Origin: Aminomonas paucivorans DSM 12260
GTDB lineage: Bacteria > Synergistota > Synergistia > Synergistales > Synergistaceae
DNA length: 64,000 nucleotides
Direction of reading: 5' to 3'
NCBI RefSeq assembly: GCF_000165795.1
Contig: NZ_CM001022.1
Location: 1 to 64,000 of the forward strand
This document shows, piece by piece, positions 1 through 64,000 of the stretch. The translations under genes were made by a program, and so were the position numbers. Positions within the stretch are counted from its first letter, which is position 1. Each line of letters opens with the position of its first letter. The notes under the pieces are model-generated. The model did no database searches and was not told the DNA's origin. It saw only the letters and a list, made by a program, of their open reading frames with translations.

Positions 1-207
1 ATTGTGCCTATCCACGGGCTCCACGGAAATACGGCGGCTCCAAGGGGTTGGACCATCCACAAATCCCCGGGGTTGCTGTGGATATGTGGATAAGGTTTGT
101 GGATAATCCCATGCTACAATGGGGTGCCCTCCCCGTGGAGGGTTTCCCGGAGGCTTTTTCCCCTTCCCGGGAGGATCCGCCACATTCCACAAGTCGAGGT
201 GAACCCG
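1..207. promoter_or_regulatory. Origin region upstream of dnaA (DnaA-box cluster and dnaA leader)
   Basis: Two perfect DnaA boxes (TGTGGATAA) lie at 85-93 and 98-106, and a one-mismatch copy (TGTGGATAT) at 77-85 overlaps the first. A -10-like TACAAT at 115-120 follows directly, so DnaA bound here would probably repress its own gene; I see no convincing -35. A ribosome-binding sequence GAGGTGA at 196-202 precedes the chosen dnaA start. The window begins inside this region, so more boxes may lie upstream. Confidence 0.75.
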
Positions 208-1527
208 GTGGAGCAGGACCTCAAAGCGCTATGGCAGGACGTGCTGGCCCAGGGGAAAGACACCCTTCCCCCCGGGGCGGCGGACATTTGGCTCAAGACC
301 TGCCTGCCCCTCTCCCTGGAGGGAGGGGTTCTGGCGCTGGATGTGCCCAACGTGTTCATCAAGGAGCAGATCCAGTCCCGTTTCCTCGTCCCCCTGCAGG
401 AGCTGCTCCTGTCCCGGGGGGTGGCCCAGGGAGTGGAGCTTCAGGTGGCCTCGGAGATCCGCCCCAACGAGCAGAAACGGGCGGAGGCCGCGGCCCAGCT
501 GGTGGTGCCCAAGAACGGCCTGAACCCCAACTACGTCTTCGACACCTTCGTGGTGGGCAAGTCCAACCGCCTGGCCCACGCCGCCTCCCTGGCCTCCGCG
601 GAATCCCCCGGGGTGGCCTACAACCCCCTGTTCATCTGGGGGGGGGTGGGGCTGGGGAAGACCCACCTCATGCACGCCATCGGCCACTACGTCTCCGAGA
701 ACCTGCCGGGGGCCAAGGTGGTGTACGTGAGCTCCGAGAAGTTCACCAACGAACTCATCTCCTCCATCCAGAACAACCGCACCCAGGACTTCAAGGCGAA
801 ATACCGCAGCGTGGACGTGCTCCTCATCGACGACATCCAGTTTCTGGCGGACAAGGAGAGCACCCAGGAGGAGTTCTTCCACACCTTCAACAGCCTCCAC
901 GACGCCAAGAAACAGGTGGTTATCAGCTCCGACCGGCCCCCTAAGGACATCCAGCGGGTGGAGGAACGGCTGGTGTCCCGGTTCGAGTGGGGCCTGGTGA
1001 CGGACATCCAGCCCCCGGACCTGGAGACCCGGGTGGCCATCCTCCAGAAGAAGGCGGAGCTCCGGGGTTACGTGGTGCCGGAGGACGTGATCTTCTTCCT
1101 GGCTCAGAACATCCCCAGCAACATCCGAGAGCTGGAGGGGGCCTTGAACCGCGTGGTGGCCTGTTCGGAACTCAACGGGGAACCCATCTCCACGGAGCGG
1201 GCGGCGGAGTGGCTCAAGGACATCATCCGCAACGTCCTGCGGGGCCCCGTGAGCATCGACCTGATCCAGCACCTGGTGGCAGAGAGCTTCGGCATCCCCG
1301 TGGAGGAGCTGTCCTCCTCCAAGCGCACTTCCGACCTGGCCCTGGCCCGTCAGATCGCCATGTATCTGTCCCGGGAGTACACCGAGGCCAGCCTCCAACA
1401 GATCGGCTACGGCTTCAACAAGAAGGACCACACCACGGTTCTCCACGCCTGCCGGAAGATCGACGAGCTGTTGAAGAACGACCTCCGGGTCAAAAGCATT
1501 GTGGATAACGTGCGGAAAAAGCTGTAG
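208..1527 (+). CDS. dnaA: Chromosomal replication initiator protein DnaA
   Basis: DnaA binds DnaA boxes at oriC, opens the duplex and loads the replicative helicase. The 439-residue product has the expected layout: an N-terminal DnaB-interaction domain, a variable linker near residue 90, an AAA+ ATPase with Walker A GGVGLGKTHL near 145 and Walker B VLLIDDIQFL near 205, and a C-terminal DNA-binding domain with the DnaA signature around DHTTVLHACRKI. The frame stays open back to position 97, but GTG at 208 has the sequence GAGGTGA five bases upstream and gives a family-length N-terminus. The last codons contain a perfect DnaA box at 1500-1508. It is first in the dnaA-dnaN-recF-mnmG cluster. Confidence 0.97.
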   Translation: MEQDLKALWQDVLAQGKDTLPPGAADIWLKTCLPLSLEGGVLALDVPNVFIKEQIQSRFLVPLQELLLSRGVAQGVELQVASEIRPNEQKRAEAAAQLVVPKNGLNPNYVFDTFVVGKSNRLAHAASLASAESPGVAYNPLFIWGGVGLGKTHLMHAIGHYVSENLPGAKVVYVSSEKFTNELISSIQNNRTQDFKAKYRSVDVLLIDDIQFLADKESTQEEFFHTFNSLHDAKKQVVISSDRPPKDIQRVEERLVSRFEWGLVTDIQPPDLETRVAILQKKAELRGYVVPEDVIFFLAQNIPSNIRELEGALNRVVACSELNGEPISTERAAEWLKDIIRNVLRGPVSIDLIQHLVAESFGIPVEELSSSKRTSDLALARQIAMYLSREYTEASLQQIGYGFNKKDHTTVLHACRKIDELLKNDLRVKSIVDNVRKKL

Positions 1528-1765
1528 ATTCCCCGTGTTTTCCCCGTGGACGGATCTGTGGAGGACCCTTTTTGGAAGTCTTTCCACAATTCCTTTGTGG
1601 ACAGGGTGGATAACTTCCCGATTCCCCCGTGTCCCCCATCCACAGGGTTTCTTCGGAGGGGGACCGGTTTTGTAACAGTTGTCCACCCCATCCACCGCAC
1701 CTACTTCTAGATCTCCTAGTCTTTTCTTAGAAACAAAGACAATAGAAGAAGAAGGAGGAAGCCCC
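1528..1765. promoter_or_regulatory. dnaA-dnaN intergenic region, probable second half of a bipartite oriC
   Basis: This 238-base gap follows a perfect DnaA box at 1500-1508 and holds several imperfect ones: GGTGGATAA at 1605-1613 (one mismatch), TGTGGACAG at 1596-1604, CCATCCACA at 1636-1644 and TTGTCCACC at 1679-1687. A purine/A+T-rich stretch from about 1701 to 1757 is the best candidate unwinding element. The dnaN ribosome-binding site GGAGG is at 1754-1758. Bipartite origins flanking dnaA are established in Bacillus and Helicobacter; its function here is inferred. Confidence 0.7.
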
Positions 1766-2914
1766 GTGAAGCTGTCCATCGAGAAGTCCCAGTTCACCAA
1801 GAGCTGGTCCCTGGCGGAACGCAGCGTCGGAACGTCCAGCGCCCTCAACGTCCTCTCGGGTATTTTGGTTCGAGCTTCCGAGTCCACCGTGGAGCTTCTC
1901 GCCACGGACCTCAAGACCAGTGTGACCTGTCGGGCCCGGGGCGTCCGGGTGGAGGTGCCCGGGGAGGCGGTCTTCCCCGTGAAGTCCGTGGGAGACCTGT
2001 TCCGCAAGGCTCCGGAGGGGCAGTTCTCCGTCTCCGTGGAGGAGGGCAAGGCCACCCTCCTGGCGGGGCGCAGCCGCTATCGGTTCAGCACCTACGGGGT
2101 GCAGGAGTTCCCGCGGCTTCCCAGTGCGGAGCAGGGAACTCCCTTCGGGACCACCACGGCGCAGCAGCTCTTCGAGGCCCTCTCCGAAGGGACCCTGGCG
2201 GCCTCCACGGGGGAGGAGTACCCCCAGTTCCTCTCCTGCGCCTATTTCCAGCCGGAGAACGGCTTCCTCCGGGTGGTCTCCACGGACAGCCGACGCCTGG
2301 CCTATTCACGCTTTGCCGTGGGGGATGCGGCGGAGGGTCCGGGGATTCTGCTTCCCATGAAGGGCATCAAGGAGCTGGAGCGCATCCTGGGCTCCCTGGA
2401 CGGGGAGACTCCCCTGAAGGTTCGCTTCGACGACGCCCAGGCCTATTTCTCCACCTCCGAGGTGGAGTTCGCGGTGCGTCGCGTGGAGGCCAAGTTCCCT
2501 CAGTACGAGAGGATCCTTCCCACCAGCCGCACCACCTGGTTCGAGGCGGGGCGCTCCTCCCTGGTGGAGGCGCTGGAACGCATCGACGTGGTGGTTCGGG
2601 ATTTCAACCGCATGGTGGTGCTCCAGCTTTCCCCCGGGGGAAGCTGTACCCTTCGGGGGCGGGCCCCGGACTTCGGCGAGGCGGTGGAGGAGGTGGAGGG
2701 CTCCATCGAGGGAGAGCCCCTGCGCATCGCCTTCAACGTGCGGTTCTTCCTGGACGGGCTGAAGGCCCTGAAGGACCAAGGGGTCCGTCTGGACTTCAAC
2801 GGGCCGGAGGGGCACCTGGCGATCCGCCGCCCCGGTTCGGACAGCTACCTCTGCCTGGTGGCTCCCATCGCCCTCACGGAGGAGGACGGCGGCGCGGAAG
2901 GGGATGCGCTTTAG
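1766..2914 (+). CDS. dnaN: DNA polymerase III beta sliding clamp
   Basis: The protein forms the ring-shaped dimer that tethers DNA polymerase III to the template. The 382-residue product starts at GTG 1766, eight bases after GGAGG, and begins with the typical beta-clamp strand (KLSIEKSQFTKSW). The upstream open frame back to 1679 lies in the origin region and has no start context. Three clamp folds of about 125 residues each are expected; segments such as STDSRRLAYSRF near residue 180 and the C-terminal P-I-A-L end are typical. Its stop overlaps the recF start by 11 bases, which indicates translational coupling. Confidence 0.96.
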   Translation: MKLSIEKSQFTKSWSLAERSVGTSSALNVLSGILVRASESTVELLATDLKTSVTCRARGVRVEVPGEAVFPVKSVGDLFRKAPEGQFSVSVEEGKATLLAGRSRYRFSTYGVQEFPRLPSAEQGTPFGTTTAQQLFEALSEGTLAASTGEEYPQFLSCAYFQPENGFLRVVSTDSRRLAYSRFAVGDAAEGPGILLPMKGIKELERILGSLDGETPLKVRFDDAQAYFSTSEVEFAVRRVEAKFPQYERILPTSRTTWFEAGRSSLVEALERIDVVVRDFNRMVVLQLSPGGSCTLRGRAPDFGEAVEEVEGSIEGEPLRIAFNVRFFLDGLKALKDQGVRLDFNGPEGHLAIRRPGSDSYLCLVAPIALTEEDGGAEGDAL

Positions 2915-3962
2915 GGATCTGGAAGTCCACCGGTACCGGAACCTGGAGGACCGGGAGATCACCTGGTCTCCGGGGATCAACGTGCTTCTGGGGCCCAACG
3001 GAGCGGGGAAGACCAACCTCCTGGAGGCCATGGACCTGCTGGCCGGATGGGGCCCCTTCGGGGACCGTCCGGCCTCCGTCGTTCCCTGGGAGGGTTCCGG
3101 GGACACCTGGGTGAGGGGACGTCTGGAGGGAGAGGAGACGGCGGTGGCCTCGGTACAGGTGAGGGGCCGCACCCTGCTTCGCTGGGGGGGCTCTCCCGTG
3201 CGGGCCACCCAGATGCGGACCTCCCTGCCCGTCCTGGCCTTTCTGCCCGACAGCCTCTCGGTGGTGGAGGGTTCCGCCTCCCAGAGGCGCCGGCTTCTGG
3301 ACCAGGTGGGGGCGCTGGTGTACCCCCCCTACGCCCTGCGGCTCCACGATTACCGAAGGGCCCTCCGGCAGCGCACCGCCTGCCTGCGCCGGGGGGAGCG
3401 GGACGACCTGGTGCTTCGGGTCCTGGCCCCCCTGGGGGTGTGGCTCTGGCGGGCCCGGGAGGACGTGGCCCGGCGTCTGGCCTCCCGCCTGGAGGGGGTG
3501 GGGCCCCTCCTCTCCGCTCCCCTGGAGTTGCGTTACCATCGGGGGGGGGGAGGCTGGGAGGAGGACTCGAAGGAGGACTTTCGACGGGGACTTCTTCGGC
3601 ATCGGGACCGGGAGCGCCTTTCCCGGACCCCCTTGGTGGGACCCCAGAGGGACGACCTGGTCTTCCTCTCCGGGAAGATCCCCGCGGCGGAACGTTTCAG
3701 CCGGGGCCACCGGCGCCGCGCCGCCGTGGCGCTCATGCTGGCCTCCGCGGGGGTGGTGCGGGACGCCCTGAGGCGGGACCCGGTGTTGCTGCTGGACGAG
3801 GTGACGGCGGAGCTGGACGGGGAGGGAAAGGGGATCCTCTTCTCCTCCCTGGAGGCCACGGGGTGGCAGGTCTTCGCCGCTACCGCCGACGCGGACGCCC
3901 CGCTGCCCGGGGCGGTGTACCGCATCGAGGGGGGGAAGGTGTTCCCTCCCCGGGAGGGTTGA
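2904..3962 (+). CDS. recF: DNA replication and repair protein RecF
   Basis: RecF is an SMC-like ATPase that helps load RecA at single-strand gaps. The 352-residue product has Walker A GPNGAGKTNLLEA near residue 32, the family's SxSQRRRLLD segment near 130, and a C-terminal signature/Walker B stretch ending in VLLLDEVTAELD. Its length matches the family. It overlaps dnaN by 11 bases and is followed after one base by mnmG, so the three genes are probably co-transcribed. Confidence 0.95.
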   Translation: MRFRDLEVHRYRNLEDREITWSPGINVLLGPNGAGKTNLLEAMDLLAGWGPFGDRPASVVPWEGSGDTWVRGRLEGEETAVASVQVRGRTLLRWGGSPVRATQMRTSLPVLAFLPDSLSVVEGSASQRRRLLDQVGALVYPPYALRLHDYRRALRQRTACLRRGERDDLVLRVLAPLGVWLWRAREDVARRLASRLEGVGPLLSAPLELRYHRGGGGWEEDSKEDFRRGLLRHRDRERLSRTPLVGPQRDDLVFLSGKIPAAERFSRGHRRRAAVALMLASAGVVRDALRRDPVLLLDEVTAELDGEGKGILFSSLEATGWQVFAATADADAPLPGAVYRIEGGKVFPPREG

Positions 3963-3963
3963 G

Positions 3964-5847
3964 ATGGAATCCTTCGAGGGGATCTACGACGTGGTGGTGG
4001 TGGGGGGAGGCCACGGGGGCTGCGAGGCCGCCCTGGCCTCCGCCCGCATGGGGGCCCGGACCCTGCTGCTGAACCTGCACCTGGAGAACGCGGCCCTCAT
4101 GGCCTGCAACCCCTCCATGGGGGGTCCGGCGAAGGGACACCTGATCCGGGAAGTGGACGCCCTGGGGGGCTTCCAGGCCCGAGTGACCGACCGGACCACC
4201 CTGCAGCTCCGGTGGCTCAACACCTCCAAGGGTCCGGCGGTGCGCACCCTCCGGGCCCAGTGCGACCTGGTGCAGTACCACCTGGCCTTCCGGATGCTCC
4301 TGGAGACCACGCAGAACCTGGAGGTGCACCAGGGGGAGGTTACGGACCTGTGGGTGGAGCAGGGCCGGATCCGGGGGGTGCGCACCGCCCTGGGGGACCC
4401 GATCGAGGCCCGTCGGGTGGTGCTGGCGGCGGGAACCTACCTGGCCGGGGTGGCCCACATCGGCCTGCACCGCTTCGCCTCCGGTCCCCTGGGGGAGCTG
4501 CCCGCCTCGCGCCTTTCCGATTCCCTGCGCCGGGAGGGCTTCCGGGTGGAGCGCCTCAAGACCGGCACCACCCCGCGGCTTCACGCCGACACGGTGGACT
4601 GGGCCTCCCTGCCCCTTCAGGAGAGCGACCCCGAGCCCGGGGCCTTCAGCCATTTCTCCCCCAAACGGACCTATCAGGGGTACCCCTGCGCCCAGATCCG
4701 CACCAACCGGCGGACCCACGACCTGATCCGGGCCCACCTGGACCGAAGCCCCCTGTTCACCGGGGTCATCCAGGGGGTGGGGCCCCGGTACTGTCCCTCC
4801 ATCGAGGACAAGGTGGTGCGTTTCCCGGAGCGGGATTCCCACCCCGTGTTCCTGGAACCCCTCTCGGCGACCAACCGGGAGATCTACGTCCAGAACCTCT
4901 CCACCTCCCTTCCCTACGACGTGCAGGTGGCCCTGGTGCGCACCCTTCCGGGGTGCGAGAGGGCGAAGGTCCTCAAACCGGGCTACGCCATCGAGTACGA
5001 CTACCTTCCCCCCACCCAGCTGGAACCCTGGCTGGAGACCAAGGGGGTGAAGGGCCTCTTCTGCGCCGGGCAGACCAACGGCACCTCGGGCTACGAGGAG
5101 GCGGCCTCCCAGGGCCTCCTGGCGGGGATCAACGCGGTGCGGACCCTGAGGGGGGAGGACCCGGTGGTGCTGGGGCGTCACGAAGCCTACCTGGGAGTGC
5201 TGGTGGACGACCTGGTCACCAAGGGGACCCAGGAGCCCTACCGGATGCTCACCAGCCGGTGCGAGCACCGGCTGCTCCTTCGCCACGACAACGCGGACCG
5301 TCGCCTGGCCCCCCTGGGGCGTCGCCTGGGGCTTCTGGAGGACCGGGACTGGGCCCTCCTGACGGAGCGGTGGAGGCGGCAGGACGACCTGGAGGAGAGG
5401 CTGCAGGCCCTCCGGGTGGCCCCCACGGACCGGGTGCGTTCCCTCCTGGCCTCCTGGGACACCCCCGCGCCGGAGGAACCCCTGACGGCGAAGGAACTGC
5501 TGCGCCGTCCCCAGATCACCTGGGACCGTCTGGCGGAACTCTGCGGCCTGGAGGGGGAGGACCGGGAGGCGGGGGAGTACGTGGCGGTGGAGACGAAGTA
5601 CCAGGGCTACGTGGAACGCCAGGAGAGGCAGGTGGCCCGGATGCGGCGCTTCGACGAGGTTCCCCTTCCGGAGGGGTTCGACTTCCGGTCCGTGCCGGGG
5701 CTCCTGACGGAGAGCCTGACCAAGCTGGAGCGGGTCCGTCCCCGGACCCTGGGGCAGGCGGGGCGCATCTCCGGGGTCACCCCCGCGGACCTGCAGCTCC
5801 TCTGGGCCACCCTGGAGGTTCGGAGGCGCCGGGATTCCCGTGGCTAG
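3964..5847 (+). CDS. mnmG: tRNA uridine-5-carboxymethylaminomethyl modification enzyme MnmG (GidA)
   Basis: With MnmE, MnmG installs the carboxymethylaminomethyl group at wobble U34 of certain tRNAs, using FAD and methylene-tetrahydrofolate. The 627-residue product is full length (the E. coli protein has 629). The Rossmann motif VVVGGGHGGCEAALASA lies at about residues 12-28, and the family segments MACNPSMGGPAKGHL and GYEEAASQGL are intact. The gene starts at ATG 3964 and its stop lies within the next gene (8-base overlap). Its place next to the origin is common in bacteria. Confidence 0.97.
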   Translation: MESFEGIYDVVVVGGGHGGCEAALASARMGARTLLLNLHLENAALMACNPSMGGPAKGHLIREVDALGGFQARVTDRTTLQLRWLNTSKGPAVRTLRAQCDLVQYHLAFRMLLETTQNLEVHQGEVTDLWVEQGRIRGVRTALGDPIEARRVVLAAGTYLAGVAHIGLHRFASGPLGELPASRLSDSLRREGFRVERLKTGTTPRLHADTVDWASLPLQESDPEPGAFSHFSPKRTYQGYPCAQIRTNRRTHDLIRAHLDRSPLFTGVIQGVGPRYCPSIEDKVVRFPERDSHPVFLEPLSATNREIYVQNLSTSLPYDVQVALVRTLPGCERAKVLKPGYAIEYDYLPPTQLEPWLETKGVKGLFCAGQTNGTSGYEEAASQGLLAGINAVRTLRGEDPVVLGRHEAYLGVLVDDLVTKGTQEPYRMLTSRCEHRLLLRHDNADRRLAPLGRRLGLLEDRDWALLTERWRRQDDLEERLQALRVAPTDRVRSLLASWDTPAPEEPLTAKELLRRPQITWDRLAELCGLEGEDREAGEYVAVETKYQGYVERQERQVARMRRFDEVPLPEGFDFRSVPGLLTESLTKLERVRPRTLGQAGRISGVTPADLQLLWATLEVRRRRDSRG

Positions 5848-6325
5848 CCGGACCCGTTTCCTCCGGGAGGTGCTGGAAAGCGGCGTGAGCCCGGAGCTGC
5901 ACCTGGCCTTCACCCTGGCCCGGGTCTGTCGGGAGTGGGAGTCCCTCCTGGGGCGGGCCCTGGGAAGCCGCACCGCCCCCCGTCGCCTGGAGGGTCGGGT
6001 GCTCTTCGTGGCGGCGGAAAGCCCCGCGGCGGCCCAAGCCCTGCAGTTCGAGCGGGCCCGGCTGCTTCGGGAGCTGAAGGAGCGGTTCCAGCTTCCCCTG
6101 GAGGAGCTGCGGGTTCAGGTGGGGTCCATCCGGTCCACCCCCGCCCCCGGGGCCCCGAGGCGCCGGGCCTCCCCTCCCCCCGTCCCCCTTTCGGAGGAGG
6201 AGGTGAGCCGGCAGGAACAGGCCTTTCGGGAGAAGGTGGCGGACCCGGAGATCGCCCAGGCCTTGGCCCGTCTGGCGGTGGCCTGTCGGAGACGCTTCGG
6301 GCCTCGGAACGGTGAAAGGTCTTAG
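5840..6325 (+). CDS. DciA/DUF721-family protein, probable helicase-loading factor
   Basis: DUF721 proteins (DciA) assist the replicative helicase in bacteria that lack DnaC or DnaI. The 161-residue product starts with GTG at 5840, overlapping the mnmG stop. The N-terminal half (to about residue 95) has the DUF721 pattern, including REWESLLGRAL and FVAAESPAAAQALQFERARLL. The C-terminal half is proline/arginine-rich and then helical, and I do not recognise it. The position beside dnaA-dnaN-recF supports the assignment. Confidence 0.75.
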   Translation: MASRTRFLREVLESGVSPELHLAFTLARVCREWESLLGRALGSRTAPRRLEGRVLFVAAESPAAAQALQFERARLLRELKERFQLPLEELRVQVGSIRSTPAPGAPRRRASPPPVPLSEEEVSRQEQAFREKVADPEIAQALARLAVACRRRFGPRNGERS

Positions 6326-6348
6326 AAGAAAGAATCTTCCGTTCTCTT

Positions 6349-6400
6349 TTTACAACCGCCCCCCTTTTCCCTATACTCGAACCGGTGCCCTGGGCACCGG
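6349..6400 (+). promoter_or_regulatory. Sigma-70-type promoter with a perfect palindrome in the initial transcript
   Basis: A -35 TTTACA at 6349-6354 and a -10 TATACT at 6372-6377 are separated by exactly 17 bases. Five bases after the -10 lies a perfect 8-bp inverted repeat with a 3-base loop, CCGGTGCC-CTG-GGCACCGG (6382-6400). Its position at about -2 to +16 suits a repressor operator or a 5'-end mRNA hairpin. The downstream gene encodes a nitronate monooxygenase-like enzyme. Confidence 0.6.
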
Positions 6401-6440
6401 ACAGGATACGAAATTGACAAAAAAGGAGTCCTCGGTTTCC

Positions 6441-7514
6441 TTGAACGCCTCCTGGCCCACCCTCAAGCTCGGAAAACACGTGTCCCGGTACCCCCTGATC
6501 CAGGGGGGGATGGGGGTCATGATCTCCGGACCCAGGCTCGCAGGCGCGGTGGCCCGCGCAGGCGGAGTGGGGACCATCGCCAGCGTCGGCCTGGCCTGCG
6601 CCTCCCCCCACTACAACGGCCGCAACTACTTCGAGGCCAACCAGCTGGCCATGAAGGACGCCCTGGCGGAGGCCCGCGCCGCCGCCCCCGAAGGGGTCCT
6701 GGCGGTGAACTGCATGGTGGCCCTCACGGACTTCGACCTGCACATCCGCTCCGCCTGCGAGGGGGGGGCGAACGTGATCATCTCCGGCGCGGGGCTGCCC
6801 CTGAAGCTGCCGGAACTCACCAAGGACTACCCCGACGTGGCCCTGGTGCCCATCGTCAGCTCCGTGAAGGCGGCGGACCTGATCCTCCGGCGCTGGGAGA
6901 AGCTCTACGGGCGTCAGCCCGACGGCTTCGTGGTGGAGACCCCCCTCCACGCGGGGGGCCACCTGGGGGCCACCAAGATGGAGCAGGTGACGGACCCCGC
7001 CCTCTCCCTGGAGGCGGTGGTGCCGGAACTGGTGCGCTTCCTGGAGCAGGACGTGAAGGCGGACATCCCCGTGGTGGCCGCCGGGGGCATCTGGGACCGG
7101 TCGGACCTGGAACGGGCCTGGTCCTGGGGCGCCCGGGGGGTCCAGATGGGCACCCGCTTCGCCTGCACCCGGGAGGGAGACGCCTCGGACCGGTTCAAGC
7201 AGGCCTTCGTGGACGCCCAGGAGGAGGACGTGGTCCTCATCATGAGCCCCGTGGGCATCCCCGGACGGGCCCTGAAGAACCCCTTCGTGGCCCGGTACCT
7301 GGAGGGGGAGGTGGAGAGCAAGCCCTGCATCGCCAACTGCCTCTCCCACTGCACCTACCTCCGCACCCGGAAGACCTTCTGCATCGCCCAGGCCCTGGTG
7401 GACGCCTACCAGGGGAACTGGGAGACGGGACTCTTCTTCTGCGGCGACAACGTCACCCGGTGCCGGGGCATCGAAAAGGTGGAGGACATCCTGGCGGAGT
7501 TGTTCGAATCTTAA
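6441..7514 (+). CDS. Nitronate monooxygenase / FabK-like FMN-dependent oxidoreductase
   Basis: This belongs to the 2-nitropropane dioxygenase family of FMN TIM-barrel enzymes, which includes nitronate monooxygenases and the enoyl-ACP reductase FabK. The family motifs YPLIQGGMGVMISG (N-terminus), HAGGHLGAT and VVAAGGIWD (phosphate-binding loop), and GVQMGTRF are present in order. TTG at 6441 is the likely start, 12 bases after GGAG, giving 357 residues; the frame is open back to 6312, but that part lies in the promoter. The C-terminal 60 residues are cysteine-rich (CIANCLSHC, CGDNVTRC), as in the subgroup of this family found in anaerobes. FabK and nitronate activity cannot be told apart from sequence alone. 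Confidence 0.85.
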   Translation: MNASWPTLKLGKHVSRYPLIQGGMGVMISGPRLAGAVARAGGVGTIASVGLACASPHYNGRNYFEANQLAMKDALAEARAAAPEGVLAVNCMVALTDFDLHIRSACEGGANVIISGAGLPLKLPELTKDYPDVALVPIVSSVKAADLILRRWEKLYGRQPDGFVVETPLHAGGHLGATKMEQVTDPALSLEAVVPELVRFLEQDVKADIPVVAAGGIWDRSDLERAWSWGARGVQMGTRFACTREGDASDRFKQAFVDAQEEDVVLIMSPVGIPGRALKNPFVARYLEGEVESKPCIANCLSHCTYLRTRKTFCIAQALVDAYQGNWETGLFFCGDNVTRCRGIEKVEDILAELFES

Positions 7515-7533
7515 AGCTCTTTCTGGTAAGGCA

Positions 7534-7562
7534 TTGACAGGAACCCCTCTTCCCTCTTGAAT
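7534..7562 (+). promoter_or_regulatory. Probable promoter of the superoxide reductase gene
   Basis: A consensus -35 TTGACA at 7534-7539 is followed after 17 bases by TTGAAT at 7557-7562 (four of six -10 positions). A ribosome-binding sequence GGGAGGG lies about ten bases before the ATG at 7610. Confidence 0.5.
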
Positions 7563-7609
7563 GGGGGTGTACGGATAGTCATTTCAATCTGCAGGGAGGG
7601 ATTCGACTC

Positions 7610-8002
7610 ATGAAGGTAGCGGACACCATCCAGAGCGGCGACTGGAAGGGGGAGAAGCACGTCCCCGTCATCGAGGCCCCGGAGAAGGTCAAGGCAGGAG
7701 AGGCCTTCGAGGTGACCCTGAGCGTGGGCAAGGAGATCCCCCACCCCAACACCACGGAGCACCACATCAAGTGGATCCAGCTCCTCTTCAAGCCCGAGGG
7801 CGGCAAGTTCGCCTACGAGGTGGCGAAGGTGCGCTTCGAGGTGCACGGGGAGTCCACCGAGGGGCCGAACCAGGGGCCCGCCCACGCGGAGCCCTGCGCC
7901 ACCGTGAAGGTGAAGCTCTCCAAGCCCGGCACCTTCCTGGCCCTGTCCTACTGTAACATCCACGGTTTCTGGGAGAGCGAGCGGCCCGTCTCCGTGGAGT
8001 GA
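7610..8002 (+). CDS. Class II superoxide reductase (neelaredoxin-type, single iron centre)
   Basis: Superoxide reductase reduces superoxide to hydrogen peroxide in the cytoplasm of anaerobes without releasing oxygen. The 130-residue product keeps the iron ligands of the Fe(His)4Cys site: His17 (EKHVPV), His45 and His51 (PHPNTTEHHIKW), and Cys115 and His118 (SYCNIHGFW). Residues E15-K16 match the position of the catalytic Glu-Lys pair. There is no N-terminal desulforedoxin-like CxxC domain, so it is the one-iron class. The gene is monocistronic, with its own promoter and a terminator at 8034-8067. Confidence 0.95.
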   Translation: MKVADTIQSGDWKGEKHVPVIEAPEKVKAGEAFEVTLSVGKEIPHPNTTEHHIKWIQLLFKPEGGKFAYEVAKVRFEVHGESTEGPNQGPAHAEPCATVKVKLSKPGTFLALSYCNIHGFWESERPVSVE

Positions 8003-8033
8003 TCCTTCCCGCACGCACCGGCAGAGCGCAGCG

Positions 8034-8067
8034 GAGGGGCCCCGATCCGGGGTCCCTCGGCTTTTTT
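8034..8067 (+). terminator. Intrinsic terminator after the superoxide reductase gene
   Basis: An 11-bp stem (8034-8044 with 8048-8058, one G-U pair, three-base loop) is followed by six T at 8062-8067. The T-run reaches the stop codon of the convergent response-regulator gene. Confidence 0.9.
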
Positions 8068-9635
8068 CATGCCCCCGGGCACCGGGCGTACTCGCTGGGG
8101 CTCACCCCGCAGGTCTGCTTGAAGAGGGTGCTGAAGTAGGCGATGTTGCCGTACCCCACCGCCAGGGCGGCGTCCCGGACCGTGGAGCCCCCCGCCAGGA
8201 GGGCCTTGGCCCGGTCCATGCGGGTCTCCTTCACCACGTCCACGAACCGGCAGCGCAGCACCTTGCGGAACAGGCGGCTCAGGTGGCTGGCGCTGACGTG
8301 GACGTGCCGGGCGGTGGCCTCCAGGGTCACCTCGTCGTACCGCTCCCGGATGAAGGCCATGGCCTGGGAGATGACCTGGGCCCCCTCGTCCTGGGAGCTG
8401 GCCCGGATGGTCCAGGCTCCCTCCAGGGCCTGCACCAGGATGGAGTGGAGCCCCGCGGGGTTGTTGGGGGCCAGGATGTTGAGCATCTGCCGACGCACCC
8501 AGGCCTTCACCGCCCCCAGGTCGCACCGCAGGTCCAGGAGGAGTTCGCACACCTGACCCAGCAGGCCCAGCACCAGCATCTTGGAAAGCTCCACGTCCGG
8601 GCAGGCCCGCTCCAGCAGCCGTACCAGCTCGTCCCGTCCCGCCGCCATCTGGGCCAGGTCGCCGTTGCGGAACCCCTCGAAGACCCGACCCTGGAGGGCG
8701 CTCCATCCCTGTTCCTGCCCCGGGGGCCGGTCCTCCGGAAGGAGCTGGGGTTCCTCCGCCCACAACACCCGGCCGGTGCCCCCCAGGAGGCTTTCGTCCA
8801 GCCCCTCCTCCAGGGCCTGCACGGCCCGTCGGGTCTCCTCCAGGGTGCGCACGGTGCCCCCGAAGACCACGTTTCCGGGGATGCCGTTTTCCCCCAGCAC
8901 CTCCAGCAGCCGGGCCGCCAGGGCTTCCGCCTGGGTAGAGGAGTCCTCCGGCAGGAGCAACAGGGTGGAGGAGCGGTGCCAGGGGATCACCAGCCCTCCC
9001 TCGAAGGACCGGGTGGCCGCCTCCAGGAACCGCAGGGTGCCCAGGCCCCGGGAGGGCCGGAAGGCCTCCAGGGTGGCCACCCCCAGGAGGTGGCAGGGCC
9101 GGTCCGGGGGGAGCCCCAGCTCCCGGAAGACCCCCTCGAAGGCCTCCGGGTCCGTCCTCTCCAGGACCAGCTCCGTGAGGGCCGCCATGGCCACCAGCCC
9201 CCGGTTGTCCCGGACGAAAGTCTGAAGCTCCCGGTGGCGCTCTTCCTCCTCCCCCTGCCGGTCCAGCTGGTCCAGGACCTTGCGGAGGGCGGCGTAGAGG
9301 GTGTCGGGCAGCACGGGCTTGACCAGGAAGGACTGGACCCCCAGGGAGAGGGCCCGCTGGGCGTACTCGAACACGTCGTAGGCCGTGAGCACCAGGACCT
9401 TCCCCCCGAAGCCCTGGTCCCGCAGCCCCTCCAGGGTGGAGAGGCCGTCCCCCCCGGGGATGCGGATGTCCAGGAGCACCACCTGGGGCTCCCAGGCCAG
9501 GGCGGTGCGGGCGAAGCTCAGGGCGTCGGCGGCGGTGCGCACCTCCAGGGCCTCGAAGGGTCCCTCCCGGAGGAACTTCGCCAGGGCCTCCCGTTCCAGG
9601 GGCTCGTCCTCCACCACCAGGACCTTCCAGGGCAT
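8067..9635 (-). CDS. Two-component response regulator, CheY-like receiver with AraC-type DNA-binding domain
   Basis: The 522-residue product starts at ATG 9635, one base after the stop of the histidine kinase gene. The receiver domain (about residues 3-120) has the acidic pair in VVEDEP, the phospho-acceptor Asp in VVLLDIRIPG, the Thr in VLTAYD and the Lys in LVKPV. A middle region of about 270 residues resembles the YesN-type spacer but is not a domain I can name. The last 100 residues hold two helix-turn-helix motifs of the AraC family, ending with the hallmark VGYGNIAYFSTLFKQTCGVSPSEY. Being divergent from the microcompartment operon and paired with a PocR kinase, it is the best candidate activator of that operon. 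Compare the repeated sites at 11029-11569. Confidence 0.9.
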   Translation of the reverse strand: MPWKVLVVEDEPLEREALAKFLREGPFEALEVRTAADALSFARTALAWEPQVVLLDIRIPGGDGLSTLEGLRDQGFGGKVLVLTAYDVFEYAQRALSLGVQSFLVKPVLPDTLYAALRKVLDQLDRQGEEEERHRELQTFVRDNRGLVAMAALTELVLERTDPEAFEGVFRELGLPPDRPCHLLGVATLEAFRPSRGLGTLRFLEAATRSFEGGLVIPWHRSSTLLLLPEDSSTQAEALAARLLEVLGENGIPGNVVFGGTVRTLEETRRAVQALEEGLDESLLGGTGRVLWAEEPQLLPEDRPPGQEQGWSALQGRVFEGFRNGDLAQMAAGRDELVRLLERACPDVELSKMLVLGLLGQVCELLLDLRCDLGAVKAWVRRQMLNILAPNNPAGLHSILVQALEGAWTIRASSQDEGAQVISQAMAFIRERYDEVTLEATARHVHVSASHLSRLFRKVLRCRFVDVVKETRMDRAKALLAGGSTVRDAALAVGYGNIAYFSTLFKQTCGVSPSEYARCPGA

Positions 9636-9636
9636 G

Positions 9637-10959
9637 TTACCAGCCTCCTCTGCGCGGCGGCAGCACCACCCGGATCCGGGTGCCGTGGCCGAAGGCGCTG
9701 TCCACCTCGAAGCGCGCCGCCTCTCCGTAGTGCAGCCGCAACCGTTCCTCCACGTTGGCCATCCCCACCCCCCGGTGGGCCCCCTCCGCGTCGAAGCCCA
9801 CCCCGTCGTCCGCCACCTCCACCACCAGGAAGCCTCGCTCCAGGGCGGTGCGGATGAGGATCTCCCCCCCCTGGGGGAGGGGTTCGATGCCGTGGGAGAG
9901 GGCATTCTCCACCAGGGGCTGGAGGAGCATGAAGGGCACCAGGAGTTCCTCCGTTCCCTCTCCCGCCTCGATCCGGGCGCGAAGGCGATCCCCGAAGCGC
10001 ACCCCGTAGATGGCCAGGTAGCGGCGGATGCAGTCCAGCTCCATCCGCAGGGGCACCAGCTCCCCGTGGGCCTGCCGGTGGAGCACGTAGCGCAGGTATT
10101 CCGCCAGGTGCACCGTCAGGTCCTGGGTGCGGGGGGCGTTCTCGAAGAGGGCCAGCCGGGCGATGCTGTTGAGGGTGTTGAACATGAAGTGGGGGTTCAG
10201 CTGGCTTCGCAGGGCCTTCACCTGGGAGAGCTTCAGGCTCCGCTCCAGGGCCTCCTTGTGGCGCTGCTCCTGGATGAGGGAGATGCCCTTCTGGAGGAGC
10301 CGCCGCTCCGTGAGGTGCCGTTCGCAGAGCCCCACGATGTGGGATGCCACCAGGTGGAGGAGGTCCATGGAGTCCCGCACCGCGTGGTGGTCCACCACGG
10401 GGACGTGGAGGAACAGGTCGATGAGGGGGTCCGCCAGGCGCCCCGGGGCGAAGGCCCAGTCCCGCTGGGCGATGCCCTCCACCTCGGAGGTGGAGTAGCG
10501 CTCCAGGAGGACCTGGCCGCAGAGGAGCACCCCCACCATGCCCCCCTCCACGATGATGGGGCTGGCCATGTCCAGGAGACCGTGGGGGCACCGGTAGGCG
10601 AAGGTGCGTCCCACCTCCCGGGATCGGCGGCCTCCGGCGGCGTCGCTTTCGTAGCACCGGCAGCGCCCTTCGGGGAATTCCCGGATGGCCAGGCAGAAGG
10701 GGGTGAAGTTGCTGGGCTGGGTCACGGGGATGCCGTCGGTGGTGGTGATGATGGCCCCCACCTTCATGATCTTGGCGAACCGGTCCTGGATCTCCTGGAG
10801 TCGGGCGATCTCCGCCACCTGCTCCCACCAGGCCAGGCTGCCCGGGGTGAGCCCTCCTCCCTCCTCCTCCTTCCACAGGAGGAGCAGGGGGTCGTTCCAG
10901 GAGCCTCCGGAGGAATCCGGGGAAACGGGAAAGGCGGGGTCGCCGTTCAGGACGTTCAC
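9637..10959 (-). CDS. PocR-domain sensor histidine kinase (LytS/YesM-type)
   Basis: About 440 residues. The N-terminal third carries a PocR sensory domain (roughly residues 45-190) with its conserved cysteines and GQ ending: PFCLAIREF, RCRCYES, YRCPHGLLDMASPI and VLLCGQVLL. PocR domains are thought to bind small hydrocarbon derivatives such as propanediol. A helical linker leads to a His_kinase domain with the phospho-acceptor His in LNPHFMFNTLNS near residue 265, then an ATPase domain with LQPLVENALSHGI (N-box) and DDGVGF. No membrane segment is seen, so it probably senses a cytoplasmic ligand. The start is uncertain: GTG at 10959 sits within the only good ribosome-binding sequence (GGAGGTGA), and the CTG at 10950, five bases past it, is an alternative. 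Confidence 0.88.
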   Translation of the reverse strand: MNVLNGDPAFPVSPDSSGGSWNDPLLLLWKEEEGGGLTPGSLAWWEQVAEIARLQEIQDRFAKIMKVGAIITTTDGIPVTQPSNFTPFCLAIREFPEGRCRCYESDAAGGRRSREVGRTFAYRCPHGLLDMASPIIVEGGMVGVLLCGQVLLERYSTSEVEGIAQRDWAFAPGRLADPLIDLFLHVPVVDHHAVRDSMDLLHLVASHIVGLCERHLTERRLLQKGISLIQEQRHKEALERSLKLSQVKALRSQLNPHFMFNTLNSIARLALFENAPRTQDLTVHLAEYLRYVLHRQAHGELVPLRMELDCIRRYLAIYGVRFGDRLRARIEAGEGTEELLVPFMLLQPLVENALSHGIEPLPQGGEILIRTALERGFLVVEVADDGVGFDAEGAHRGVGMANVEERLRLHYGEAARFEVDSAFGHGTRIRVVLPPRRGGW

Positions 10960-11028
10960 CTCCCGAGGATGGCCTTGCGCCCCCAGTGTAGCGTCCCGGG
11001 GAGAGGGGGGACAGCGGGGAGGGGAGGA

Positions 11029-11085
11029 AGCGGTCAAAAAAACCGCTTCCCCCGGGGATGCGTCCTCCGGGGAGCCCTCTATGCT
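11029..11085 (+). promoter_or_regulatory. Candidate regulator site 1 and -10 element upstream of the microcompartment operon
   Basis: An 18-base element at 11029-11046 has the form A(G/C)CGNTCAAAAA(A/G)AC, and closely related copies occur at 11479-11496 and 11552-11569. Here it is embedded in a perfect 8-bp inverted repeat (GAAGCGGT at 11027-11034, ACCGCTTC at 11042-11049). A -10-like TATGCT at 11080-11085 begins 51 bases after the element's start and lacks a recognisable -35, as expected of an activator-dependent promoter. Its control by the adjacent AraC-type regulator is inference. Confidence 0.45.
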
Positions 11086-11117
11086 GGGACCAAAGCCACG
11101 GGGAAGGGGGCGGCGAG

Positions 11118-11462
11118 GTGGCCTGGATCAAGCGTGGGGCCCTGATGGTGGACCTGAACAACCTGGAGCGGCTGGACGAGAAACGCAAGGACGGCTCCCT
11201 GCGGGGGCGCATCGTGGGGTGGGTGAACGAGGGGGTGGTACAGATCCCTTTGCTCAACACCTACTGGTGCTACGATGCCCTGCGGCGGGTGCACCAGGAA
11301 TGGTTCCTCAAACGCCACCCGGACATGGTGGTGTTCGAGGGAGATCCCGCGGCGGCGGATGCCCTGTACCGGAAGCTTCAGGCCTGGCTGGCCGCCCCGA
11401 GTTACCGCCTCTTCGACGTGGACTACGAGCTGGAACGCCTGGGGGAGCCCCCGGGACGCTGA
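11118..11462 (+). CDS. Uncharacterised protein at the head of the microcompartment locus
   Basis: I do not recognise this 114-residue protein. It has no signal peptide, membrane segment or metal-binding cysteine cluster, and is mixed in charge and aromatic-rich (TYWCYDALRRVHQEWF near the middle). GTG at 11118 follows a G-rich sequence at 11104-11110; ATG at 11145 is an alternative start. It lies between two of the repeated candidate regulator sites and 204 bases before pduU, so it may be expressed with the microcompartment genes. Codon use is like that of its neighbours, so it is probably a real gene. Confidence 0.6.
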   Translation: MAWIKRGALMVDLNNLERLDEKRKDGSLRGRIVGWVNEGVVQIPLLNTYWCYDALRRVHQEWFLKRHPDMVVFEGDPAAADALYRKLQAWLAAPSYRLFDVDYELERLGEPPGR

Positions 11463-11478
11463 CCTCCTCCCCCGCAAA

Positions 11479-11609
11479 ACCGATCAAAAAAACGAACAAG
11501 TCCCCCTTGTCTTTCCTTCTTCCTTCTGCTTGGACAAAGGACTGCCGAAAAACCGCTCAAAAAGACCGCCCCCCCCCTGGATGCCCCCCGAAACGCCTTC
11601 GGGTATCTC
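11479..11609 (+). promoter_or_regulatory. Candidate regulator sites 2 and 3 and -10 element before pduU
   Basis: Two copies of the 18-base element lie at 11479-11496 and 11552-11569, 73 bases apart. A -10-like TATCTC at 11604-11609 begins 52 bases after the start of site 3, almost the same distance as at site 1 (51 bases). A small hairpin (CCCGAA at 11587-11592 with TTCGGG at 11598-11603) lies between. The repeated element and the repeated spacing can be read directly; the binding protein is inferred. Confidence 0.45.
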
Positions 11610-11666
11610 TGGAAGCGCCGTGACGAACCGCGGTTTCCAAGGCGCCGCCCGAAGAGGGGGAAGGTC

Positions 11667-12008
11667 ATGGGAGAGGGCAAGCAGCGCATCGTCCAGGAAT
11701 ACGTGCCGGGCAAGCAGGTCACCCTGGCCCATCTGATCCGCCGTCCCCGGCCGGATCTGTGCGAACGTCTGGGGGTGGACCACCCGGGAGCGGTGGGGAT
11801 CATGACCATCACCCCGGGAGAGGGAGCCATCATCGCCGCGGACGCGGCGGGCAAGGCGGCGGACGTGCATGTCGAGTTCGTGGACCGTTTCACGGGGTGC
11901 CTCATGTTTACCGGAGAGGTCTCCTCGGTGGAGACGGGGCTTGTGGGGGCCGTCTCGGTCCTGGAGTCGGTGCTGGGCTTCGTGCCCGCTCCGATCACCA
12001 GGACCTAG
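11667..12008 (+). CDS. pduU: Microcompartment shell protein PduU (circularly permuted BMC domain)
   Basis: PduU forms hexameric shell tiles with a beta-barrel cap over the pore. The 113-residue product closely resembles Salmonella PduU: an N-terminal RIVQEYVPGKQVTLAHLI barrel strand, the permuted BMC fold with ITPGEGAIIAADAAGKAADV, and the C-terminal ITRT ending. EutS is the close relative, and the N-terminal segment favours PduU. The ATG at 11667 follows GGGGGAAGG. Confidence 0.93.
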   Translation: MGEGKQRIVQEYVPGKQVTLAHLIRRPRPDLCERLGVDHPGAVGIMTITPGEGAIIAADAAGKAADVHVEFVDRFTGCLMFTGEVSSVETGLVGAVSVLESVLGFVPAPITRT

Positions 12009-12021
12009 GGGGCTCCCTTTC

Positions 12022-12492
12022 GTGTCTTCAGGGGGGGCGTCGCCCCGGAGGGTCATGGCCGTAGGCCCCGCCGGGGCGGGAAAGACCACCCTGCTGGCGG
12101 CCCTGGGGCTGACGGAGGGACGGGTCCGGAAGACCGAGATGGTGACCTTCTCCGCCTTCGCCATCGACACGCCGGGGGAGCTGCTGGACAATCCGAGGCT
12201 TTACCACGCCATCCTGATGAACGCCACCAAGGCGAGGGTGGTGCTGTTTCTGGCGGACGGAACGAGGGATTCCCGGTACCCCCCCGGGCTGGCCCGGTCC
12301 ATCCGGGCTCCGGTGCTGGGGGTGGTGACCAAGAGCGACGAGGCCACGGCGGAAGGGGTTCGCCGGGCCCGGGAGGTGTTGCTCCGGGCGGGGGCGAGGG
12401 AGGTGAGGCGCTGTTCCTCCGTCACCGGAGAGGGGTTGCGGGAAATGAAGGAGCGAATCGAAGAACTGTTGGAGGAGGGGTGTTCCCGATGA
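12022..12492 (+). CDS. pduV: PduV/EutP-family small GTPase-like protein
   Basis: PduV is a Ras-like P-loop protein found at the microcompartment surface in Salmonella and linked to its movement; the precise reaction is unknown. The 156-residue product has a P-loop [11 protein letters not shown] near residue 16, the family's AIDTPGE switch segment near 55, and VTKSDEA (NKxD-like) near 115. GTG at 12022 is chosen because it has a G-rich ribosome site and gives the usual short N-terminus. The frame is open further upstream, but only over pduU. The stop overlaps the next ATG by three bases. Confidence 0.85.
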
Positions 12493-12767
12493 ACGGAGAA
12501 GCGCTGGGGCTCATCGAGACCCGAGGTCTGGTGGGGGCCATCGAGGCGGCGGACGCCATGGTGAAGGCCGCCAACGTGCACCTCATGGGGTACGAGAAGA
12601 TCGGTTCGGGGTACGTCACCGTCATGGTCCGGGGGGACGTGGGGGCCGTGAAGGCCGCCACCGACGCGGGCGCTGCGGCGGCGAAGAAGGTGGGGGAGAT
12701 CGTCTCCATCCACGTGATCCCCCGGCCCCACAGCGACACGGAAAAGATCCTGCCCAAGCTGGGCTGA
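12489..12767 (+). CDS. pduA: PduA/PduJ-type hexameric shell protein
   Basis: This is a single BMC domain of 92 residues, the major facet tile of the shell, whose central pore passes the substrate. It has the canonical [27 protein letters not shown] opening, of which the first half is the family signature, and the [14 protein letters not shown] segment. The pore loop KIGSG matches PduA-type pores that admit propanediol or glycerol. The ATG at 12489 overlaps the pduV stop. A close paralogue lies at 19459. Confidence 0.93.
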
Positions 12768-12786
12768 CGCGGAGGAGGTGCCCTAG

Positions 12787-13581
12787 ATGGAACAGGACGT
12801 CATGAAGAAGGTCATGGACGAGGTGATGAAGCGCTTCGCCTCGGAGATTCCCGTGGAGGCCCCGAAGCCCGCCGTCGAGGCGGCCTGCGTTCCCGCGGGG
12901 GTCACGGAGTTCATCGGCACCGCCCGGGGCCACACCATCGGCCTGGTGATCGCCAACGTGGAGCCCCGGCTTCACGAGAAGATGGGCATCGACAAACGCT
13001 TCCGCTCCATCGGGATCATTTCCGACCGCATCGGGGCGGGGCCGCAGATCATGGCCGCCGACGAGGCGGTGAAGGCCACCAACACGGAGATCGTCTCCGT
13101 GGAGCTTCCCCGGGACACGGAGGGCGGGGCGGGGCACGGCTGCCTCATCGTCTTCGGGGCGGAGGACGTCTCCGACGCCCGTCGGGCGGTGGAGGTGACC
13201 CTGAAGGACCTGGACCGCACCTTCGGGGACGTGTGGGGCAACGAGGTGGGCTACCTGGAGCTGCAGTACACCGCCCGGGCCAGCTACTGCCTCAACAAGG
13301 CCCTGGGCGCCCCCCTGGGCCGGGCCTTCGGGCTCATCCTGGGGGCCCCCGCGGGGATCGGCCTGGTGATGTGCGACACCGCCCTGAAGGCAGCGGAGGT
13401 GGAGCCCTTCGCCTACTGCTCCCCCAGCAAGGGCACCAGCCTCACCAACGAGTGTTTCATCATGGTCACCGGCGACTCCGGGGCGGTTCGGCAGTCCATC
13501 ATCTCCGCCCGAGAGGTGGGCTTGAAGCTGCTCCACTCCATGGGAGGCAAGCCCCAGACCAGCACCGTCTCCTACATCTAG
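12787..13581 (+). CDS. pduB: PduB tandem-BMC trimeric shell protein
   Basis: PduB is a trimer of tandem BMC domains and in Salmonella a major shell component. The 264-residue product matches PduB throughout (Salmonella 270), with GAGPQIMAADEAVKATNTE in domain one, the conserved ELQYTARASY region and GDSGAVRQSI in domain two. Residues 1-37 precede the point where Salmonella makes the shorter PduB' by internal initiation. No ATG or GTG stands at that place here, so only the long form may be made. The first 19 residues form an amphipathic helix like those that bind cargo to the shell. Confidence 0.95.
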   Translation: MEQDVMKKVMDEVMKRFASEIPVEAPKPAVEAACVPAGVTEFIGTARGHTIGLVIANVEPRLHEKMGIDKRFRSIGIISDRIGAGPQIMAADEAVKATNTEIVSVELPRDTEGGAGHGCLIVFGAEDVSDARRAVEVTLKDLDRTFGDVWGNEVGYLELQYTARASYCLNKALGAPLGRAFGLILGAPAGIGLVMCDTALKAAEVEPFAYCSPSKGTSLTNECFIMVTGDSGAVRQSIISAREVGLKLLHSMGGKPQTSTVSYI

Positions 13582-13611
13582 GGGCCGACCGACCCGAAGG
13601 GGGTGGAAGGG

Positions 13612-15285
13612 ATGGCACAAGCCAAGAGGAGCAAGCGATTCGAGATCCTGGAGAACCGACCCGTCCACAAGGACGGGTTCATCGGAGAGTGGGTGGACGT
13701 GGGCCTCATCGCCATGGACAGCCCCAACGATCCCAAGCCGTCGATCCGCATCGAGGGCGGCAAGGTGATGGAGATGGACGGCCGCACCCGGGACCAGTTC
13801 GACATGATCGAGCAGTTCGTGGCGGACTACGCCCTGGACACCGCCGTGGCCGTCGAGGCCATGGGGAAGAGCTGCCAGGAGCTGGCCCGGATGCTGGTGG
13901 ACATCAACGTCCCCCGCCGGGAGGTGCGTCGCCTCTTCGGAGGGCTCACCCCGGCGAAGCTGGCGGGGGTCCTCTCGGTCATGAACATCGTGGAGATCAT
14001 GATGGCCATGCAGAAGATGCGGTGCCGCCAGACTCCCGCCAACCAGGCCCACGTCACCAGCGCCAAGGACCACCCGGTGCTGCTGGCGGCGGACGCGGCG
14101 GAGGCGGCCCTGCGGGGGTTCGTGGAGATCGAGACCACCGTAGGGGTGGTGCGCTACGCCCCCTTCAACGCCCTGGCCCTGCTGGTGGGCGGCCAGGTGG
14201 GACGTCCGGGCACCCTGTCCCAGGACGCCCTGGAGGAGGCCTTCGAGCTTCAGATCGGCATGAGGGGCCTCACGGCCTACGCGGAGACCGTGTCGGTGTA
14301 CGGCACGGAGAGCGTCTTCGTGGACGGGGACGACACCCCCTGGTCCAAGTCCTTCCTGGCCTCCGCCTACGCCAGCCGGGGCCTCAAGATGCGGTTCACC
14401 AGCGGCACGGGCAGCGAGGTGCAGATGGGGGCCGCGGAGGGGCGTTCCATGCTCTACCTGGAAGCCCGGTGCATCCTGGTCACCCGGGGCGCGGGGGTTC
14501 AGGGGCTGCAGAACGGCTCCATCTCCTGCATCGGCGTGCCCGGTGCGGTTCCCTCGGGCATCCGGGCGGTGGCGGCGGAGAACCTCATCACCATGGCCCT
14601 GGACCTGGAGGTGGCCTCGGGGAACGACCAGACCTTCTCCCACTCCGACCTGCGTCGGGTGGCCCGCACCATCCCCCAGTTCTTCCCCGGCACGGACCTG
14701 ATCTTCTCGGGCTACTCCGCCACCCCCAACTACGACAACATGTTCGCCGGTTCCAACTGGGACATCGAGGACGTGGACGACTACCTGGCCCTGCAGCGGG
14801 ACTTCCGGGTGGACGGGGGCCTCAAGCCCGTGTCGGAGGACGGGGTGGTGGCGGCGCGGAACAAGGCTGCCCGGGCGCTCCAGGCGGTGTTCGACGAGCT
14901 GGGCTTCCCCCCCATCACCGACGAGGAGGTGGAGGCGGCCACCTACGCCAACGGGAGCCGGGACGTGGGCACCCGAAACGTGCCCGAGGACCTCAAGGGC
15001 GCGGAGCGCCTCATGGCGGAGGGGGTCACGGGGGTGGACATCGCCCGGATTCTCGCCAAGCGCGGTTTCCGGGACGTGGCGGAGTCCCTGATCATGATGA
15101 TGCGGCAGCGCGTTTCGGGGGACTACCTACAGACCTCCGCCTGGATCGGGTCGGACGGCACGGTGCACAGCGCCGTGAACGACCCGAACACCTACGAAGG
15201 TCCCGGTACGGGCTACCAGCTCACGGCGGAACGCTGGAACGAGATCAAGGCGATCCCCTGGGCGGTCAACCCCGAGGACATCTAG
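13612..15285 (+). CDS. pduC: Adenosylcobalamin-dependent propanediol/glycerol dehydratase, large subunit
   Basis: This is the catalytic alpha subunit of diol dehydratase, which converts 1,2-propanediol to propionaldehyde (or glycerol to 3-hydroxypropionaldehyde) by a B12 radical mechanism inside the microcompartment. The 557-residue product is full length (Salmonella 554) and highly similar from RFEILENRPVHKDGF to the C-terminus, with the barrel segments RCRQTPANQAHVTS, SGTGSEVQMG and SCIGVPGAVPSGIR intact. ATG at 13612 lies nine bases after AAGGGGG; the GTG at 13603 overlaps that site. Propanediol and glycerol preference cannot be separated from sequence here. Confidence 0.95.
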   Translation: MAQAKRSKRFEILENRPVHKDGFIGEWVDVGLIAMDSPNDPKPSIRIEGGKVMEMDGRTRDQFDMIEQFVADYALDTAVAVEAMGKSCQELARMLVDINVPRREVRRLFGGLTPAKLAGVLSVMNIVEIMMAMQKMRCRQTPANQAHVTSAKDHPVLLAADAAEAALRGFVEIETTVGVVRYAPFNALALLVGGQVGRPGTLSQDALEEAFELQIGMRGLTAYAETVSVYGTESVFVDGDDTPWSKSFLASAYASRGLKMRFTSGTGSEVQMGAAEGRSMLYLEARCILVTRGAGVQGLQNGSISCIGVPGAVPSGIRAVAAENLITMALDLEVASGNDQTFSHSDLRRVARTIPQFFPGTDLIFSGYSATPNYDNMFAGSNWDIEDVDDYLALQRDFRVDGGLKPVSEDGVVAARNKAARALQAVFDELGFPPITDEEVEAATYANGSRDVGTRNVPEDLKGAERLMAEGVTGVDIARILAKRGFRDVAESLIMMMRQRVSGDYLQTSAWIGSDGTVHSAVNDPNTYEGPGTGYQLTAERWNEIKAIPWAVNPEDI

Positions 15286-15303
15286 GCAAGGGGGGAGATA
15301 CCT

Positions 15304-15963
15304 GTGCAGATCAACCGTGAACTGGTGGAGAAGGTCGTCGCCGAGGTGATCGCGGAGGTTCTGGGCTCTCAGTCCGGTTCCGCCCCGACCCCGACGCCTC
15401 GGGAGGAAGCCTCGGGGGTGGCGTTTGCGGAGAGCGGGAGGGCGGTCAAGGGGACGGACCCGAAGGAAGTGGTCCTGGCCCTGACCCCCGCCTTCGGCAC
15501 CACCTTCAGCAAGACCATCGTGGACGTGCCCCATGCGGAGGTGCTTCGTCAGATCTTCGCGGGGGTGGAGGAAGAGGGGCTGAAGATCCGGGTGGTGCGG
15601 GTCTACCACACCGCCGACGTGGCCTTCATGGCCCACCAGGCGGCGAAGCTCTCCGGGTCGGGCATCGGCATCGGGGTGCTCTCCCGGGGGACGTCGGTGA
15701 TCCACCAGAAGGACCTGGCTCCCCTGAGCAACCTGGAGCTGTTCCCCCAGTCCCCCCTGCTGGACGCCATGACCTTCCGGGCTATCGGCAAGAACGCCGC
15801 GAAGTACGCCAAGTCGGAGCAGCCCACGCCGGTGCCCACGAAGAACGATCCCATGGCCCGGCCCCGGTATCAGGGGCTGGCGGCGCTGCTCCACAACAAG
15901 GAAGCCCGCTTCCTCGACCGGACCAAGGCTCCGGTGGAGGTCAAGGTCACCTTCGAAGGATAG
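15304..15963 (+). CDS. pduD: Diol dehydratase medium subunit
   Basis: The beta subunit contributes to the cobalamin-binding face of diol dehydratase. The 219-residue product starts with GTG at 15304 after GGGGGAG. Residues 3-20 (INRELVEKVVAEVIAEVL) form the amphipathic encapsulation helix that sends PduD, and with it the whole enzyme, into the compartment. A proline-rich linker (about 22-45) and the globular domain follow, with HQAAKLSGSGIGIGVLSRG. It lies 18 bases after pduC and 12 before pduE. Confidence 0.94.
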   Translation: MQINRELVEKVVAEVIAEVLGSQSGSAPTPTPREEASGVAFAESGRAVKGTDPKEVVLALTPAFGTTFSKTIVDVPHAEVLRQIFAGVEEEGLKIRVVRVYHTADVAFMAHQAAKLSGSGIGIGVLSRGTSVIHQKDLAPLSNLELFPQSPLLDAMTFRAIGKNAAKYAKSEQPTPVPTKNDPMARPRYQGLAALLHNKEARFLDRTKAPVEVKVTFEG

Positions 15964-15975
15964 GGAGGGGACGAG

Positions 15976-16512
15976 ATGGCCCAGATCAATGAGCAACTGG
16001 TGGCGCAACTGGTGAGGCAGGTCCTCCAGAACATGGACGGATCCGCCCCGAATCCCGCCGCCCCGGAGGCGGCCCGGTCCGGTCCGGGGGTCACCGCGGC
16101 GGACTACCCCCTGGGGAGCAAGCGGCCGGATCTCCTGAAGAGCCCCCGGGGCATTCCCTTCCAGGAGCTGACCCTGGAGGCGGTGGAGAGCGGCAAGGCC
16201 ACCTTCGAGGACTTTCGCATCACCCCGGACGCCCTGGAGATGCAGGCCCGGATCGCCGAGAGCGCCGGGCGTCCCCAGATCGCCCGGAACCTGCGGCGGG
16301 CGGCGGAGCTGACCCGGGTGCCCGACGAGCGCATCCTCCAGATCTACAACGCCATGAGGCCCCACCGGTCCACCCGGGAGGAGATGGAGGCCATCGCCCG
16401 GGAGCTGGAGGAGACCTACGCCGCGAAGGTGTGCGCCGGCTTCGTCCGGGAGGCCGCGGAGGTCTACGGGCGGCGGAAGCTGCTGCGGGGAGACCTCCCC
16501 TCCTCGGACTAG
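15976..16512 (+). CDS. pduE: Diol dehydratase small subunit
   Basis: The gamma subunit (178 residues; Salmonella 173) completes the alpha2beta2gamma2 dehydratase. Residues 3-20 are a second amphipathic helix (INEQLVAQLVRQVLQNM) like that of PduD, then a linker, then the helical body with YPLGSKRPDLLKSPRG and AMRPHRSTREEM, both typical of the family. ATG at 15976 follows GGGAGGGGA. Confidence 0.94.
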   Translation: MAQINEQLVAQLVRQVLQNMDGSAPNPAAPEAARSGPGVTAADYPLGSKRPDLLKSPRGIPFQELTLEAVESGKATFEDFRITPDALEMQARIAESAGRPQIARNLRRAAELTRVPDERILQIYNAMRPHRSTREEMEAIARELEETYAAKVCAGFVREAAEVYGRRKLLRGDLPSSD

Positions 16513-16522
16513 GGGGGGTTCC

Positions 16523-18346
16523 ATGTCCCTCGTCGCGGGCATCGACATCGGCAACGCCACCACGGAGGTGGCCCTGGCCCGGGTGGAGGGGAAGGAGATC
16601 ACCTTCCTCTCCACGGGCATCTCCGCCACCACGGGCATCAAGGGAACCCTGCAGAACCTGTCGGGGCTGCGCCAGTCCCTGGGCATGGCCCTGGAACGGG
16701 CGGGGTTCCGGCGGGACCAGTGGGGGGTGGTGGACGTGATCCGCCTCAACCGGGCGGCCCCGGTGATCGGGGACGTGGCCATGGAGACCGTCACGGAGAC
16801 GGTGGTGACGGAGTCCACCATGATCGGCCACAACCCCTCCACCCCCGGAGGTCTGGGGGTGGGTCGGGGGCGCACGGTGCCCTTCGAGGCCCTGCCCTCC
16901 CTTCGTCCCGGGGATCCGGTGATCCCCGTGATCCCCCGGTCCGTGGACTTCACCCGGGCCGCCGGGGGGATCGCCGAGGCCCTGGGGCGGGGGGTGGAGG
17001 TGGCGGGGGCCATCTGCCAGGCCGACGACGGGGTGCTCATCGTGAACCGGCTTCCCGTGGGCATCCCCATCGTGGACGAGGTGTCCGCGGTGGATCGGGT
17101 CCCCCTGGACATGAAATGTTGCGTGGAAGTGGCCCCTCCGGGGCGGGTGGTGGAACTGCTCTCCAACCCCTACGACATCGCCACCCTCTTCGACCTCTCC
17201 CCGGAGGAGACCCGGCAGATCGTGCCGGTGGCCCGGGCCCTGGTGGGCAACCGCTCCGCCGTGGTGGTCCGCACCCCCCTGGGGGAGGTGCGGGAGCGAC
17301 GCATCCCCGCGGGGGAGCTGTACATCCAGGGCCCGGGGGGCAAGCGGACCGTGAACGTGGAGGACGGGGCCGAGGCCATCCAGACGACGGTGGCCGCGTC
17401 GGCCCCGGTGGAGAACATCTTCGGCCAGCCGGGCACCCACGTGGGAGGCATGATGGAACGGGTCCGGCGCACCATGTCGGACCTCACGGGCATCCCCCTG
17501 GGAGAGGTCTCCATCCGGGACCTCCTGGCGGTGGACACCCTGGTTCCCCAGAAGGTGGTGGGGGGGGTGGCGGGGGAGTTCTCCCTGGAATCCGGCGTGG
17601 CCCTGGCGGTGATGGTGAAGACCGAGGAGCTGCCCATGCAGCGCCTGGCGGAGGCGGTGAGCGCGGACCTGGGGGTCCCGGTGGAGGTGGGGGGCGTGGA
17701 GGCGGACATGGCCATCCGGGGAGCCCTCACCACCCCGGGGACGAAACGCCCCCTGGCGGTGCTGGACCTGGGGGCGGGGAGCAGCGACGCCTCCTTCATG
17801 AAAGAGGACGGAACCGTGGACCTGGTGCACCTGGCGGGGGCGGGGAACATGGTGAACACCATCCTCGCCAGCGAGCTGGGCATCGAGGACCCGGACCTGG
17901 CGGAATCCATCAAGCGGTATCCCCTGTGCAAGGCGGAGAGCGCCTTCCACATCCGGCAGGAGGACGGGACGGTGCGGTTCTTCGACGCCCCCCTGGACCC
18001 CCAGGTGTTCGGCCGGGTGGCGCTGCTCCACGAGAACGACCTGCTTCAGCCCATCCCCCTGCCCGTGACCCTGGAGAAGGTCCGGGCGGCGCGGCGCAAG
18101 GCCAAGAAGGAGGTCTTCGTGACCAACGCCCTCCGGGCCCTGGAACAGGTGGCCCCGGCGGGGAACGTGCGGATGCTGGACCACGTGGTCCTGGTGGGGG
18201 GCTCGGCGTCGGACTTCGAGGTGCCCACCCTGATCACCGAGGCCCTCTCCCGCTACGGCATCGTGGCGGGACGGGGGAACATCCGGGGCAAGGAAGGCCC
18301 CCGGAACGCCGTCGCCACGGGCCTCGTGCTCTCGGCGGCGGGGTAG
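16523..18346 (+). CDS. pduG: Diol dehydratase reactivase, large subunit
   Basis: PduG, with PduH, exchanges damaged cobalamin in inactivated diol dehydratase in an ATP-dependent, chaperone-like reaction. The 607-residue product is family length (Salmonella 610). It opens with an actin-like nucleotide fold, GIDIGNATTEVALA, and has DLGAGSSDASF near residue 415 and the C-terminal VLVGGSASDFE. ATG at 16523 lies ten bases after the pduE stop with GGGGGG between. The next gene starts six bases after its stop. Confidence 0.95.
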   Translation: MSLVAGIDIGNATTEVALARVEGKEITFLSTGISATTGIKGTLQNLSGLRQSLGMALERAGFRRDQWGVVDVIRLNRAAPVIGDVAMETVTETVVTESTMIGHNPSTPGGLGVGRGRTVPFEALPSLRPGDPVIPVIPRSVDFTRAAGGIAEALGRGVEVAGAICQADDGVLIVNRLPVGIPIVDEVSAVDRVPLDMKCCVEVAPPGRVVELLSNPYDIATLFDLSPEETRQIVPVARALVGNRSAVVVRTPLGEVRERRIPAGELYIQGPGGKRTVNVEDGAEAIQTTVAASAPVENIFGQPGTHVGGMMERVRRTMSDLTGIPLGEVSIRDLLAVDTLVPQKVVGGVAGEFSLESGVALAVMVKTEELPMQRLAEAVSADLGVPVEVGGVEADMAIRGALTTPGTKRPLAVLDLGAGSSDASFMKEDGTVDLVHLAGAGNMVNTILASELGIEDPDLAESIKRYPLCKAESAFHIRQEDGTVRFFDAPLDPQVFGRVALLHENDLLQPIPLPVTLEKVRAARRKAKKEVFVTNALRALEQVAPAGNVRMLDHVVLVGGSASDFEVPTLITEALSRYGIVAGRGNIRGKEGPRNAVATGLVLSAAG

Positions 18347-18352
18347 GGGTCC

Positions 18353-18880
18353 ATGGCGACCTGGTGCGGCCGGGCAGGGGAGCTGCCCTCGGACAAGCCC
18401 TCCGTCCACCTCCTTGTGGACGCTTCGGTGGATCACTCCGCGGCCCGATGGGTCGCCGCGGGGTGCGAGGAGGAGGGGGTGCCCCTGGCCTGGGACGAGG
18501 GGACGGGGGATGCGGATGCCCTGGCCCGGCAGGCTTCGACCCGCTCCCGCCTGGAGGTGGGGGTGGGGGTGGACCCCCTGGGCGGGGCGGTGGCCCTGGC
18601 CAAGATCCCCCAGCGGGCCTACGTGGTCGAGGGGGGAAGCGATCCGGCGACGCTGCGGCATCTGGGACAGTGCGCCGCCCGGCTGGCCAAGGGGGAGCCG
18701 GTGCCCCGGAAGGCGCCCCCCGGGGCAGAGGTCGGGGTGGCGGCTCGGCCGGAGGACAGCGAAATCGGCGCGGCCCCGTCCCGGTCCTTCCCGGAAGGGG
18801 ATGGGCGGACCCGTCTCCTGGTGGAGGCGGTGCTGAAGGCCCTCGCAGAACGACCGGGAGGGAGGGATGGATCGGCATGA
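18353..18880 (+). CDS. pduH: Diol dehydratase reactivase, small subunit, with a C-terminal extension
   Basis: PduH is the small partner of PduG and resembles the dehydratase beta subunit in fold. Residues 15-120 match the family, including VDASVDHSAARWVAAGCEEEGVPL in two parts and RLEVGVGVDPLGGAVALAK. The product is 175 residues, about 55 longer than Salmonella PduH. The extra tail is a disordered linker followed by an amphipathic helix, RTRLLVEAVLKALAER, near the C-terminus, much like the encapsulation helices of PduD and PduE. That the tail targets the reactivase to the lumen is inference. The stop overlaps the next start codon (ATGA). Confidence 0.88.
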   Translation: MATWCGRAGELPSDKPSVHLLVDASVDHSAARWVAAGCEEEGVPLAWDEGTGDADALARQASTRSRLEVGVGVDPLGGAVALAKIPQRAYVVEGGSDPATLRHLGQCAARLAKGEPVPRKAPPGAEVGVAARPEDSEIGAAPSRSFPEGDGRTRLLVEAVLKALAERPGGRDGSA

Positions 18881-19416
18881 GCGGGCAGAAGAACGCCTTG
18901 GGGTTCATCGAAACCGTGGGTCTGGCGGCGGCGGTGGCGGCGGCGGACGCGGCGTGCAAGGCCGCCGACGTGCGTCTCATCGGCCGGGAGATCTCCAAGG
19001 GCTACGGCTACGTCACCGTGAAGCTCGCCGGAGACGTGGGGGCCGTGAAGGCGGCCCTCGCCGCGGCGAAGGCCGCAAGCGAGAAGGTGAACCGGGTGTG
19101 GTCCCTGGACCTGATCCCCCGCCCCGCGGCGGGCCTGGGGGACGTGCTGGTGTGGAACCGGGAGACCCGGGGGGCGGAAGGGTGGCGGGAGGGCCAAACC
19201 GTCTCCTTCCCCGAAGAGCCTCCCGTCCCGTCGGAGGAACCGACTCCCCCGGAGGAGGAGTCCCTCCCGGAGGTCCCGGAGACGCCGGAACCGGCGGAGG
19301 AGCCCGAGGCCCCGGCCCCCGAAGGGCCCGAGGTGAAGGAAGAGGAGACGGAGAAGGGGACGACTCCGGGCGCCGAGGCGCCCCGGGCCCCCCGGCGCAG
19401 GACCAAGAGGCGTTGA
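18877..19416 (+). CDS. BMC shell protein with an acidic/proline tail (PduK-like position)
   Basis: The 179-residue product has an N-terminal BMC domain (about residues 4-90: NALGFIETVGLAAAVAAADA, then [13 protein letters not shown]). The rest is a low-complexity tail rich in Glu and Pro (about 103-165) ending in a strongly basic RRRTKRR. In Salmonella this position is held by PduJ/PduK, and PduK also has a C-terminal extension, but that one has cysteines and this tail has none. The domain is less like PduA than the neighbouring tiles. ATG at 18877 overlaps the pduH stop. The tail could reach into the lumen or the cytoplasm; no function is known to me. Confidence 0.8.
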   Translation: MSGQKNALGFIETVGLAAAVAAADAACKAADVRLIGREISKGYGYVTVKLAGDVGAVKAALAAAKAASEKVNRVWSLDLIPRPAAGLGDVLVWNRETRGAEGWREGQTVSFPEEPPVPSEEPTPPEEESLPEVPETPEPAEEPEAPAPEGPEVKEEETEKGTTPGAEAPRAPRRRTKRR

Positions 19417-19458
19417 CGCCCCCTGGGGGGCGCGGAGGAACGAAGGGAGGACCGGTCC

Positions 19459-19773
19459 ATGACTCAGGAAGCGTTGGGCATGATCGAGACCCGGGGCCTG
19501 GTGGGCTCCATCGAGGCGGCGGACGCCATGGTGAAGGCCGCCAACGTCACCCTGGTGGGACAGCGCCTCACCGGGGGCGGCCTGGTGACGGTGATGGTTC
19601 GGGGGGACGTGGGGGCCGTGAAGGCCGCGGTGGACGCGGGAACCGCCGCCGCCACCCGGGTGGGTGAAGTGATCTCCACCCACGTGATCCCCCGGCCCCA
19701 CACGGACACGGAGACCATCCTTCCCTCCCCCCAGGGAGGGCGGACGGAGAACGTGTCGATCTCCCAGGACTAG
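19459..19773 (+). CDS. pduJ: PduJ/PduA-type hexameric shell protein, second copy
   Basis: The 104-residue single BMC domain is very similar to the copy at 12489, sharing [33 protein letters not shown] and the THVIPRPH ending. It differs in the pore loop (TGGG where the other has KIGSG) and has a 15-residue polar tail. Duplicated PduA/PduJ tiles are usual in propanediol compartments. ATG at 19459 follows GGGAGG. Confidence 0.92.
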
Positions 19774-20001
19774 GGGGACAGGATGGATTCCGGGGCGGAT
19801 CGGGCGGCAGGCGCGCCTCTCCCCGGAGGAGACATCCCCTTCGCCCCTGGTGGAGGGGGAAGGGGGCGACGCGGAGGCGGGGGAGGCCGAGAGGGCCTCT
19901 TCCGCCGGACCCGGGAGGACTCGGCCCCTTGGGGCGGGTCTTTCCGGGAGACCGGACGAGGCGGGGGCCCCTGCCCCCTCCGGGGAGGAGAGGGTGCGAC
20001 G
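19774..20001 (+). other. 228-base gap between pduJ and eutJ with an unexplained open frame
   Basis: The eutJ frame is open from ATG 19783, but the peptide would be a Gly/Arg-rich run unlike any EutJ. The frame starting at 19784 is also open, to a TAG just past 20001, and reads as an acidic, proline-containing peptide (PLVEGEGGDAEAGEAERASS, ending RVRRCV). That resembles the tail of the BMC protein at 18877, but it has no start codon. It may be the remnant of a tail or shell gene, or chance in G+C-rich DNA. Confidence 0.35.
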
Positions 20002-20901
20002 GTGCGTGTAGACCTGGACGTGCGGGAGACGGAGCTGCCCTCCCTGGGTCCCTGGGACCCGGAGCGGGTGACGGACCTCCTGGCCCCCCTGGAGGAGTCC
20101 CTGGAGGACGAGCGCCCCCGGGCGGACTGGAAGCGCCTGTTTCTGGGCTTCGACCTGGGGACCACCAACCTGGTGCTGGTGGCCCTGAACGAGGAGGGGC
20201 GCCCCGTGACGGCGGTGATGGAGTCCTCCCGCGCCGCCGTGCGGGACGGGGTGGTGGTGGACTACTGGCAGGCCATCCAGGGGATGAAGTCCTGCCTGGA
20301 GCGACTCCAGCGCCGCCTGGGCCGGGACCTCCCGGGGGTGGGGGCCGCCGCGTTCCCCCCCGGGGTGGGGGAGCGCACCGCCCAGGTGTGCGCCCACGTG
20401 GTGGAGGCCCTGGGCTTCGACTGCCGGGGGCTCTACGAGGAACCTACCGCCGCGGCGGAGGCCCTGGGGGTGCAGGAGGGGGCCATCGTGGACATCGGCG
20501 GCGGCACCACGGGGATCTCGGTGCTCCGGGAGGGGCGGGTGGTCTACTCCGCCGACGAGCCCACCGGGGGCACCCACATGACCCTGGTGCTGGCGGGGGG
20601 CCTGGGACTGGAGTTCGACGAGGCGGAGACCCGCAAGCGGCGCATCGCCCAGGAACCGAGGCTGGTGCCCCTGCTGGTGCCGGTGCTGGAGAAGATGGGC
20701 ACCATCGTGCGGGACCACCTGGTGCGAAGCGGCCACCTGGGCCGGGTGCCCGTCCTGGTGTCCGGGGGCGGGGCGGTCCTCCCCGGGGCGGAGGGCGTCC
20801 TCTCCCGGGTGGTGGGCGAACCGGTCCATCTGGCCCCCCATCCCCTGCTGGTGACCCCCGCGGGCATCGCCGCCCGCCTGTGGAGGGAGCGCCGTGGCTA
20901 G
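20002..20901 (+). CDS. eutJ: EutJ-family actin/Hsp70-like protein of the microcompartment locus
   Basis: EutJ proteins are Hsp70-like ATPases of unknown role in ethanolamine and some propanediol loci, possibly chaperones for the cobalamin enzymes. The 299-residue product has the phosphate-1 loop GFDLGTTNLVLV near residue 55, EEPTAAAEALG and the phosphate-2 loop AIVDIGGGTTGISV in the middle, and an adenosine-type VSGGGAVLPG near the end. No substrate-binding domain of Hsp70 type follows. GTG at 20002, eight bases after GGGGAGGAGAGG, is chosen over ATG 19783, whose extension is low-complexity. It overlaps the next gene by eight bases. Confidence 0.87.
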   Translation: MRVDLDVRETELPSLGPWDPERVTDLLAPLEESLEDERPRADWKRLFLGFDLGTTNLVLVALNEEGRPVTAVMESSRAAVRDGVVVDYWQAIQGMKSCLERLQRRLGRDLPGVGAAAFPPGVGERTAQVCAHVVEALGFDCRGLYEEPTAAAEALGVQEGAIVDIGGGTTGISVLREGRVVYSADEPTGGTHMTLVLAGGLGLEFDEAETRKRRIAQEPRLVPLLVPVLEKMGTIVRDHLVRSGHLGRVPVLVSGGGAVLPGAEGVLSRVVGEPVHLAPHPLLVTPAGIAARLWRERRG

Positions 20902-21556
20902 GCCCGACCCGGAGGCCTTGATCGCCCGGGCGACGGAGCTGTTGCGCCTTCCCCGCATCGGCCTGCTCTGGTGCCGGGGGGCCGTGCCCTCCCCCTGGAC
21001 CCTTCCGGGGACCCGGGGGATCCACTACCTGGAGGAGCCTCGCGCCGCGGGGCTGCACCCCCTCTACCTCCTGGAGGGCCTCTCCCTCCCGGAGCGGGAG
21101 GCCCGGACCCTGGCGCTTCTGGCGATCCTGGAGCCCCCGGTCTCCCTGGTGGCGGAGCTGGTCTCGGGGTTGGGGGCTTCCCCCGCCGCCCGGCTGGCGT
21201 CGGCCTGCCTGGACGAAGGGGTGCCGGTGCTCCTGGACCCTTCCCGCCTGGAGTCCTGGCTGGCCGGGGCCGGTGCGGGGGCTCGGGACCGATGGACGGA
21301 GGCCCGAGGGGTCCTGGAGGCCCGGGGGGTCCGGTGGCTGGGCTCCGGAGGGGCCGCACCGCTCCCGAAGGCTCCCGACCATCCGGGAGCCCTGCGCCTC
21401 GGTCCGGGCTGGCACGCCTGGGGCGAGCTGAGCGGGCGGACGGAGGGGTGCTCCGCCGTGGTCCTGGCACCGGGGGCGAGGCTGACCCCGGAGGCCCGGG
21501 AACGGCTTCGGGTTCGGGGCATCCCGGTTCGGGAGGAGGGGACGGGATGGCGTTGA
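20894..21556 (+). CDS. PduM-like protein (assigned mainly by position)
   Basis: PduM is a microcompartment protein of unknown biochemistry needed for proper shell assembly in Salmonella. This 220-residue product lies between eutJ and the pduN region, where pduM is usually found. Faint similarities include an alternating helix/strand pattern with EGVPVLLDPSRLESWL and a C-terminal VVLAPGARLTPEARERLRVRG, like the end of PduM. Overall identity looks low, and it is longer than PduM (about 163 residues). I would treat the name as tentative. GTG at 20894 overlaps the eutJ stop; its own stop lies past the next ATG. Confidence 0.5.
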   Translation: MARPDPEALIARATELLRLPRIGLLWCRGAVPSPWTLPGTRGIHYLEEPRAAGLHPLYLLEGLSLPEREARTLALLAILEPPVSLVAELVSGLGASPAARLASACLDEGVPVLLDPSRLESWLAGAGAGARDRWTEARGVLEARGVRWLGSGGAAPLPKAPDHPGALRLGPGWHAWGELSGRTEGCSAVVLAPGARLTPEARERLRVRGIPVREEGTGWR

Positions 21557-21849
21557 TCCATCGGCTGATCCAGGCGCCCTCGGAGACCACCCGGGCCATG
21601 CTGGCCCGGCGCATGGGCCTCCGGAAGGACGAGGCCGTCCCCGGCCCCTGGGGAGCGGTGCTGCTGGTACAGGGGCAGGTGGCGGACCTCTTCGCCGCCG
21701 TGGACGTGGGCGCCAAGGCGGCCCCCGTTTCGGTCCGGGAGGTGTGGGGCAACTGCCCCCAGCACCTCAACACCGTGGCCTTCTGGGGGACGGCGGCGGA
21801 CGTGCGGCAGGTCCTGTCCGCCCTGAAGAACGAGGGGGTGCTGGCGTGA
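21547..21849 (+). CDS. GrpU-like BMC shell protein with a GNCPQ motif (possible pore Fe-S cluster)
   Basis: This is a divergent BMC-domain protein of 100 residues. Residues 35-62 (AVLLVQGQVADLFAAVDVG) and 75-95 (NTVAFWGTAADVRQVLSAL) fit BMC strands and helices, but the usual GLIE and RGDV motifs are lost. Residues 68-72 are G-N-C-P-Q. As I recall, a GxCPQ motif marks GrpU of glycyl-radical propanediol compartments, where six copies place cysteines at the pore to bind an Fe-S cluster. Here Cys70 is the only cysteine, as that model needs. Finding such a tile in a B12 (not glycyl-radical) locus is unusual. ATG 21547 overlaps the preceding gene, and the stop overlaps the next GTG. Confidence 0.7.
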   Translation: MALIHRLIQAPSETTRAMLARRMGLRKDEAVPGPWGAVLLVQGQVADLFAAVDVGAKAAPVSVREVWGNCPQHLNTVAFWGTAADVRQVLSALKNEGVLA

Positions 21850-22148
21850 AGCTTGCCAAGGTGGTGGGTTCGGTGGTGGCCACCCGGAAGGACGAACGTC
21901 TGGTGGGCCACAAGCTCCTGGTGGTGCAGACCCTCATGCCCGGACGGGAGGGTACCTATCGCCCCGGGCGGGACGAGGTGGGGTTCGCCGTGGCGGTGGA
22001 CCTGGTGGGGGCGGGGACGGGGGAGACGGTGCTCCTCTGCTCCGGCAGCTCCGCCCGGAGCGCCGCGGGGGACCTGTCCTCCCCGGTGGACCTGGCCATC
22101 GTGGGCATCGTGGACCGATCGGACGTGGACGACCGGGAGGTGCTCTAG
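21846..22148 (+). CDS. pduN: PduN/EutN-type pentameric vertex protein
   Basis: EutN/CcmL-family pentamers cap the vertices of the polyhedral shell. The 100-residue product begins with the typical KLAKVVGSVVATRKDERLVGHKLLVVQ (first strand and loop) and contains DEVGFAVAVDLVGAGTGETVLLCSGSSAR in the middle, ending with AIVGIVD. GTG at 21846 overlaps the preceding stop by three bases. It is directly followed by pduO at 22149 with no gap. Confidence 0.95.
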   Translation: MKLAKVVGSVVATRKDERLVGHKLLVVQTLMPGREGTYRPGRDEVGFAVAVDLVGAGTGETVLLCSGSSARSAAGDLSSPVDLAIVGIVDRSDVDDREVL

Positions 22149-23105
22149 GTGGGGCGCCTCTACACCCGAGGGGGGGACGGGGGCCTGACCCGGCTGGGGG
22201 ACGGCACGGCGGTGCCCAAGGACCACCGAAGGGTGGAGACCAGCGGCCTGCTGGATCAGGCGGGAGCCGCCCTGGGCCTGGCCCGGTCCCTGGCGCCCGA
22301 GGCCCTGGAAGAACCCATCCGGCGGGCCCAGGAGGACCTGATGGCCCTCATGGCCCGGATCTCCCGGGCCCGCCCCGACGGCCCCATCCCCTCCCCGGAG
22401 GAGCTGGAGGCCCGCATCGAGGCGATCCGTTCCCTCTGTCCCTTCCCGGACCTGTTCGTCCTCCCCGGGGACAGCCCCTCGGGAGGGGCGCTCCACCTGG
22501 CCCGCACCCTGGTGCGGGGGGCGGAGCGGCAGGCCGTGGCCCTGGCACGGGAGGAGGGGGCGGACGAGGGGGTGCTGGCCGCCCTGAACCGCACCTCCGA
22601 CCTGCTCTTCGCCCTGGCCCTGTGGGCGGACCGGGAGGAGCGGGTGGGGCGCATCGCCCGCCGGGTGATGCAGGAGCTTCGGGAGGATCCGCCCCGGTGC
22701 GGGGTGGGGCTGGAGGAGGCCAAGGATCTGATCGAGGTCATGGAGGGGAAGGCCCGGGAGGTGGGGGTCCCCATGGCCCTGGCGGTGACGGACGAGACGG
22801 GGGCCCTGGCGGCCTTCCTGCGCCAGGACGGGGTGTTGCCGGTGAGCGTGGACCTGGCCCGCCAGAAGGCCTTCACCTGCACCCGGATCCGGATGAGCAC
22901 CGGGGAGCTGGCCCCCCTGGTGCAGCCCGGGGCGGCTCTCTATGGCATGCAGAACCAGCGGGATTTCGTGGTCTTCGGCGGGGGCATCCCCCTCTGGCGG
23001 GGGGAGGTCCTGGCGGGGGCCGTGGGGGTCAGCGGCGGGACGGTGGAACAGGACGTGACGGTGGCCGGTGCGGGGGCGGAAGCCTGGAAGAGACGAGGGA
23101 GGTAG
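22149..23105 (+). CDS. pduO: Two-domain PduO: cob(I)alamin adenosyltransferase plus GlcG/HbpS-type domain
   Basis: PduO makes adenosylcobalamin from cob(I)alamin and ATP, supplying coenzyme to diol dehydratase. Residues 1-175 are the adenosyltransferase, with the ATP-binding RLYTRGGDGGLTRLGDG and the conserved HLARTLVRGAERQ and LNRTSDLLFALA. Residues 190-318 are the PduOC domain (AKDLIEVMEGKARE to the C-terminus with FGGGIPLW), a fold reported to bind haem in related proteins. The GTG at 22149 abuts the pduN stop. Both domains look complete. Confidence 0.94.
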   Translation: MGRLYTRGGDGGLTRLGDGTAVPKDHRRVETSGLLDQAGAALGLARSLAPEALEEPIRRAQEDLMALMARISRARPDGPIPSPEELEARIEAIRSLCPFPDLFVLPGDSPSGGALHLARTLVRGAERQAVALAREEGADEGVLAALNRTSDLLFALALWADREERVGRIARRVMQELREDPPRCGVGLEEAKDLIEVMEGKAREVGVPMALAVTDETGALAAFLRQDGVLPVSVDLARQKAFTCTRIRMSTGELAPLVQPGAALYGMQNQRDFVVFGGGIPLWRGEVLAGAVGVSGGTVEQDVTVAGAGAEAWKRRGR

Positions 23106-23114
23106 GTGGTTCCC

Positions 23115-24506
23115 ATGGCGATGGCAAAGGAGCAGCTCATCGAAAACGTGGTGGGTCGGGTCCTCTCCCTCCTGGGAGAGGAGGGGGTTTCTTCCTGCGG
23201 CTACGAGAAGGTGGACGAGGCGGTGGCCGCTGCGGGGGCGGCCCAGAAGGCCTGGCAGTGGGACTTCTCCCTGGAGGCCCGGATGCGGGTGGTGGACCGC
23301 CTGCGCCGGGACCTGCTGGAGGGGGACGTGATCCGGGAGGTGTCCGCCCTGACCCTGGAGGAGACGGGCATGGGGCGGCTGGACGACAAGCTGATCAAAA
23401 AGCGCCTGGCCGTGGAGAAGACCCCGGGGCCGGAGTTCTTCGCCACCAAGGCCACCAGCGGGGACCACGGCCTGGTGCTGGAGGAGCTGTCCCCCTTCGG
23501 GGTCATCGCCTCCATCACCCCCTCCACCAACCCGGTGGCCTCGGTGTTCAACAACACCCTCTGCATGATCTCCGGGGGCAACGGGGTGGTCTTCGCCCCC
23601 CACCCCGGGGCAGTGAAGTCCACCCTGAGGGCGCTGGAGTACGTGACCCGCTCCCTGGAGGCCAGCGGCGCCCCCTCGGGCCTGGTGACCACCCTCACCC
23701 AGCCCAGCATGGAGAACCTGGGGCTCCTCATGGAGCACCGGGGCATCCAGCTCATCTCTGCCACCGGAGGCCCCGGGGTGGTGAAGGCCGCCCTCTCCTC
23801 CGGCAAGCCCGCCGTGGGGGCGGGTCCCGGCAACCCCCCGGTGGTGGTGGACGAGACGGCGGACCTGCGGGCCGCCGCCCGGGACGTGATCCTGGGCTGC
23901 TCCTTCGACAACAACCTGCCCTGCATCGCCGAGAAGGAACTCTTCGCGGTAAACTGCATCGCCGACGAGCTGAAGAAGCACATGCTGGAGAGCGGGGCCT
24001 TCGAGCTGAAGGACCCGAAGGACGTGGGGAAGCTGATGGAGCTGACCCTGCGGGGAGGCGCCCCCAACAAGGCCTGCGTGGGCAAGTCCGCCCCTTGGCT
24101 GCTGGAGCAGATCGGCCTGAAGGTGGGGGGGGACGTGCGGGTGATCCTGGTGGAGACCCCGGAGGACCACCCCTTCGTGCAGGTGGAGATGCTCATGCCC
24201 CTGCTGCCCCTGGTGCGGGTGGCGGACTTCGACGAGGCCCTGGCGGCGTCCCTGCGGGCGGAGCACGGTTTCCGGCACAGCGCCGCCATCCACAGCACCC
24301 ACGTGGTCCACATGAGCCGCATGGCCCGGGCCATGGAGACCACCATCTTCACCAAGAACGCCCCCTCCTATGCCTCCATCGGCGTGGGGGGCGACTGCCC
24401 CACCGCCTTCACCATCGCCACCACCACCGGCCAGGGACCCACCACCCCCCTGTCCTTCTGCCGCACCCGGCGCTGCCTGCTCCACGGGGCGTTCCGGATC
24501 GTCTAG
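23115..24506 (+). CDS. pduP: CoA-acylating propionaldehyde dehydrogenase
   Basis: PduP oxidises the toxic aldehyde made by diol dehydratase to propionyl-CoA with NAD in the compartment lumen. The 463-residue product has a classic N-terminal encapsulation helix at residues 4-20 (AKEQLIENVVGRVLSLL), a nucleotide-binding region, and the catalytic Cys270 in FDNNLPCIAEKE. ATG at 23115 follows GGAGGT at 23098-23103; ATG 23121 is possible. No pduL is found nearby to turn the product into propionyl phosphate. Confidence 0.95.
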   Translation: MAMAKEQLIENVVGRVLSLLGEEGVSSCGYEKVDEAVAAAGAAQKAWQWDFSLEARMRVVDRLRRDLLEGDVIREVSALTLEETGMGRLDDKLIKKRLAVEKTPGPEFFATKATSGDHGLVLEELSPFGVIASITPSTNPVASVFNNTLCMISGGNGVVFAPHPGAVKSTLRALEYVTRSLEASGAPSGLVTTLTQPSMENLGLLMEHRGIQLISATGGPGVVKAALSSGKPAVGAGPGNPPVVVDETADLRAAARDVILGCSFDNNLPCIAEKELFAVNCIADELKKHMLESGAFELKDPKDVGKLMELTLRGGAPNKACVGKSAPWLLEQIGLKVGGDVRVILVETPEDHPFVQVEMLMPLLPLVRVADFDEALAASLRAEHGFRHSAAIHSTHVVHMSRMARAMETTIFTKNAPSYASIGVGGDCPTAFTIATTTGQGPTTPLSFCRTRRCLLHGAFRIV

Positions 24507-24516
24507 GGGATCTCCC

Positions 24517-25857
24517 ATGGAGCGGGGGGAACTGGCCCGAAGGGTCTTCGAGGCGGGGGTGGTGGGCGCGGGGGGCGCGGGCTTCCCCACCCACGTGAAG
24601 CTCGCCGCGGAGGGCATCGACACCTACCTGATCAACGGGGCGGAGTGCGAACCCCTCCTCACGGTGGACCAGCACCTCATGGAGGCGGAGGCCCCCCGGC
24701 TGGTGCGGGCCGCCGCCTCCGTGGCGGAGGCCTTGGGGGCGACCCGGGCGGTCTTTGGCCTCAAGAAGAAGTACCGACGGCAGATCGACGCCCTCCGGGC
24801 CGCCGGGGGGGAGGTGGCGGAGGTGGGGAACACCTACCCCGCGGGGGACGAGGTGATCCTCATCCAGGAGGTCCTGGGCCGCACGGTCCCCGAGGGGGGG
24901 CTGCCCCTCCTGGTGGGGGCGGTGGTGAACAACCCCGAGACCCTGCTGAACGTGGCGGAGGCCCTGGAGGGCCGACCGGTGACCCACACCTACGTCACCC
25001 TGGGGGGCGCGGTGGCGTCCCGGGGGGTCTGGCGGGTCCCCGTGGGGACCGACGGGGCGGAGCTTCTGGCCGCCGCAGGGGGTGTCACGGAGGACGACCC
25101 GGCGTACATCGAGGGAGGCCCCATGACGGGCAAATACCGCTTCGACCCCCACTTTCCCGTCACCAAGGCCACCAAGGGACTTCTGGTGGTGCCCCGCACC
25201 TCCGCCCTGGTGCGCTATGAGACCCTGGACGTGGAGCGCATGCTGAACCAGGCCCGGGTGGCCTGCTGTCAGTGCGTCCAGTGCACCCTGGCCTGCTCCC
25301 GCAACCTGGTGGGCTACGACCTGGAACCCCACCGGATCATGCGCCTGCTGGCCTACGGCCCCATGGGACTGCCGGAGGTGGCCAAGCAGGCCTTCCTCTG
25401 CTCGGAGTGCAACCTCTGCAGCGGCCTCCACGCCTGCCCCATGCAGCTCTCCCCTCGACGGGTGAACCAGGTCCTCAAGGCCCGGATGCGGGAGGCGGGG
25501 ATCCGGCCCGACTTTCCGAGGCGGGAGATCGAACCCCGACGGGAGCAGCCCTACCGACAGGTGCCCAGCCACCGTCTGGTGCAGCGCCTGGGGCTGGAGC
25601 GCTACGAGGGACCCTCCCCCTTCCGGGGAGACCTGCGCCCCTCCGGGGACCTGACGGTCCTCCTGAAGCAGCACGCCGGGGTCCCGGCGGTTCCCTGCGT
25701 GGCTCCGGGCCAGGTCCTGGAGGCGGGGGCCCTGCTGGGCTCTCCCCCCGAGGGGGCCCTGGGGGCCCGGGTGCACGCCCCCCTGGGGGGCCAGGTGGTC
25801 CGGGTGACCCCCGAGGCCGTGATTCTACGACCCGCCGCGGCGGGACAGGAAGGGTGA
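24517..25857 (+). CDS. pduS: PduS, RnfC-like Fe-S flavoprotein (cobalamin reductase)
   Basis: PduS is reported to reduce cob(II)alamin to cob(I)alamin for PduO and may pass electrons across the shell through PduT. The 446-residue product has the RnfC/NuoF-type FMN/NADH-binding opening GAGGAGFPTHVKL, two 4Fe-4S motifs, CCQCVQCTLACSR and CSECNLCSGLHACP, between residues 245 and 310, and a C-terminal barrel-sandwich segment. Length matches the family (about 450). ATG at 24517 lies ten bases after the pduP stop. Confidence 0.94.
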   Translation: MERGELARRVFEAGVVGAGGAGFPTHVKLAAEGIDTYLINGAECEPLLTVDQHLMEAEAPRLVRAAASVAEALGATRAVFGLKKKYRRQIDALRAAGGEVAEVGNTYPAGDEVILIQEVLGRTVPEGGLPLLVGAVVNNPETLLNVAEALEGRPVTHTYVTLGGAVASRGVWRVPVGTDGAELLAAAGGVTEDDPAYIEGGPMTGKYRFDPHFPVTKATKGLLVVPRTSALVRYETLDVERMLNQARVACCQCVQCTLACSRNLVGYDLEPHRIMRLLAYGPMGLPEVAKQAFLCSECNLCSGLHACPMQLSPRRVNQVLKARMREAGIRPDFPRREIEPRREQPYRQVPSHRLVQRLGLERYEGPSPFRGDLRPSGDLTVLLKQHAGVPAVPCVAPGQVLEAGALLGSPPEGALGARVHAPLGGQVVRVTPEAVILRPAAAGQEG

Positions 25858-25864
25858 GACCCTC

Positions 25865-26413
25865 ATGGACAAGGCGCTGGCGGTGGTGGAGCTGATCAGC
25901 GTGGCCCGGGGCGTGGCGGCGGCGGACGAGATGCTCAAGGGAGGGGACGTGACCCTCCACGTGTCCTGCTCCGTCTGCCCGGGGAAGTACCTCATCGTGG
26001 CGGGAGGCCAGGTGGGGGCGGTGAAGAGCGCCCTCAAGACGGGCCTGGCGGCGGGGGCGGAGGCGGTGACGGACTCCCTCCTCCTGCCCAACGCCCACCC
26101 GGACCTCTTCCCCGCCCTGTCGGGGGCCACGGACCCGGGGGCCCTCGCCTCCCTGGGGGTGGTGGAGACCATGAGCGGCCCCGCCGCGGTGGAGGGGGCG
26201 GACGCCGCCGCCAAGGCCGCCCGGGTGCGACTGTTGGAGATCCGCCTGGGCCGGGGCCTGGGGGCCAAGGCCCTCTTCAGTTTCACCGGCGACGTCTCGG
26301 AGGTGCGCACCGCCGCCAAGGCGGCGGAAAACCTCATCGCCCCCAAGGGCCTCCTGGTGGACCTGACGGTGATCCCCCGCCCCCACAAGGACCTGCTGCC
26401 CTTCGTGGTCTGA
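25865..26413 (+). CDS. pduT: PduT tandem-BMC shell protein with a pore Fe-S cluster
   Basis: PduT is a trimeric shell tile that binds a 4Fe-4S cluster at its threefold axis and probably conducts electrons to PduS. The 182-residue product has two BMC domains (residues 1-90 and 95-182) and Cys38 in SCSVCPGKY, equivalent to the cluster ligand in Salmonella PduT; Cys35 is also present. It is the last gene of the operon and is followed by a strong hairpin at 26463-26495. Confidence 0.94.
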   Translation: MDKALAVVELISVARGVAAADEMLKGGDVTLHVSCSVCPGKYLIVAGGQVGAVKSALKTGLAAGAEAVTDSLLLPNAHPDLFPALSGATDPGALASLGVVETMSGPAAVEGADAAAKAARVRLLEIRLGRGLGAKALFSFTGDVSEVRTAAKAAENLIAPKGLLVDLTVIPRPHKDLLPFVV

Positions 26414-26462
26414 TCCTCCGACACCTTCCCTCCTCCTCTCCTCCCGCTCCCTTTCGGGGAGC

Positions 26463-26521
26463 CCGGCGCCCTCCCCTCCCCCGGGAGGGCGCCGGCCGTT
26501 GGGGGGAGTTTTCGCCCCTTC
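26463..26521 (+). terminator. Hairpin ending the microcompartment operon
   Basis: A perfect 13-bp stem (26463-26475 with 26483-26495) and a 7-base loop lie 50 bases after the pduT stop. The T-run is short (TTTT at about 26518-26521) and 22 bases away, so termination may depend on the stem or on Rho. Confidence 0.65.
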
Positions 26522-26751
26522 CGTCCGTGAAGGAACACGAACTTTCCCTCGGAAGGGAGACTCGATGGACTCCGACTTTCGAACCCTCCTACGTTTCCCA
26601 GACAACAAGAAAATGAAATTTACTAAATGAGCCTTTCCCTGAACGTTTCCTTTGGAATCCTCATGAAATTTCTCAATTTGCCCGTTCTCTCAACCTGGAA
26701 AGTTCGGTCCAGCAGCAGCCCCGACGGGAGGGGATAGTACCGTTATGCTGC
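26522..26751. other. Transition from G+C-rich to A+T-rich DNA
   Basis: Composition changes within this stretch: from about 26600 the sequence is rich in A and T (AAAATGAAATTTACTAAATG) while the flanks are very G+C-rich. I see no gene, tRNA or obvious attachment repeat. GGGAGGGG at 26727-26734 could serve the next gene. The switch marks the left edge of a probable acquired segment. Confidence 0.5.
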
Positions 26752-27342
26752 ATGATATACTCTTATCAAGAGAAGGTGCATTTTGATAATTACATGTCCA
26801 GAGAGCGAGGGTGGTTTTCAATGGAACGCGGTAGAATTTCAAGAAAGCAGGTTTTTAGGGTTGAGATAACGGAATTGACAAAGCAAGGAGAAGAAAACCG
26901 AGAATATAATTATGGTAGAGCAAACAAGGACAAGGCAGGGCGTGCTATTGGGTTATTGTTTATATTTATTGCTTTATATCTGGTAATGTATCTATTTACA
27001 TATATATCTGTTGAATCTGAACATTTTACGCAAACTGCGCCAAAGCGGATAGGGTTAATATTCGAGCTCCTAGGGGGGTTACTTCCCCTGGGAGGGCTCC
27101 TTTCATTGGAACAAAGAAAGATTAATGCCAAAAGAGATGATTACTATATTATAATTGGGTTTATGTATATTTTTTGTGGGAAGATAGTCGAAAACGTATC
27201 TATGCCCATAGGGCCTATCATGGCTCTTGTGGTCGTAGTCTTTTCATTTTTTTTACACAAACTTGCCAATCCAAAATATTCATGCTCCTTTGCGGCAATT
27301 CTTGCGATACTATGGGGTATTGAATTTTGGAACAAGCTATAG
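26752..27342 (+). CDS. Uncharacterised membrane protein in A+T-rich DNA
   Basis: The 196-residue product has a charged N-terminal part (about residues 1-68) and four hydrophobic segments at about 67-86, 100-117, 129-146 and 152-190. I do not recognise the family. Codon use is strikingly different from all neighbours, with many A/T-ending codons and rare codons such as ATA and AGA, a sign of horizontal transfer. ATG 26752 opens the frame; ATG 26821, after GAGGGTGG, is an equally good start. It ends at 27342, exactly where the convergent protease gene ends, with no terminator between. Confidence 0.6.
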   Translation: MIYSYQEKVHFDNYMSRERGWFSMERGRISRKQVFRVEITELTKQGEENREYNYGRANKDKAGRAIGLLFIFIALYLVMYLFTYISVESEHFTQTAPKRIGLIFELLGGLLPLGGLLSLEQRKINAKRDDYYIIIGFMYIFCGKIVENVSMPIGPIMALVVVVFSFFLHKLANPKYSCSFAAILAILWGIEFWNKL

Positions 27343-28611
27343 TCACGCTTTAGCCCTCCTGCCCTCCCCCAGCGCCCGCAGCCGTTCCGGCAGGGTGGGG
27401 TGGCTGCGGGTGAGGGAGGCGGTGAGGGGGTCTTCGGGCAGCCAGGCCAGTTCGTGGGTGCCCAGCTTGGTGAGGGCCCGGGCCAGGGCGTCGGGGTCCG
27501 AAGCGTGGTCGAATGCGTACCGGTCCGCCTCGAACTCCTGTCTGCGGGACAGGGCCGCCGCCGCGGGCTCCAGCACCGTCTTGAAGGCCGTCAGGGAGAG
27601 CCCCAGGGCCAGGGCCAGCCGTCCGGGCATCTGCCCCGTCAGGCCGAAGGCCCCCCCCAGGGCGGGAAGGTCCAGCAGCAGCGCCGCCGGGGCCAGCAGG
27701 GCGGCGTACTGCACCGCCACCAGCCCCAGCCGCCGGTTCAGGTGTCCCGAGGCGGCGTGTCCCACCTCGTGGGCCAGCACCCCCTCCACCTCCTCCGGGG
27801 TCAGCGCCGAGATCAGGGTGTCGAACAGGAGGATCCGCTTGGTCCGCCCCAGCCCCGTCACCGCCGCGTTCAGGTGGCTGGACCGGCCGCTCTCGTCCGC
27901 CACGAAGAGCCCCGCCAGGCGCAGCCGCGCCCCCGAAAGCAGCCGTTCCGTGCGCTCCTTCAGGTCCGGGTCCTCCAGGGGACGCATCCGGTACAGCAGG
28001 GGCAGCACCACCAGGGGCATCAGGGCCGCCGCGGCCACGGAGACCCCGAAGAGCCCCCCGAAGGCCCAGAGGGGCCACAGGGGCAGGGGCAGCAGCGCCG
28101 CGGGAACCCCCAGCAGGACGGCCCCCAGCAGGCCGGACAGCCCCACCCCCAAGGTCTGCTCCCACAGGAAACGCCCCGGGGAGATGCGGGAGAAGCCGAA
28201 GCGCCGCTCCACCCGGAAGACCCGCAGCACCGTCCAGGGCAGGGCGAAGAGGGCCAGGACGATCCCCAGGGCCGCGCCCAGGGCGGCGGCCCCTGCGGGC
28301 CCCTCCCCGAACCGGGCCGCCGCGGTCTCCACCATCCGCCGGAAGAGCCCCCCCCGGAAGAGGGCCCACAGGGCGGCGGTCTCCGTGAGGGTCGCGAAGA
28401 TCTGGTGCCACGCCGAGAGGGTTCGGTACAGGTACTCCCGGGTGCCGTCGTAGCCCTCCGGGGCGCCCGGAAGGTCCTTGAGGCGCCGGTCCAGGGCCAG
28501 TCGCTTCCAGCCCCGGAGGTTCCGGGTCAGGAGGATGACATCGAAGAAGCCCGAGAGGAGAATGAACCCCAGAAAGACGCTCTCGAAGGCCGAAGGGGAC
28601 AGGGCTCTCAC
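27343..28611 (-). CDS. M48-family (Ste24-like) membrane zinc metalloprotease
   Basis: Ste24/HtpX-type proteases cleave membrane or misfolded proteins at the cytoplasmic membrane. The 422-residue product has several hydrophobic segments, the zinc motif HEVGH at residues 281-285 and the third ligand Glu361 in EFEADRYA, in the order and spacing of peptidase M48. The N-terminal region (RRLKDLPGAPEGYDGTREYLY) resembles the M48_N domain of CAAX protease 1. GTG at 28611 is the only plausible start; the frame is open upstream but runs into the divergent lipoprotein gene. Confidence 0.88.
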   Translation of the reverse strand: MRALSPSAFESVFLGFILLSGFFDVILLTRNLRGWKRLALDRRLKDLPGAPEGYDGTREYLYRTLSAWHQIFATLTETAALWALFRGGLFRRMVETAAARFGEGPAGAAALGAALGIVLALFALPWTVLRVFRVERRFGFSRISPGRFLWEQTLGVGLSGLLGAVLLGVPAALLPLPLWPLWAFGGLFGVSVAAAALMPLVVLPLLYRMRPLEDPDLKERTERLLSGARLRLAGLFVADESGRSSHLNAAVTGLGRTKRILLFDTLISALTPEEVEGVLAHEVGHAASGHLNRRLGLVAVQYAALLAPAALLLDLPALGGAFGLTGQMPGRLALALGLSLTAFKTVLEPAAAALSRRQEFEADRYAFDHASDPDALARALTKLGTHELAWLPEDPLTASLTRSHPTLPERLRALGEGRRAKA

Positions 28612-28761
28612 CGCCTTGGGTGGAAGGATGGGCCCGGGGGCCGGGTACGAGGATACCCCCGCCCCGGGCCTTCGTCCAAGCCCGGGCTTGGGGGTTTGCG
28701 AAAGGGTCGGCCTTTCGGAGCGAGGGGCTTCTGGCAGATCTGGCCGAACCGGTGAGGGGGG

Positions 28762-30906
28762 ATGTCCATGTCCGGGAACGGGAACCGCCGAAGAGCCGTG
28801 GGGTTGTGGACGATCGTTCTGGTCCTGGGTCTCCTGGCCCTGGGGGGGTGCGGGGGAGGCGGCGGGGGATCCCTGGCGGAGGAGGAGGGAACCCGCTACG
28901 CCCGGCAGATCCTCCAGGATCGCCGAGGGGGGTCCCTTTCCGTGGCCCTGGTGGAGGACGGCAGGATCCTCTGGGCCCGGGGGTTCGGGCTGCGGGACCG
29001 GAGCGCCGGGCTGGCGCCGTCCCCGGATACCCTGTACGGCATCGGATCCACCAGCAAGCTCCTGGCGGCGGTGGCGGTGATGCGCCTGGCGGACCAGGGC
29101 CTGGTGGAGCTGGACCGTCCCTTGGGGGACTACCTTCGGGACTTCCGCATGGAGTCCCCGGAGGCGTCGCAGGTGACGGTGCGCATGCTGCTGAACCATT
29201 CCTCCGGCTTCCCCGGGGGGGATTACCGAGGCTCGGGCACCACCGCCCGCAACGAGGGGTACCTGGAGGACATGTACGAGAACCTGAGGACGAGCCACCT
29301 GAAGCACCGCCCCGGGGCCCTGTGCATCTACTGCAACGACGGGTTCACCCTGGTGGAGAAGCTGGTGGTCGCGGTCTCCGGGCGTCCCTACGAGGCCTTC
29401 CTGCGGGAGGAGATCCTTCTCCCCCTGGGGATGACCCACACCCGGGCGCCCCTGGAGGCCTTCCCCTTGGGGTCTTTCGCCCCGGGCTATCCGGACAGCG
29501 GCGACCGTCCCCTTCCCCAGGAGTTCATCAACACCCTGGCGGGGGGAGGGATGTACTCCACCCCCACGGATCTCTGCCGCCTCCTGGCCCTTCTGGCGGG
29601 CGGGGGAACCCTGGAGGGGACCCGGATCCTTTCGGAAGCGTCCGTTCGGGCCATGGGGGAGGACCAGACCGGGGGGACCCTCCGGGTGGTGGACACCCGA
29701 TCCTCCCGCTACGGCCTGGGATTGGACACGGTGCGCCAGCCCGGCCTGGAGCTGGCGGGCTTCCGGGCCTGGATGAAGGGGGGAGATTCGTCGGTCTACG
29801 GGTCCGCGGTGGTGGTGATCCCGGATCTGAAATTGGGGGCGGCGGTGACCGGGGCCACCCGCATCGGCTCGGAGCAGGCGGTGGCCCTAGCGGAACGGGT
29901 GCTCCTGGCGGCGCTGGTAGAACGGGGCCTCCTGGACCGGATGCCCCCGCTCCTCCCCGAGACCCCCCGTCCTCCCGCCCCGGCCCCGGACCTTTCCCCC
30001 TTCCTCCCGGGGATCTACGCCGCCTCGGGACAGCTGTTTCGCCTGGAGCAGGGCGCGGCGGGCCTGGCGATCTCCCGGTGTTCCGAGGGAGGCGGCTGGG
30101 AGCCCGCCTTCTCGGGGCTGGTCCATCGGGAGGACGGGCGCTTCTCCTCCGACGGCGACCCCCTTCGGGAGTTCTCCTTCGCCGAGGAGGGCGGGTTTCG
30201 GTACCTGGTCCAGCGGTCCCCGGGGTACGGGCGGATCTACCAGGACGACCAGGTCCTGGCCCAGAAGCTGGAACCGGGAGCGCCCCTGGAAGCCCCCTGG
30301 GCGGCCCGCCTGGGGAGGGTGTGGCTGGCGGTCAACCTCCCCAGCCGGACCTACGGCCTGGACACCTCCTGGGATCCCCGGATGCGTCTCCTGTCCCTGC
30401 CCGATCTGCCCGGGAGCCTCTTCGCGGGGCCCCAGGGACAGGGCTGGTACCTGGTGCGGCCCCGGTCGGACCGGCTGGCCCTGCCGGGCATCACCATCCC
30501 CACCGACGGGGGGCGGGACCAGAACGACCTGAAGGTGCTGGAGGTGGAGGGGGAGGAGTGGCTGCGCTTCGGCAGCTTCCGGTACCGCCCCGCGGAGACG
30601 GTCCCGGTGGTGTCCGCCGACGCCCTGCCCCGACAGGTGGCCCTGGGGACGGAGGGACAGTGGCTTCGCCTGGACCCCGGGGCGAAGGGGGGTATCCTGA
30701 GGGTGGCTTCCCGGGGGACCGGGACCCGGTGGATGCTCTTCGACGGGGCCTTCCGAGGGGTGACGGACAGCCAGGTCCTGGGGGCGGACTCCCGGGCCTC
30801 GGCGCCCCCGGGGGGCTACCTGGTCCTCCTGGGGGACCCGGGAGCCCGGTTCGAGGTGACCCTGGAGGTTCCCGGGGGGAGCGGAAAAGGGACACGGCGT
30901 CCCTGA
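28762..30906 (+). CDS. Beta-lactamase-fold serine hydrolase lipoprotein
   Basis: The 714-residue product is probably a lipoprotein: a hydrophobic signal and the lipobox LLALGGC with Cys30, then a glycine linker. Residues 45-390 match the class C beta-lactamase/D-alanyl esterase family, with the nucleophile in S96-T-S-K99 and a Y-x-N motif (YCN). Residues 400-714 form a second, beta-rich region I cannot name. Such proteins are usually peptidase- or esterase-like and need not inactivate antibiotics. ATG 28762 and 28768 are alternative starts. Confidence 0.82.
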   Translation: MSMSGNGNRRRAVGLWTIVLVLGLLALGGCGGGGGGSLAEEEGTRYARQILQDRRGGSLSVALVEDGRILWARGFGLRDRSAGLAPSPDTLYGIGSTSKLLAAVAVMRLADQGLVELDRPLGDYLRDFRMESPEASQVTVRMLLNHSSGFPGGDYRGSGTTARNEGYLEDMYENLRTSHLKHRPGALCIYCNDGFTLVEKLVVAVSGRPYEAFLREEILLPLGMTHTRAPLEAFPLGSFAPGYPDSGDRPLPQEFINTLAGGGMYSTPTDLCRLLALLAGGGTLEGTRILSEASVRAMGEDQTGGTLRVVDTRSSRYGLGLDTVRQPGLELAGFRAWMKGGDSSVYGSAVVVIPDLKLGAAVTGATRIGSEQAVALAERVLLAALVERGLLDRMPPLLPETPRPPAPAPDLSPFLPGIYAASGQLFRLEQGAAGLAISRCSEGGGWEPAFSGLVHREDGRFSSDGDPLREFSFAEEGGFRYLVQRSPGYGRIYQDDQVLAQKLEPGAPLEAPWAARLGRVWLAVNLPSRTYGLDTSWDPRMRLLSLPDLPGSLFAGPQGQGWYLVRPRSDRLALPGITIPTDGGRDQNDLKVLEVEGEEWLRFGSFRYRPAETVPVVSADALPRQVALGTEGQWLRLDPGAKGGILRVASRGTGTRWMLFDGAFRGVTDSQVLGADSRASAPPGGYLVLLGDPGARFEVTLEVPGGSGKGTRRP

Positions 30907-30938
30907 GGGGGCTTGGAACGACGAGGGGAGGCTGCGCC

Positions 30939-31589
30939 ATGCCGCTGGCAGCGGTGCTGTGGGATCTGGACGGGGTGCTGGCGGACACGGGGGAGCTGCA
31001 CTATCGGGCCTGGCAGGAGGCCTGCGACGAGGAGAAGATCCCCTTCGACCGGGATCTCTTCGCCCGGACCTTCGGGCGGAACAACGCGGGGGCCCTGGAG
31101 GTGGTGCTGGGGCACGTCCCGGAGGAGGGGTTCCTTCGCCGGTTCGTGGAGCGCAAGGAGGGGCTCTTCCGGGCCCGGGCGGCGGGGACGGTGCGCCCCA
31201 TCCCGGGGGTGGAGGGGTGGCTTCGGGCCTTCCGGGACCGGGGGCTGAAGCAGGCCGTGGCCTCCTCGGGACCTCCGGAGAACCTGGAGGCGGTGCTGGG
31301 ATCCCTGGGCTTCCTGTCCTACTTCGACGCGGTGGTCTCCGGGGCGGAGCTGCCGGGAAAGCCCCAGCCTCACGTGTTCCTCCGGGCGGCGGAGCTGCTG
31401 GGGGTTCCCCCCGCCTCCTGCCTGGTGGTGGAGGACGCGGTGGTGGGGGTCCGGGCGGCCCGGGCGGCGGGCATGAAGGTGGTGGCGGTGGCCACCACCC
31501 ACCCCGCGGAGGCCCTGGGGGAGGCGGACCGGGTGCTCCCGGGGTTCGGGGAGGCGCCGGGGCCGGAGTGGTTCCCGGGGGCTCCCTGA
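30939..31589 (+). CDS. HAD-superfamily phosphatase/phosphomutase (beta-phosphoglucomutase-like)
   Basis: The 216-residue product has all four HAD motifs: nucleophile DLDGVLADT at residues 10-18, the threonine/serine motif in VASSGPPEN, the lysine in GKPQPHVF, and VVEDAVVGVRAA. A helical cap domain follows motif one, as in beta-phosphoglucomutases. The substrate cannot be read from the sequence. ATG at 30939 is preceded by GGGGAGG. Confidence 0.88.
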   Translation: MPLAAVLWDLDGVLADTGELHYRAWQEACDEEKIPFDRDLFARTFGRNNAGALEVVLGHVPEEGFLRRFVERKEGLFRARAAGTVRPIPGVEGWLRAFRDRGLKQAVASSGPPENLEAVLGSLGFLSYFDAVVSGAELPGKPQPHVFLRAAELLGVPPASCLVVEDAVVGVRAARAAGMKVVAVATTHPAEALGEADRVLPGFGEAPGPEWFPGAP

Positions 31590-31662
31590 GAAGATGCCGG
31601 AACGGCGCCGGGGTACAATGGGACCGAGACGAAGCGACGAACCTATGGAGAGGGGAATGCCC

Positions 31663-32373
31663 ATGAACGGATGGAAAGGTCGGATCCTTGCGGCGCTGTG
31701 CGTCCTGAGCTGCCTGGCCCTGCCCGCCTTCGGGGGGACCGGGTCGGCGGAGGGGCTGGGCCAGGCGGCGCAGCTGTCCACGGCCCTTCGGGCCGTGGTG
31801 CCCCCCGGGCAGTCGGATCGGCAGCTCTGGGGGATCCTGACGGGAGAGGGGAACCTGCAGGTGCGGGTGGGGGCGGGGCTGGTGCTGGCGGATCGCCTCT
31901 ACCCCCAGGGAGACCTGGCCCGCTGGTCGGAGGTGCAGGGCTGGTGGCTGCCCGAGCAGATCCCCCTTTCTCTGGCGGCGGCGGACGCGGCGCTGGTCAC
32001 GGCGGTGCTGGCGGCGCAGCTCCCCGATCCTTCGGGATCGTGGCTGGCTTTTCGCCTGCTGGACAGCTTCTTTGCCTCCCCCGACGCCTGGGTCTTCCTG
32101 GGGCGCTGTCCCCCCGTCGCGATCTCGGACCTGGAGGACTCCCTGTCCTCCCGGGGAATCCGGTCCGGTCGGGGGTGGCCTCCCTTCGGGGCCGCCATGG
32201 GGACCCTTCCCCTGGCCCGGCCCCTCTTCGGGGAGCTTTCCCTTGATCAGGCCATGGCCCAAGATCTGTCCTTCCTGGACGGCATGGGACGCCCCACCGG
32301 GGGGGCGGGATTCTACGCCTGGGACCGCCTCACGGGCCGGGTCTACCAGATTCGCGAGAAGCTGCGGGACTAG
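31663..32373 (+). CDS. Secreted protein of an unknown family, paralogue 1 of 3
   Basis: I do not recognise this family. The 236-residue product starts with a signal peptide (GRILAALCVLSCLALPAFGG) and is probably exported. Its core has the pattern shared with the proteins at 32405 and 33817: LWGILTGEGNLQVRVGAGL, then a GD-ARW-EV-GWWLP segment, then ADAALVTAVLAAQLPDP, and a C-terminal FLDGMGRPTGGAGFYAWDR. No catalytic motif is apparent. ATG 31663 is chosen for its spacing from GGAGAGGGG; ATG 31657 is six bases upstream. A -10-like TACAAT is at 31614-31619. Confidence 0.65.
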   Translation: MNGWKGRILAALCVLSCLALPAFGGTGSAEGLGQAAQLSTALRAVVPPGQSDRQLWGILTGEGNLQVRVGAGLVLADRLYPQGDLARWSEVQGWWLPEQIPLSLAAADAALVTAVLAAQLPDPSGSWLAFRLLDSFFASPDAWVFLGRCPPVAISDLEDSLSSRGIRSGRGWPPFGAAMGTLPLARPLFGELSLDQAMAQDLSFLDGMGRPTGGAGFYAWDRLTGRVYQIREKLRD

Positions 32374-32404
32374 GGTCTTGAGGTTCTTCGAGAGGATGGG
32401 GATC

Positions 32405-33169
32405 ATGGGGAAGAGGGGACGAGGGCTTGCCGCCCTGTGCGGGGTGCTTGCGCTGCTGGCGTTCCTGCCCGCTCTGCCTGCCCGAGGGGACGAGGTCTCC
32501 CGGCTCTACGACGGGATGGTCCGAAGGGAACAGGGGGTCGCCCAGGGGCAACGGCTCCGGCAGGAGCTTCGGGGGTACGTCCCCTTCGGGGTGAACGACC
32601 AGTGCCTGTGGGAGGCCCTGGTGGGGGACGGACGCCTTCGGGACCGGGCGGCGGCGGGGCTGTACCTCATCGAGTGCCGCTGTCCCGACGGAGACCTGGC
32701 CCGGTGGGACGAGGTGGAGGGCTGGTGGCTCCCCGGGCAGATTCCCGTGCCCCTGGCGGTGGCGGACGCGGCGCTCCTGACGGCGGTGCTGGCGGCGCAG
32801 CTTCCCGACCCGGGGGGGCCGTGGCTGGCCCTGTCTCTCCTGGAAGGGTTGTGCCGGTCCGACCGGGGGCGGTACTTCTTCGGTCGGGTCCTCCCCGGTC
32901 CGGTGGCGGAGCTGCGGGCCGCCCTCTCCGCCCGGGGGGTGGAGCCCCTCTTCGGCTGGCCCCAGGTCCTGGAGGTGACGGGAACCCTGCCCCTGGCCTC
33001 CCCCCTCTACGGGACCATCCGGGTGGGTCGGGCCCTGAACGAGGGCATGACCTTCCTGGACGGCATGGGGCGTCCCGTGGGCGGGGCGGGGGCCTACGCC
33101 TGGGACCGGCCTACCGGCCGGATCTACCGGGTGGTGGGGAACGAACCCCTGTTCCCCCTGCTTCCCTGA
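32405..33169 (+). CDS. Secreted protein of an unknown family, paralogue 2 of 3
   Basis: The 254-residue product has a signal peptide (LAALCGVLALLAFLPALPARG) and is the closest relative of paralogue 1: LWEALVGDGRLRDRAAAGL, RWDEVEGWWLPGQIPVPLAVADAALLTAVL (shared in pieces) and FLDGMGRPVGGAGAYAWDR. It lies 31 bases after paralogue 1, evidence of tandem duplication. Two ATG codons (32396 and 32405) are possible; the second is nine bases after GAGAGG. Confidence 0.65.
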   Translation: MGKRGRGLAALCGVLALLAFLPALPARGDEVSRLYDGMVRREQGVAQGQRLRQELRGYVPFGVNDQCLWEALVGDGRLRDRAAAGLYLIECRCPDGDLARWDEVEGWWLPGQIPVPLAVADAALLTAVLAAQLPDPGGPWLALSLLEGLCRSDRGRYFFGRVLPGPVAELRAALSARGVEPLFGWPQVLEVTGTLPLASPLYGTIRVGRALNEGMTFLDGMGRPVGGAGAYAWDRPTGRIYRVVGNEPLFPLLP

Positions 33170-33181
33170 GGGAGGGGCCCC

Positions 33182-33646
33182 ATGCTCCTCTACCGGAGGG
33201 TCCAGTGGGGGCGCTTCCTGCTCTGGATCTTCGGGGCCGCCTGGCTCCTGCAGCTGGGGGTCCTGCTCGCGGCGGCCCGGGGGACGGGGGAGCCTTCGGG
33301 ATTTTGGTCCTCCCTGGGGGTGACGGGGCTGATCCTGGGGGCGGCCTTTGGGGCCTTCGGGCGGATGGAGGTTCGGGTGGAGGACCGGGTCCTGCGGGTC
33401 TCCCAGGCCTTCGGGCTTCTCCGCCGAAGGGTGCCCCTGGAGACGATCCGGGACATCCGGCCGGGGCGGATTCCCTGGTATCTGCTGGGGATCAAGTTCC
33501 ATCGGGGGGGCTGGTGGTGGAGCGTGGCCCCCGGGGAGGCGCTGGAGCTGACCCTGGAAGGCGGGAAGCTCCTGGTGGTGGGTACGGAGGATCCCCGAAA
33601 CCTGGCCGCGGCCCTGGGGGTTTCCGTCCTTTCCGGGAGGGCTTGA
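33182..33646 (+). CDS. Small membrane protein with a PH-like (bPH) domain
   Basis: The 154-residue product has two hydrophobic segments near the N-terminus (about residues 9-30 and 44-60). A beta-rich region follows (MEVRVEDRVLRVSQAFGLLRRRVPLETIRDI), with the look of a bacterial PH-like domain after a membrane hairpin. I cannot name a function. ATG at 33182 follows GGGAGGGG and lies 13 bases after paralogue 2, so the two are probably co-transcribed. A terminator follows at 33691. Confidence 0.6.
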   Translation: MLLYRRVQWGRFLLWIFGAAWLLQLGVLLAAARGTGEPSGFWSSLGVTGLILGAAFGAFGRMEVRVEDRVLRVSQAFGLLRRRVPLETIRDIRPGRIPWYLLGIKFHRGGWWWSVAPGEALELTLEGGKLLVVGTEDPRNLAAALGVSVLSGRA

Positions 33647-33690
33647 GGGATCCCGGAGATTCCGGTAGGGTGGGAAAGGCGCATCGCTTC

Positions 33691-33724
33691 GGGGAGCCTC
33701 CGCTTCGCGGAGGCCCCTTTTTTT
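33691..33724 (+). terminator. Intrinsic terminator after the PH-like gene
   Basis: An 8-bp stem (GCCTCCGC at 33696-33703 with GCGGAGGC at 33707-33714), extended by outer G-C pairs, is followed by seven T at 33718-33724. Confidence 0.92.
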
Positions 33725-33816
33725 CTCTGGTCCTCCCGGAACGTAGGGACTATGATGGAATGCGACAACAAGACATCAGGGTCTAAGGATGACCCATCAA
33801 CAAGGAGGTGTCGAAG

Positions 33817-34557
33817 ATGCAAAAAGGCAACCATCCGGCCCTTCTGGCCCTGGCCCTCGGGGTCCTCTGCTTCCTGGGGGGCGAAGCCTGGGCGGGACCT
33901 TTCCAGGCAGGATCCAAGCGGGAGCTGGGTCTGGAGGCCGCCGCGGCCCTGCGCATCGAGCTGCTGGCGGAAAAGCCCCACACGGGCACCGAGGAGGCCC
34001 TGTGGCGGGTCCTCACCACGTCCAAGGACCTTCGGGTCCGCGTGGGGGCGGGCTTGGCCCTGGTGGACCGCATCTTCCCCGGCGGAGATCCCGCCCTCTG
34101 GGGGGAGGTCCACGGCTGGTGGCTTCCCCGGAGGGTCCCCCGCTCCCTGGGGGCGGCGGACGCGGCGATCCTCACCGCCTCCCTGGCCACGGCCCTGCCG
34201 GATCCGGCGGCTCCCTGGCTGGCCTACCGCATCCTGGAGCCCTTCTTCCGGTCCTCCGATGCCCGCTACCGCTTCGGTCGCCTGGCCCCCCAGGGGCTGG
34301 AAGAACTGCTTCGGAGCCTCTCCGCCCGGGGAGTGGAGCCCCCGGAGGGGTGGCCCGAGCCCTTCGAGGTGGTGGGAGTCCTTCCCCTGGCCTGCCCCCT
34401 GGAGGGGACGGTTCCCCGGGAGCGGGCCCTGATGGAGAGCATGGTCTTCCTGGACACCAAGGGACGGATTGCCGACGACGCCCGCACCTACGCCTGGGAT
34501 CGGGCGGAAGGGCGGCTTCACGAGGTCGTGGAGGATGAACGGTTCCCGGTCCCCTGA
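33817..34557 (+). CDS. Secreted protein of an unknown family, paralogue 3 of 3
   Basis: The 246-residue product has a signal peptide (ALLALALGVLCFLGGEAWAG) and the same core as the proteins at 31663 and 32405: LWRVLTTSKDLRVRVGAGL, the GD-ALW-EV-GWWLP segment, ADAAILTASLATALPDP, and MVFLDTKGR with YAWDR. It is the most divergent of the three and has its own leader: a -10-like TATGAT at 33751-33756 and AGGAGG at 33803-33808, eight bases before ATG 33817. Confidence 0.65.
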   Translation: MQKGNHPALLALALGVLCFLGGEAWAGPFQAGSKRELGLEAAAALRIELLAEKPHTGTEEALWRVLTTSKDLRVRVGAGLALVDRIFPGGDPALWGEVHGWWLPRRVPRSLGAADAAILTASLATALPDPAAPWLAYRILEPFFRSSDARYRFGRLAPQGLEELLRSLSARGVEPPEGWPEPFEVVGVLPLACPLEGTVPRERALMESMVFLDTKGRIADDARTYAWDRAEGRLHEVVEDERFPVP

Positions 34558-35479
34558 GGTCTCCCCGGGGATCGTCAGCGCCAGCCGCCGCACCGACCTG
34601 CCCGCCTTCTACGCCCCCTGGCTTTTTCGGCGTCTGGAGGCGGGCTTCGCCTTCACCGTCAACCCCTTCAACCCCCATCAGGTCTCCCGAATCGACCTTT
34701 CCCCGGAGGCGGTGACCTGTCTGGTTCTGTGGACCCGCAACCCCGGTCCGCTGCTTGCCCGCCTGCCCTGGCTGGAGGCCCGAGGCTACCGGTTCCTGAT
34801 CCAGGCCACCCACCTGGGCTACCCCCGGGAGCTGGAGCCCCGCCTTCTCCCTCCCCATCGGGCCCTGGGACTGCTCCGCACACTGGGGGATCGCCTCGGT
34901 TCGGATCGGACCCTCTGGCGCTACGACCCGGTTTTCCTCTCCCACGCCACCGACCCCTCCTGGCACCGCCGCCGCTTCTCCGCCCTCTGCGCCGCCCTGG
35001 CGGGCCGGGTGGGCGGGGTGACCCTGAGCTTTCTGGACCGGTACCCCCGGGCGGAGCGCCGGCTTCGGGCCCTTCGGGGGACGAGCCTGGAACCCTGGGA
35101 CCCGGAGCGGGCGAAGGAGGCCCGGGGGCCCCTGGCCCGAGACCTGGGGGAGATCGCCGCGGGCTTCGGCCTGGAGGCGCGAAGCTGCGCCGAGGCGGGG
35201 CTGGAGCCCTGGGGGATCCCTTCCGGGGCCTGCATCGACGGGGAGCGCATCGCCCGGCTCTGGGGCGTCCCGGTGTCCCGGGGCCGGGACCGGAACCAGC
35301 GCCACGGCTGCCGCTGCGCTCCCAGCCGGGACCTGGGAGCCTACGACACCTGCCCCGGGGGGTGCGCCTACTGCTACGCCCTCTCCTCCCCCGAGAGGGC
35401 CCTGGGGCGGTTTGCCCGGGGGGAGGCGGGGAAGGAAGGGGAGGAAAGATTCGCGCAGGGGAAGGGATGGGAGGGCTAA
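34535..35479 (+). CDS. DUF1848-family protein with a cysteine cluster
   Basis: DUF1848 proteins are of unknown reaction, and some resemble radical-SAM or SplB-like enzymes. The 314-residue product shows the family N-terminus (IVSASRRTDLPAFYAPWL), LVLWTRNPGPLL near residue 60 and LWRYDPVFLS near 130. A C-terminal cysteine cluster, GCRCAPSRDLGAYDTCPGGCAYCYA, may bind Fe-S (only part of it is family signature). ATG 34535 overlaps paralogue 3 by 23 bases, and its ribosome site is too close, so the start is uncertain. Confidence 0.78.
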   Translation: MNGSRSPEVSPGIVSASRRTDLPAFYAPWLFRRLEAGFAFTVNPFNPHQVSRIDLSPEAVTCLVLWTRNPGPLLARLPWLEARGYRFLIQATHLGYPRELEPRLLPPHRALGLLRTLGDRLGSDRTLWRYDPVFLSHATDPSWHRRRFSALCAALAGRVGGVTLSFLDRYPRAERRLRALRGTSLEPWDPERAKEARGPLARDLGEIAAGFGLEARSCAEAGLEPWGIPSGACIDGERIARLWGVPVSRGRDRNQRHGCRCAPSRDLGAYDTCPGGCAYCYALSSPERALGRFARGEAGKEGEERFAQGKGWEG

Positions 35480-35668
35480 AAAGAAACCCGTTGATCTGGT
35501 GTGTTACTTTTAGCGAAGCAACTATTTGAATGATACGAAAAAGGGAATACAGCATTGACAATACTTTCGAGAAAGGAGAAGATGCAGCCGATGGCTTGTG
35601 ACTTTATTAGCATTCAGGTCGACCCATCTATCGGAATTGTAGGAAAAAGACAGTACGCGCTTGACAAA
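35480..35668 (+). promoter_or_regulatory. Leader region upstream of the cobalamin riboswitch
   Basis: This stretch is richer in A and T than its surroundings and must contain the promoter for the riboswitch transcript. TTGACA occurs at 35555-35560 and again at 35661-35666, but neither has a good -10 at normal spacing, and the second is too close to the aptamer. A short open frame from ATG 35582 runs into the riboswitch and is probably not a gene. Confidence 0.4.
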
Positions 35669-35867
35669 GCACCGGGGCCTTACGAGAATGGCACGCAAGG
35701 CGCTCAGCCGCCTGCAATCCAACTCGTTCGGGTGCTCGGGAAGACCGGTGAAACTCCGGAGCGGACCCGCCACTGTGACCCTGACGAACCTGCCGCGACA
35801 TCCACTGGACCTCGATCCGGGAAGGAGCAGGGGAGGAAGAAGGGAAGCCAGGAGACCGGCCCGGTGC
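35669..35867 (+). promoter_or_regulatory. Adenosylcobalamin (B12) riboswitch
   Basis: The aptamer consensus is nearly complete. It reads GGGAA at 35738-35742, CCGGTG-AA-CTCCGG at 35745-35759, CCCGCCACTGTGA at 35766-35778, GGGAAG at 35819-35824 and the B12 box AGCCAGGAGACCGGCC at 35846-35861. A closing stem P1 pairs GCACCGGG (35669-35676) with CCCGGTGC (35860-35867) perfectly. It is oriented toward the aconitase gene and is followed by an intrinsic terminator at 35969, the usual layout for repression by adenosylcobalamin. Confidence 0.95.
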
Positions 35868-35968
35868 GAGGGAGAGTCAAGAGTCTGCGGTGGTCGGATT
35901 CTCGTCTGGCAAGGCACATCCCGTGCATGGGTCGCTTTGTGCACGAGACGTCCCGCTTGGTTTCCAGA

Positions 35969-36003
35969 GGGGATCTTCCGCATCGGGGGAAGGTCCCCTT
36001 TTT
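35969..36003 (+). terminator. Riboswitch expression-platform terminator
   Basis: GGGGATCTTCC (35969-35979) pairs with GGAAGGTCCCC (35988-35998), 11 bp with one G-U, followed by five T at 35999-36003. It lies about 100 bases after the aptamer and 45 bases before the aconitase start, so transcription should stop here when the ligand is bound. Confidence 0.88.
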
Positions 36004-36047
36004 GTACCCGAAAACCGGCCGGCTCGGCCGTAGAAGGAGTGAGGAGC

Positions 36048-37985
36048 ATGGGGCAGACGGTGACAGAGAAGATCCTCTCGGCCCATCTGGTGGAAGGGAA
36101 GCTGGTCAAGGGCGAGCGGATCGGCCTGAAGATCGACCAGACCCTGACCCAGGACGCCACGGGGACCATGGCCTACCTGGAGTTCGAAGCCATCGGGGTG
36201 GACCGGGTGCGCACGGAGCTGTCGGTGAGCTACGTGGACCACAACATGATCCAGGGGGACTTCCGCAACCCCGACGACCACCGGTACCTGCAGGACGTGG
36301 CGGCGAAGTACGGCATCCTCTACTCCCCCCCGGGCAACGGCATCTGCCACCAGCTCCACGTGGAGCGCTTCGCCCGCCCCGGCAAGACCCTGCTGGGCAG
36401 CGATTCCCACACCCCCACCTCCAGCGGCGTGGGCATGCTGGCCATCGGAGCCGGCGGCCTGGACGTGGCTCTGGCCATGGCAGGAGAGCCTTTCCCCGTG
36501 GCGGTGCCCCGGGTGGTGAAGGTGCACCTCACCGGGACCCTCCAGCCCTTCGTGTCCGCCAAGGACGTGATCCTGGAGGTGCTGCGGCGCATCGGCGTCA
36601 AGGGCGGGGTGGGCAAGGTGCTGGAGTACGCCGGTCCCGGCGTCGCCACCCTCTCCGTGCCCGACCGGGCCACCATCACCAACATGGGCGCCGAGACGGG
36701 CGCCACCTCCTCCGTCTTCCCCAGCGACGAGGTCACCCGGCAGTGGTTCGTGGCCCAGGGCCGGGAGGACCAGTGGGTCCCCCTGGCGGCGGACCCCGAC
36801 GCGGTCTACGACGAGGTCATCGACATCGACCTGTCCTCCCTGGAGCCCCTGGTGGCCCAGCCCTCCCAGCCCGACCGGGTGGTGAAGGTGCGGGAGATCG
36901 CGGGGCTGAAGGTGGACCAGGTGATGTTCGGCTCCTGCACCAACTCCTCCCTGCGGGATATCGAAGCGGTGGCCAACATCCTGGACGGCCGGATCGTGCA
37001 CCCCAACGTGGACGCGGGGATCTCCCCGGGGAGCCGTCAGGTGGTGGCGGAGTCCTCCGCCTCCGGCGCCTTCTCCAAGCTGGTGGCCGCGGGGGTCCGC
37101 ATCCTGGAGGTGAGCTGCGGGGCCTGTATCGGCATGGGCTTCGCCCCTCCCACCGAGGGCATCTCCCTGCGCACCATCAACCGCAACTTCCTGGGGCGCT
37201 GCGGCCACAAGACCGGCAAGGTCTACCTGGTGAGCCCCGAGGTGGCGGCGGCCTCCGCCCTGGCGGGGGAGCTGATCGACCCCCGGGACCTGGCGCAGAA
37301 GCTGGGGATCCAGTCCTTCCGGTTCCAGCAGCCCGCGGCACTGAAGGTGGACGACCGGCGGATCCAGCATCCCGCGGCGGATCCCTCCAAGGTGACCATC
37401 CGCCGAGGCCCCAACATCGCCCCCCTGCCCGTCATGAAGCCCCTGGGGGCCTCCCTGGACGGCCCGGTGCTCCTGAAGGTGGGGGACGACATCACCACGG
37501 ACCACATCATGCCTGCAGGGGCGAAGATCCTTCCCCTGCGCTCCAACGTCCCCGCCATCTCCAAGCACGTCTTCGAGGTGGTGGACGAGACCTTCCCCGA
37601 TCGGGCCCTGGCCTCCGGCGGCGGCTTCGTGGTGGGGGGCAGCAACTACGGGCAGGGCTCCAGCCGGGAGCACGCCGCCCTGGCTCCCCGGTACCTGGGG
37701 GTGCAGGCGGTGCTGGTGAAGAGCTTCGCCCGGATCCACCTGGCGAACCTGGTGAACTTCGGCATCCTGCCCCTGGTGTTCCAGAAACCCGAGGACTACG
37801 ACCGCATCGACCGGGACGACAAGCTCTCCCTGAACGTGTCGAAAATCACCGCCGGCGGGCCCTTCGTGGTGCGCAACCTCACCAAGGGGGCGGAGATCTC
37901 CTGCGACACCCCCGTGACCCGGGAGGACCTGGAGGTTATCGCCGCGGGGGGCCGTCTGAACTGGGTGAAGGGCCGCAAAAAATAG
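36048..37985 (+). CDS. acn: Aconitate hydratase
   Basis: Aconitase interconverts citrate and isocitrate with a 4Fe-4S cluster. The 645-residue product is shorter than E. coli AcnA and resembles the mitochondrial/archaeal-type single-chain enzymes. It has the LGSDSHTPTSSGVGMLAIG region near residue 120, cluster cysteines in GSCTNSSLRD and SCGACIGMG, and the swivelling C-terminal domain with GGSNYGQGSSREHAA near 530. ATG 36048 follows GGAGTGAGGAG. The gene sits behind an adenosylcobalamin riboswitch and terminator, which is unusual for this enzyme. Isocitrate dehydrogenase follows after 213 bases. Confidence 0.94.
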   Translation: MGQTVTEKILSAHLVEGKLVKGERIGLKIDQTLTQDATGTMAYLEFEAIGVDRVRTELSVSYVDHNMIQGDFRNPDDHRYLQDVAAKYGILYSPPGNGICHQLHVERFARPGKTLLGSDSHTPTSSGVGMLAIGAGGLDVALAMAGEPFPVAVPRVVKVHLTGTLQPFVSAKDVILEVLRRIGVKGGVGKVLEYAGPGVATLSVPDRATITNMGAETGATSSVFPSDEVTRQWFVAQGREDQWVPLAADPDAVYDEVIDIDLSSLEPLVAQPSQPDRVVKVREIAGLKVDQVMFGSCTNSSLRDIEAVANILDGRIVHPNVDAGISPGSRQVVAESSASGAFSKLVAAGVRILEVSCGACIGMGFAPPTEGISLRTINRNFLGRCGHKTGKVYLVSPEVAAASALAGELIDPRDLAQKLGIQSFRFQQPAALKVDDRRIQHPAADPSKVTIRRGPNIAPLPVMKPLGASLDGPVLLKVGDDITTDHIMPAGAKILPLRSNVPAISKHVFEVVDETFPDRALASGGGFVVGGSNYGQGSSREHAALAPRYLGVQAVLVKSFARIHLANLVNFGILPLVFQKPEDYDRIDRDDKLSLNVSKITAGGPFVVRNLTKGAEISCDTPVTREDLEVIAAGGRLNWVKGRKK

Positions 37986-38198
37986 CGTTTCCGTTTGGCC
38001 TTCGGGGAACACCTGCGGGACACCGGGTTGACCTTGCCCTGGGTTGAAACACCGGCTCCGTAGTTTTGCGACACGCCTCCGCCTCCACCGTTCCCCGGAG
38101 GTTCTCCTTTTGGATAGAGCACCGGCGTCACGAGCACCTGCGCACGAGGGCCACAGGCTAGGCACCACCGACCAGAGACCCGAAGGAGGAACACGCAC

Positions 38199-39455
<1,257 letters not shown>

Positions 39456-39462
39456 CATAGCG

Positions 39463-39492
39463 GGGGGCGAGGAGCGTCCTCGCCCCCTTCTT
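39463..39492 (+). terminator. Terminator after icd
   Basis: A perfect 11-bp stem (GGGGGCGAGGA at 39463-39473 with TCCTCGCCCCC at 39477-39487) is followed by TTCTT. A second 9-bp hairpin without a T-run (39526-39534 with 39540-39548) follows before citD. Confidence 0.8.
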
Positions 39493-39600
39493 CGTGGAGG
39501 GAGGCTCCTCCGAAGACGGACCTTCGGGGAACCCTCATGGGGTTCCCCGCGTCCCTTATGGAGAGCCTGATTCGCGAACCGACGGAGGGAGGAATGTCCC

Positions 39601-39873
39601 ATGGCTTTGGAGACGGCGCAGGCGGGGACCCTGGAGTCCTCGGACTGCCTGGTGACGGTGGGTCCCGCGGAGGGACGCATCCTGGACGTGCGGGGGGGCA
39701 ACGCCAAGCTCTTCGCGGAGCGCACCCGGCGGGTGGTGGACGAGGTCCTGAAGAGGTACGGCCTGCGGGACGTGCGGGTGCAGATCCAGGACCAGGGGGC
39801 CCTGGAGGCCACCCTGACCGCCCGGGTCGAGACGGCCCTGGATCGGGCCTTGGGGAAGGAGGGGGGACGATGA
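39601..39873 (+). CDS. citD: Citrate lyase acyl carrier protein (gamma subunit)
   Basis: CitD carries the phosphoribosyl-dephospho-CoA prosthetic group on which acetyl and citryl thioesters ride. The 90-residue product has the family N-terminus with the attachment serine in AGTLESSD (Ser14 by comparison) and the RVQIQDQGALEATL segment. ATG 39601 follows GGGAGGAA. The stop overlaps the citE start by four bases. Confidence 0.94.
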   Translation: MALETAQAGTLESSDCLVTVGPAEGRILDVRGGNAKLFAERTRRVVDEVLKRYGLRDVRVQIQDQGALEATLTARVETALDRALGKEGGR

Positions 39874-40754
39874 AGCGCGCCCTTCGCTCCATGCTCTACA
39901 TCCCCGGGAACAACCCCGGGATGATCCAGCACGCCCCCATCTTCGGGGCGGACAGCGTGCTCCTGGACCTGGAGGACGCGGTGGCCCTGTCGGAAAAGGA
40001 CGCGGCCCGCCGCTTGGTGACCCGCCTCATGGGGGTCCTGGACTTCGGGGACGTGGTGGTGACGGTGCGCCTCAACGGGGCGGACACCTCCTTCTTCGAG
40101 GAGGACCTGAAGGCGGTGGTGCCCTGCCGTCCCGACGCGGTGCGCCTGCCCAAGTGCTCCTCCCCGGAGGACGTGGTGGCGGCGGACGTCCGGATGACGG
40201 AGATCGAGCGGTCCTGCGGCTTCGAGTCCCGCACGGTGAAGCTTCACGCCATGCTGGAGACCGCCTCGGGCATCGCCCTGGCCCGGGAGATCGCCTCCTG
40301 CTGCCCCCGGGTCACGGCGCTCACCCTGGGGGGACAGGACCTCACCGCCGACCTGGGGGTGGCCAAGACCCGGGAGGGATGGGAACTCTTCGTGCCCCGA
40401 AGCCAGGTGGCCCTGGCGGCGCGGAGCTGCGGCATCGACGCCTTCGACACGGTCTGGGCGGACGTGAACGACCACGAGGGCCTGCTGGAGGAGACGAAGA
40501 AGGTCGTCGGCCTGGGCTTCACCGGCAAGGCGGCCATCCACCCCGGCCAGATCCCCTGGATCCACAAGGCCTTCGTACCGGAGGAGAAGGAGATCGCCAA
40601 GGCCCTGCGTATCGTGGAGGCCGCGGAGGCGGCGGAGAAGGAAGGCCGCGGCGTGGTGGCCGTGGACGGGAAGATGGTGGACGCCCCGGTGGTGAAGCGG
40701 GCACGGCACACCCTCGACATGGCCCGGCTGGCGGAAGGGGGAGTGTCCCGATGA
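39870..40754 (+). CDS. citE: Citrate lyase beta subunit (citryl-ACP lyase)
   Basis: CitE cleaves citryl-ACP to oxaloacetate and acetyl-ACP. The 294-residue TIM-barrel protein has MLYIPGNNPGM at the N-terminus, the acidic metal ligands in LLDLEDAVALSEK, VRLNG with the substrate Arg, and AMLETASGIALA. ATG 39870 overlaps citD, and its stop overlaps citF, so the three are translationally coupled. Confidence 0.95.
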   Translation: MKRALRSMLYIPGNNPGMIQHAPIFGADSVLLDLEDAVALSEKDAARRLVTRLMGVLDFGDVVVTVRLNGADTSFFEEDLKAVVPCRPDAVRLPKCSSPEDVVAADVRMTEIERSCGFESRTVKLHAMLETASGIALAREIASCCPRVTALTLGGQDLTADLGVAKTREGWELFVPRSQVALAARSCGIDAFDTVWADVNDHEGLLEETKKVVGLGFTGKAAIHPGQIPWIHKAFVPEEKEIAKALRIVEAAEAAEKEGRGVVAVDGKMVDAPVVKRARHTLDMARLAEGGVSR

Positions 40755-42313
40755 AGCTGGTACCCAACGCGCTCGGACGGATGGTGCCCGAAGAGGTGCC
40801 GGAACTGGGACGCTTCGAACCCTACGGGGGCCTGTGGGCCCGCCTGGAGCGGGGCTACGAGGCCCCCCGGCTGGTCCCCCCCCTCAAAGGAACGTCCCGG
40901 CGGAAGGACAAGCTGGCGGAGAACCTGGAGGCGGCGGTGCGGCGCTCCGGCCTGGAGAGCGGCATGACCGTCTCCTTCCACCACCACCTGCGCAACGGGG
41001 ACGCCCTGCTGCCCCAGGTCCTGGGGGTGTGCGAGAACCTGGGCATCCGGAACCTCACCCTGGCCCCCAGCTCCCTCACCGACGCCCACGAGGCGGTGGC
41101 GGACTTCGTGCGCCGGGGGGTGGTGCGGGTTATCCACACCTCCGGGGTCCGGGGCGAGGTGGGCAAGGCCATCAGCCGCGGAGAGCTGGAGGTGCCCGTG
41201 GTGATCCACAGCCACGGGGGCCGGGCCCGGGCCATCGAGGAGGGGAGCATCTCCATCGACGTGGCCTTCCTGGCCGCCCCGGCCTGCGACCCCCAGGGGA
41301 ACCTCACCGGGGCCCTGGGCCCCACGGGGTGCGGCTCCCTGGGGTACGCCCAGACCGACGCCCGGTACGCCCGCCACGTGGTGGCGGTGACGGACAACCT
41401 GGTGCCCCAGCCCCTGGCCCACGTCTCCATCCCCCAGTACCTGGTGGACCAGGTGGTGGTGACGGAAAGCCTCGGGGATCCCAAGAAGATCGCCACCGGG
41501 GCCGCCCGGATCACCCGCAACCCCGTGGACCTGCGCATCGCCGAGGATGCCTTCCGGGTCATCCGGGCGTCGGGGCTTTTGGAAAACGGCGTCTCCTTCC
41601 AGGTGGGCGCCGGCGGGGCCAGCCTAGCGGTGGCCCAGTACGTGCGGGAGTACATGAAGGACAAGGGCATCGTGGGCAGCTTCGGCTGCGGCGGCATCAC
41701 GGGCTACATGGTGCAGATGCTGGAGGAGGGGCTCTTCAAGGCCCTCTACGACGTGCAGAGCTTCGACGCGGCGGTGCGGGACTCGGTGGCCAAGAACCGC
41801 AACCACATCGAGATCGACCAGTCCTGGTACGCCAACCCCCTGAACCGGGGCTGCGTGGTCCACGACCTGGACGTGGTGGTCCTGGCGGCCCTGGACGTGG
41901 ACGTGGACTTCCACGTCAACGTCCTCACGGGGCACGACGGGGTGCTTCGGGGCGCCTCGGGGGGACACTGCGACACCGCCGCCGGGGCCAAGCTCTCCGT
42001 GGTGGTGCTTCCCTCCTTCCGGGGGGGCGTGCCCTCCGTCAAGGACCGGGTGCAGACCGTGGTCACCCCCGGGGAGAGCGTGGACGTGGTGGTCACGGAG
42101 CGGGGGGTCTGCGTGAACCCCCGACGGCCGGAGCTTGCCGAGGCGGCCCGCGGGGCGGGGCTCAAGGTGGTGGACATCCACGACCTGAAGGCCCAGGTGG
42201 AACGCCTCACCGGCGTCCCCGAGCCTGTGGCGGCGGACACCTCCCGGGTGGTGGCGCTGGTGGAGTACCGGGACGGCACGTTGCTGGACAGCGTGTTCCG
42301 GGTGGACTGCTGA
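40751..42313 (+). CDS. citF: Citrate lyase alpha subunit (citrate:acetyl-ACP transferase)
   Basis: CitF swaps citrate for acetate on the acyl carrier protein. The 520-residue product is full length and shows typical segments: FHHHLRNGD, IHSHGGRARAIEEG, SFGCGGITGYMVQMLEEG and TGHDGVLRGASGGHCDTAAG (first part). The lyase ligase (citC) and prosthetic-group genes (citX, citG) are not in this window and must lie elsewhere for the enzyme to work. A strong terminator follows. Confidence 0.95.
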   Translation: MKLVPNALGRMVPEEVPELGRFEPYGGLWARLERGYEAPRLVPPLKGTSRRKDKLAENLEAAVRRSGLESGMTVSFHHHLRNGDALLPQVLGVCENLGIRNLTLAPSSLTDAHEAVADFVRRGVVRVIHTSGVRGEVGKAISRGELEVPVVIHSHGGRARAIEEGSISIDVAFLAAPACDPQGNLTGALGPTGCGSLGYAQTDARYARHVVAVTDNLVPQPLAHVSIPQYLVDQVVVTESLGDPKKIATGAARITRNPVDLRIAEDAFRVIRASGLLENGVSFQVGAGGASLAVAQYVREYMKDKGIVGSFGCGGITGYMVQMLEEGLFKALYDVQSFDAAVRDSVAKNRNHIEIDQSWYANPLNRGCVVHDLDVVVLAALDVDVDFHVNVLTGHDGVLRGASGGHCDTAAGAKLSVVVLPSFRGGVPSVKDRVQTVVTPGESVDVVVTERGVCVNPRRPELAEAARGAGLKVVDIHDLKAQVERLTGVPEPVAADTSRVVALVEYRDGTLLDSVFRVDC

Positions 42314-42341
42314 GTCTATCGGGACGAGAACAGGAGATTCA

Positions 42342-42375
42342 AAGGGCCCCGGGGCGTTATCGCCCCGGGGCCCTT
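42342..42375. terminator. Bidirectional hairpin between citF and tetR
   Basis: A perfect 15-bp stem (42342-42356 with 42361-42375) with loop TTAT lies between two convergent genes and ends just before the tetR stop codon. T-rich sequence on both sides is short. Confidence 0.8.
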
Positions 42376-42379
42376 CCCT

Positions 42380-43063
42380 TCATTCCCTCGGCGGCTCCTC
42401 GAAGAGGTCCCGCACCTCCAGCAGTTCCGGGTGTTCCCGGAGGATCCCCTCCACCAGCGCGTCGCTGCGTCGGCAGTAGGTCTCGAAATCCGCGAACCCC
42501 GGGTCCAGGTGTCCCATGTAGGTGCGGAACACCAGGTCCGGGATGTGCCCCACCGCCCGGGTCTTGGGGTAGAGCACCAGGGTGCGCTCCATGCTCACGC
42601 ACAGGTAGGTCCCGAAGAGTTCCAGATACTCATCGCTGTGCCCCAGCCCGTATTTTTCGTTGATCCGCCGGAGGCTGCGGAGGCTCTCGTCGGGGTTGCT
42701 CCCCCGATCCTCCGGGATGGTGCGGAAGTACAGGTCGTTGCGCATGGCGTCCTTGTAGAAAAGCTCGAAGGGGGGGGAGGACATGACCCGGTAGTTCAGG
42801 CGCACCAGGGAGGCGGAGTAGAGGAGGGGATCCTCGTCCACGTCCACCGCCCGCTCCAGGTGCTCCTTGAAGATCCCCAGGAAACGGTTCAGGATCTCCA
42901 GGGCCACGGTCTCCTTGGTGGCGAAGTAGTAGGTCACCAGCCCCAGGCTCACCCCTGCCGCCTCGGCGATCTGCCTCATGCTGGTGCCGCCGAACCCCCG
43001 GGCCAGAAAAAGACGCCAGGCCTGGTTGAGGATCCGGTTCTTTCGGTTTTCCGGGTCTTTCAT
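42380..43063 (-). CDS. TetR-family transcriptional regulator
   Basis: The 227-residue product has the TetR helix-turn-helix at residues 8-55 (NRILNQAWRLFLARGFGGTS, then MRQIAEAAGVSLGLVTYYF) and a ligand-binding domain of no clear class. ATG 43063 lies seven bases after GGAGGT. It is downstream of, and co-oriented with, the chimeric oxidoreductase gene, with two hairpins between. Its target is unknown; the palindrome at 44714-44727 is one candidate. Confidence 0.88.
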   Translation of the reverse strand: MKDPENRKNRILNQAWRLFLARGFGGTSMRQIAEAAGVSLGLVTYYFATKETVALEILNRFLGIFKEHLERAVDVDEDPLLYSASLVRLNYRVMSSPPFELFYKDAMRNDLYFRTIPEDRGSNPDESLRSLRRINEKYGLGHSDEYLELFGTYLCVSMERTLVLYPKTRAVGHIPDLVFRTYMGHLDPGFADFETYCRRSDALVEGILREHPELLEVRDLFEEPPRE

Positions 43064-43100
43064 CTCCTGCACCTCCGTGGCCAGCGGTTCTCCGGGGCCG

Positions 43101-43125
43101 AAAAAAACCGCCCCGAAGGGGGCGG
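43101..43125 (-). terminator. Intrinsic terminator just upstream of tetR
   Basis: Read on the minus strand, CCGCCCC and GGGGCGG (43119-43125 with 43108-43114) form a stem followed by seven T (43107-43101). It stops transcription from the upstream gene before tetR, or attenuates tetR itself if a -10-like TACAAT at 43161-43156 is used. Confidence 0.8.
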
Positions 43126-43188
43126 GAAAGGGCGGTCCCTCGGGACCCGGACCGATTGTACTCCCCTCTTCGAAGGGGGGGCAACGAA

Positions 43189-43213
43189 GGGGGCTCCCCT
43201 TCGGGGAGCCCCC
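43189..43213 (-). terminator. Hairpin after the chimeric oxidoreductase gene
   Basis: A perfect 11-bp stem (43189-43199 with 43203-43213) and 3-base loop lie nine bases beyond the stop codon at 43222-43224. The following T content on the minus strand is weak (TTCGTT). Confidence 0.65.
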
Positions 43214-43221
43214 GGACCCGC

Positions 43222-44580
43222 TCAGGCTTCTTCGTAGCTGATCTCCATGTGCACCTTCCCGCTTCGTTTCCGCATCACCGCATAACCCGCCGCGGTGACC
43301 AGCACCACCCCGTTGCCCACCATCTCGTAGGGCTTGAGGACGCTGAACAGCAGCAGGGTCTGCCCCAGGGTGGCCACGCCTCCCAGGACGCTCCAGAACT
43401 TCAGGGTTCCGGTGGACACGTGGAACCGGGACTGGGCCCACAGCTCCGGCACCCGGGTGGTGAGGCGCACCGCGGAGAAGCACACCAGGGCGAAGAGCAC
43501 GTTGTTCAGGATCACCGCCATGTTCCCGATGGTGGAGATGTTGAACTCGAAGAAGATGGGCGCCAGGCTTTCCAGGTACAGCAGCGTGAGGATGACGTAG
43601 GGGATCTTGTGCTTCACCGTGAGGACCCCCAGGCCCGAGGGGAGCCATCCGTCCACGCAGGCCTGGAGGATGGGCTTGGTGACCCAGCCCAAGGCGGCCA
43701 CCTTGGTGTGCCGCACCCCCTTCTTGATAGCCGCCGCCAGGTAGGCGTTGCAGCCGTGGGGGAGGAACATGGAGGGCACCATGGTGGTGTTGGTGGAGGG
43801 CACGTGGAAGGTGCCGTCGGACACGTTCAGCAGGTCCAGCTTCCCGTCCAGCATCCCCGCGAAGGCCACCATGTCGTCCAGATCGAAGCCCCCGGGGGTC
43901 AGCTCGGAGCCGCTGATGCGGAACTCCACCGGGAAGTCGGCGCCGCATTTTTTCTTGATGTTCTCCAGCACCAGGAGGGCGAAGCGGCCCCGGTTCTCCA
44001 GGCTGCCCCCGAACCGGTCCGTGCGCTGGTTGTTCAGGGGGGACAGAAACTGGTGCAGCAGCCAGCCGTGGCCCGCGTGGACCATGCACAGGTCCACGCC
44101 CCCCAGCTTGGCCATCTCCGCCGCATCCCCGAAGGCCTCCACGATCTCCTCGATGTGCTCCTCGTCCAGCTCCGTCACCGGGACCCCCAGGGGGCCCATG
44201 CCGGCGGAGGGGCCGTAGATGGGCCCGTCGTAGTAGCGGGGGTTGGCCCGACGCCCCGGGTGGATCAGCTCGATGGACGCCAGGGCCCCGTGGTGCTTGA
44301 TGGCGTCGGTGGTGTTGATGAGGGAGGGCAGCACCTCGTCGTCGTCCAGGGGCACCATGCGCCCGTGGGCCTTGCCGGTCTTGGTGTGCACGTTGCTTTC
44401 CCCGATGGTGACGATGGCGGCGCCCCCCCCGGCTTTCACCTCGTAGGCCGCCACGTTCTCCCGGGTGAGGTAGCCCTCCGGGGTGAGGTCCCCCATGCTC
44501 CCCGGGGCGGACTCGATGCGGTTCCGGGCGGTGAGGCCTCCGATGCGGACGGGACTGAACAGGTGCGGGTACGGATTCAT
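43222..44580 (-). CDS. Chimeric gene: old-yellow-enzyme-type flavin barrel joined to the C-terminus of an APC transporter
   Basis: Residues 1 to about 303 match the NADH:flavin oxidoreductase/old yellow enzyme family. They include SAPGSMGD, IELIHPGRRA, the catalytic-region HAGHGWLLHQFLSPLNNQRT, and FGGSLENRGRF. At about residue 304, within the last part of the barrel, the sequence changes to CVDGWLPSGLGVLTVKHKIP followed by four or five hydrophobic segments. This is the pattern of the end of an APC-superfamily amino-acid permease. The phosphate-binding end of the barrel (VGGI-type motif) and any C-terminal Fe-S/NAD domain are missing, as is the first half of a transporter. An in-frame deletion fusing two genes is the simplest reading, so the product may be inactive. 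ATG 44580 follows AAGGGGG. Confidence 0.75.
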   Translation of the reverse strand: MNPYPHLFSPVRIGGLTARNRIESAPGSMGDLTPEGYLTRENVAAYEVKAGGGAAIVTIGESNVHTKTGKAHGRMVPLDDDEVLPSLINTTDAIKHHGALASIELIHPGRRANPRYYDGPIYGPSAGMGPLGVPVTELDEEHIEEIVEAFGDAAEMAKLGGVDLCMVHAGHGWLLHQFLSPLNNQRTDRFGGSLENRGRFALLVLENIKKKCGADFPVEFRISGSELTPGGFDLDDMVAFAGMLDGKLDLLNVSDGTFHVPSTNTTMVPSMFLPHGCNAYLAAAIKKGVRHTKVAALGWVTKPILQACVDGWLPSGLGVLTVKHKIPYVILTLLYLESLAPIFFEFNISTIGNMAVILNNVLFALVCFSAVRLTTRVPELWAQSRFHVSTGTLKFWSVLGGVATLGQTLLLFSVLKPYEMVGNGVVLVTAAGYAVMRKRSGKVHMEISYEEA

Positions 44581-44713
44581 GCGGATTCCCCCTTGGGTAT
44601 GTCGATTCGGGCCCCGGAGCGGAAGGCCCGCCGCCGGGGATGGAGACCACGACCCACCTTCCCGGAGCGTGGACGCCCCGGGGCGGAGGCATGGGAGAAC
44701 CGTCGCGACGTTC

Positions 44714-44736
44714 CCGTACATGTACGGCAGTGTCAA
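44714..44736 (-). promoter_or_regulatory. Candidate operator palindrome next to a -35 element
   Basis: CCGTACATGTACGG at 44714-44727 is a perfect 14-bp palindrome, the type bound by TetR- or GntR-family repressors. Read on the minus strand it begins three bases after a consensus -35 TTGACA (44736-44731). No good -10 is visible at 17 bases. A second palindrome, CGTCGCGACG, is at 44701-44710. Confidence 0.45.
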
Positions 44737-45159
44737 GATCCCCTTCCTCTTTGCGGCAGGGACGAGTTCCCGGGGGTTCTTTTCGAGGGGGGCTTGTAAT
44801 ACCAGAGGCAATAGACTAAACTTCAAGGAGTGAATGGTTCATATTTTTCTGGGCTTCGCGGCGCGGGTTCCGCCGGATGCGAGCGGGCAGAGGAAGAGGC
44901 TTTCCCCGGTCGGTCTTTTTCGTGGTGCCTTCGCCAGGGAAACGGAGCTTCAAACCGGGGGAAGGGGCGTCTTGACAGGCCTTTCAGACCGGTTTTCCTC
45001 CGCCTAACTAAGGAGGAAGCCAAACCCCCCCGTCCCTTCTCAGTCTGTTGCGTTGCGCTTCCTTCCAATTTGGGGAAAAACGGTTTTTGCGTCGACCATC
45101 GGGGCGCATCGAAACCCAAGTCATAAATGAGGTCAAAAAACCAGAAAGAGGTGGAACCC
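44737..45159. other. Intergenic region before rocD
   Basis: No gene is evident. A short open frame from about 44830 to 45126 has poor codon character. An inverted repeat (TTCCTCC at 44995-45001 with GGAGGAA at 45012-45018) and a plus-strand TTGACA at 44972-44977 are visible, but no matching -10. I found no known riboswitch consensus. The length suggests a regulated leader for the aminotransferase gene. Confidence 0.35.
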
Positions 45160-46362
45160 ATGGCGAACAGGTCGCAGGAACTCATGGAGATGGAGCACCA
45201 CTACGGCGCGCACAACTACCACCCCCTCGAAGTGGTCATCGCCAAGGCCCAGGGCATCTGGGTGGAAGATCCCGAGGGCAAGCGGTACATGGACATGCTC
45301 TCCGCCTACTCCGCGGTGAACCAGGGACACCGGCACCCCAAGATCATCCAGGCCCTGAAGGACCAGGCGGACGTGCTTACCCTCACCTCCCGGGCGTTCT
45401 TCAACGACCGGTGGCCCCTCTTCGCCAAGAAGCTCTCCGAGATGACGGGCAAGGAGATGATCCTGCCCATGAACACCGGCGCCGAGGCGGTGGAGACGGC
45501 CCTCAAGACCATGCGCAAGTGGGGCTACATGGTGAAGGGCGTGGAGAAGGACAAGGCGGAGATCATCGTCTTCGAGGAGAACTTCCACGGTCGCACCATC
45601 AGCATCATCTCCTTCTCCGTGGACCCCGACGCGAAGGACAACTACGGGCCCTTCACCCCGGGCTTCGTGGTGGTGCCCTACGACGACCTCGCCGCGGTGG
45701 AGAAAGCCATCAACAAGAACACCGTGGGCATCCTGGTGGAGCCCATCCAGGGCGAGGCGGGAGTTCGGGTCCCCAGCGACGGCTTCCTGAAGGGTCTGGA
45801 GAACCTGGCCCGGAAGCACAACGTGCTGCTGGCCATGGACGAGGTGCAGACGGGCTTCTGCCGCACCGGCAAGACCTTCGCCTTCCAGCACGAGGGGATC
45901 AACCCGGACATCATCGTCATGGGCAAGGCCCTGGGCGGCGGCGTCTTCCCCGTGTCCGCCGTGGCGGCCAACAAGGACGTCCTGGGGGTGTTCCAGCCCG
46001 GGACCCACGGTTCCACCTTCGGGGGCAACCCCCTGGCCTGCGCCGTGGCCATGGCGGCCATGGACGTGCTCCAGGAGGAGAAGCTCGCCGACCGGGCCGC
46101 CGAGCTGGGGGTCTACTTCATGGAGGGCATCCGGGCCATCAACTCCCCCAAGATCAAGGAAGTCCGGGGCAAGGGGCTCCTCATCGGCGTGGTGCTCCAC
46201 GAGTCCGCCGGGAAGGCCCGCATCTACACCACCGCCCTCAAGGAGAAGGGGCTCCTCTGCAAGGAGACCCACAGCTGGATCATCCGGTTTGCCCCTCCCC
46301 TGGTCATCACCAAGGAGGAGATCGACCAGGCCCTGAAGATCATCAAGGAAGTGCTGGGCTAG
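45160..46362 (+). CDS. rocD: Ornithine aminotransferase
   Basis: A class III PLP-dependent aminotransferase that converts ornithine and 2-oxoglutarate to glutamate semialdehyde and glutamate. The 400-residue product has YSAVNQGHRHPKIIQALKDQ near residue 48, LPMNTGAEAVETALKTMRKW, the PLP Asp in AMDEVQTGFCRTG, the Schiff-base lysine in VMGKALGGGVFPVSAV, and GVFQPGTHGSTFGGNPLA, all typical of RocD. ATG 45160 follows AGAGGTGG. It is monocistronic with a strong terminator. Other ornithine or lysine substrates cannot be excluded. Confidence 0.9.
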   Translation: MANRSQELMEMEHHYGAHNYHPLEVVIAKAQGIWVEDPEGKRYMDMLSAYSAVNQGHRHPKIIQALKDQADVLTLTSRAFFNDRWPLFAKKLSEMTGKEMILPMNTGAEAVETALKTMRKWGYMVKGVEKDKAEIIVFEENFHGRTISIISFSVDPDAKDNYGPFTPGFVVVPYDDLAAVEKAINKNTVGILVEPIQGEAGVRVPSDGFLKGLENLARKHNVLLAMDEVQTGFCRTGKTFAFQHEGINPDIIVMGKALGGGVFPVSAVAANKDVLGVFQPGTHGSTFGGNPLACAVAMAAMDVLQEEKLADRAAELGVYFMEGIRAINSPKIKEVRGKGLLIGVVLHESAGKARIYTTALKEKGLLCKETHSWIIRFAPPLVITKEEIDQALKIIKEVLG

Positions 46363-46391
46363 AACCGTCCTCCGAAACGACGCGGTCCTGA

Positions 46392-46421
46392 GGGGAACCC
46401 CTTCCGGGGTTCCCCTTTTTT
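46392..46421 (+). terminator. Intrinsic terminator after rocD
   Basis: GGGGAACCCC (46392-46401) and GGGGTTCCCC (46406-46415) form a perfect 10-bp stem with loop TTCC, followed by six T at 46416-46421. Confidence 0.95.
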
Positions 46422-46500
46422 GATGCCCCGGGATCCTTGAGCCCCCACCGGGCGGGTAAGATGGGAAAGGGCCTCGGGCCCCGAGGGAGGGGATGCCGTC

Positions 46501-47373
46501 ATGACGGAAGGATCCTCCGCCCTGAGGGAGCGGATCCGCAGGCTCCAGCGGGACGAGATCACGGAGCACCACATCTACCTGCGTCTGGCCCGTCGGGCGT
46601 CCCCGGAGAACCGGGGGGTGCTGGAGCGGGTGGCGGGGGAGGAGCTGCGGCACTATCAGGTCTGGCGGGACCGGTCCGGGGAGGAGGTGTCCCCCCGGTG
46701 GGGGAAGGTGTGGGCCTACGGTCTCATGGGCCGGGTGCTGGGGTTCACCTTCGCCGCCAAGCTCATGGAGAAGGGGGAGGAGGGGGCTCAGGACTGCCTG
46801 GAGGAGCTGACGGAGGTCTTCCCGGAGGCGGAACAGATCCTCCGGGAGGAGGAGGAGCACGAGACGGCCCTCCTGGCCCTGCTGGACGAGGAGCGGCTGC
46901 ACTACACCGGCTCCCTGGTGCTGGGTCTGAGCGACGCCCTGGTGGAGCTGACGGGCACCCTGGCGGGGCTGACCCTGGCGCTGCAGAACACCCGGCTCAT
47001 CGCCCTGTCGGGACTCATCACCGGGGTGGCCGCCTCCCTGTCCATGGGGGCTTCGGAGTACCTCTCCACCAAGGCGGAAGGGGGGCGGAAGAGCCCCTTC
47101 AAGGCGGCCCTCTACACCGGGGGGATCTACCTGTTCACCGTGTTCCTCCTGCTGCTGCCCTACTTCGTCCTGAAAGACTACTTCCTCTGCCTGGGGGTCT
47201 CCCTGGCGGGGGCGGTGGGGGTGATCCTGGCCTTCACCGCCTACGTGGCGGTGGCCCAGGACGAGCCCTTTCTCCGGCGGTTCCTGGAGATGGCGGGGCT
47301 CAGCCTGGGGGTGGCGGCGGTGAGCTTCGGCCTGGGCTACCTGGCCCGCCTCTTCCTGGGGGTGGAGGTTTAG
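46501..47373 (+). CDS. Ferritin-like domain fused to a VIT1/CCC1-family metal transporter
   Basis: The 290-residue product joins an N-terminal ferritin/rubrerythrin-like helical domain (residues 10-130) to a VIT1-type membrane domain (about 135-290). The helical domain has ITEHHIYLRLA, GEELRHYQVW and EEEEHETALL, which carry the Glu/His metal-ligand pattern. The membrane domain has SLVLGLSDALVELTGTLAGL and SMGASEYLSTKAE. Such fusions export or store iron/manganese, as in MbfA-type exporters. ATG 46501 follows GGGAGGGG. Its stop overlaps that of the convergent gene by four bases. Confidence 0.9.
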   Translation: MTEGSSALRERIRRLQRDEITEHHIYLRLARRASPENRGVLERVAGEELRHYQVWRDRSGEEVSPRWGKVWAYGLMGRVLGFTFAAKLMEKGEEGAQDCLEELTEVFPEAEQILREEEEHETALLALLDEERLHYTGSLVLGLSDALVELTGTLAGLTLALQNTRLIALSGLITGVAASLSMGASEYLSTKAEGGRKSPFKAALYTGGIYLFTVFLLLLPYFVLKDYFLCLGVSLAGAVGVILAFTAYVAVAQDEPFLRRFLEMAGLSLGVAAVSFGLGYLARLFLGVEV

Positions 47374-48065
47374 GGAAAGCCCTCCCCCGGGCCCTTTCGG
47401 GCGAAGGGGCAGACGCTTCGGCAGGCGAAGCACCGGATCCGCCACTCTCCCCCGTGGGCGGGGGAGCCGAAGGCGTGCTCCCAGCAGGCCCGCTGGTCCA
47501 TAGGGTCCCGATCCAGGGCTCCGGAGGGACAGGCGTCTCGACAGAGCCGACACCCCTCGGGGCAGCGAGGGGCGGCACGGACCGGGTCGGGCTCCAGCTC
47601 CAGGTCCGTCACCACCCCTCCGAGCCACACCAGGTTCCCGTGCTCCGGGGTCACCAGGAGGGTGTTCCGGCCGATCCATCCCAATCCCGCCAGGGCGGCG
47701 GCGTGCTTCAGGGAGAGGATCCCCCGGGTCCGCCCCGAGAGGGGGTCCCGTTCGGTGGGCCCGATGGCGTTCACCGGGACCGCCCGGGCTCCCGCGTCCT
47801 CCAGCCGGTAGGCCAGCTCCGTCGACAGGTCGTCCATCCTTCGGGTCAGGTGGTTCCGCACGTCCGTGTAGGGGATGGAGCTTCCCGCCTCCAGGGCGCT
47901 TTGCAGAAACCGCCGGGCCGTCACCACCACGGACCGGGCCCGGGGCAACACGTCCTCGGGGCGGAACCCCTCCGGGGCCTCGCCGAACCGGCTCGCCGCC
48001 GCCACGCCGCACAGGTCCGCCCCCAGTTCCCGGGCCAGGGCCTTCACGTCTTCCCTTTCCATCAT
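47370..48065 (-). CDS. QueG-like double 4Fe-4S protein
   Basis: The 231-residue product resembles the iron-sulfur part of epoxyqueuosine reductase. It has GADLCGVAAASRFG near the N-terminus, KHAAALAGLGWIGRNTLLVTPEHG in two conserved pieces, and cluster motifs CPEGCRLCRDACPSGAL and CFACRSVCPF. It is shorter than QueG (about 380 residues) and lacks the C-terminal HEAT-like region, so it is more likely one of the uncharacterised relatives common in anaerobes. ATG 48065 or 48062 starts it. Confidence 0.8.
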   Translation of the reverse strand: MMEREDVKALARELGADLCGVAAASRFGEAPEGFRPEDVLPRARSVVVTARRFLQSALEAGSSIPYTDVRNHLTRRMDDLSTELAYRLEDAGARAVPVNAIGPTERDPLSGRTRGILSLKHAAALAGLGWIGRNTLLVTPEHGNLVWLGGVVTDLELEPDPVRAAPRCPEGCRLCRDACPSGALDRDPMDQRACWEHAFGSPAHGGEWRIRCFACRSVCPFARKGPGEGFP

Positions 48066-48179
48066 TCCCTCGTCCCCTTTCGGCGGATCCGTTCCTGGGC
48101 TACCCTACCAGGGAGGGCGGCGGGGAGCCATCGGAAACCCTCGAAGGGGAGCTTCGAAAAGACGAAAGGCGGGAAAACC

Positions 48180-49109
48180 ATGGAGATCCGAAACCTTCGC
48201 AGCTTCGCCGTGGCCGTCCGGCTGGAGCGCTTCGCCCGGGCGGCGGAGACCCTGGGGTATACCCCCTCCACCATCACCGCCCACATCCAGGCTCTGGAGG
48301 CGGAGCTGGGGGCGTTTCTCTTCTTCCGGGAAGGGGGTGTGGTGAGGCTGACCCCGGAGGGAGAGAAGCTGCTGCCCTTCGCGGAGCAGATGGTGGCTTT
48401 GGCGGAACAGGCGGGGGAAGCGGTGCGCTCCCCCCGGGTGCCCTGCGGTCCCCTCCTGGTGGGGGCCGCGGAGACCTTGGTGGATCATCGGCTGGGGGGC
48501 TTCCTGGAGGGCTTCTGCCGTCGTTACCCCGACGTCTCCCTGAGCCTCTGCTACGGAAGCTGCAACGAGTTCCGCTCCGCCCTGCGGCGGGGGACCCTGG
48601 ACCTGGCGCTGCTGCTGGACCGGTCCTCGGAGGATCCGGACCTGGAGGTCCTGGACCTGGGGGAGGAGCCCCTGGCCTTCGCCGTCGCCCCGGACCACCC
48701 CCTGGCATCCGGTCCCCTGACCCCGCCGGGCCTGGAGGAGCAGACCCTGATCCTCACCGAGGCGGGGTGCTACTACCGGGGGCACCTGGAGGGGGTCCTG
48801 GAGGCCCTGGGGGTGCACCCCCGGGCGGTGCTGAGCCTGGGCCAGACGGCGCCGATCCTGCAGCTGGTCCGGGCGGGAGGAGGGATCACCTTCCTCCCCC
48901 GGGTGGCCCTGGCGGGGGATTTCGAGGCGGGGACCCTGACGGAGCTTGCCTGGGAGGGGCCGGAGTTTTCCCTCCACGCCCTCCTGACCCGTTGTCGCCT
49001 GCGTCCCTTCGGCGGCCCCGCCCGGGCCTTCTGGGAGGCGATGGAGGAGCATCCCTGGCAGGAGGAGGCCCCGGAGGCTTCTCTTTCTGTATCCGATAAG
49101 ATACAATAG
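48180..49109 (+). CDS. LysR-family transcriptional regulator
   Basis: The 309-residue product has the LysR winged helix at residues 1-60 (MEIRNLRSFAVAVRLERFAR, then AAETLGYTPSTITAHIQALE) and a two-lobed effector-binding domain. It is divergent from the QueG-like gene, 114 bases away. A 17-base inverted repeat TCGAAG-N5-CTTCGA at 48141-48157 lies in the gap and could be its operator, as LysR regulators often control the divergent neighbour. The effector is unknown. Confidence 0.88.
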   Translation: MEIRNLRSFAVAVRLERFARAAETLGYTPSTITAHIQALEAELGAFLFFREGGVVRLTPEGEKLLPFAEQMVALAEQAGEAVRSPRVPCGPLLVGAAETLVDHRLGGFLEGFCRRYPDVSLSLCYGSCNEFRSALRRGTLDLALLLDRSSEDPDLEVLDLGEEPLAFAVAPDHPLASGPLTPPGLEEQTLILTEAGCYYRGHLEGVLEALGVHPRAVLSLGQTAPILQLVRAGGGITFLPRVALAGDFEAGTLTELAWEGPEFSLHALLTRCRLRPFGGPARAFWEAMEEHPWQEEAPEASLSVSDKIQ

Positions 49110-49114
49110 GGTCC

Positions 49115-49416
49115 ATGGTCCTCTTCCTTCAGACTCGGGAGTTTCAGCGCTGGCTCCATGACCTCAAGGATCTTCGTGGGAAGGCGAGGATTCTGGCCCG
49201 CCTGCGCTCCTCCGAGGAAGGGCATTTCGGGGACTGTGCGCCCGTGGGGGAAGGGGTTTCGGAGATGCGGGTCCACGAAGGACCTGGATATCGGGTTCTT
49301 TTGCCCGACCGGGACAGACGGTCTACCTGCTTCTCTGCGGGGGAGACAAAACGTCCCAGAAAAGGGACATCCGGTGTGCCTTGGCTCTTTGGGCTCGAAG
49401 GAGGGGAACCCCTTGA
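49115..49416 (+). pseudogene. higB: HigB/RelE-type toxin, frameshifted by one base
   Basis: The reading frame from ATG 49115 encodes a typical HigB-like addiction-module killer up to GPGYRVL. The family sequence then continues in another frame as QTVYLLLCGGDKTSQKRDIR and ends at TGA 49414-49416. Adding one T to the run cTTTTg at 49299-49302 restores one frame across the junction (GYRVLFARPGQTVYL). As written the toxin is truncated and should be inactive. A sequencing error in the homopolymer or a strain-specific mutation are both possible. The antitoxin gene overlaps its end. Confidence 0.82.
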
Positions 49417-49706
49417 AGGATCTGGCGGTTTTCGACGCGGCGGAGTACCTGGACAGCGAGGAAATGGTGGCGGAGTACCTGGATGCGGCGCTGGAGGACG
49501 GAGATCCGGAGGTGCTCCTTCGGGCGATTGCGGATGTGGCCAAGGCTCGGGGGATGACTCGTCTGGCCCGGGAGGCAGGGGTGGGACGGGAGAGCCTCTA
49601 CAAAGCCCTGGCTCCCGGGGCCAAACCCCGGTACGACACGGTGCTGAAGCTTCTTCGAGCCCTTGGGGTGGCGCTTCGCGCTTCGCCCCGGGCCGGGGGT
49701 CTTTGA
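49413..49706 (+). CDS. higA: HigA-type antitoxin (XRE-like DNA-binding)
   Basis: The 97-residue product matches the addiction-module antidote family: an N-terminal FDAAEYLDSEEMVAEYLDAA that contacts the toxin and a helix-turn-helix (TRLAREAGVGRESLYKALAP). TTG 49413 is chosen as start: it overlaps the restored toxin stop (TTGA) and lies six bases after GAAGGAGGGG. The intact antitoxin beside a broken toxin is consistent with toxin loss. A hairpin follows. Confidence 0.85.
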   Translation: MKDLAVFDAAEYLDSEEMVAEYLDAALEDGDPEVLLRAIADVAKARGMTRLAREAGVGRESLYKALAPGAKPRYDTVLKLLRALGVALRASPRAGGL

Positions 49707-49721
49707 ACTCCTTAGAAGTGT

Positions 49722-49757
49722 GCCGCAGGGCGGCCCTTGGAGGGGCCGCCCTGCGGC
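49722..49757. terminator. Hairpin between higA and the efflux operon
   Basis: A perfect 15-bp stem (49722-49736 with 49743-49757) and 6-base loop lie between convergent genes. T-runs are weak on both sides. Confidence 0.7.
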
Positions 49758-49794
49758 GTTGCGGGTGTGGATGCGCCATGGGAGCGCGCAGAGT

Positions 49795-52700
49795 TCAGCT
49801 CGCCGAAGGGGTCCTGCGGCGGCGGACCTTCACGTAGGCCAGGTAGATCAGGGGCACCACGAAGAGGGCCAGAAGCCCCGACATGAGCACCCCTCCCGCG
49901 GAGGCGATGCCGATGCCGTTGGTGAGTTCGCTGCCCAGGCCCGAGGCCACCGCCAGGGGCAGCATGCCCAACACCGCCGCGGCGGTGACCATGAGCACCG
50001 GTCGGAAGGATTCCTCCAGGGCCTTGTACATCCCCTCCTCCTGCCCCAGCTCCGGCTCCGCCCGCCGGATGGTGAGGAACCGGTCGATCACCAGGATGGC
50101 GTTGTTCACCACGATGCCGATGAGCATGACCGTCCCCAGGAGCACGAAGATGGACATGCTGGTCCCCGTGAGGGCCAGGGCCCAGAGCACCCCCACCAGC
50201 CCCAGGGGGACGGTGGTGAGGATCAGGGTGGCCCACTTGAAGGACTCCATGATGGCGGAAAGGGCCAGGAAGGTGAGGAGGACGGAGAGCACCGCCGCCT
50301 CCCCGAAGGCCGCCGTCGCCTCGTCCATGCGCTCGAACTCTCCTCGGAACCGGGCCTCGTACCCCGGGGGCAGCAGGTCCCCCTCCCGGATCTCCCGGTT
50401 CAGGGTCTGCACCGCCGTGCCCAGGGGCAGCCCCGAGGCCAGGCTGGCGTTGACCTTGCTCACCCGCACCTTGTCGGACCGGCGGATCTGGATGGGGGAG
50501 CGCCGTTCCTCCAGGGAAGCGAAGTTGGCCAGGGCCACGGTGTGCCCCGGGGTCGTGGGGATCTGGAAGGTCTGCACCTGGTCTTTCCCGGGGCGTTCGG
50601 CCAGCTTCACCCGGATGTCGTAGGTCTTGGCGCCGGACTTGTAGGTGGCCGCCTTGACCCCCTCCAGGTTCCCCCGAAGCAGAGCCCCCACCGCCAGGGG
50701 AGAGGCCCCCAGGTCCGCCAGCACCGCCCTTCGGGGGAGCACCCGGATCTCCGGCTTCCCCTCCCGCACCGACGTGTCCAGGTCCACGAACCCCGGGGTC
50801 TTCCGGGCCCGGTCCGCCACCCCCAGGGCGATGCGGTCCAGCTCCTTCAGGTCGTCCCCTCGGATCTCCAGGTCGATGGGGCTGCTCTGGCCCCCCACCA
50901 GCCCCGGGATGCTGGCGGTGACGATGCAGTCCGGGAAGCTGCGGAAGCGGCGACGCAACTCCGTCAGGATCCGAGCGATCCCCTCGTCCCGGTCCATCTT
51001 GTCCGACAGGTTGAGCTGGATCTGGGCCAGGTACACCCCCTGCTGGTTCTCCCCCAGCCCCTCCACCACCCCTACGGTGGAGAGGACCCGACGCAGCCCC
51101 GGCAGCCCCTTCAGGAGCCCCTGGGCCTCCTGCACCCGGCCCACGGTGGTCTCCAGGTCCTGCCGGGTGGGGAACTCCAGCTTCATGTAGATGGTGCCCT
51201 TGTCGATGTCCGGGGCGAAGCTGAAGCCGATCCCCGGGGCCAGGGAGAGAGCATGGAGGAAGAGCACCGCCACGCCCCCCAGCACCCCCAGGGTGAGGGC
51301 CTTGTGGCGCAGCATCTTTCGCAGCGCCCCCACGTACCGGTCCGCCAGGCGATCCAGCCCCTGGTTCCAGCGGCGCTCCAGGCGCTTCAGCCGGGAGTCC
51401 TGGGTCTCGTCCACGGGCTTGAGGACCAGGGCCGCCAGAATGGGGGTGAGGGTGAAGGAGATGAAGATGGACACGCCGTTCACCACCACGGAGGTGAGGG
51501 CAAAGGGACGGAAGAACAGCCCCACCATGCTGCCCATGAGGCCGATGGGCAGCATCACCACCACGTTGGTCCCTGCGCTGGCCAGCACCGCCACCGCCAC
51601 GTCGGCGGTGCCCTCCCGGGCGGCCCGCCAGGGGTCCCCGGTGCGCTGCAGGTGGGTGAGGACGCTTTCCAGCACCACCAGGGAGTTGGACACCAGGATG
51701 CCCACGGAGAGTCCCGCCGCCAGGAGGGTGGAGGTGTTGAGGGTGTACCCCAGAAGCTGCATGAAGAACAGGGCGATGATGATGGTCAGGGGCATGCTGA
51801 CCGCTACCACGAAGGTGGAGCGCAGGTTGTAGAGGAACAGGAAGAGGATCCCCGCGGTGAGGAGCACCCCCTGCCAGATGTTGTTTACCGTGCTGTCCAC
51901 GGAAGCCCGGATGTAGTCCCCCTCGTCGGAGACCCAGGTGAGCTTCGTGCCCCCGGGGAGGGTCTTCTGAAGGGCTTCCATGGTGGCCCGGACCTTGTCC
52001 ACCACCACCACCGTGTTGGCGTCCGCCTTCTTCACCACCCGGATGGCCACGGCGGGCCTGCCGTCCAGGAACACCGCCTGGCGGCGCTCCTCCGTGCCCA
52101 GGCGCACCGTCCCCAGGTCCCGGATGTACCGCCGGGCCCCGTCCCGGCCCACCACCTGGAGGGAGCCGATGTCCGGCACGGAGTGGAACTCCGCGTCGTA
52201 GCGCACGGAGAATTCCGCCCCTCCTTCCCGCACCCGTCCCGCCGGGAGGGTGCGCACCCCCTCCCGCAGGGCCTGTTCCACCTGGAGGGAGGTGAGCCCC
52301 GCCGCGGCCAGGAGGTCCCGGTCCAGCAGCACGTGCACCTCCCGCTTGGCCCCCCCGGTGAGCTTCACGTCCGCCACCCCCGACAGCACGGAGAACCGGT
52401 CCCGAAGGGACTGGTCCGCGTAGTCGTACAGCTCGTCCAGGGGCAGGTCTCCCACCAGGGCCAGGGTCACCACGGGCTGGGCGTTCACGTCGAACTTCTG
52501 GATCACCGGCTTCTCCACGTCCTCGGGAAGCTCCGAGAGCTTCTGGTCCACCTTTTCCCGCACGTCGTCCGCCGCCACGTTCACGTCCGTGCCCAGTTCG
52601 AACTCCAGGCTGGTCTGCACGGCGTTCTCCATGCAGGTGGAGATGACGTGCTTCAGCCCGTCCACCCCGGAGACCGCGTCCTCGATCTTCTTGGCCACGT

Positions 52701-52884
52701 CCACCTCGATGTCCGTGGGAGAGGCCCCGGGCCACACCGTGAGGATGGAGATGTAGGGGGCGTCCACCTTGGGCATCAGCTCCAGGCCCATCTTCCGGTA
52801 GGCGTTGACCCCCAGGAAGGCCAGGGCGATGAGGAGGCACCCCATGGCCACGGGGCGCTTCAGGGAGGCATCGGAGAGGGACAT
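49795..52884 (-). CDS. RND-family efflux permease (HAE1/AcrB-like) lacking the TM4 aspartate pair
   Basis: The 1029-residue product has the complete RND layout: TM1 (MGCLLIALAFLGVNAY), the first periplasmic loop (WPGASPTDIEVDV), TM2-6, a second loop and TM8-12. In TM4, where AcrB has Asp407-Asp408, the sequence is GLSVGILVSNSLVVLESV, so Ser399-Asn400 replace the pair. In TM10 the AcrB Lys940 position falls in IVVNNAILVID. The charged proton relay is therefore largely absent while the rest looks intact and well conserved. ATG 52884 lies one base after the stop of the adaptor gene. No outer-membrane channel gene is adjacent. Confidence 0.9.
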   Translation of the reverse strand: MSLSDASLKRPVAMGCLLIALAFLGVNAYRKMGLELMPKVDAPYISILTVWPGASPTDIEVDVAKKIEDAVSGVDGLKHVISTCMENAVQTSLEFELGTDVNVAADDVREKVDQKLSELPEDVEKPVIQKFDVNAQPVVTLALVGDLPLDELYDYADQSLRDRFSVLSGVADVKLTGGAKREVHVLLDRDLLAAAGLTSLQVEQALREGVRTLPAGRVREGGAEFSVRYDAEFHSVPDIGSLQVVGRDGARRYIRDLGTVRLGTEERRQAVFLDGRPAVAIRVVKKADANTVVVVDKVRATMEALQKTLPGGTKLTWVSDEGDYIRASVDSTVNNIWQGVLLTAGILFLFLYNLRSTFVVAVSMPLTIIIALFFMQLLGYTLNTSTLLAAGLSVGILVSNSLVVLESVLTHLQRTGDPWRAAREGTADVAVAVLASAGTNVVVMLPIGLMGSMVGLFFRPFALTSVVVNGVSIFISFTLTPILAALVLKPVDETQDSRLKRLERRWNQGLDRLADRYVGALRKMLRHKALTLGVLGGVAVLFLHALSLAPGIGFSFAPDIDKGTIYMKLEFPTRQDLETTVGRVQEAQGLLKGLPGLRRVLSTVGVVEGLGENQQGVYLAQIQLNLSDKMDRDEGIARILTELRRRFRSFPDCIVTASIPGLVGGQSSPIDLEIRGDDLKELDRIALGVADRARKTPGFVDLDTSVREGKPEIRVLPRRAVLADLGASPLAVGALLRGNLEGVKAATYKSGAKTYDIRVKLAERPGKDQVQTFQIPTTPGHTVALANFASLEERRSPIQIRRSDKVRVSKVNASLASGLPLGTAVQTLNREIREGDLLPPGYEARFRGEFERMDEATAAFGEAAVLSVLLTFLALSAIMESFKWATLILTTVPLGLVGVLWALALTGTSMSIFVLLGTVMLIGIVVNNAILVIDRFLTIRRAEPELGQEEGMYKALEESFRPVLMVTAAAVLGMLPLAVASGLGSELTNGIGIASAGGVLMSGLLALFVVPLIYLAYVKVRRRRTPSAS

Positions 52885-52885
52885 G

Positions 52886-54094
52886 CTAGTTTCCCTTCTG
52901 CACCCGCACGGGGGCGCCGGGGTTCAGGAGGAACTGTCCCTGGGCCACCACCGCGTCCCCGGGCTTGAGGTCCCCCGAGAGGACCTCCGTCCAGCCGTTG
53001 GTCACCAGGCCGGTGCGCACCGGAACCATACGGGCGGTCTTCCCGTCGGAGACGAAGACCACCTTCCCCCCGGCGCGCTCCAGCACCGAGGCGGTGGGGA
53101 CCCCGGGCCCCTCCCGGCGGTTCAGGAGGAAGGAGAGGTTCACCAGGGCCCCGGGAACCCGCACGGCGTCCCCGGACAGCAGAGCTCGGGCCTCGAAGGT
53201 GCGAAGCGTCGGGTCCACCACGGGGCTCTTGGTGGCCACGGGGACCTCCAGGGTCCAGGCCCCCCCGGAGTCCGAAACCTGGACCCGGGTCCTGCCCTCC
53301 TGGATGCGGGCGTAGAACTGCCCCGGGACGAAGACCACCGCCTCCAGGAGCCGGGGGTCGTCGACCCGCACCACCGGGGTGCCCACCTTGCCCGTCTCCC
53401 CGGGCTCCGCCAGGCGCTTGCTCACCACCCCCGTGAGGGGGGAGAGGACCAGGGAGTCCCGCAGGTTCTTTTGGGCGATGCGCAGGGCCGCGTCGGCCTT
53501 GCGCACGTTCTCCCCCGCCGCCTTCAGGGTGCTGCGGCTCAGGTCCCTCATGGAGGCCATCTGCCGGTACCGGGACTCCACGTCGTCGAAGCCGCTCTGG
53601 CTCACCACGTCCTCTTCGTGGAGGGCCTGGAAGCGCCGGTACTCCTTGGCGGCCCGATCCAATTCGATCGCGGCCCTCTGGAGGGCGGCGTCCCGCTCCT
53701 CCCGGGCGAACCGGGCGGCGGCCAGGTCCTTCTGGGCGATCTGCTCCGCCTCCCGGAGCTTCAGGTCGTCGATGCGGAACAGGGGCGTTTTCCCCGCGGT
53801 CACCCGGTCCCCCTCCCGGACGTACACCTCCAGGATGGGGCCGTCCACCTTGGGGGACACCAGGGCGAAGTGTTTCGCCCGCAGGGTTCCCTGGGCTTCC
53901 ACGGTCTCCGCGAAGGAGTGGGTCCGGATCTTCTCCAGCACCACCGGCACCGCCTCGTCCGCCGGAGCCTCCTGCTTCCCGTTCCCCCCCATGCGCAGGA
54001 CGTAGGCCCCCGTTCCCAGAAGGGCCACCAGGCCCAGGGCAAGGAGGACCTTCGCCCGTGGCGACGCCTGCTTCCACCGATGGCTGAGCTTCAT
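52886..54094 (-). CDS. RND efflux periplasmic adaptor (membrane fusion protein)
   Basis: The 402-residue product has an N-terminal membrane anchor (KVLLALGLVALLGTGAYVL, residues 14-32). The adaptor domains follow: a lipoyl half-motif (PKVDGPILEVYVREGDRVTAG), a long coiled-coil hairpin (about residues 105-200), the second lipoyl half (SPLTGVVSKRLAEPGETGKVG), and beta-barrel and membrane-proximal domains. It couples the permease to an outer-membrane channel. Its stop is one base before the permease ATG, and its start overlaps tetR by four bases. Confidence 0.92.
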   Translation of the reverse strand: MKLSHRWKQASPRAKVLLALGLVALLGTGAYVLRMGGNGKQEAPADEAVPVVLEKIRTHSFAETVEAQGTLRAKHFALVSPKVDGPILEVYVREGDRVTAGKTPLFRIDDLKLREAEQIAQKDLAAARFAREERDAALQRAAIELDRAAKEYRRFQALHEEDVVSQSGFDDVESRYRQMASMRDLSRSTLKAAGENVRKADAALRIAQKNLRDSLVLSPLTGVVSKRLAEPGETGKVGTPVVRVDDPRLLEAVVFVPGQFYARIQEGRTRVQVSDSGGAWTLEVPVATKSPVVDPTLRTFEARALLSGDAVRVPGALVNLSFLLNRREGPGVPTASVLERAGGKVVFVSDGKTARMVPVRTGLVTNGWTEVLSGDLKPGDAVVAQGQFLLNPGAPVRVQKGN

Positions 54095-54705
54095 CGCCCC
54101 GCTCCCTTCGCCGTTCCCTCGGGCTCCCGCGCGTTTTCCCGGGGCAGCACCGCCCCGTCCGCCAGGCGCAGCAGCTCCTCCAGGATCCGCTCTCGGGTCT
54201 CTTCGTCGAAGGGGCTCACGTGGACCAGGTCCAGGAGGCAGAGGCCGTCGCTGGCCAGGCACACTACCGCCGCCTTCTCCCGAGAGAGCCCCGCCCCCGT
54301 CAGTTCCCGAAAGAAGGCCTCGTACTCGTGCCGCAGGGGGGTGGCCAACTCCGGGTCCAGGGCCGCCGCAGCCAGAAGGCCCGCGAAGAGCCGCTTGGTG
54401 CGCAGCACCTCGGGATACCGGGAGGTAACGTCGTGGGCCAGCAGGTGGGCCTTCAATCTGCGGGAGGGGGTTTCGGGCAGGTCCTCTCCCTGCCTCTTCG
54501 CCTCCTCGTCCAGGCGCTCCGCCGCCCGCTTCAGGGTGGCCTGGATCAGCTCTCTCTTGGTCTGGAAGTGGTAGAGGAGCCCTCCCTTGCTGATTCCCGC
54601 CCGGGAGGCCACGGCGGAGAGGGTCAGGTTCTGGGCCCCCGTCTCCATCACGATCTCCTCCGCCGCCTCCAGGATGGCCTCTCGAAAGTGTCCCTTGGGG
54701 TGCAT
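54091..54705 (-). CDS. TetR-family regulator of the efflux operon
   Basis: The 204-residue product has a TetR helix-turn-helix at residues 8-52 (ILEAAEEIVMETGAQNLTLS, then AVASRAGISKGGLLYHFQTK) and a ligand domain of the TetR_C-type found with multidrug pumps. It is first in a three-gene minus-strand operon with adaptor and permease. Tandem operator-like repeats and a strong promoter lie immediately upstream, so it very probably represses itself and the pump. Confidence 0.9.
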   Translation of the reverse strand: MHPKGHFREAILEAAEEIVMETGAQNLTLSAVASRAGISKGGLLYHFQTKRELIQATLKRAAERLDEEAKRQGEDLPETPSRRLKAHLLAHDVTSRYPEVLRTKRLFAGLLAAAALDPELATPLRHEYEAFFRELTGAGLSREKAAVVCLASDGLCLLDLVHVSPFDEETRERILEELLRLADGAVLPRENAREPEGTAKGAGR

Positions 54706-54723
54706 GACTTTTCCTCCTCGCGT

Positions 54724-54785
54724 ACCGTCCGGTCGGTTCAAAACCGTCTGGTCGGTATAGTAGAGAGGGAGGAAGGCCCTGTCAA
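54724..54785 (-). promoter_or_regulatory. Promoter of the efflux operon with two tandem TetR operator-like repeats
   Basis: On the minus strand a consensus -35 TTGACA (54785-54780) and a -10 TACTAT (54762-54757) are separated by 17 bases. Directly after the -10 lie two 14-base repeats, ACCGTCTGGTCGGT (54743-54756, plus-strand reading) and ACCGTCCGGTCGGT (54724-54737), which differ at one base and are spaced 19 bases apart. Each has ACCG/CGGT inverted ends. Repressor bound here would block transcription initiation. Confidence 0.82.
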
Positions 54786-54817
54786 GGCGTCGCGAGTTCC
54801 CCCCGCCGGGTTTTCCA

Positions 54818-54846
54818 TTGTGTTTCGCCGGGGATGTCTTTAGACT
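54818..54846 (+). promoter_or_regulatory. Possible promoter of the ABC/partner-switch operon
   Basis: TTGTGT at 54818-54823 and TAGACT at 54841-54846 are separated by 17 bases. The -35 is weak (three of six) and the -10 moderate (four of six). Transcription would start about 60 bases before the GTG at 54917. Confidence 0.35.
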
Positions 54847-54916
54847 GGTTCCGTCCTGTCGCGATGATTCCGCGGCGGAAGCGGGAGGAACTCTTTCGGA
54901 TCGAGGTGTTGGAAGG

Positions 54917-56974
54917 GTGAAGACGTGGAAGCACCTCCTCCTGGGGCTGCTCCTCATCGTCGCGGCCGGCGGGGTGCTGCTGTTCTCCGACTGGCTGGGT
55001 CGGGGGGGAAGCCTGGGGGGGGGAGACGATCCGGCGGCGCAGCTGCACCGAAAGGTCCGGGAGGGACGGAAGGTCCGGGTGGGGGTGCTGAAGTGGGCCT
55101 CCAGCCTGACCCAGGACGAGACCTGCCGAGGACTCCTCCAGGGGCTGGAGGAGCGGGGCTTCCGGGACGGGAAGGAGCTGGAGATCCAGACCTTCTCCGC
55201 CGAGGGGGACATGCCCACGGCGGTGAGCCTGGCCCAGAGGGCCTGCGGGGGGGAGTACGACCTGCTGCTCACGGTGAGCACCCTTTCCCTCCAGGTGGGG
55301 GCCACGGCCAACAAGGGGGGGAAGGTGGTCCAGGTCTTCGGCGCCGTGACGGATCCCTACGGCGCGGGGGTGGGCATCTCCCGGGAGAACCACGAGGATC
55401 ACCCCGCCTGGCTGACGGGGGTGGGGACCTTTCAGCCCGTCCGGGAGACCCTGGAGCTGGCCCGCAAGCTCAACCCGGACCTGAAGACCCTGGGGACGGT
55501 GATGAACCCTTCGGAGGCCTGTTCCAAGGCCTGCTACGACCTGGCGGAGAAGGTCTGCGGCGAGATGGGCATCCGGCTGAAGGCGGTGACGGTGGACAAC
55601 TCCTCGGGGGTCTACGAGGCGGCCTGCGCCCTGGCGGCCCAGGGGGTGGAGGCCTTCGTCATCGGGGGGGACAACACGGTGGAATCCGCCTTTGCCTCGG
55701 TGGTGAAGGCGGCCAAGGCCGCCCGGATCCCCGTGCTGGGATACGCGGCCATGTACGGGGCCCAGGGGGCCCTGGCGGGGCTGGGGGCCAACTACGTGGA
55801 CGTGGGACGGATCCAGGCCCATCTGGCGGCGGACATCCTCCAGGGCAAGTCTCCCGCCCGGATTCCCGTGGAGAACGCGATGCCCCTGAAGCTCTCCCTG
55901 AACCGGCAGGTCCTGGCGGGGCTCCGGGGACCCTGGCGGATCCCTCCGGAGGTGGAGGCCCAGGCGGCCCAGGTCTTCGACGCCTCGGGCAGGCTGGCGG
56001 TCTCCAAGGAGCGCCCCGAGGCCCTGCCCTCCTCCGGGCCGGGGCGGTGCTGGAACCTCCATCTGCTGAACTACGTGGAATCCGCCCCCACGGAGGAGAC
56101 CGTGCGGGGCCTCCGGCGGGCCCTGGACGAGGCGAAGCTTCGGGAGGGGAAGGACTACACCCTGAAGGAGGCCAACGCCCAGGGGGACATGCCCACCCTG
56201 GCGGCCCTGCTGGACAACGCCCTCTCCCAGAACCCCGACCTGATCCTCCTCACCTCCACCCCCACCCTCCAGGCGGCGGTGCAGAAGGTGAAGGACCGCC
56301 CGGTGGTGTTCGGGGTGGTGGCCAACCCCGTGGTGGCCGGGGCGGGGCGCAGCGCGGAGGACCACCTTCCCAACGTGACGGGAATCTCCTGCGCCGGCGC
56401 CTACGAAGAGGTGGTGGAGGTCCTGCGGGAGTGCTGTCCCAAGGCCAGAAGGGTGGGGACCCTGGTGAACCCCTCGGAGGTGAACAGCGTCTACAACCAC
56501 GACCACCTGAAGGAGGCCCTGGCGGCCCGGGGGGTGGAGCTGGTCTCCGTGGCCGTGTCCACCCCCACGGAGATCTCCGACGGGATTCGGGGGCTTCTCT
56601 CCCGAAACGTGGACGCGGTGGTGCAGGTGGCGGGGAACCTGTTCTTCACCTCCATCGCCCCCATCTCCAAGGCCTGCCTGGACGCCCGGGTTCCCCTCTT
56701 CGGCTTCGACACCGCCATGGCCGCCAAGGGCGGCGCCGCGGCGGCGGTGGCCCGGGACTACGAGGCGGGGGGCGCGGACATGGGACGGGTGGCCCTGCGG
56801 GTGCTGCGGGGGGAGAACCCCCGGGACATCCCCTTCGCCCCCATCACCAAGACCCGCATCACCCTGAACGAGGGGAACGCCCGGCGCTACGGCCTGGTCT
56901 TCCCCGCCGGCCTGCGGGAGCGGGCCGACCGGATCCTGAAGGGCGCCTCTAGAAATCCGACCATCTGCGACTGA
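54917..56974 (+). CDS. ABC importer receptor with two tandem ABC_sub_bind domains
   Basis: The product is 685 residues, twice the usual size. After a membrane anchor (HLLLGLLLIVAAGGVLLFSDWL region, residues 5-26) come two homologous TrpX-like (PF04392-type) receptor domains. They span about residues 45-345 and 375-675, each with a KVRVGVLKW-like opening, GDMPTA or GDMPTL, LGTVMNPSEA or VGTLVNPSEV and VFGAVTDP or VFGVVANP. Relatives bind aromatic amino acids, but the ligand here is unknown. GTG 54917 is a tentative start. The last ten residues and the stop codon are supplied by an inserted IS element; beyond it the right flank reads GSLK-stop in a compatible frame, so the original C-terminus was probably nearly the same length. 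Confidence 0.85.
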   Translation: MKTWKHLLLGLLLIVAAGGVLLFSDWLGRGGSLGGGDDPAAQLHRKVREGRKVRVGVLKWASSLTQDETCRGLLQGLEERGFRDGKELEIQTFSAEGDMPTAVSLAQRACGGEYDLLLTVSTLSLQVGATANKGGKVVQVFGAVTDPYGAGVGISRENHEDHPAWLTGVGTFQPVRETLELARKLNPDLKTLGTVMNPSEACSKACYDLAEKVCGEMGIRLKAVTVDNSSGVYEAACALAAQGVEAFVIGGDNTVESAFASVVKAAKAARIPVLGYAAMYGAQGALAGLGANYVDVGRIQAHLAADILQGKSPARIPVENAMPLKLSLNRQVLAGLRGPWRIPPEVEAQAAQVFDASGRLAVSKERPEALPSSGPGRCWNLHLLNYVESAPTEETVRGLRRALDEAKLREGKDYTLKEANAQGDMPTLAALLDNALSQNPDLILLTSTPTLQAAVQKVKDRPVVFGVVANPVVAGAGRSAEDHLPNVTGISCAGAYEEVVEVLRECCPKARRVGTLVNPSEVNSVYNHDHLKEALAARGVELVSVAVSTPTEISDGIRGLLSRNVDAVVQVAGNLFFTSIAPISKACLDARVPLFGFDTAMAAKGGAAAAVARDYEAGGADMGRVALRVLRGENPRDIPFAPITKTRITLNEGNARRYGLVFPAGLRERADRILKGASRNPTICD

Positions 56975-58231
56975 AGGAGCCCCATCAAGGGTAGTACACT
57001 GAACCAATCGGGAGTCTCCCGGGAGAAGAAACACCGAAGCCCACCAGGAGAGGTGGTCCTGAGAAGATGCGCCAGGGGAAACTGTTCTTCGAAGAGATGG
57101 CCTATCAGCGACTGGACAAGGGTAAGGATCCCTTGGTGACCCTTGCGGAGACGGTGGACTGGCGTATTTTCGAAGAACCCCTTCGGGCCTTCCGGGAGAG
57201 CCTGCGGACCACCGACTCCCCTGCGGGTCGCAAACCCTTCGACCCCCTGTTGATGTTCAAGATCCTGGTGCTCCAGTCCTTGTACAACCTGTCGGACGAC
57301 GCCATGGAATACCAGATTCGAGACCGCCTCTCCTTCCAGCGCTTCTGCGATCTTTCCCTGGAGGACCGGGTCCCCGACGCCAAGACGCTGTGGCTGTTTC
57401 GGGAACAGTTGACCCAAGCGGGTCTGGTGGAACTCCTCTTCGCCCGGTTCGATGAAGCCCTTCGCCAGATGGGGTTGGAGGCCCGGAAGGGACAGATCGT
57501 GGATGCCTCCCTGGTCAGCGTCCCCATCCAGAGAAACAGCCGGGAGGAGAACCGACAGATTCGGGAAGGCAACCCACCCCAGGAATGGAGCGAAGCCAAG
57601 TCTCGCCAGAAGGACACCGAAGCGAGATGGACTGTGAAGAACAGCAAGAGCACCTTCGGGTACAAGAACCACATCGAGGCGGACGTCTCCTGCAAACTCA
57701 TTCGGCGTTATGCCGTCACCCCCGCCTCGGTGCACGACAGCCAGGTTTTCAAGGAATTGCTGGATCCCGGGAACACCAGCAAAGACGTCTGGGCAGATGC
57801 GGCCTACCGTTCCGCTTCCCACCTGGAGTACCTGCGCCAGGAGGGGTACCGGGAGCACATCCAGAGGAAGGGGACCTCGGGGCACCCCCTGACCGGATGG
57901 GAGAAACAGGGCAACCGCACCCGATCTCGAACCCGCAGCCGGGTGGAACACATCTTTGCGGCCCAGAAACAGCAGGCGGGGACCCTTCTGCTGCGCAGCA
58001 TCGGCCTGGCCCGAGCAAAGGCCCGCATCGGCCTTCGCAACCTGATCTACAACCTCCAGCGCTTCACCTACTTGGTGACGCAGGTCTACGTATGGGCCTG
58101 AGGGGCAAGAGTGGCCCCTGATCCCTGGGAAAAGCCCTCCAGGGGGAGAGCCGAGCCCCAGCAGAGCCTACATGGGGGTGCACCCCGTCTGTTGCACGCA
58201 AAAGCGGTTCGAAAAACGGGTTTTGTAGAGG
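56946..58231 (+). mobile_element. IS5-family insertion sequence
   Basis: Imperfect terminal inverted repeats CCTCTAGAAATCCG (56946-56959) and the complement of CGGGTTTTGTAGAGG (58217-58231) bracket one transposase gene. The length is about 1.29 kb, in the usual IS5 range. I could not identify a clear target-site duplication, so the exact ends may be a few bases inside. It separates the receptor gene from the rest of its operon and is the only intact mobile element in the window. Confidence 0.8.
57067..58101 (+). CDS. IS5-family DDE transposase
   Basis: The 344-residue product appears complete. It has the N-terminal DUF772-like domain (KPFDPLLMFKILVLQSLYNL near residue 60) and the catalytic DDE residues in QIVDASLVS, DVWADAAYRS and RSRVEHIFAAQK; the last has the IS5-type glutamate followed by a positively charged helix. 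ATG 57067 follows AGGAGAGG. No frameshift or stop interrupts it, so the element may still be active. Confidence 0.93.
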   Translation: MRQGKLFFEEMAYQRLDKGKDPLVTLAETVDWRIFEEPLRAFRESLRTTDSPAGRKPFDPLLMFKILVLQSLYNLSDDAMEYQIRDRLSFQRFCDLSLEDRVPDAKTLWLFREQLTQAGLVELLFARFDEALRQMGLEARKGQIVDASLVSVPIQRNSREENRQIREGNPPQEWSEAKSRQKDTEARWTVKNSKSTFGYKNHIEADVSCKLIRRYAVTPASVHDSQVFKELLDPGNTSKDVWADAAYRSASHLEYLRQEGYREHIQRKGTSGHPLTGWEKQGNRTRSRTRSRVEHIFAAQKQQAGTLLLRSIGLARAKARIGLRNLIYNLQRFTYLVTQVYVWA

Positions 58232-58269
58232 TTCCCTGAAGTAGCCCCGAGGGCGCGAGGAGGTCTGTC

Positions 58270-59469
58270 ATGCACCTGGAACGGATGGAGGAACAGACGG
58301 GGCTGGCCCTGGTGCTCCACGGCCGCCTGGACGCGGGAAGCTGCCGGCACCTGGAGGATGCCCTGGAGGATGCCCTGCGCCAGGGGGCGCATCGGGTGGC
58401 CCTGGACATGGAGGACGTGCCCTTCCTGAGCTCCCTGGGCATCCGGAGCCTCATGCTCTACGAGAAGACCCTGCGGGAGCTGGGGGGCGGGCTTTCCATC
58501 CGTCGCCCCTCCTCCTTCGTCCGGGAGATCCTGGGGATGGTGGGCCTTTCCGCCCTCTTCGCCGCCCCGGAGTCCCCCCCGGAGGAACCCCTGGGGGAGG
58601 GGACGGCCCGGTACGACCTGGAGGGTCCAGGAGGCTTCGAAGCGGAAACGATCGCCCCGGGGGAGGCCCGGGCCTTCGGCCCCGGCGTCTGGGGGCTGGG
58701 TCTGGGGTCCTTCGAGGGAGCCCCCGCCGCCCTGGGGGAGATCCTGGGGGCGGAGGGGTTCGCCCTCATGCTGCCCCCCGGGGAAGGGGGCACCCCGGAC
58801 TTCATGGCCGCCTCGGGGGATTTCGTCCCCACGGTGCACTTCGCCTCCGGGATGGTGTTCCGGGGGGAACCCTCGGTGTGCCTGCGCTTCACCGAGGACC
58901 TCCCGGGGATCCCCCTCTCCCGGCTGGCCCGGAGGGCCCTGGAGGCGACGGAAAGCTCCCGGGCGGCGGTGGCCCTGTTGGGGGAGACCGCGGGCCTCGT
59001 GGGGGCCAGCCTGAACGCCCTCCCCCCGGGGGAGGAGGGGCTGCCCCCTTCCGAGGGCTGGAGAGACGCGGCGGGGCGGATCGGGGACGGGGGGCTCTTC
59101 TCCTTTCCGGAGGTGCGGGATCGCCTGTCCTTTCGGCCGGAGAAGCGCTACGACCGGCACCTGGTCCTGGCGGTGGGGGTGGCGGCGGCGACGGACCCGG
59201 GGACCCTGGGCCCCCAGCTTCGCCCCCTGGGGGAGGAGCCGGGGTTTTGGGGTCACTTCCACGGGGCGGTGTTCCCCTTCCGGGCCATCCCCCAGGGAAA
59301 GGTGGCCTTCCGGCCGGTGCTGGAGAACCTCCTGAACGCCCTGGCCCCGGTGGGGCTGCTGCACCTCCTGGAGGACCGGCGTCCCATCTCCGGAGCGGGG
59401 GAGAGCGCCTTCCTCAACGGCGCCCTCTGGGCGGGTCCCCTGAGGGGGACGGAAGGGAGGTCGCGGTGA
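58270..59469 (+). CDS. STAS-domain (anti-anti-sigma-like) protein with a large unknown C-terminal domain
   Basis: Residues 1-105 form a STAS domain: LVLHGRLDAGSCRHLEDALE, the phosphorylatable serine in FLSSLGIRS (Ser54/55), and the following helix. An acidic linker (about 106-125) leads to some 270 residues I cannot assign, with several glycine/proline-rich loops and no membrane segment. It precedes an ABC permease with overlapping stop/start (GTGA) and shares an operon with an RsbW-type kinase, the natural partner of such a domain. ATG 58270 lies five bases after GAGGAGGT. Before the IS inserted it was probably about 25 bases from the receptor gene. Confidence 0.8.
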   Translation: MHLERMEEQTGLALVLHGRLDAGSCRHLEDALEDALRQGAHRVALDMEDVPFLSSLGIRSLMLYEKTLRELGGGLSIRRPSSFVREILGMVGLSALFAAPESPPEEPLGEGTARYDLEGPGGFEAETIAPGEARAFGPGVWGLGLGSFEGAPAALGEILGAEGFALMLPPGEGGTPDFMAASGDFVPTVHFASGMVFRGEPSVCLRFTEDLPGIPLSRLARRALEATESSRAAVALLGETAGLVGASLNALPPGEEGLPPSEGWRDAAGRIGDGGLFSFPEVRDRLSFRPEKRYDRHLVLAVGVAAATDPGTLGPQLRPLGEEPGFWGHFHGAVFPFRAIPQGKVAFRPVLENLLNALAPVGLLHLLEDRRPISGAGESAFLNGALWAGPLRGTEGRSR

Positions 59470-60398
59470 GCCTTCTGGTGGGAGCCCTCACCATGGGGCT
59501 CATCCTGGCCCTCATGTCCCTGGGGGTGTTCGTGTCCTTCCGCATCTTCGGCTTCGCGGACCTGGCCACGGACAGCATCCTCACCCTGGGAGCAGCGGTG
59601 GCGGCGGTGCTGCTGGTGGGGGGCGTCTCCCCCTGGGTTGCCACCGCAGGGGCGGTGGTGGCGGGGGTGCTCTCCGGAGGGATCACGGGGGTCCTCCACA
59701 CCCGGCTTCGCATCAACCCCCTCCTCTCGGGAATCCTGGTGATGACGGGGCTCTACTCCGTGAACCTCCGGGTCATGGGGGGAAGCAACGTCCCCCTCTC
59801 CGACGCCGTCACCCTGGTGGATCGGGTCCGGAAGGCCGCGGAGGGGATCGCGGGGGTCGAGACGGTGCGGATCTCCCTCTGGGAGGTCCCCGTGGGAGAC
59901 CTGGCGGTCCTGGCGGGTTCCTTCCTCCTGGTCTGCCTCCTGGCCCTGGCCCTGCACCTCTTCCTGCGCACCGACTTCGGCACCGCCCTGCGGGCCTCCG
60001 GGGACAACGGCCAGATGGCCCTGGCCCAGGGGGTGAGCGCCTCCGCCATGCTCCTGGTGAGCCTCATGCTCACCGGGGGGCTGGTGGCCCTCACGGGGGC
60101 TCTGCTGGCCCAGTATCAGGGTTTCGCGGACGTGCAGATGGGGGTGGGCACCCTGGTGCTGGGCCTGGCCAGCGTCATCATGGGGCAGGCCCTGGTGCGC
60201 ACCCGCTCCCTGGGGGTCTCCCTGACGGGGGCGGTGATGGGGTCGGTGCTCTTCCGGCTGCTGGTGTCCATCGCCCTGCGCTGGGGCCTCAACCCCAACG
60301 ACCTGAAGCTCATCACGGCGTTCTTCGTCCTGCTGACCCTGGTGCTGCCGGGCCTTCTGGATCGTCTGCGGAAGGGCAAGGGGGTGCGTCATGCTTGA
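59466..60398 (+). CDS. ABC importer permease (TrpY-like, BPD_transp_2 type)
   Basis: The 310-residue product has eight or nine hydrophobic segments and the family pattern VFVSFRIFGFADLATDSILT near residue 20, GILVMTGLYSVNLRVMGGSN near 100 and FLRTDFGTALRASGDN before the coupling region. It pairs with the ATPase downstream, whose start overlaps its stop by eight bases. Such permeases work with ABC_sub_bind receptors like the one at 54917. GTG 59466 overlaps the preceding stop. Confidence 0.9.
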   Translation: MSLLVGALTMGLILALMSLGVFVSFRIFGFADLATDSILTLGAAVAAVLLVGGVSPWVATAGAVVAGVLSGGITGVLHTRLRINPLLSGILVMTGLYSVNLRVMGGSNVPLSDAVTLVDRVRKAAEGIAGVETVRISLWEVPVGDLAVLAGSFLLVCLLALALHLFLRTDFGTALRASGDNGQMALAQGVSASAMLLVSLMLTGGLVALTGALLAQYQGFADVQMGVGTLVLGLASVIMGQALVRTRSLGVSLTGAVMGSVLFRLLVSIALRWGLNPNDLKLITAFFVLLTLVLPGLLDRLRKGKGVRHA

Positions 60399-61203
60399 CC
60401 TGCAAGGTTTGGTGAAGACCTTCCATCCCGGCACGGAGAACGAGGTCCGGGCCCTCCAGGGGGTGGACCTCCTGGTGGAGGAGGGATCCTTCGTGGTGGT
60501 CATCGGCACCAACGGCTCCGGGAAGTCCACCCTCCAGAACGCCGTGTCCGGGAGCTTCCTCGTGGACTCCGGGAGCATCCGCCTGGCGGGGCGGGACATC
60601 ACCCGCTGGCCGGAGCACCGGAGGGCCTCCCTCATCGGCCGGGTGTTCCAGAACCCCTTCAGCGGCACCGCCCCCTCCATGTCCGTGGGGGAGAACCTGG
60701 CCCTGGCGCTGCGCCGGGGGCAGCGGCGCACCCTGGGGCGCAACGCCTTCCTGCGGGGCCGGGAGGCCCTGGCGGATCGGGTGCGGCGTCTGGGCATGGG
60801 GCTGGAGGACCGGCTGGAGAACGAGATCGGGTCCCTCTCCGGGGGGCAGCGTCAGGCCCTGACGCTCCTCATGGCCACCCTGCGGCGCCCGGAGCTGCTG
60901 CTGCTGGACGAGCACACCGCCGCCCTGGACCCCCGGGCTGCGGACAGCGTCATCCGCCTCACCGACGACCTGGTGCGGGAGGGGAAGCTCACCACCCTCA
61001 TGGTGACCCACTCCATGCAGCAGGCCGTGGGCCTGGGGGACCGGCTCGTCATGATGCACCGGGGGCGCGTGGTGGCGGACCTTCGGGGGGAGGAGAAGCG
61101 TCGCCTGCGCCCCTCGGACCTGCTGGACCGGTTCGACGAGATCAAGAGGCGGGAACAGATCGACGCCTCCGTGGCGGAGATGCTCCGGGAGACCTACGTA
61201 TAG
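60391..61203 (+). CDS. ABC importer ATP-binding protein (TrpZ-like)
   Basis: The 270-residue ATPase has Walker A GTNGSGKSTL near residue 40, signature LSGGQRQALTLLMATLRRPE, Walker B LLLLDEHTAALD (Glu replaced by the usual DEH pattern of this subfamily) and the switch His in VTHSMQQA. It completes the importer with the permease and receptor. An 86-base gap without a clear terminator separates it from the kinase gene. Confidence 0.93.
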   Translation: MLDLQGLVKTFHPGTENEVRALQGVDLLVEEGSFVVVIGTNGSGKSTLQNAVSGSFLVDSGSIRLAGRDITRWPEHRRASLIGRVFQNPFSGTAPSMSVGENLALALRRGQRRTLGRNAFLRGREALADRVRRLGMGLEDRLENEIGSLSGGQRQALTLLMATLRRPELLLLDEHTAALDPRAADSVIRLTDDLVREGKLTTLMVTHSMQQAVGLGDRLVMMHRGRVVADLRGEEKRRLRPSDLLDRFDEIKRREQIDASVAEMLRETYV

Positions 61204-61289
61204 GGTAGATTACTTCCGTGGAGTCCCTTTTTCCGAAGAAGACGGGCGGGGGCGGCGCCCCGTGCCCGGAGAACGAGGAGGTCGTCTGC

Positions 61290-61685
61290 ATGGAGCGCAC
61301 CTGGCCCGCGTCGCTGGACTCTCTGGAGGAAATCCGCGCCTTCATCCTGGAACGGGCGGAGGCGCTGCTGCCTCCCCCCAAGGTGATGCACCTGGACCTG
61401 GCGGTGGAGGAGATCGTGGTGAACATCTGCTCCTACGCCTACGAGATCCCCCCGGGGGAGGTGACGGTGCGCCTCAAGGAGTCCGACGAGGCCCTGGAGG
61501 CGGACTTTCTGGACAACGGGGTGCCCTTCGACCCCCTGGCGGTAGAGGAGCCCGACGTCACCCGCCCCCTGGAGGAACGCCAGAAGGGGGGGCTGGGGAT
61601 CCTGCTGGTGCGCCGGGTCATGGACGAGGTGCACTACCGGAGGGAGGCGGGCCGCAACGTGCTGCGGGTGGTGGTGAAAAAATGA
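61290..61685 (+). CDS. RsbW-type anti-sigma factor serine kinase
   Basis: The 131-residue product is a GHKL ATPase of the RsbW/SpoIIAB class: N-box EEIVVNICSYAY (Asn45), DNGVPFDP (Asp75) and the lid GGLGILLVRRVMDEVHY. Such kinases bind a sigma or other target and phosphorylate a STAS antagonist, plausibly the protein at 58270. ATG 61290, seven bases after GAGGAGGT, is preferred to GTG 61218. It overlaps the next gene (ATGA). No sigma-factor gene is in the operon. Confidence 0.88.
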   Translation: MERTWPASLDSLEEIRAFILERAEALLPPPKVMHLDLAVEEIVVNICSYAYEIPPGEVTVRLKESDEALEADFLDNGVPFDPLAVEEPDVTRPLEERQKGGLGILLVRRVMDEVHYRREAGRNVLRVVVKK

Positions 61686-62710
61686 CCCCCCGGAGGCTCC
61701 TTCCGGGGCTTCTGGTCTTTCTCCTGCTGTGGGGGGGCATTCCGGCGGAGGCCCAGCCCCGCCGGGTGACCCTGACCCTCCAGTGGTACCCCCAGACCCA
61801 GTTTGCGGGGTACTACATGGCCCGGGCCAAGGGCTTCTACCAGCGCCGGGGCCTCGACGTGGTCCTCCGCCGGGGGGGCGCGGACGTGGACGGCCCCCGG
61901 GACCTGGCGGAAGGGCGGACCCAGTTCGTCACCCTCTTCCTCACCGGGGCCCTGGCCTTCCGCTCCCCGGAGCTGCCCCTGGTGAACGTGGGACAGATCG
62001 TCAACCGGGGCAACGTCCTCATCGTGGCCAAGAGGAAAAGCCGCATCCTGAAGGTGGAGGACCTGGACGGGCGGCGCATGAGCCTCTGGGGGGACCACTT
62101 CTCCGGGGCCTACCGGCAGCTCTTCGAGGCCCGCCGGATCTGGCCCGTGGTGGTGCCCCAGTTCTTCTCCGTGGAGCTGTTCCTCCGAGGGGCCGTGGAT
62201 GCCTGCAGCGCCATGACCTACAACGAGTACCTGCGCATCCTCCAGGCGGGGTGGCGCCCCGAGGATCTCACGGTGATCTCCCTGCGGGATCAGGGGTGTG
62301 ACTTCCCCGAGGACGGCCTCTACTGCCTGGAGTCCACCTGGAGGAAGGACCCGGGGCTCTGCCGGGACCTCCTGGAGGCCTCCCTGGAGGGGTGGCGCTA
62401 CGCCGCCGCCCACCCCGACGAGGCGGTGGCCCTCGTCGAGGCGGAGGCGGACCGGGCGGGATACACCGTCAACTCCCTGCTCCTGCGCAAGATGCTCCTC
62501 GCCATCCTCCCCTCGGTCTTTCCCTCCGGAAAGGACCGATGGGTCCCCGGGCGGCTCTCCCGGGAGGACTACGAGCGAACCGCCGCCATGATGGGGGAGG
62601 TCGCCCTCCTCCCCGGCGGGGTGGTGCCCTACGAGCGCTTCGTCCCCTACGCCTCCGACCCCTCCTGGGGACGGTGGACCGGAAGGGAGGGCATCGGGAA
62701 TGCGCCTTAG
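61682..62710 (+). CDS. NMT1/THI5-like periplasmic binding protein
   Basis: The 342-residue product has a signal peptide (LLPGLLVFLLLWGGIPAEA) and the NMT1/THI5 fold: VTLTLQWYPQTQFAGYYMAR at the start, the ligand-pocket segments RTQFVTLFLTGAL and AMTYNEYLRIL, and a helical C-terminal lobe. Relatives bind pyrimidine or other thiamine precursors, or act as sensor domains. It has no transport partner of its own here. Its overlap with the kinase and the sensor phosphatase suggests it feeds a signal to the latter. Ligand unknown. Confidence 0.85.
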   Translation: MTPRRLLPGLLVFLLLWGGIPAEAQPRRVTLTLQWYPQTQFAGYYMARAKGFYQRRGLDVVLRRGGADVDGPRDLAEGRTQFVTLFLTGALAFRSPELPLVNVGQIVNRGNVLIVAKRKSRILKVEDLDGRRMSLWGDHFSGAYRQLFEARRIWPVVVPQFFSVELFLRGAVDACSAMTYNEYLRILQAGWRPEDLTVISLRDQGCDFPEDGLYCLESTWRKDPGLCRDLLEASLEGWRYAAAHPDEAVALVEAEADRAGYTVNSLLLRKMLLAILPSVFPSGKDRWVPGRLSREDYERTAAMMGEVALLPGGVVPYERFVPYASDPSWGRWTGREGIGNAP

Positions 62711-64000
62711 GCCCCTGGGCATCGCGGGCCGCCTGGCCCTCCTGACCATGCTGGGGGCGGGGTGCCTCTTCCTGGTGGTGGCCGGGTACGGCTACGTCTC
62801 CTCCCAACGGGCCCTGGAGCGGGAGTTCCGCCTGCGCATGGAAAACCTGGGGGAGGCCACCGCCGCCCGGATCCGCCGCATCCCCCTGGGGGCGGAGGCG
62901 GTGACCCGGGACCTGGCGACGATCCTGCGGTTCTTCCGCCCCTCCCCCCAGCAGCTTCCGGAGATGATGCGCCGTCTCCTGGAATCCCACCCGGAGGTCT
63001 CGGGGCTCTTCGTGGGCTACTCCCGCTCCCTGCGGGATCCCGCCCTGCGGGACTTCTGCCCCACGGTGTACCGCCGGGGGGAGGAGGTGGTCTACCAGGA
63101 CCTCCGGGGGACCCTGGACTGGACCGTCTGGGACTGGTACCAGCTTCCCCTGCAGCTCCGCAAGCCCGTCTGGACGGAGCCCTCCTTCTCCGGCAAGGGC
63201 GGGGACGGGCGCCGGGTGGTGGACTACTGCATCCCCCTCTACGACGACCAATGGCAGTACCTGGCCTCCATCGGGGCGGAGATCGAACTCCGTTGGCTGA
63301 CCGACGTCCTCTCGGACATCCCCGTGGGGGATCGGGGTTACCTCTTCCTGGTCACCCCCAACGGCACCCTGGTGTCCCATCCCAACGAATCGTGGATCAT
63401 GAAGGAGACCCTCTTCACCGTGGCGGAGCGGGAGGGAAACCCCCGGAAAGAGGAACTGGGCCGGAAGATGCGGGACGGGGGCCGGGGGCTGGAGGCGTTT
63501 TCGGATCCCCGGACGGGGAAGGACTACCTGCTCTACTACCAGCCCATCGAGGGCATGGGGTGGTCCCTGGGCATCGTGTTCCCGAAGGAGGAGGTGCTGG
63601 CGGGCCTGACCCGTCAGAGCCGCACCCAGCTCCTCCTGGGACTGCTGGGCATGGGGGGCATGCTCCTGGTGGCCCTGTCCGTGGCCGGACGCATCACCCG
63701 CCCCATCCGGGCCCTGGACGCGGCGGCCCAGGTGGTGGCCTCCGGGGACCTGCACGCGCCCCTGCCCGGCATCGAGGGGCACGACGAGGTGGCCCACCTG
63801 GCGGCCTCCTTCGGGGCCATGCGGGACAGCCTCCTGCGGCACATGAGGGAGCTGGCGGCCACCACGGCCAAGCAGGAGCGCATCGCCAGCGAGCTGGACA
63901 TCGCCCGGTCCATCCAGATGAGCCTGGTCCCCCGGACCTTCCCCGCCTTCCCGGATCGGAGGGACTTCGACCTCCACGCCCGCCTGGAGCCCGCCCGGGA
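62700..64000 (+). CDS. Cache/HAMP sensor with RsbU-like phosphatase region (incomplete at the window end)
   Basis: At least 433 residues are present and the frame runs off the window. They comprise a membrane segment (LALLTMLGAGCLFLVVAGYG), a long extracytoplasmic sensor with a Cache-like second half (GDRGYLFLVTPNGTLVSHPN), a second membrane segment near residue 310 and a HAMP domain (RITRPIRALDAAAQVVASGD). The last part is ELDIARSIQMSLVPRTFP, the segment that leads into RsbU/SpoIIE-type PP2C phosphatases. The phosphatase domain itself lies beyond the window and is inferred. It would dephosphorylate the STAS protein and close the partner switch. ATG 62700 overlaps the preceding stop. Confidence 0.82.
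   Translation, partial: MRLRPLGIAGRLALLTMLGAGCLFLVVAGYGYVSSQRALEREFRLRMENLGEATAARIRRIPLGAEAVTRDLATILRFFRPSPQQLPEMMRRLLESHPEVSGLFVGYSRSLRDPALRDFCPTVYRRGEEVVYQDLRGTLDWTVWDWYQLPLQLRKPVWTEPSFSGKGGDGRRVVDYCIPLYDDQWQYLASIGAEIELRWLTDVLSDIPVGDRGYLFLVTPNGTLVSHPNESWIMKETLFTVAEREGNPRKEELGRKMRDGGRGLEAFSDPRTGKDYLLYYQPIEGMGWSLGIVFPKEEVLAGLTRQSRTQLLLGLLGMGGMLLVALSVAGRITRPIRALDAAAQVVASGDLHAPLPGIEGHDEVAHLAASFGAMRDSLLRHMRELAATTAKQERIASELDIARSIQMSLVPRTFPAFPDRRDFDLHARLEPAR

Follow-up and report, generated by a model that had tools for sequence, protein, structure and literature searches.

A GrpU-family shell protein encoded in the B12-dependent propanediol operon of Aminomonas paucivorans and across the Synergistota

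Introduction

GRM loci are the best-known home of GrpU (PMC6325248), and the published distribution places the protein "almost exclusively in GRM loci." Its described motif, G-x-C-P-Q-N/H, is located at the pore, and in GrpU of glycyl-radical compartments mutation of the cysteine abolishes an Fe-S-like absorption at 420 nm (PMC6325248). Two roles have been proposed for the protein, the transport of electrons or of Fe-S clusters for glycyl-radical enzymes (PMC7593272 for Fe-S transport). GRM1 loci are reported to encode two Fe-S pore proteins together (PMC6325248), and for Bilophila it has been suggested that PduS and PduT export electrons from a compartment that contains no alcohol dehydrogenase (PMC8667426). 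A GrpU homolog, Awo_c10540, is also present in A. woodii, whose genome has a B12 pdu locus; this gene lies outside BMC loci, its transcript is low, and its product was not detected in purified compartments (PMC7593272).

Here we describe a grpU gene that, unlike Awo_c10540, lies inside a pdu operon. It was found in a stretch of 64,000 nucleotides (hereafter, the window) of the genome of Aminomonas paucivorans DSM 12260, which is complete (99.96%) in one contig of 2,630,170 bases.

Results

The operon and its grpU gene

The operon runs along the forward strand from the EutS/PduU-like gene to pduT, in the order given in Table 1. PduCDE, PduGH, PduO, PduP and shell proteins are all encoded around grpU, as are PduS and PduT, and the B12-dependent propanediol locus proposed in an earlier note on this DNA is borne out by these genes. 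GrpU and a PduT with an Fe-S cysteine (C-P-G-K-Y) are encoded in the same locus, as that note had it; PduT has tandem BMC domains together with this motif, while scoring below the NCBIfam equivalog cut-off. Genes for PduL (PF06130) are absent from the whole genome despite the full pdu operon. No PduQ (Fe-ADH) is encoded in the operon, and the four Fe-ADH genes of the genome all lie at 0.99–2.01 Mb. Nor does the operon encode a glycyl-radical enzyme: the only one in the genome (a single PF02901 match) is at 839208–841151, about 818 kb away, with no BMC genes around it. Its neighbors are a probable transporter and, judged by its reading frame, an activase. An Rfam scan of the window gave no match at grpU and found only a cobalamin riboswitch (RF00174, 81 bits) at 35714–35878, about 9 kb downstream of the operon. 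When PduS of the window was set beside PduS of L020–L048, the spacing of the second Fe-S motif was CxxCxxCx5C within the Synergistota clade (CSECNLCSGLHAC), compared with CxxCxxCx3-4C in other PduS proteins.

Table 1. Features of the pdu operon of A. paucivorans and of its grpU gene (window coordinates)
Feature	Position	Strand	Basis or remark
PocR-domain histidine kinase, divergent from operon	9637..11037	-	PF10114, PF06580, PF02518
EutS/PduU-like BMC-H	11667..12008	+	PF00936; NF012012 slightly below cut-off
PduV/EutP-like GTPase, weak annotation	12042..12492	+	no family match; syntenic, conserved
PduA, BMC-H	12489..12767	+	kept in all complete relatives
PduB, BMC-T	12787..13581	+	kept in all complete relatives
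PduC, B12-dependent diol dehydratase large subunit	13612..15285	+	NF011979 939 bits; PF02286 1026 bits
PduD, diol dehydratase medium subunit	15304..15963	+	position, co-conservation with PduC
PduE, diol dehydratase small subunit	15976..16512	+	position, co-conservation with PduC
PduG, dehydratase reactivase large subunit	16523..18346	+	position, co-conservation
PduH, dehydratase reactivase small subunit	18353..18880	+	position, co-conservation
PduK-like BMC-H, long acidic C-terminal tail without Cys	18877..19416	+	PF00936 77.7 bits
PduJ, BMC-H	19459..19773	+	pore-loop comparison partner of GrpU
EutJ, DnaK/actin-like chaperone family	19783..20901	+	TIGR02529, NF011660 above cut-off
220-aa protein in pduM position	20894..21556	+	no Pfam/NCBIfam match; overlaps grpU start
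Shine-Dalgarno-like GGGAGGAGGGG	21532..21542	+	5' of grpU ATG
GrpU, permuted BMC-H tile of the GrpU family (100 aa)	21547..21849	+	best PDB sequence and fold matches 4OLP/4OLO
GrpU pore motif codons G68-N-C70-P-Q-H73	21748..21765	+	ORF reading; G68-N-C-P-Q invariant; aligned with pore loop of window PduJ
PduN/EutN vertex protein	21846..22148	+	PF03319; start overlaps grpU stop
PduO, cobalamin adenosyltransferase	22149..23105	+	PF01923, HbpS-like, TIGR00636
PduP, CoA-acylating aldehyde dehydrogenase	23115..24506	+	NF011927 above cut-off
PduS, flavin/Fe-S corrin reductase	24517..25857	+	PF01512, PF13534, PF13375; Cys motifs CCQCVQCTLAC, CSECNLCSGLHAC
PduT, BMC-T with pore Cys	25865..26413	+	PF00936 in two stretches; TIGR02526 106.9 bits, cut-off 250.3
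PduT Fe-S pore motif C-P-G-K-Y	25976..25990	+	motif reading

The grpU reading frame translates as MALIHRLIQAPSETTRAMLARRMGLRKDEAVPGPWGAVLLVQGQVADLFAAVDVGAKAAPVSVREVWGNCPQHLNTVAFWGTAADVRQVLSALKNEGVLA, in which Cys70 is the sole cysteine; the single-cysteine G-N-C-P-Q protein of the earlier note is what the frame encodes. Its description as a divergent BMC protein also agrees with the Pfam BMC score (PF00936), which at 21.1 bits falls below the threshold of 24.5. The gene begins within the 3' end of the preceding frame, and its stop codon and the start of pduN share the sequence GTGA. Given these overlaps with both neighbors, the strong Shine-Dalgarno-like sequence, and orthologs with intact frames in 35 of 188 Synergistota genomes, grpU is a real gene. 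The 220-aa protein encoded directly 5' of it occupies the same place in most Synergistota pdu loci, at about 28–41% identity.

Assignment to the GrpU family

In a phmmer search against the PDB, the window protein matched 4OLP (4.4e-12) and 4OLO (2.2e-11), with the next chains all at 0.03 or above. These two structures are GrpU of Pectobacterium wasabiae and of Clostridiales bacterium 1_7_47FAA, respectively. An AlphaFold2 model built from a 17-row alignment (pLDDT 87) has the same two chains as its top Foldseek matches, with TM scores of 0.76–0.82 normalized to the target, followed by the permuted BMC-H proteins 6NLU and 5HPN; in the predicted structure a strand and a helix at the N terminus precede the core, and model and fold matches together indicate a single circularly permuted BMC domain. 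The residues G68-N-C-P-Q-H73 fit the published motif (PMC6325248), in agreement with the earlier note, which named GxCPQ as the cluster-binding motif of GrpU. In a profile alignment with PduJ of the window (E 4.5e-4, although with a probability of only 33%), GNCPQ lies in the pore loop between strands 2 and 3, and this loop is three residues longer than that of PduJ. D53, V61, E65, G68, N69, C70, P71, Q72 and G81 are invariant among 32 diverse GrpU members, a set partly gathered by the GNCPQ pattern; members detected by profile alone have G-x-C-P-Q, where x is N, S, T, I, L or V.

The sequence matches, the fold matches and the published pore motif thus support membership of the GrpU family, as the earlier note had claimed, the two solved GrpU chains being the sole significant sequence matches in the PDB. 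The sub-threshold Pfam score would suit an ordinary divergent BMC tile with a merely coincidental GxCPQ, but this is refuted by the fold match and by a sequence match that is significant, covers the full length and singles out the two solved GrpU proteins, and we give a chance likeness practically no credence. The window protein shares with the solved pair the permuted BMC-H fold (TM about 0.8), a similar length and G-x-C-P-Q-N/H, with a cysteine that the alignment places in the pore loop. It differs in reading G-N-C-P-Q-H where they read G-S-C-P-Q, in belonging to a separate Synergistota clade, and in the setting of its gene, a B12-dependent pdu operon that encodes no glycyl-radical enzyme; its locus lies outside the published GRM distribution of the family.

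Distribution and phylogeny

Across 188 Synergistota genomes, GrpU was detected (profile E < 1e-20) in 35, the B12 diol dehydratase PduC in 31, and both in 28. In this survey of B12-type loci, which the earlier note had proposed, GrpU accompanies PduC in 28 of 31 genomes, compared with 7 of the 157 without PduC (Fisher p 1e-23); counted by genus, the figures are 15/17 and 5/46. In GrpU-bearing Synergistota pdu loci, grpU stands directly before pduN. GrpU went undetected in three PduC-bearing genomes, an absence that, like every absence call in draft genomes, is bounded by contig ends: two have a Bacillota-like type of pdu locus (G014, G019) and one only a PduC fragment (G106). Of the seven genomes with GrpU and without PduC, four have ethanolamine-type loci (G067, G062, G064 and, judged by resemblance, G086); in G026 and G154 the gene is an orphan, and in G173 it lies on a short contig. 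GrpU is a standard part of B12 pdu loci in this phylum, and the window gene is no stray occurrence.

Two composite clusters were also observed. One (L022, G016:C199:400-20399) joins propanediol and ethanolamine genes: a full set of pdu genes with GrpU is followed by EutB, EutC, EutL and EutA, and these by PduS and PduT. In the other (L168, G057:C1:2663500-2682499, and also G049; Synergistota strain L-13), a B12 pdu operon runs directly into genes for PduA, a first glycyl-radical enzyme, another PduA, PduB, a further glycyl-radical enzyme and its activase, so that B12 and glycyl-radical chemistry are encoded within one BMC gene cluster. B12 and glycyl-radical BMC loci are said never to co-occur in one genome, according to a paper as cited in PMC7593272.

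Beyond the Synergistota, Candidatus Formimonas warabiya (G194), Christensenella sp. UBA1431 (G206) and a Bacillota MAG (G189) have B12 pdu loci in which grpU directly follows pduT; in each, PduC lies 11–12 kb upstream, on the contig and strand of grpU. GrpU is also encoded in eut loci, among them those of Merdimonas and Lachnospiraceae (L067–L069, L072, L121, L123). An even draw of 291 genomes from Clostridia, the class to which Christensenella belongs, gave 15 GrpU genes in 13 genomes: five in GRM loci, two in EUT loci, one in a PDU locus, five in Fe-S-carrier neighborhoods and two in unclear settings. Only one of the 21 PduC-bearing genomes in this sample has GrpU inside its pdu locus (G206), and GrpU in pdu loci, the rule in Synergistota, is by these counts rare in Clostridia.

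The orphan genes lie next to genes for Mrp/ApbC, ferredoxin-type MinD ATPases, NifX-like and DUF134 proteins, and sometimes a NifU-like scaffold (L061 10001–15527, L037 5038–9855, L080, L112, L115–L118), and such neighborhoods suggest a compartment-independent part for GrpU in Fe-S handling. The idea that an orphan GrpU works for a pdu locus at another site of its genome proved weak: many orphan-bearing genomes have PduC, yet in the Clostridia sample this holds for only two of the five genomes whose orphan lies in an Fe-S neighborhood (G298, G392).

A tree of 68 GrpU proteins, built from few columns and with many weak forks, requires five changes of the PDU label, at least four of them by well-supported branches. 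In it, the PDU and EUT proteins of Synergistota group in one deep clade (SH-aLRT 95), separate from the GRM proteins.

Association with PduS and PduT

With each of three different signature enzymes (PduCDE, EutBC, glycyl-radical enzymes) the order EutJ-(M)-GrpU-EutN/PduN-..-PduS-PduT is seen again, so that GrpU goes with the redox module rather than with the enzyme. In GrpU-bearing loci, PduS has both Fe-S cysteine motifs and PduT has CPGK[YF]; PduT is present in 20 of 27 such pdu loci. PduS and PduT were not found in the examined stretch of six (G031, G017, G118, G177, G178, G011), although in four of these genomes (G017, G031, G177, G178) PduS-PduT lies on another contig. GrpU is therefore not strictly tied to a PduT of the same locus, and the presence of both as two Fe-S pores in one shell would not be universal. 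Furthermore, the placement of grpU after pduT in Bacillota pdu loci differs from the Synergistota order, so that a fixed complex is not implied.

The GrpU–PduT pairing was also seen in two glycyl-radical loci (L119, L122), with the order EutJ-GrpU-EutN-PduS-PduT. The pdu locus shares with GRM1 loci (PMC6325248) the joint encoding of two Fe-S pore proteins, but has PduCDE in place of the glycyl-radical enzyme and radical-SAM activase that are the signature there. Two Fe-S pore proteins per locus are thus not new; their occurrence in B12 loci is. As an Fe-S pore shell protein of the same operon, PduT (TIGR02526, with the motif CPGKY) resembles GrpU, but it has two BMC domains and forms a trimer with three cysteines per pore, whereas GrpU, with one domain, would offer six. 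The midpoint potential reported for PduT is +99 mV.

Discussion

Of the explanations considered, we favor one in which electrons cross the shell through GrpU as well as by way of PduS/PduT: a true GrpU, hexameric and with an Fe-S cluster in its pore, would be built into the shell of the B12-dependent propanediol compartment and carry electrons in parallel to PduT. On balance, we judge this reading probable. The six Cys70 residues of the putative hexamer would ring the central pore and hold the cluster, which would relay electrons through the shell between luminal PduS, supplied with NADH from PduP, and a cytosolic carrier; alternatively, electrons may be drawn in for cobalamin reduction. Since PduQ is missing from the operon and PduL from the genome, luminal NADH would have no sink encoded in the operon, and the relay would let the compartment drain reducing power without an enclosed PduQ.

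A stricter version of this idea, in which GrpU replaces PduQ as the electron sink, arose from two GrpU-less Synergistota pdu loci that encode PduQ (L083, L084) and its lack in the window. Across 41 pdu loci, however, PduQ was present in 2 of the 27 with GrpU and in 3 of the 14 without (p = 0.32). Lack of PduQ is common to both sets, and we therefore make no claim that GrpU substitutes for it. PduL is missing from 12 of the 27 and from none of the 14 (p = 0.003), a comparison confounded by the mostly different lineages of the two sets.

A different role, the passing or storage of Fe-S clusters, is unlikely but deserves weight. The GrpU hexamer would here take a cluster from cytosolic carriers and hand it on to Fe-S proteins of the lumen, PduS for example, in line with one of the two proposed roles (PMC7593272). 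About a third of the GrpU genes in the Clostridia sample (5/15) lie outside BMC loci near Mrp/ApbC, MinD, NifX-like and DUF134 genes; the orphans of Propionispora (L061) and of two Synergistota (G026, G154) likewise stand beside Fe-S carrier genes, and the orphan GrpU of A. woodii is similar (PMC7593272). These neighborhoods keep cluster transfer alive. Against it, Fe-S assembly genes were not observed alongside GrpU in pdu or eut loci, the cassette order pairs it with PduN, PduS and PduT, and the orphans may put the family to a different use.

We consider it more unlikely still that the cluster is a structural plug, or a redox-sensitive gate closing the pore, in a tile that seals the shell and carries no electrons. 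Six cysteines around one pore would indeed block metabolites, and GrpU is additional to the PduA, PduJ, PduK and PduU tiles; a plug, however, has no need of the PduS/PduT company that GrpU keeps in most pdu loci. That the protein is a functionless leftover of an ancestral glycyl-radical compartment, retained after a swap of signature enzyme, is highly improbable. Such a history would suit the fame of GrpU as a protein of GRM loci (PMC6325248) and the two genomes (G049, G057) in which a B12 pdu operon directly precedes two glycyl-radical enzymes and an activase, but the GrpU proteins of Synergistota pdu and eut loci are split from the GRM ones as a deep clade of their own (SH-aLRT 95), and a functionless tile would lose its cysteine, whereas Cys70 and the entire motif are invariant in the aligned members.

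Extending the electron-relay reading beyond this operon, GrpU may be a general Fe-S pore of anaerobic metabolosomes, not a glycyl-radical accessory, taken up several times by B12 pdu and eut loci and forming with PduT two pores that differ in cysteine count and perhaps serve as two electron lanes of different potential. This broader proposal is doubtful at present; if true, one lane would drain luminal NADH and the other would serve low-potential cobalamin reduction.

The view that GrpU occurs almost exclusively in GRM loci is in need of revision, given its presence in B12 pdu loci, in EUT loci and outside BMC loci, and given that GRM loci account for only 5 of 15 genes in the Clostridia sample. 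Its occurrence in B12 loci is new, though the literature may already have noted GrpU in a PDU locus. Because GrpU is conserved in B12 pdu and eut compartments without a glycyl-radical enzyme, the nearest to the window gene being the distant one described above, activation of such enzymes cannot be its general role. The presence of GrpU in B12 propanediol and ethanolamine loci instead points to a shared function, the traffic of electrons (or clusters) across the wall. Loci with GrpU and PduT, with GrpU and no PduT in the same locus, and with PduT and no GrpU offer natural test systems, and these bear on the question of whether electrons cross compartment shells via Fe-S pores.
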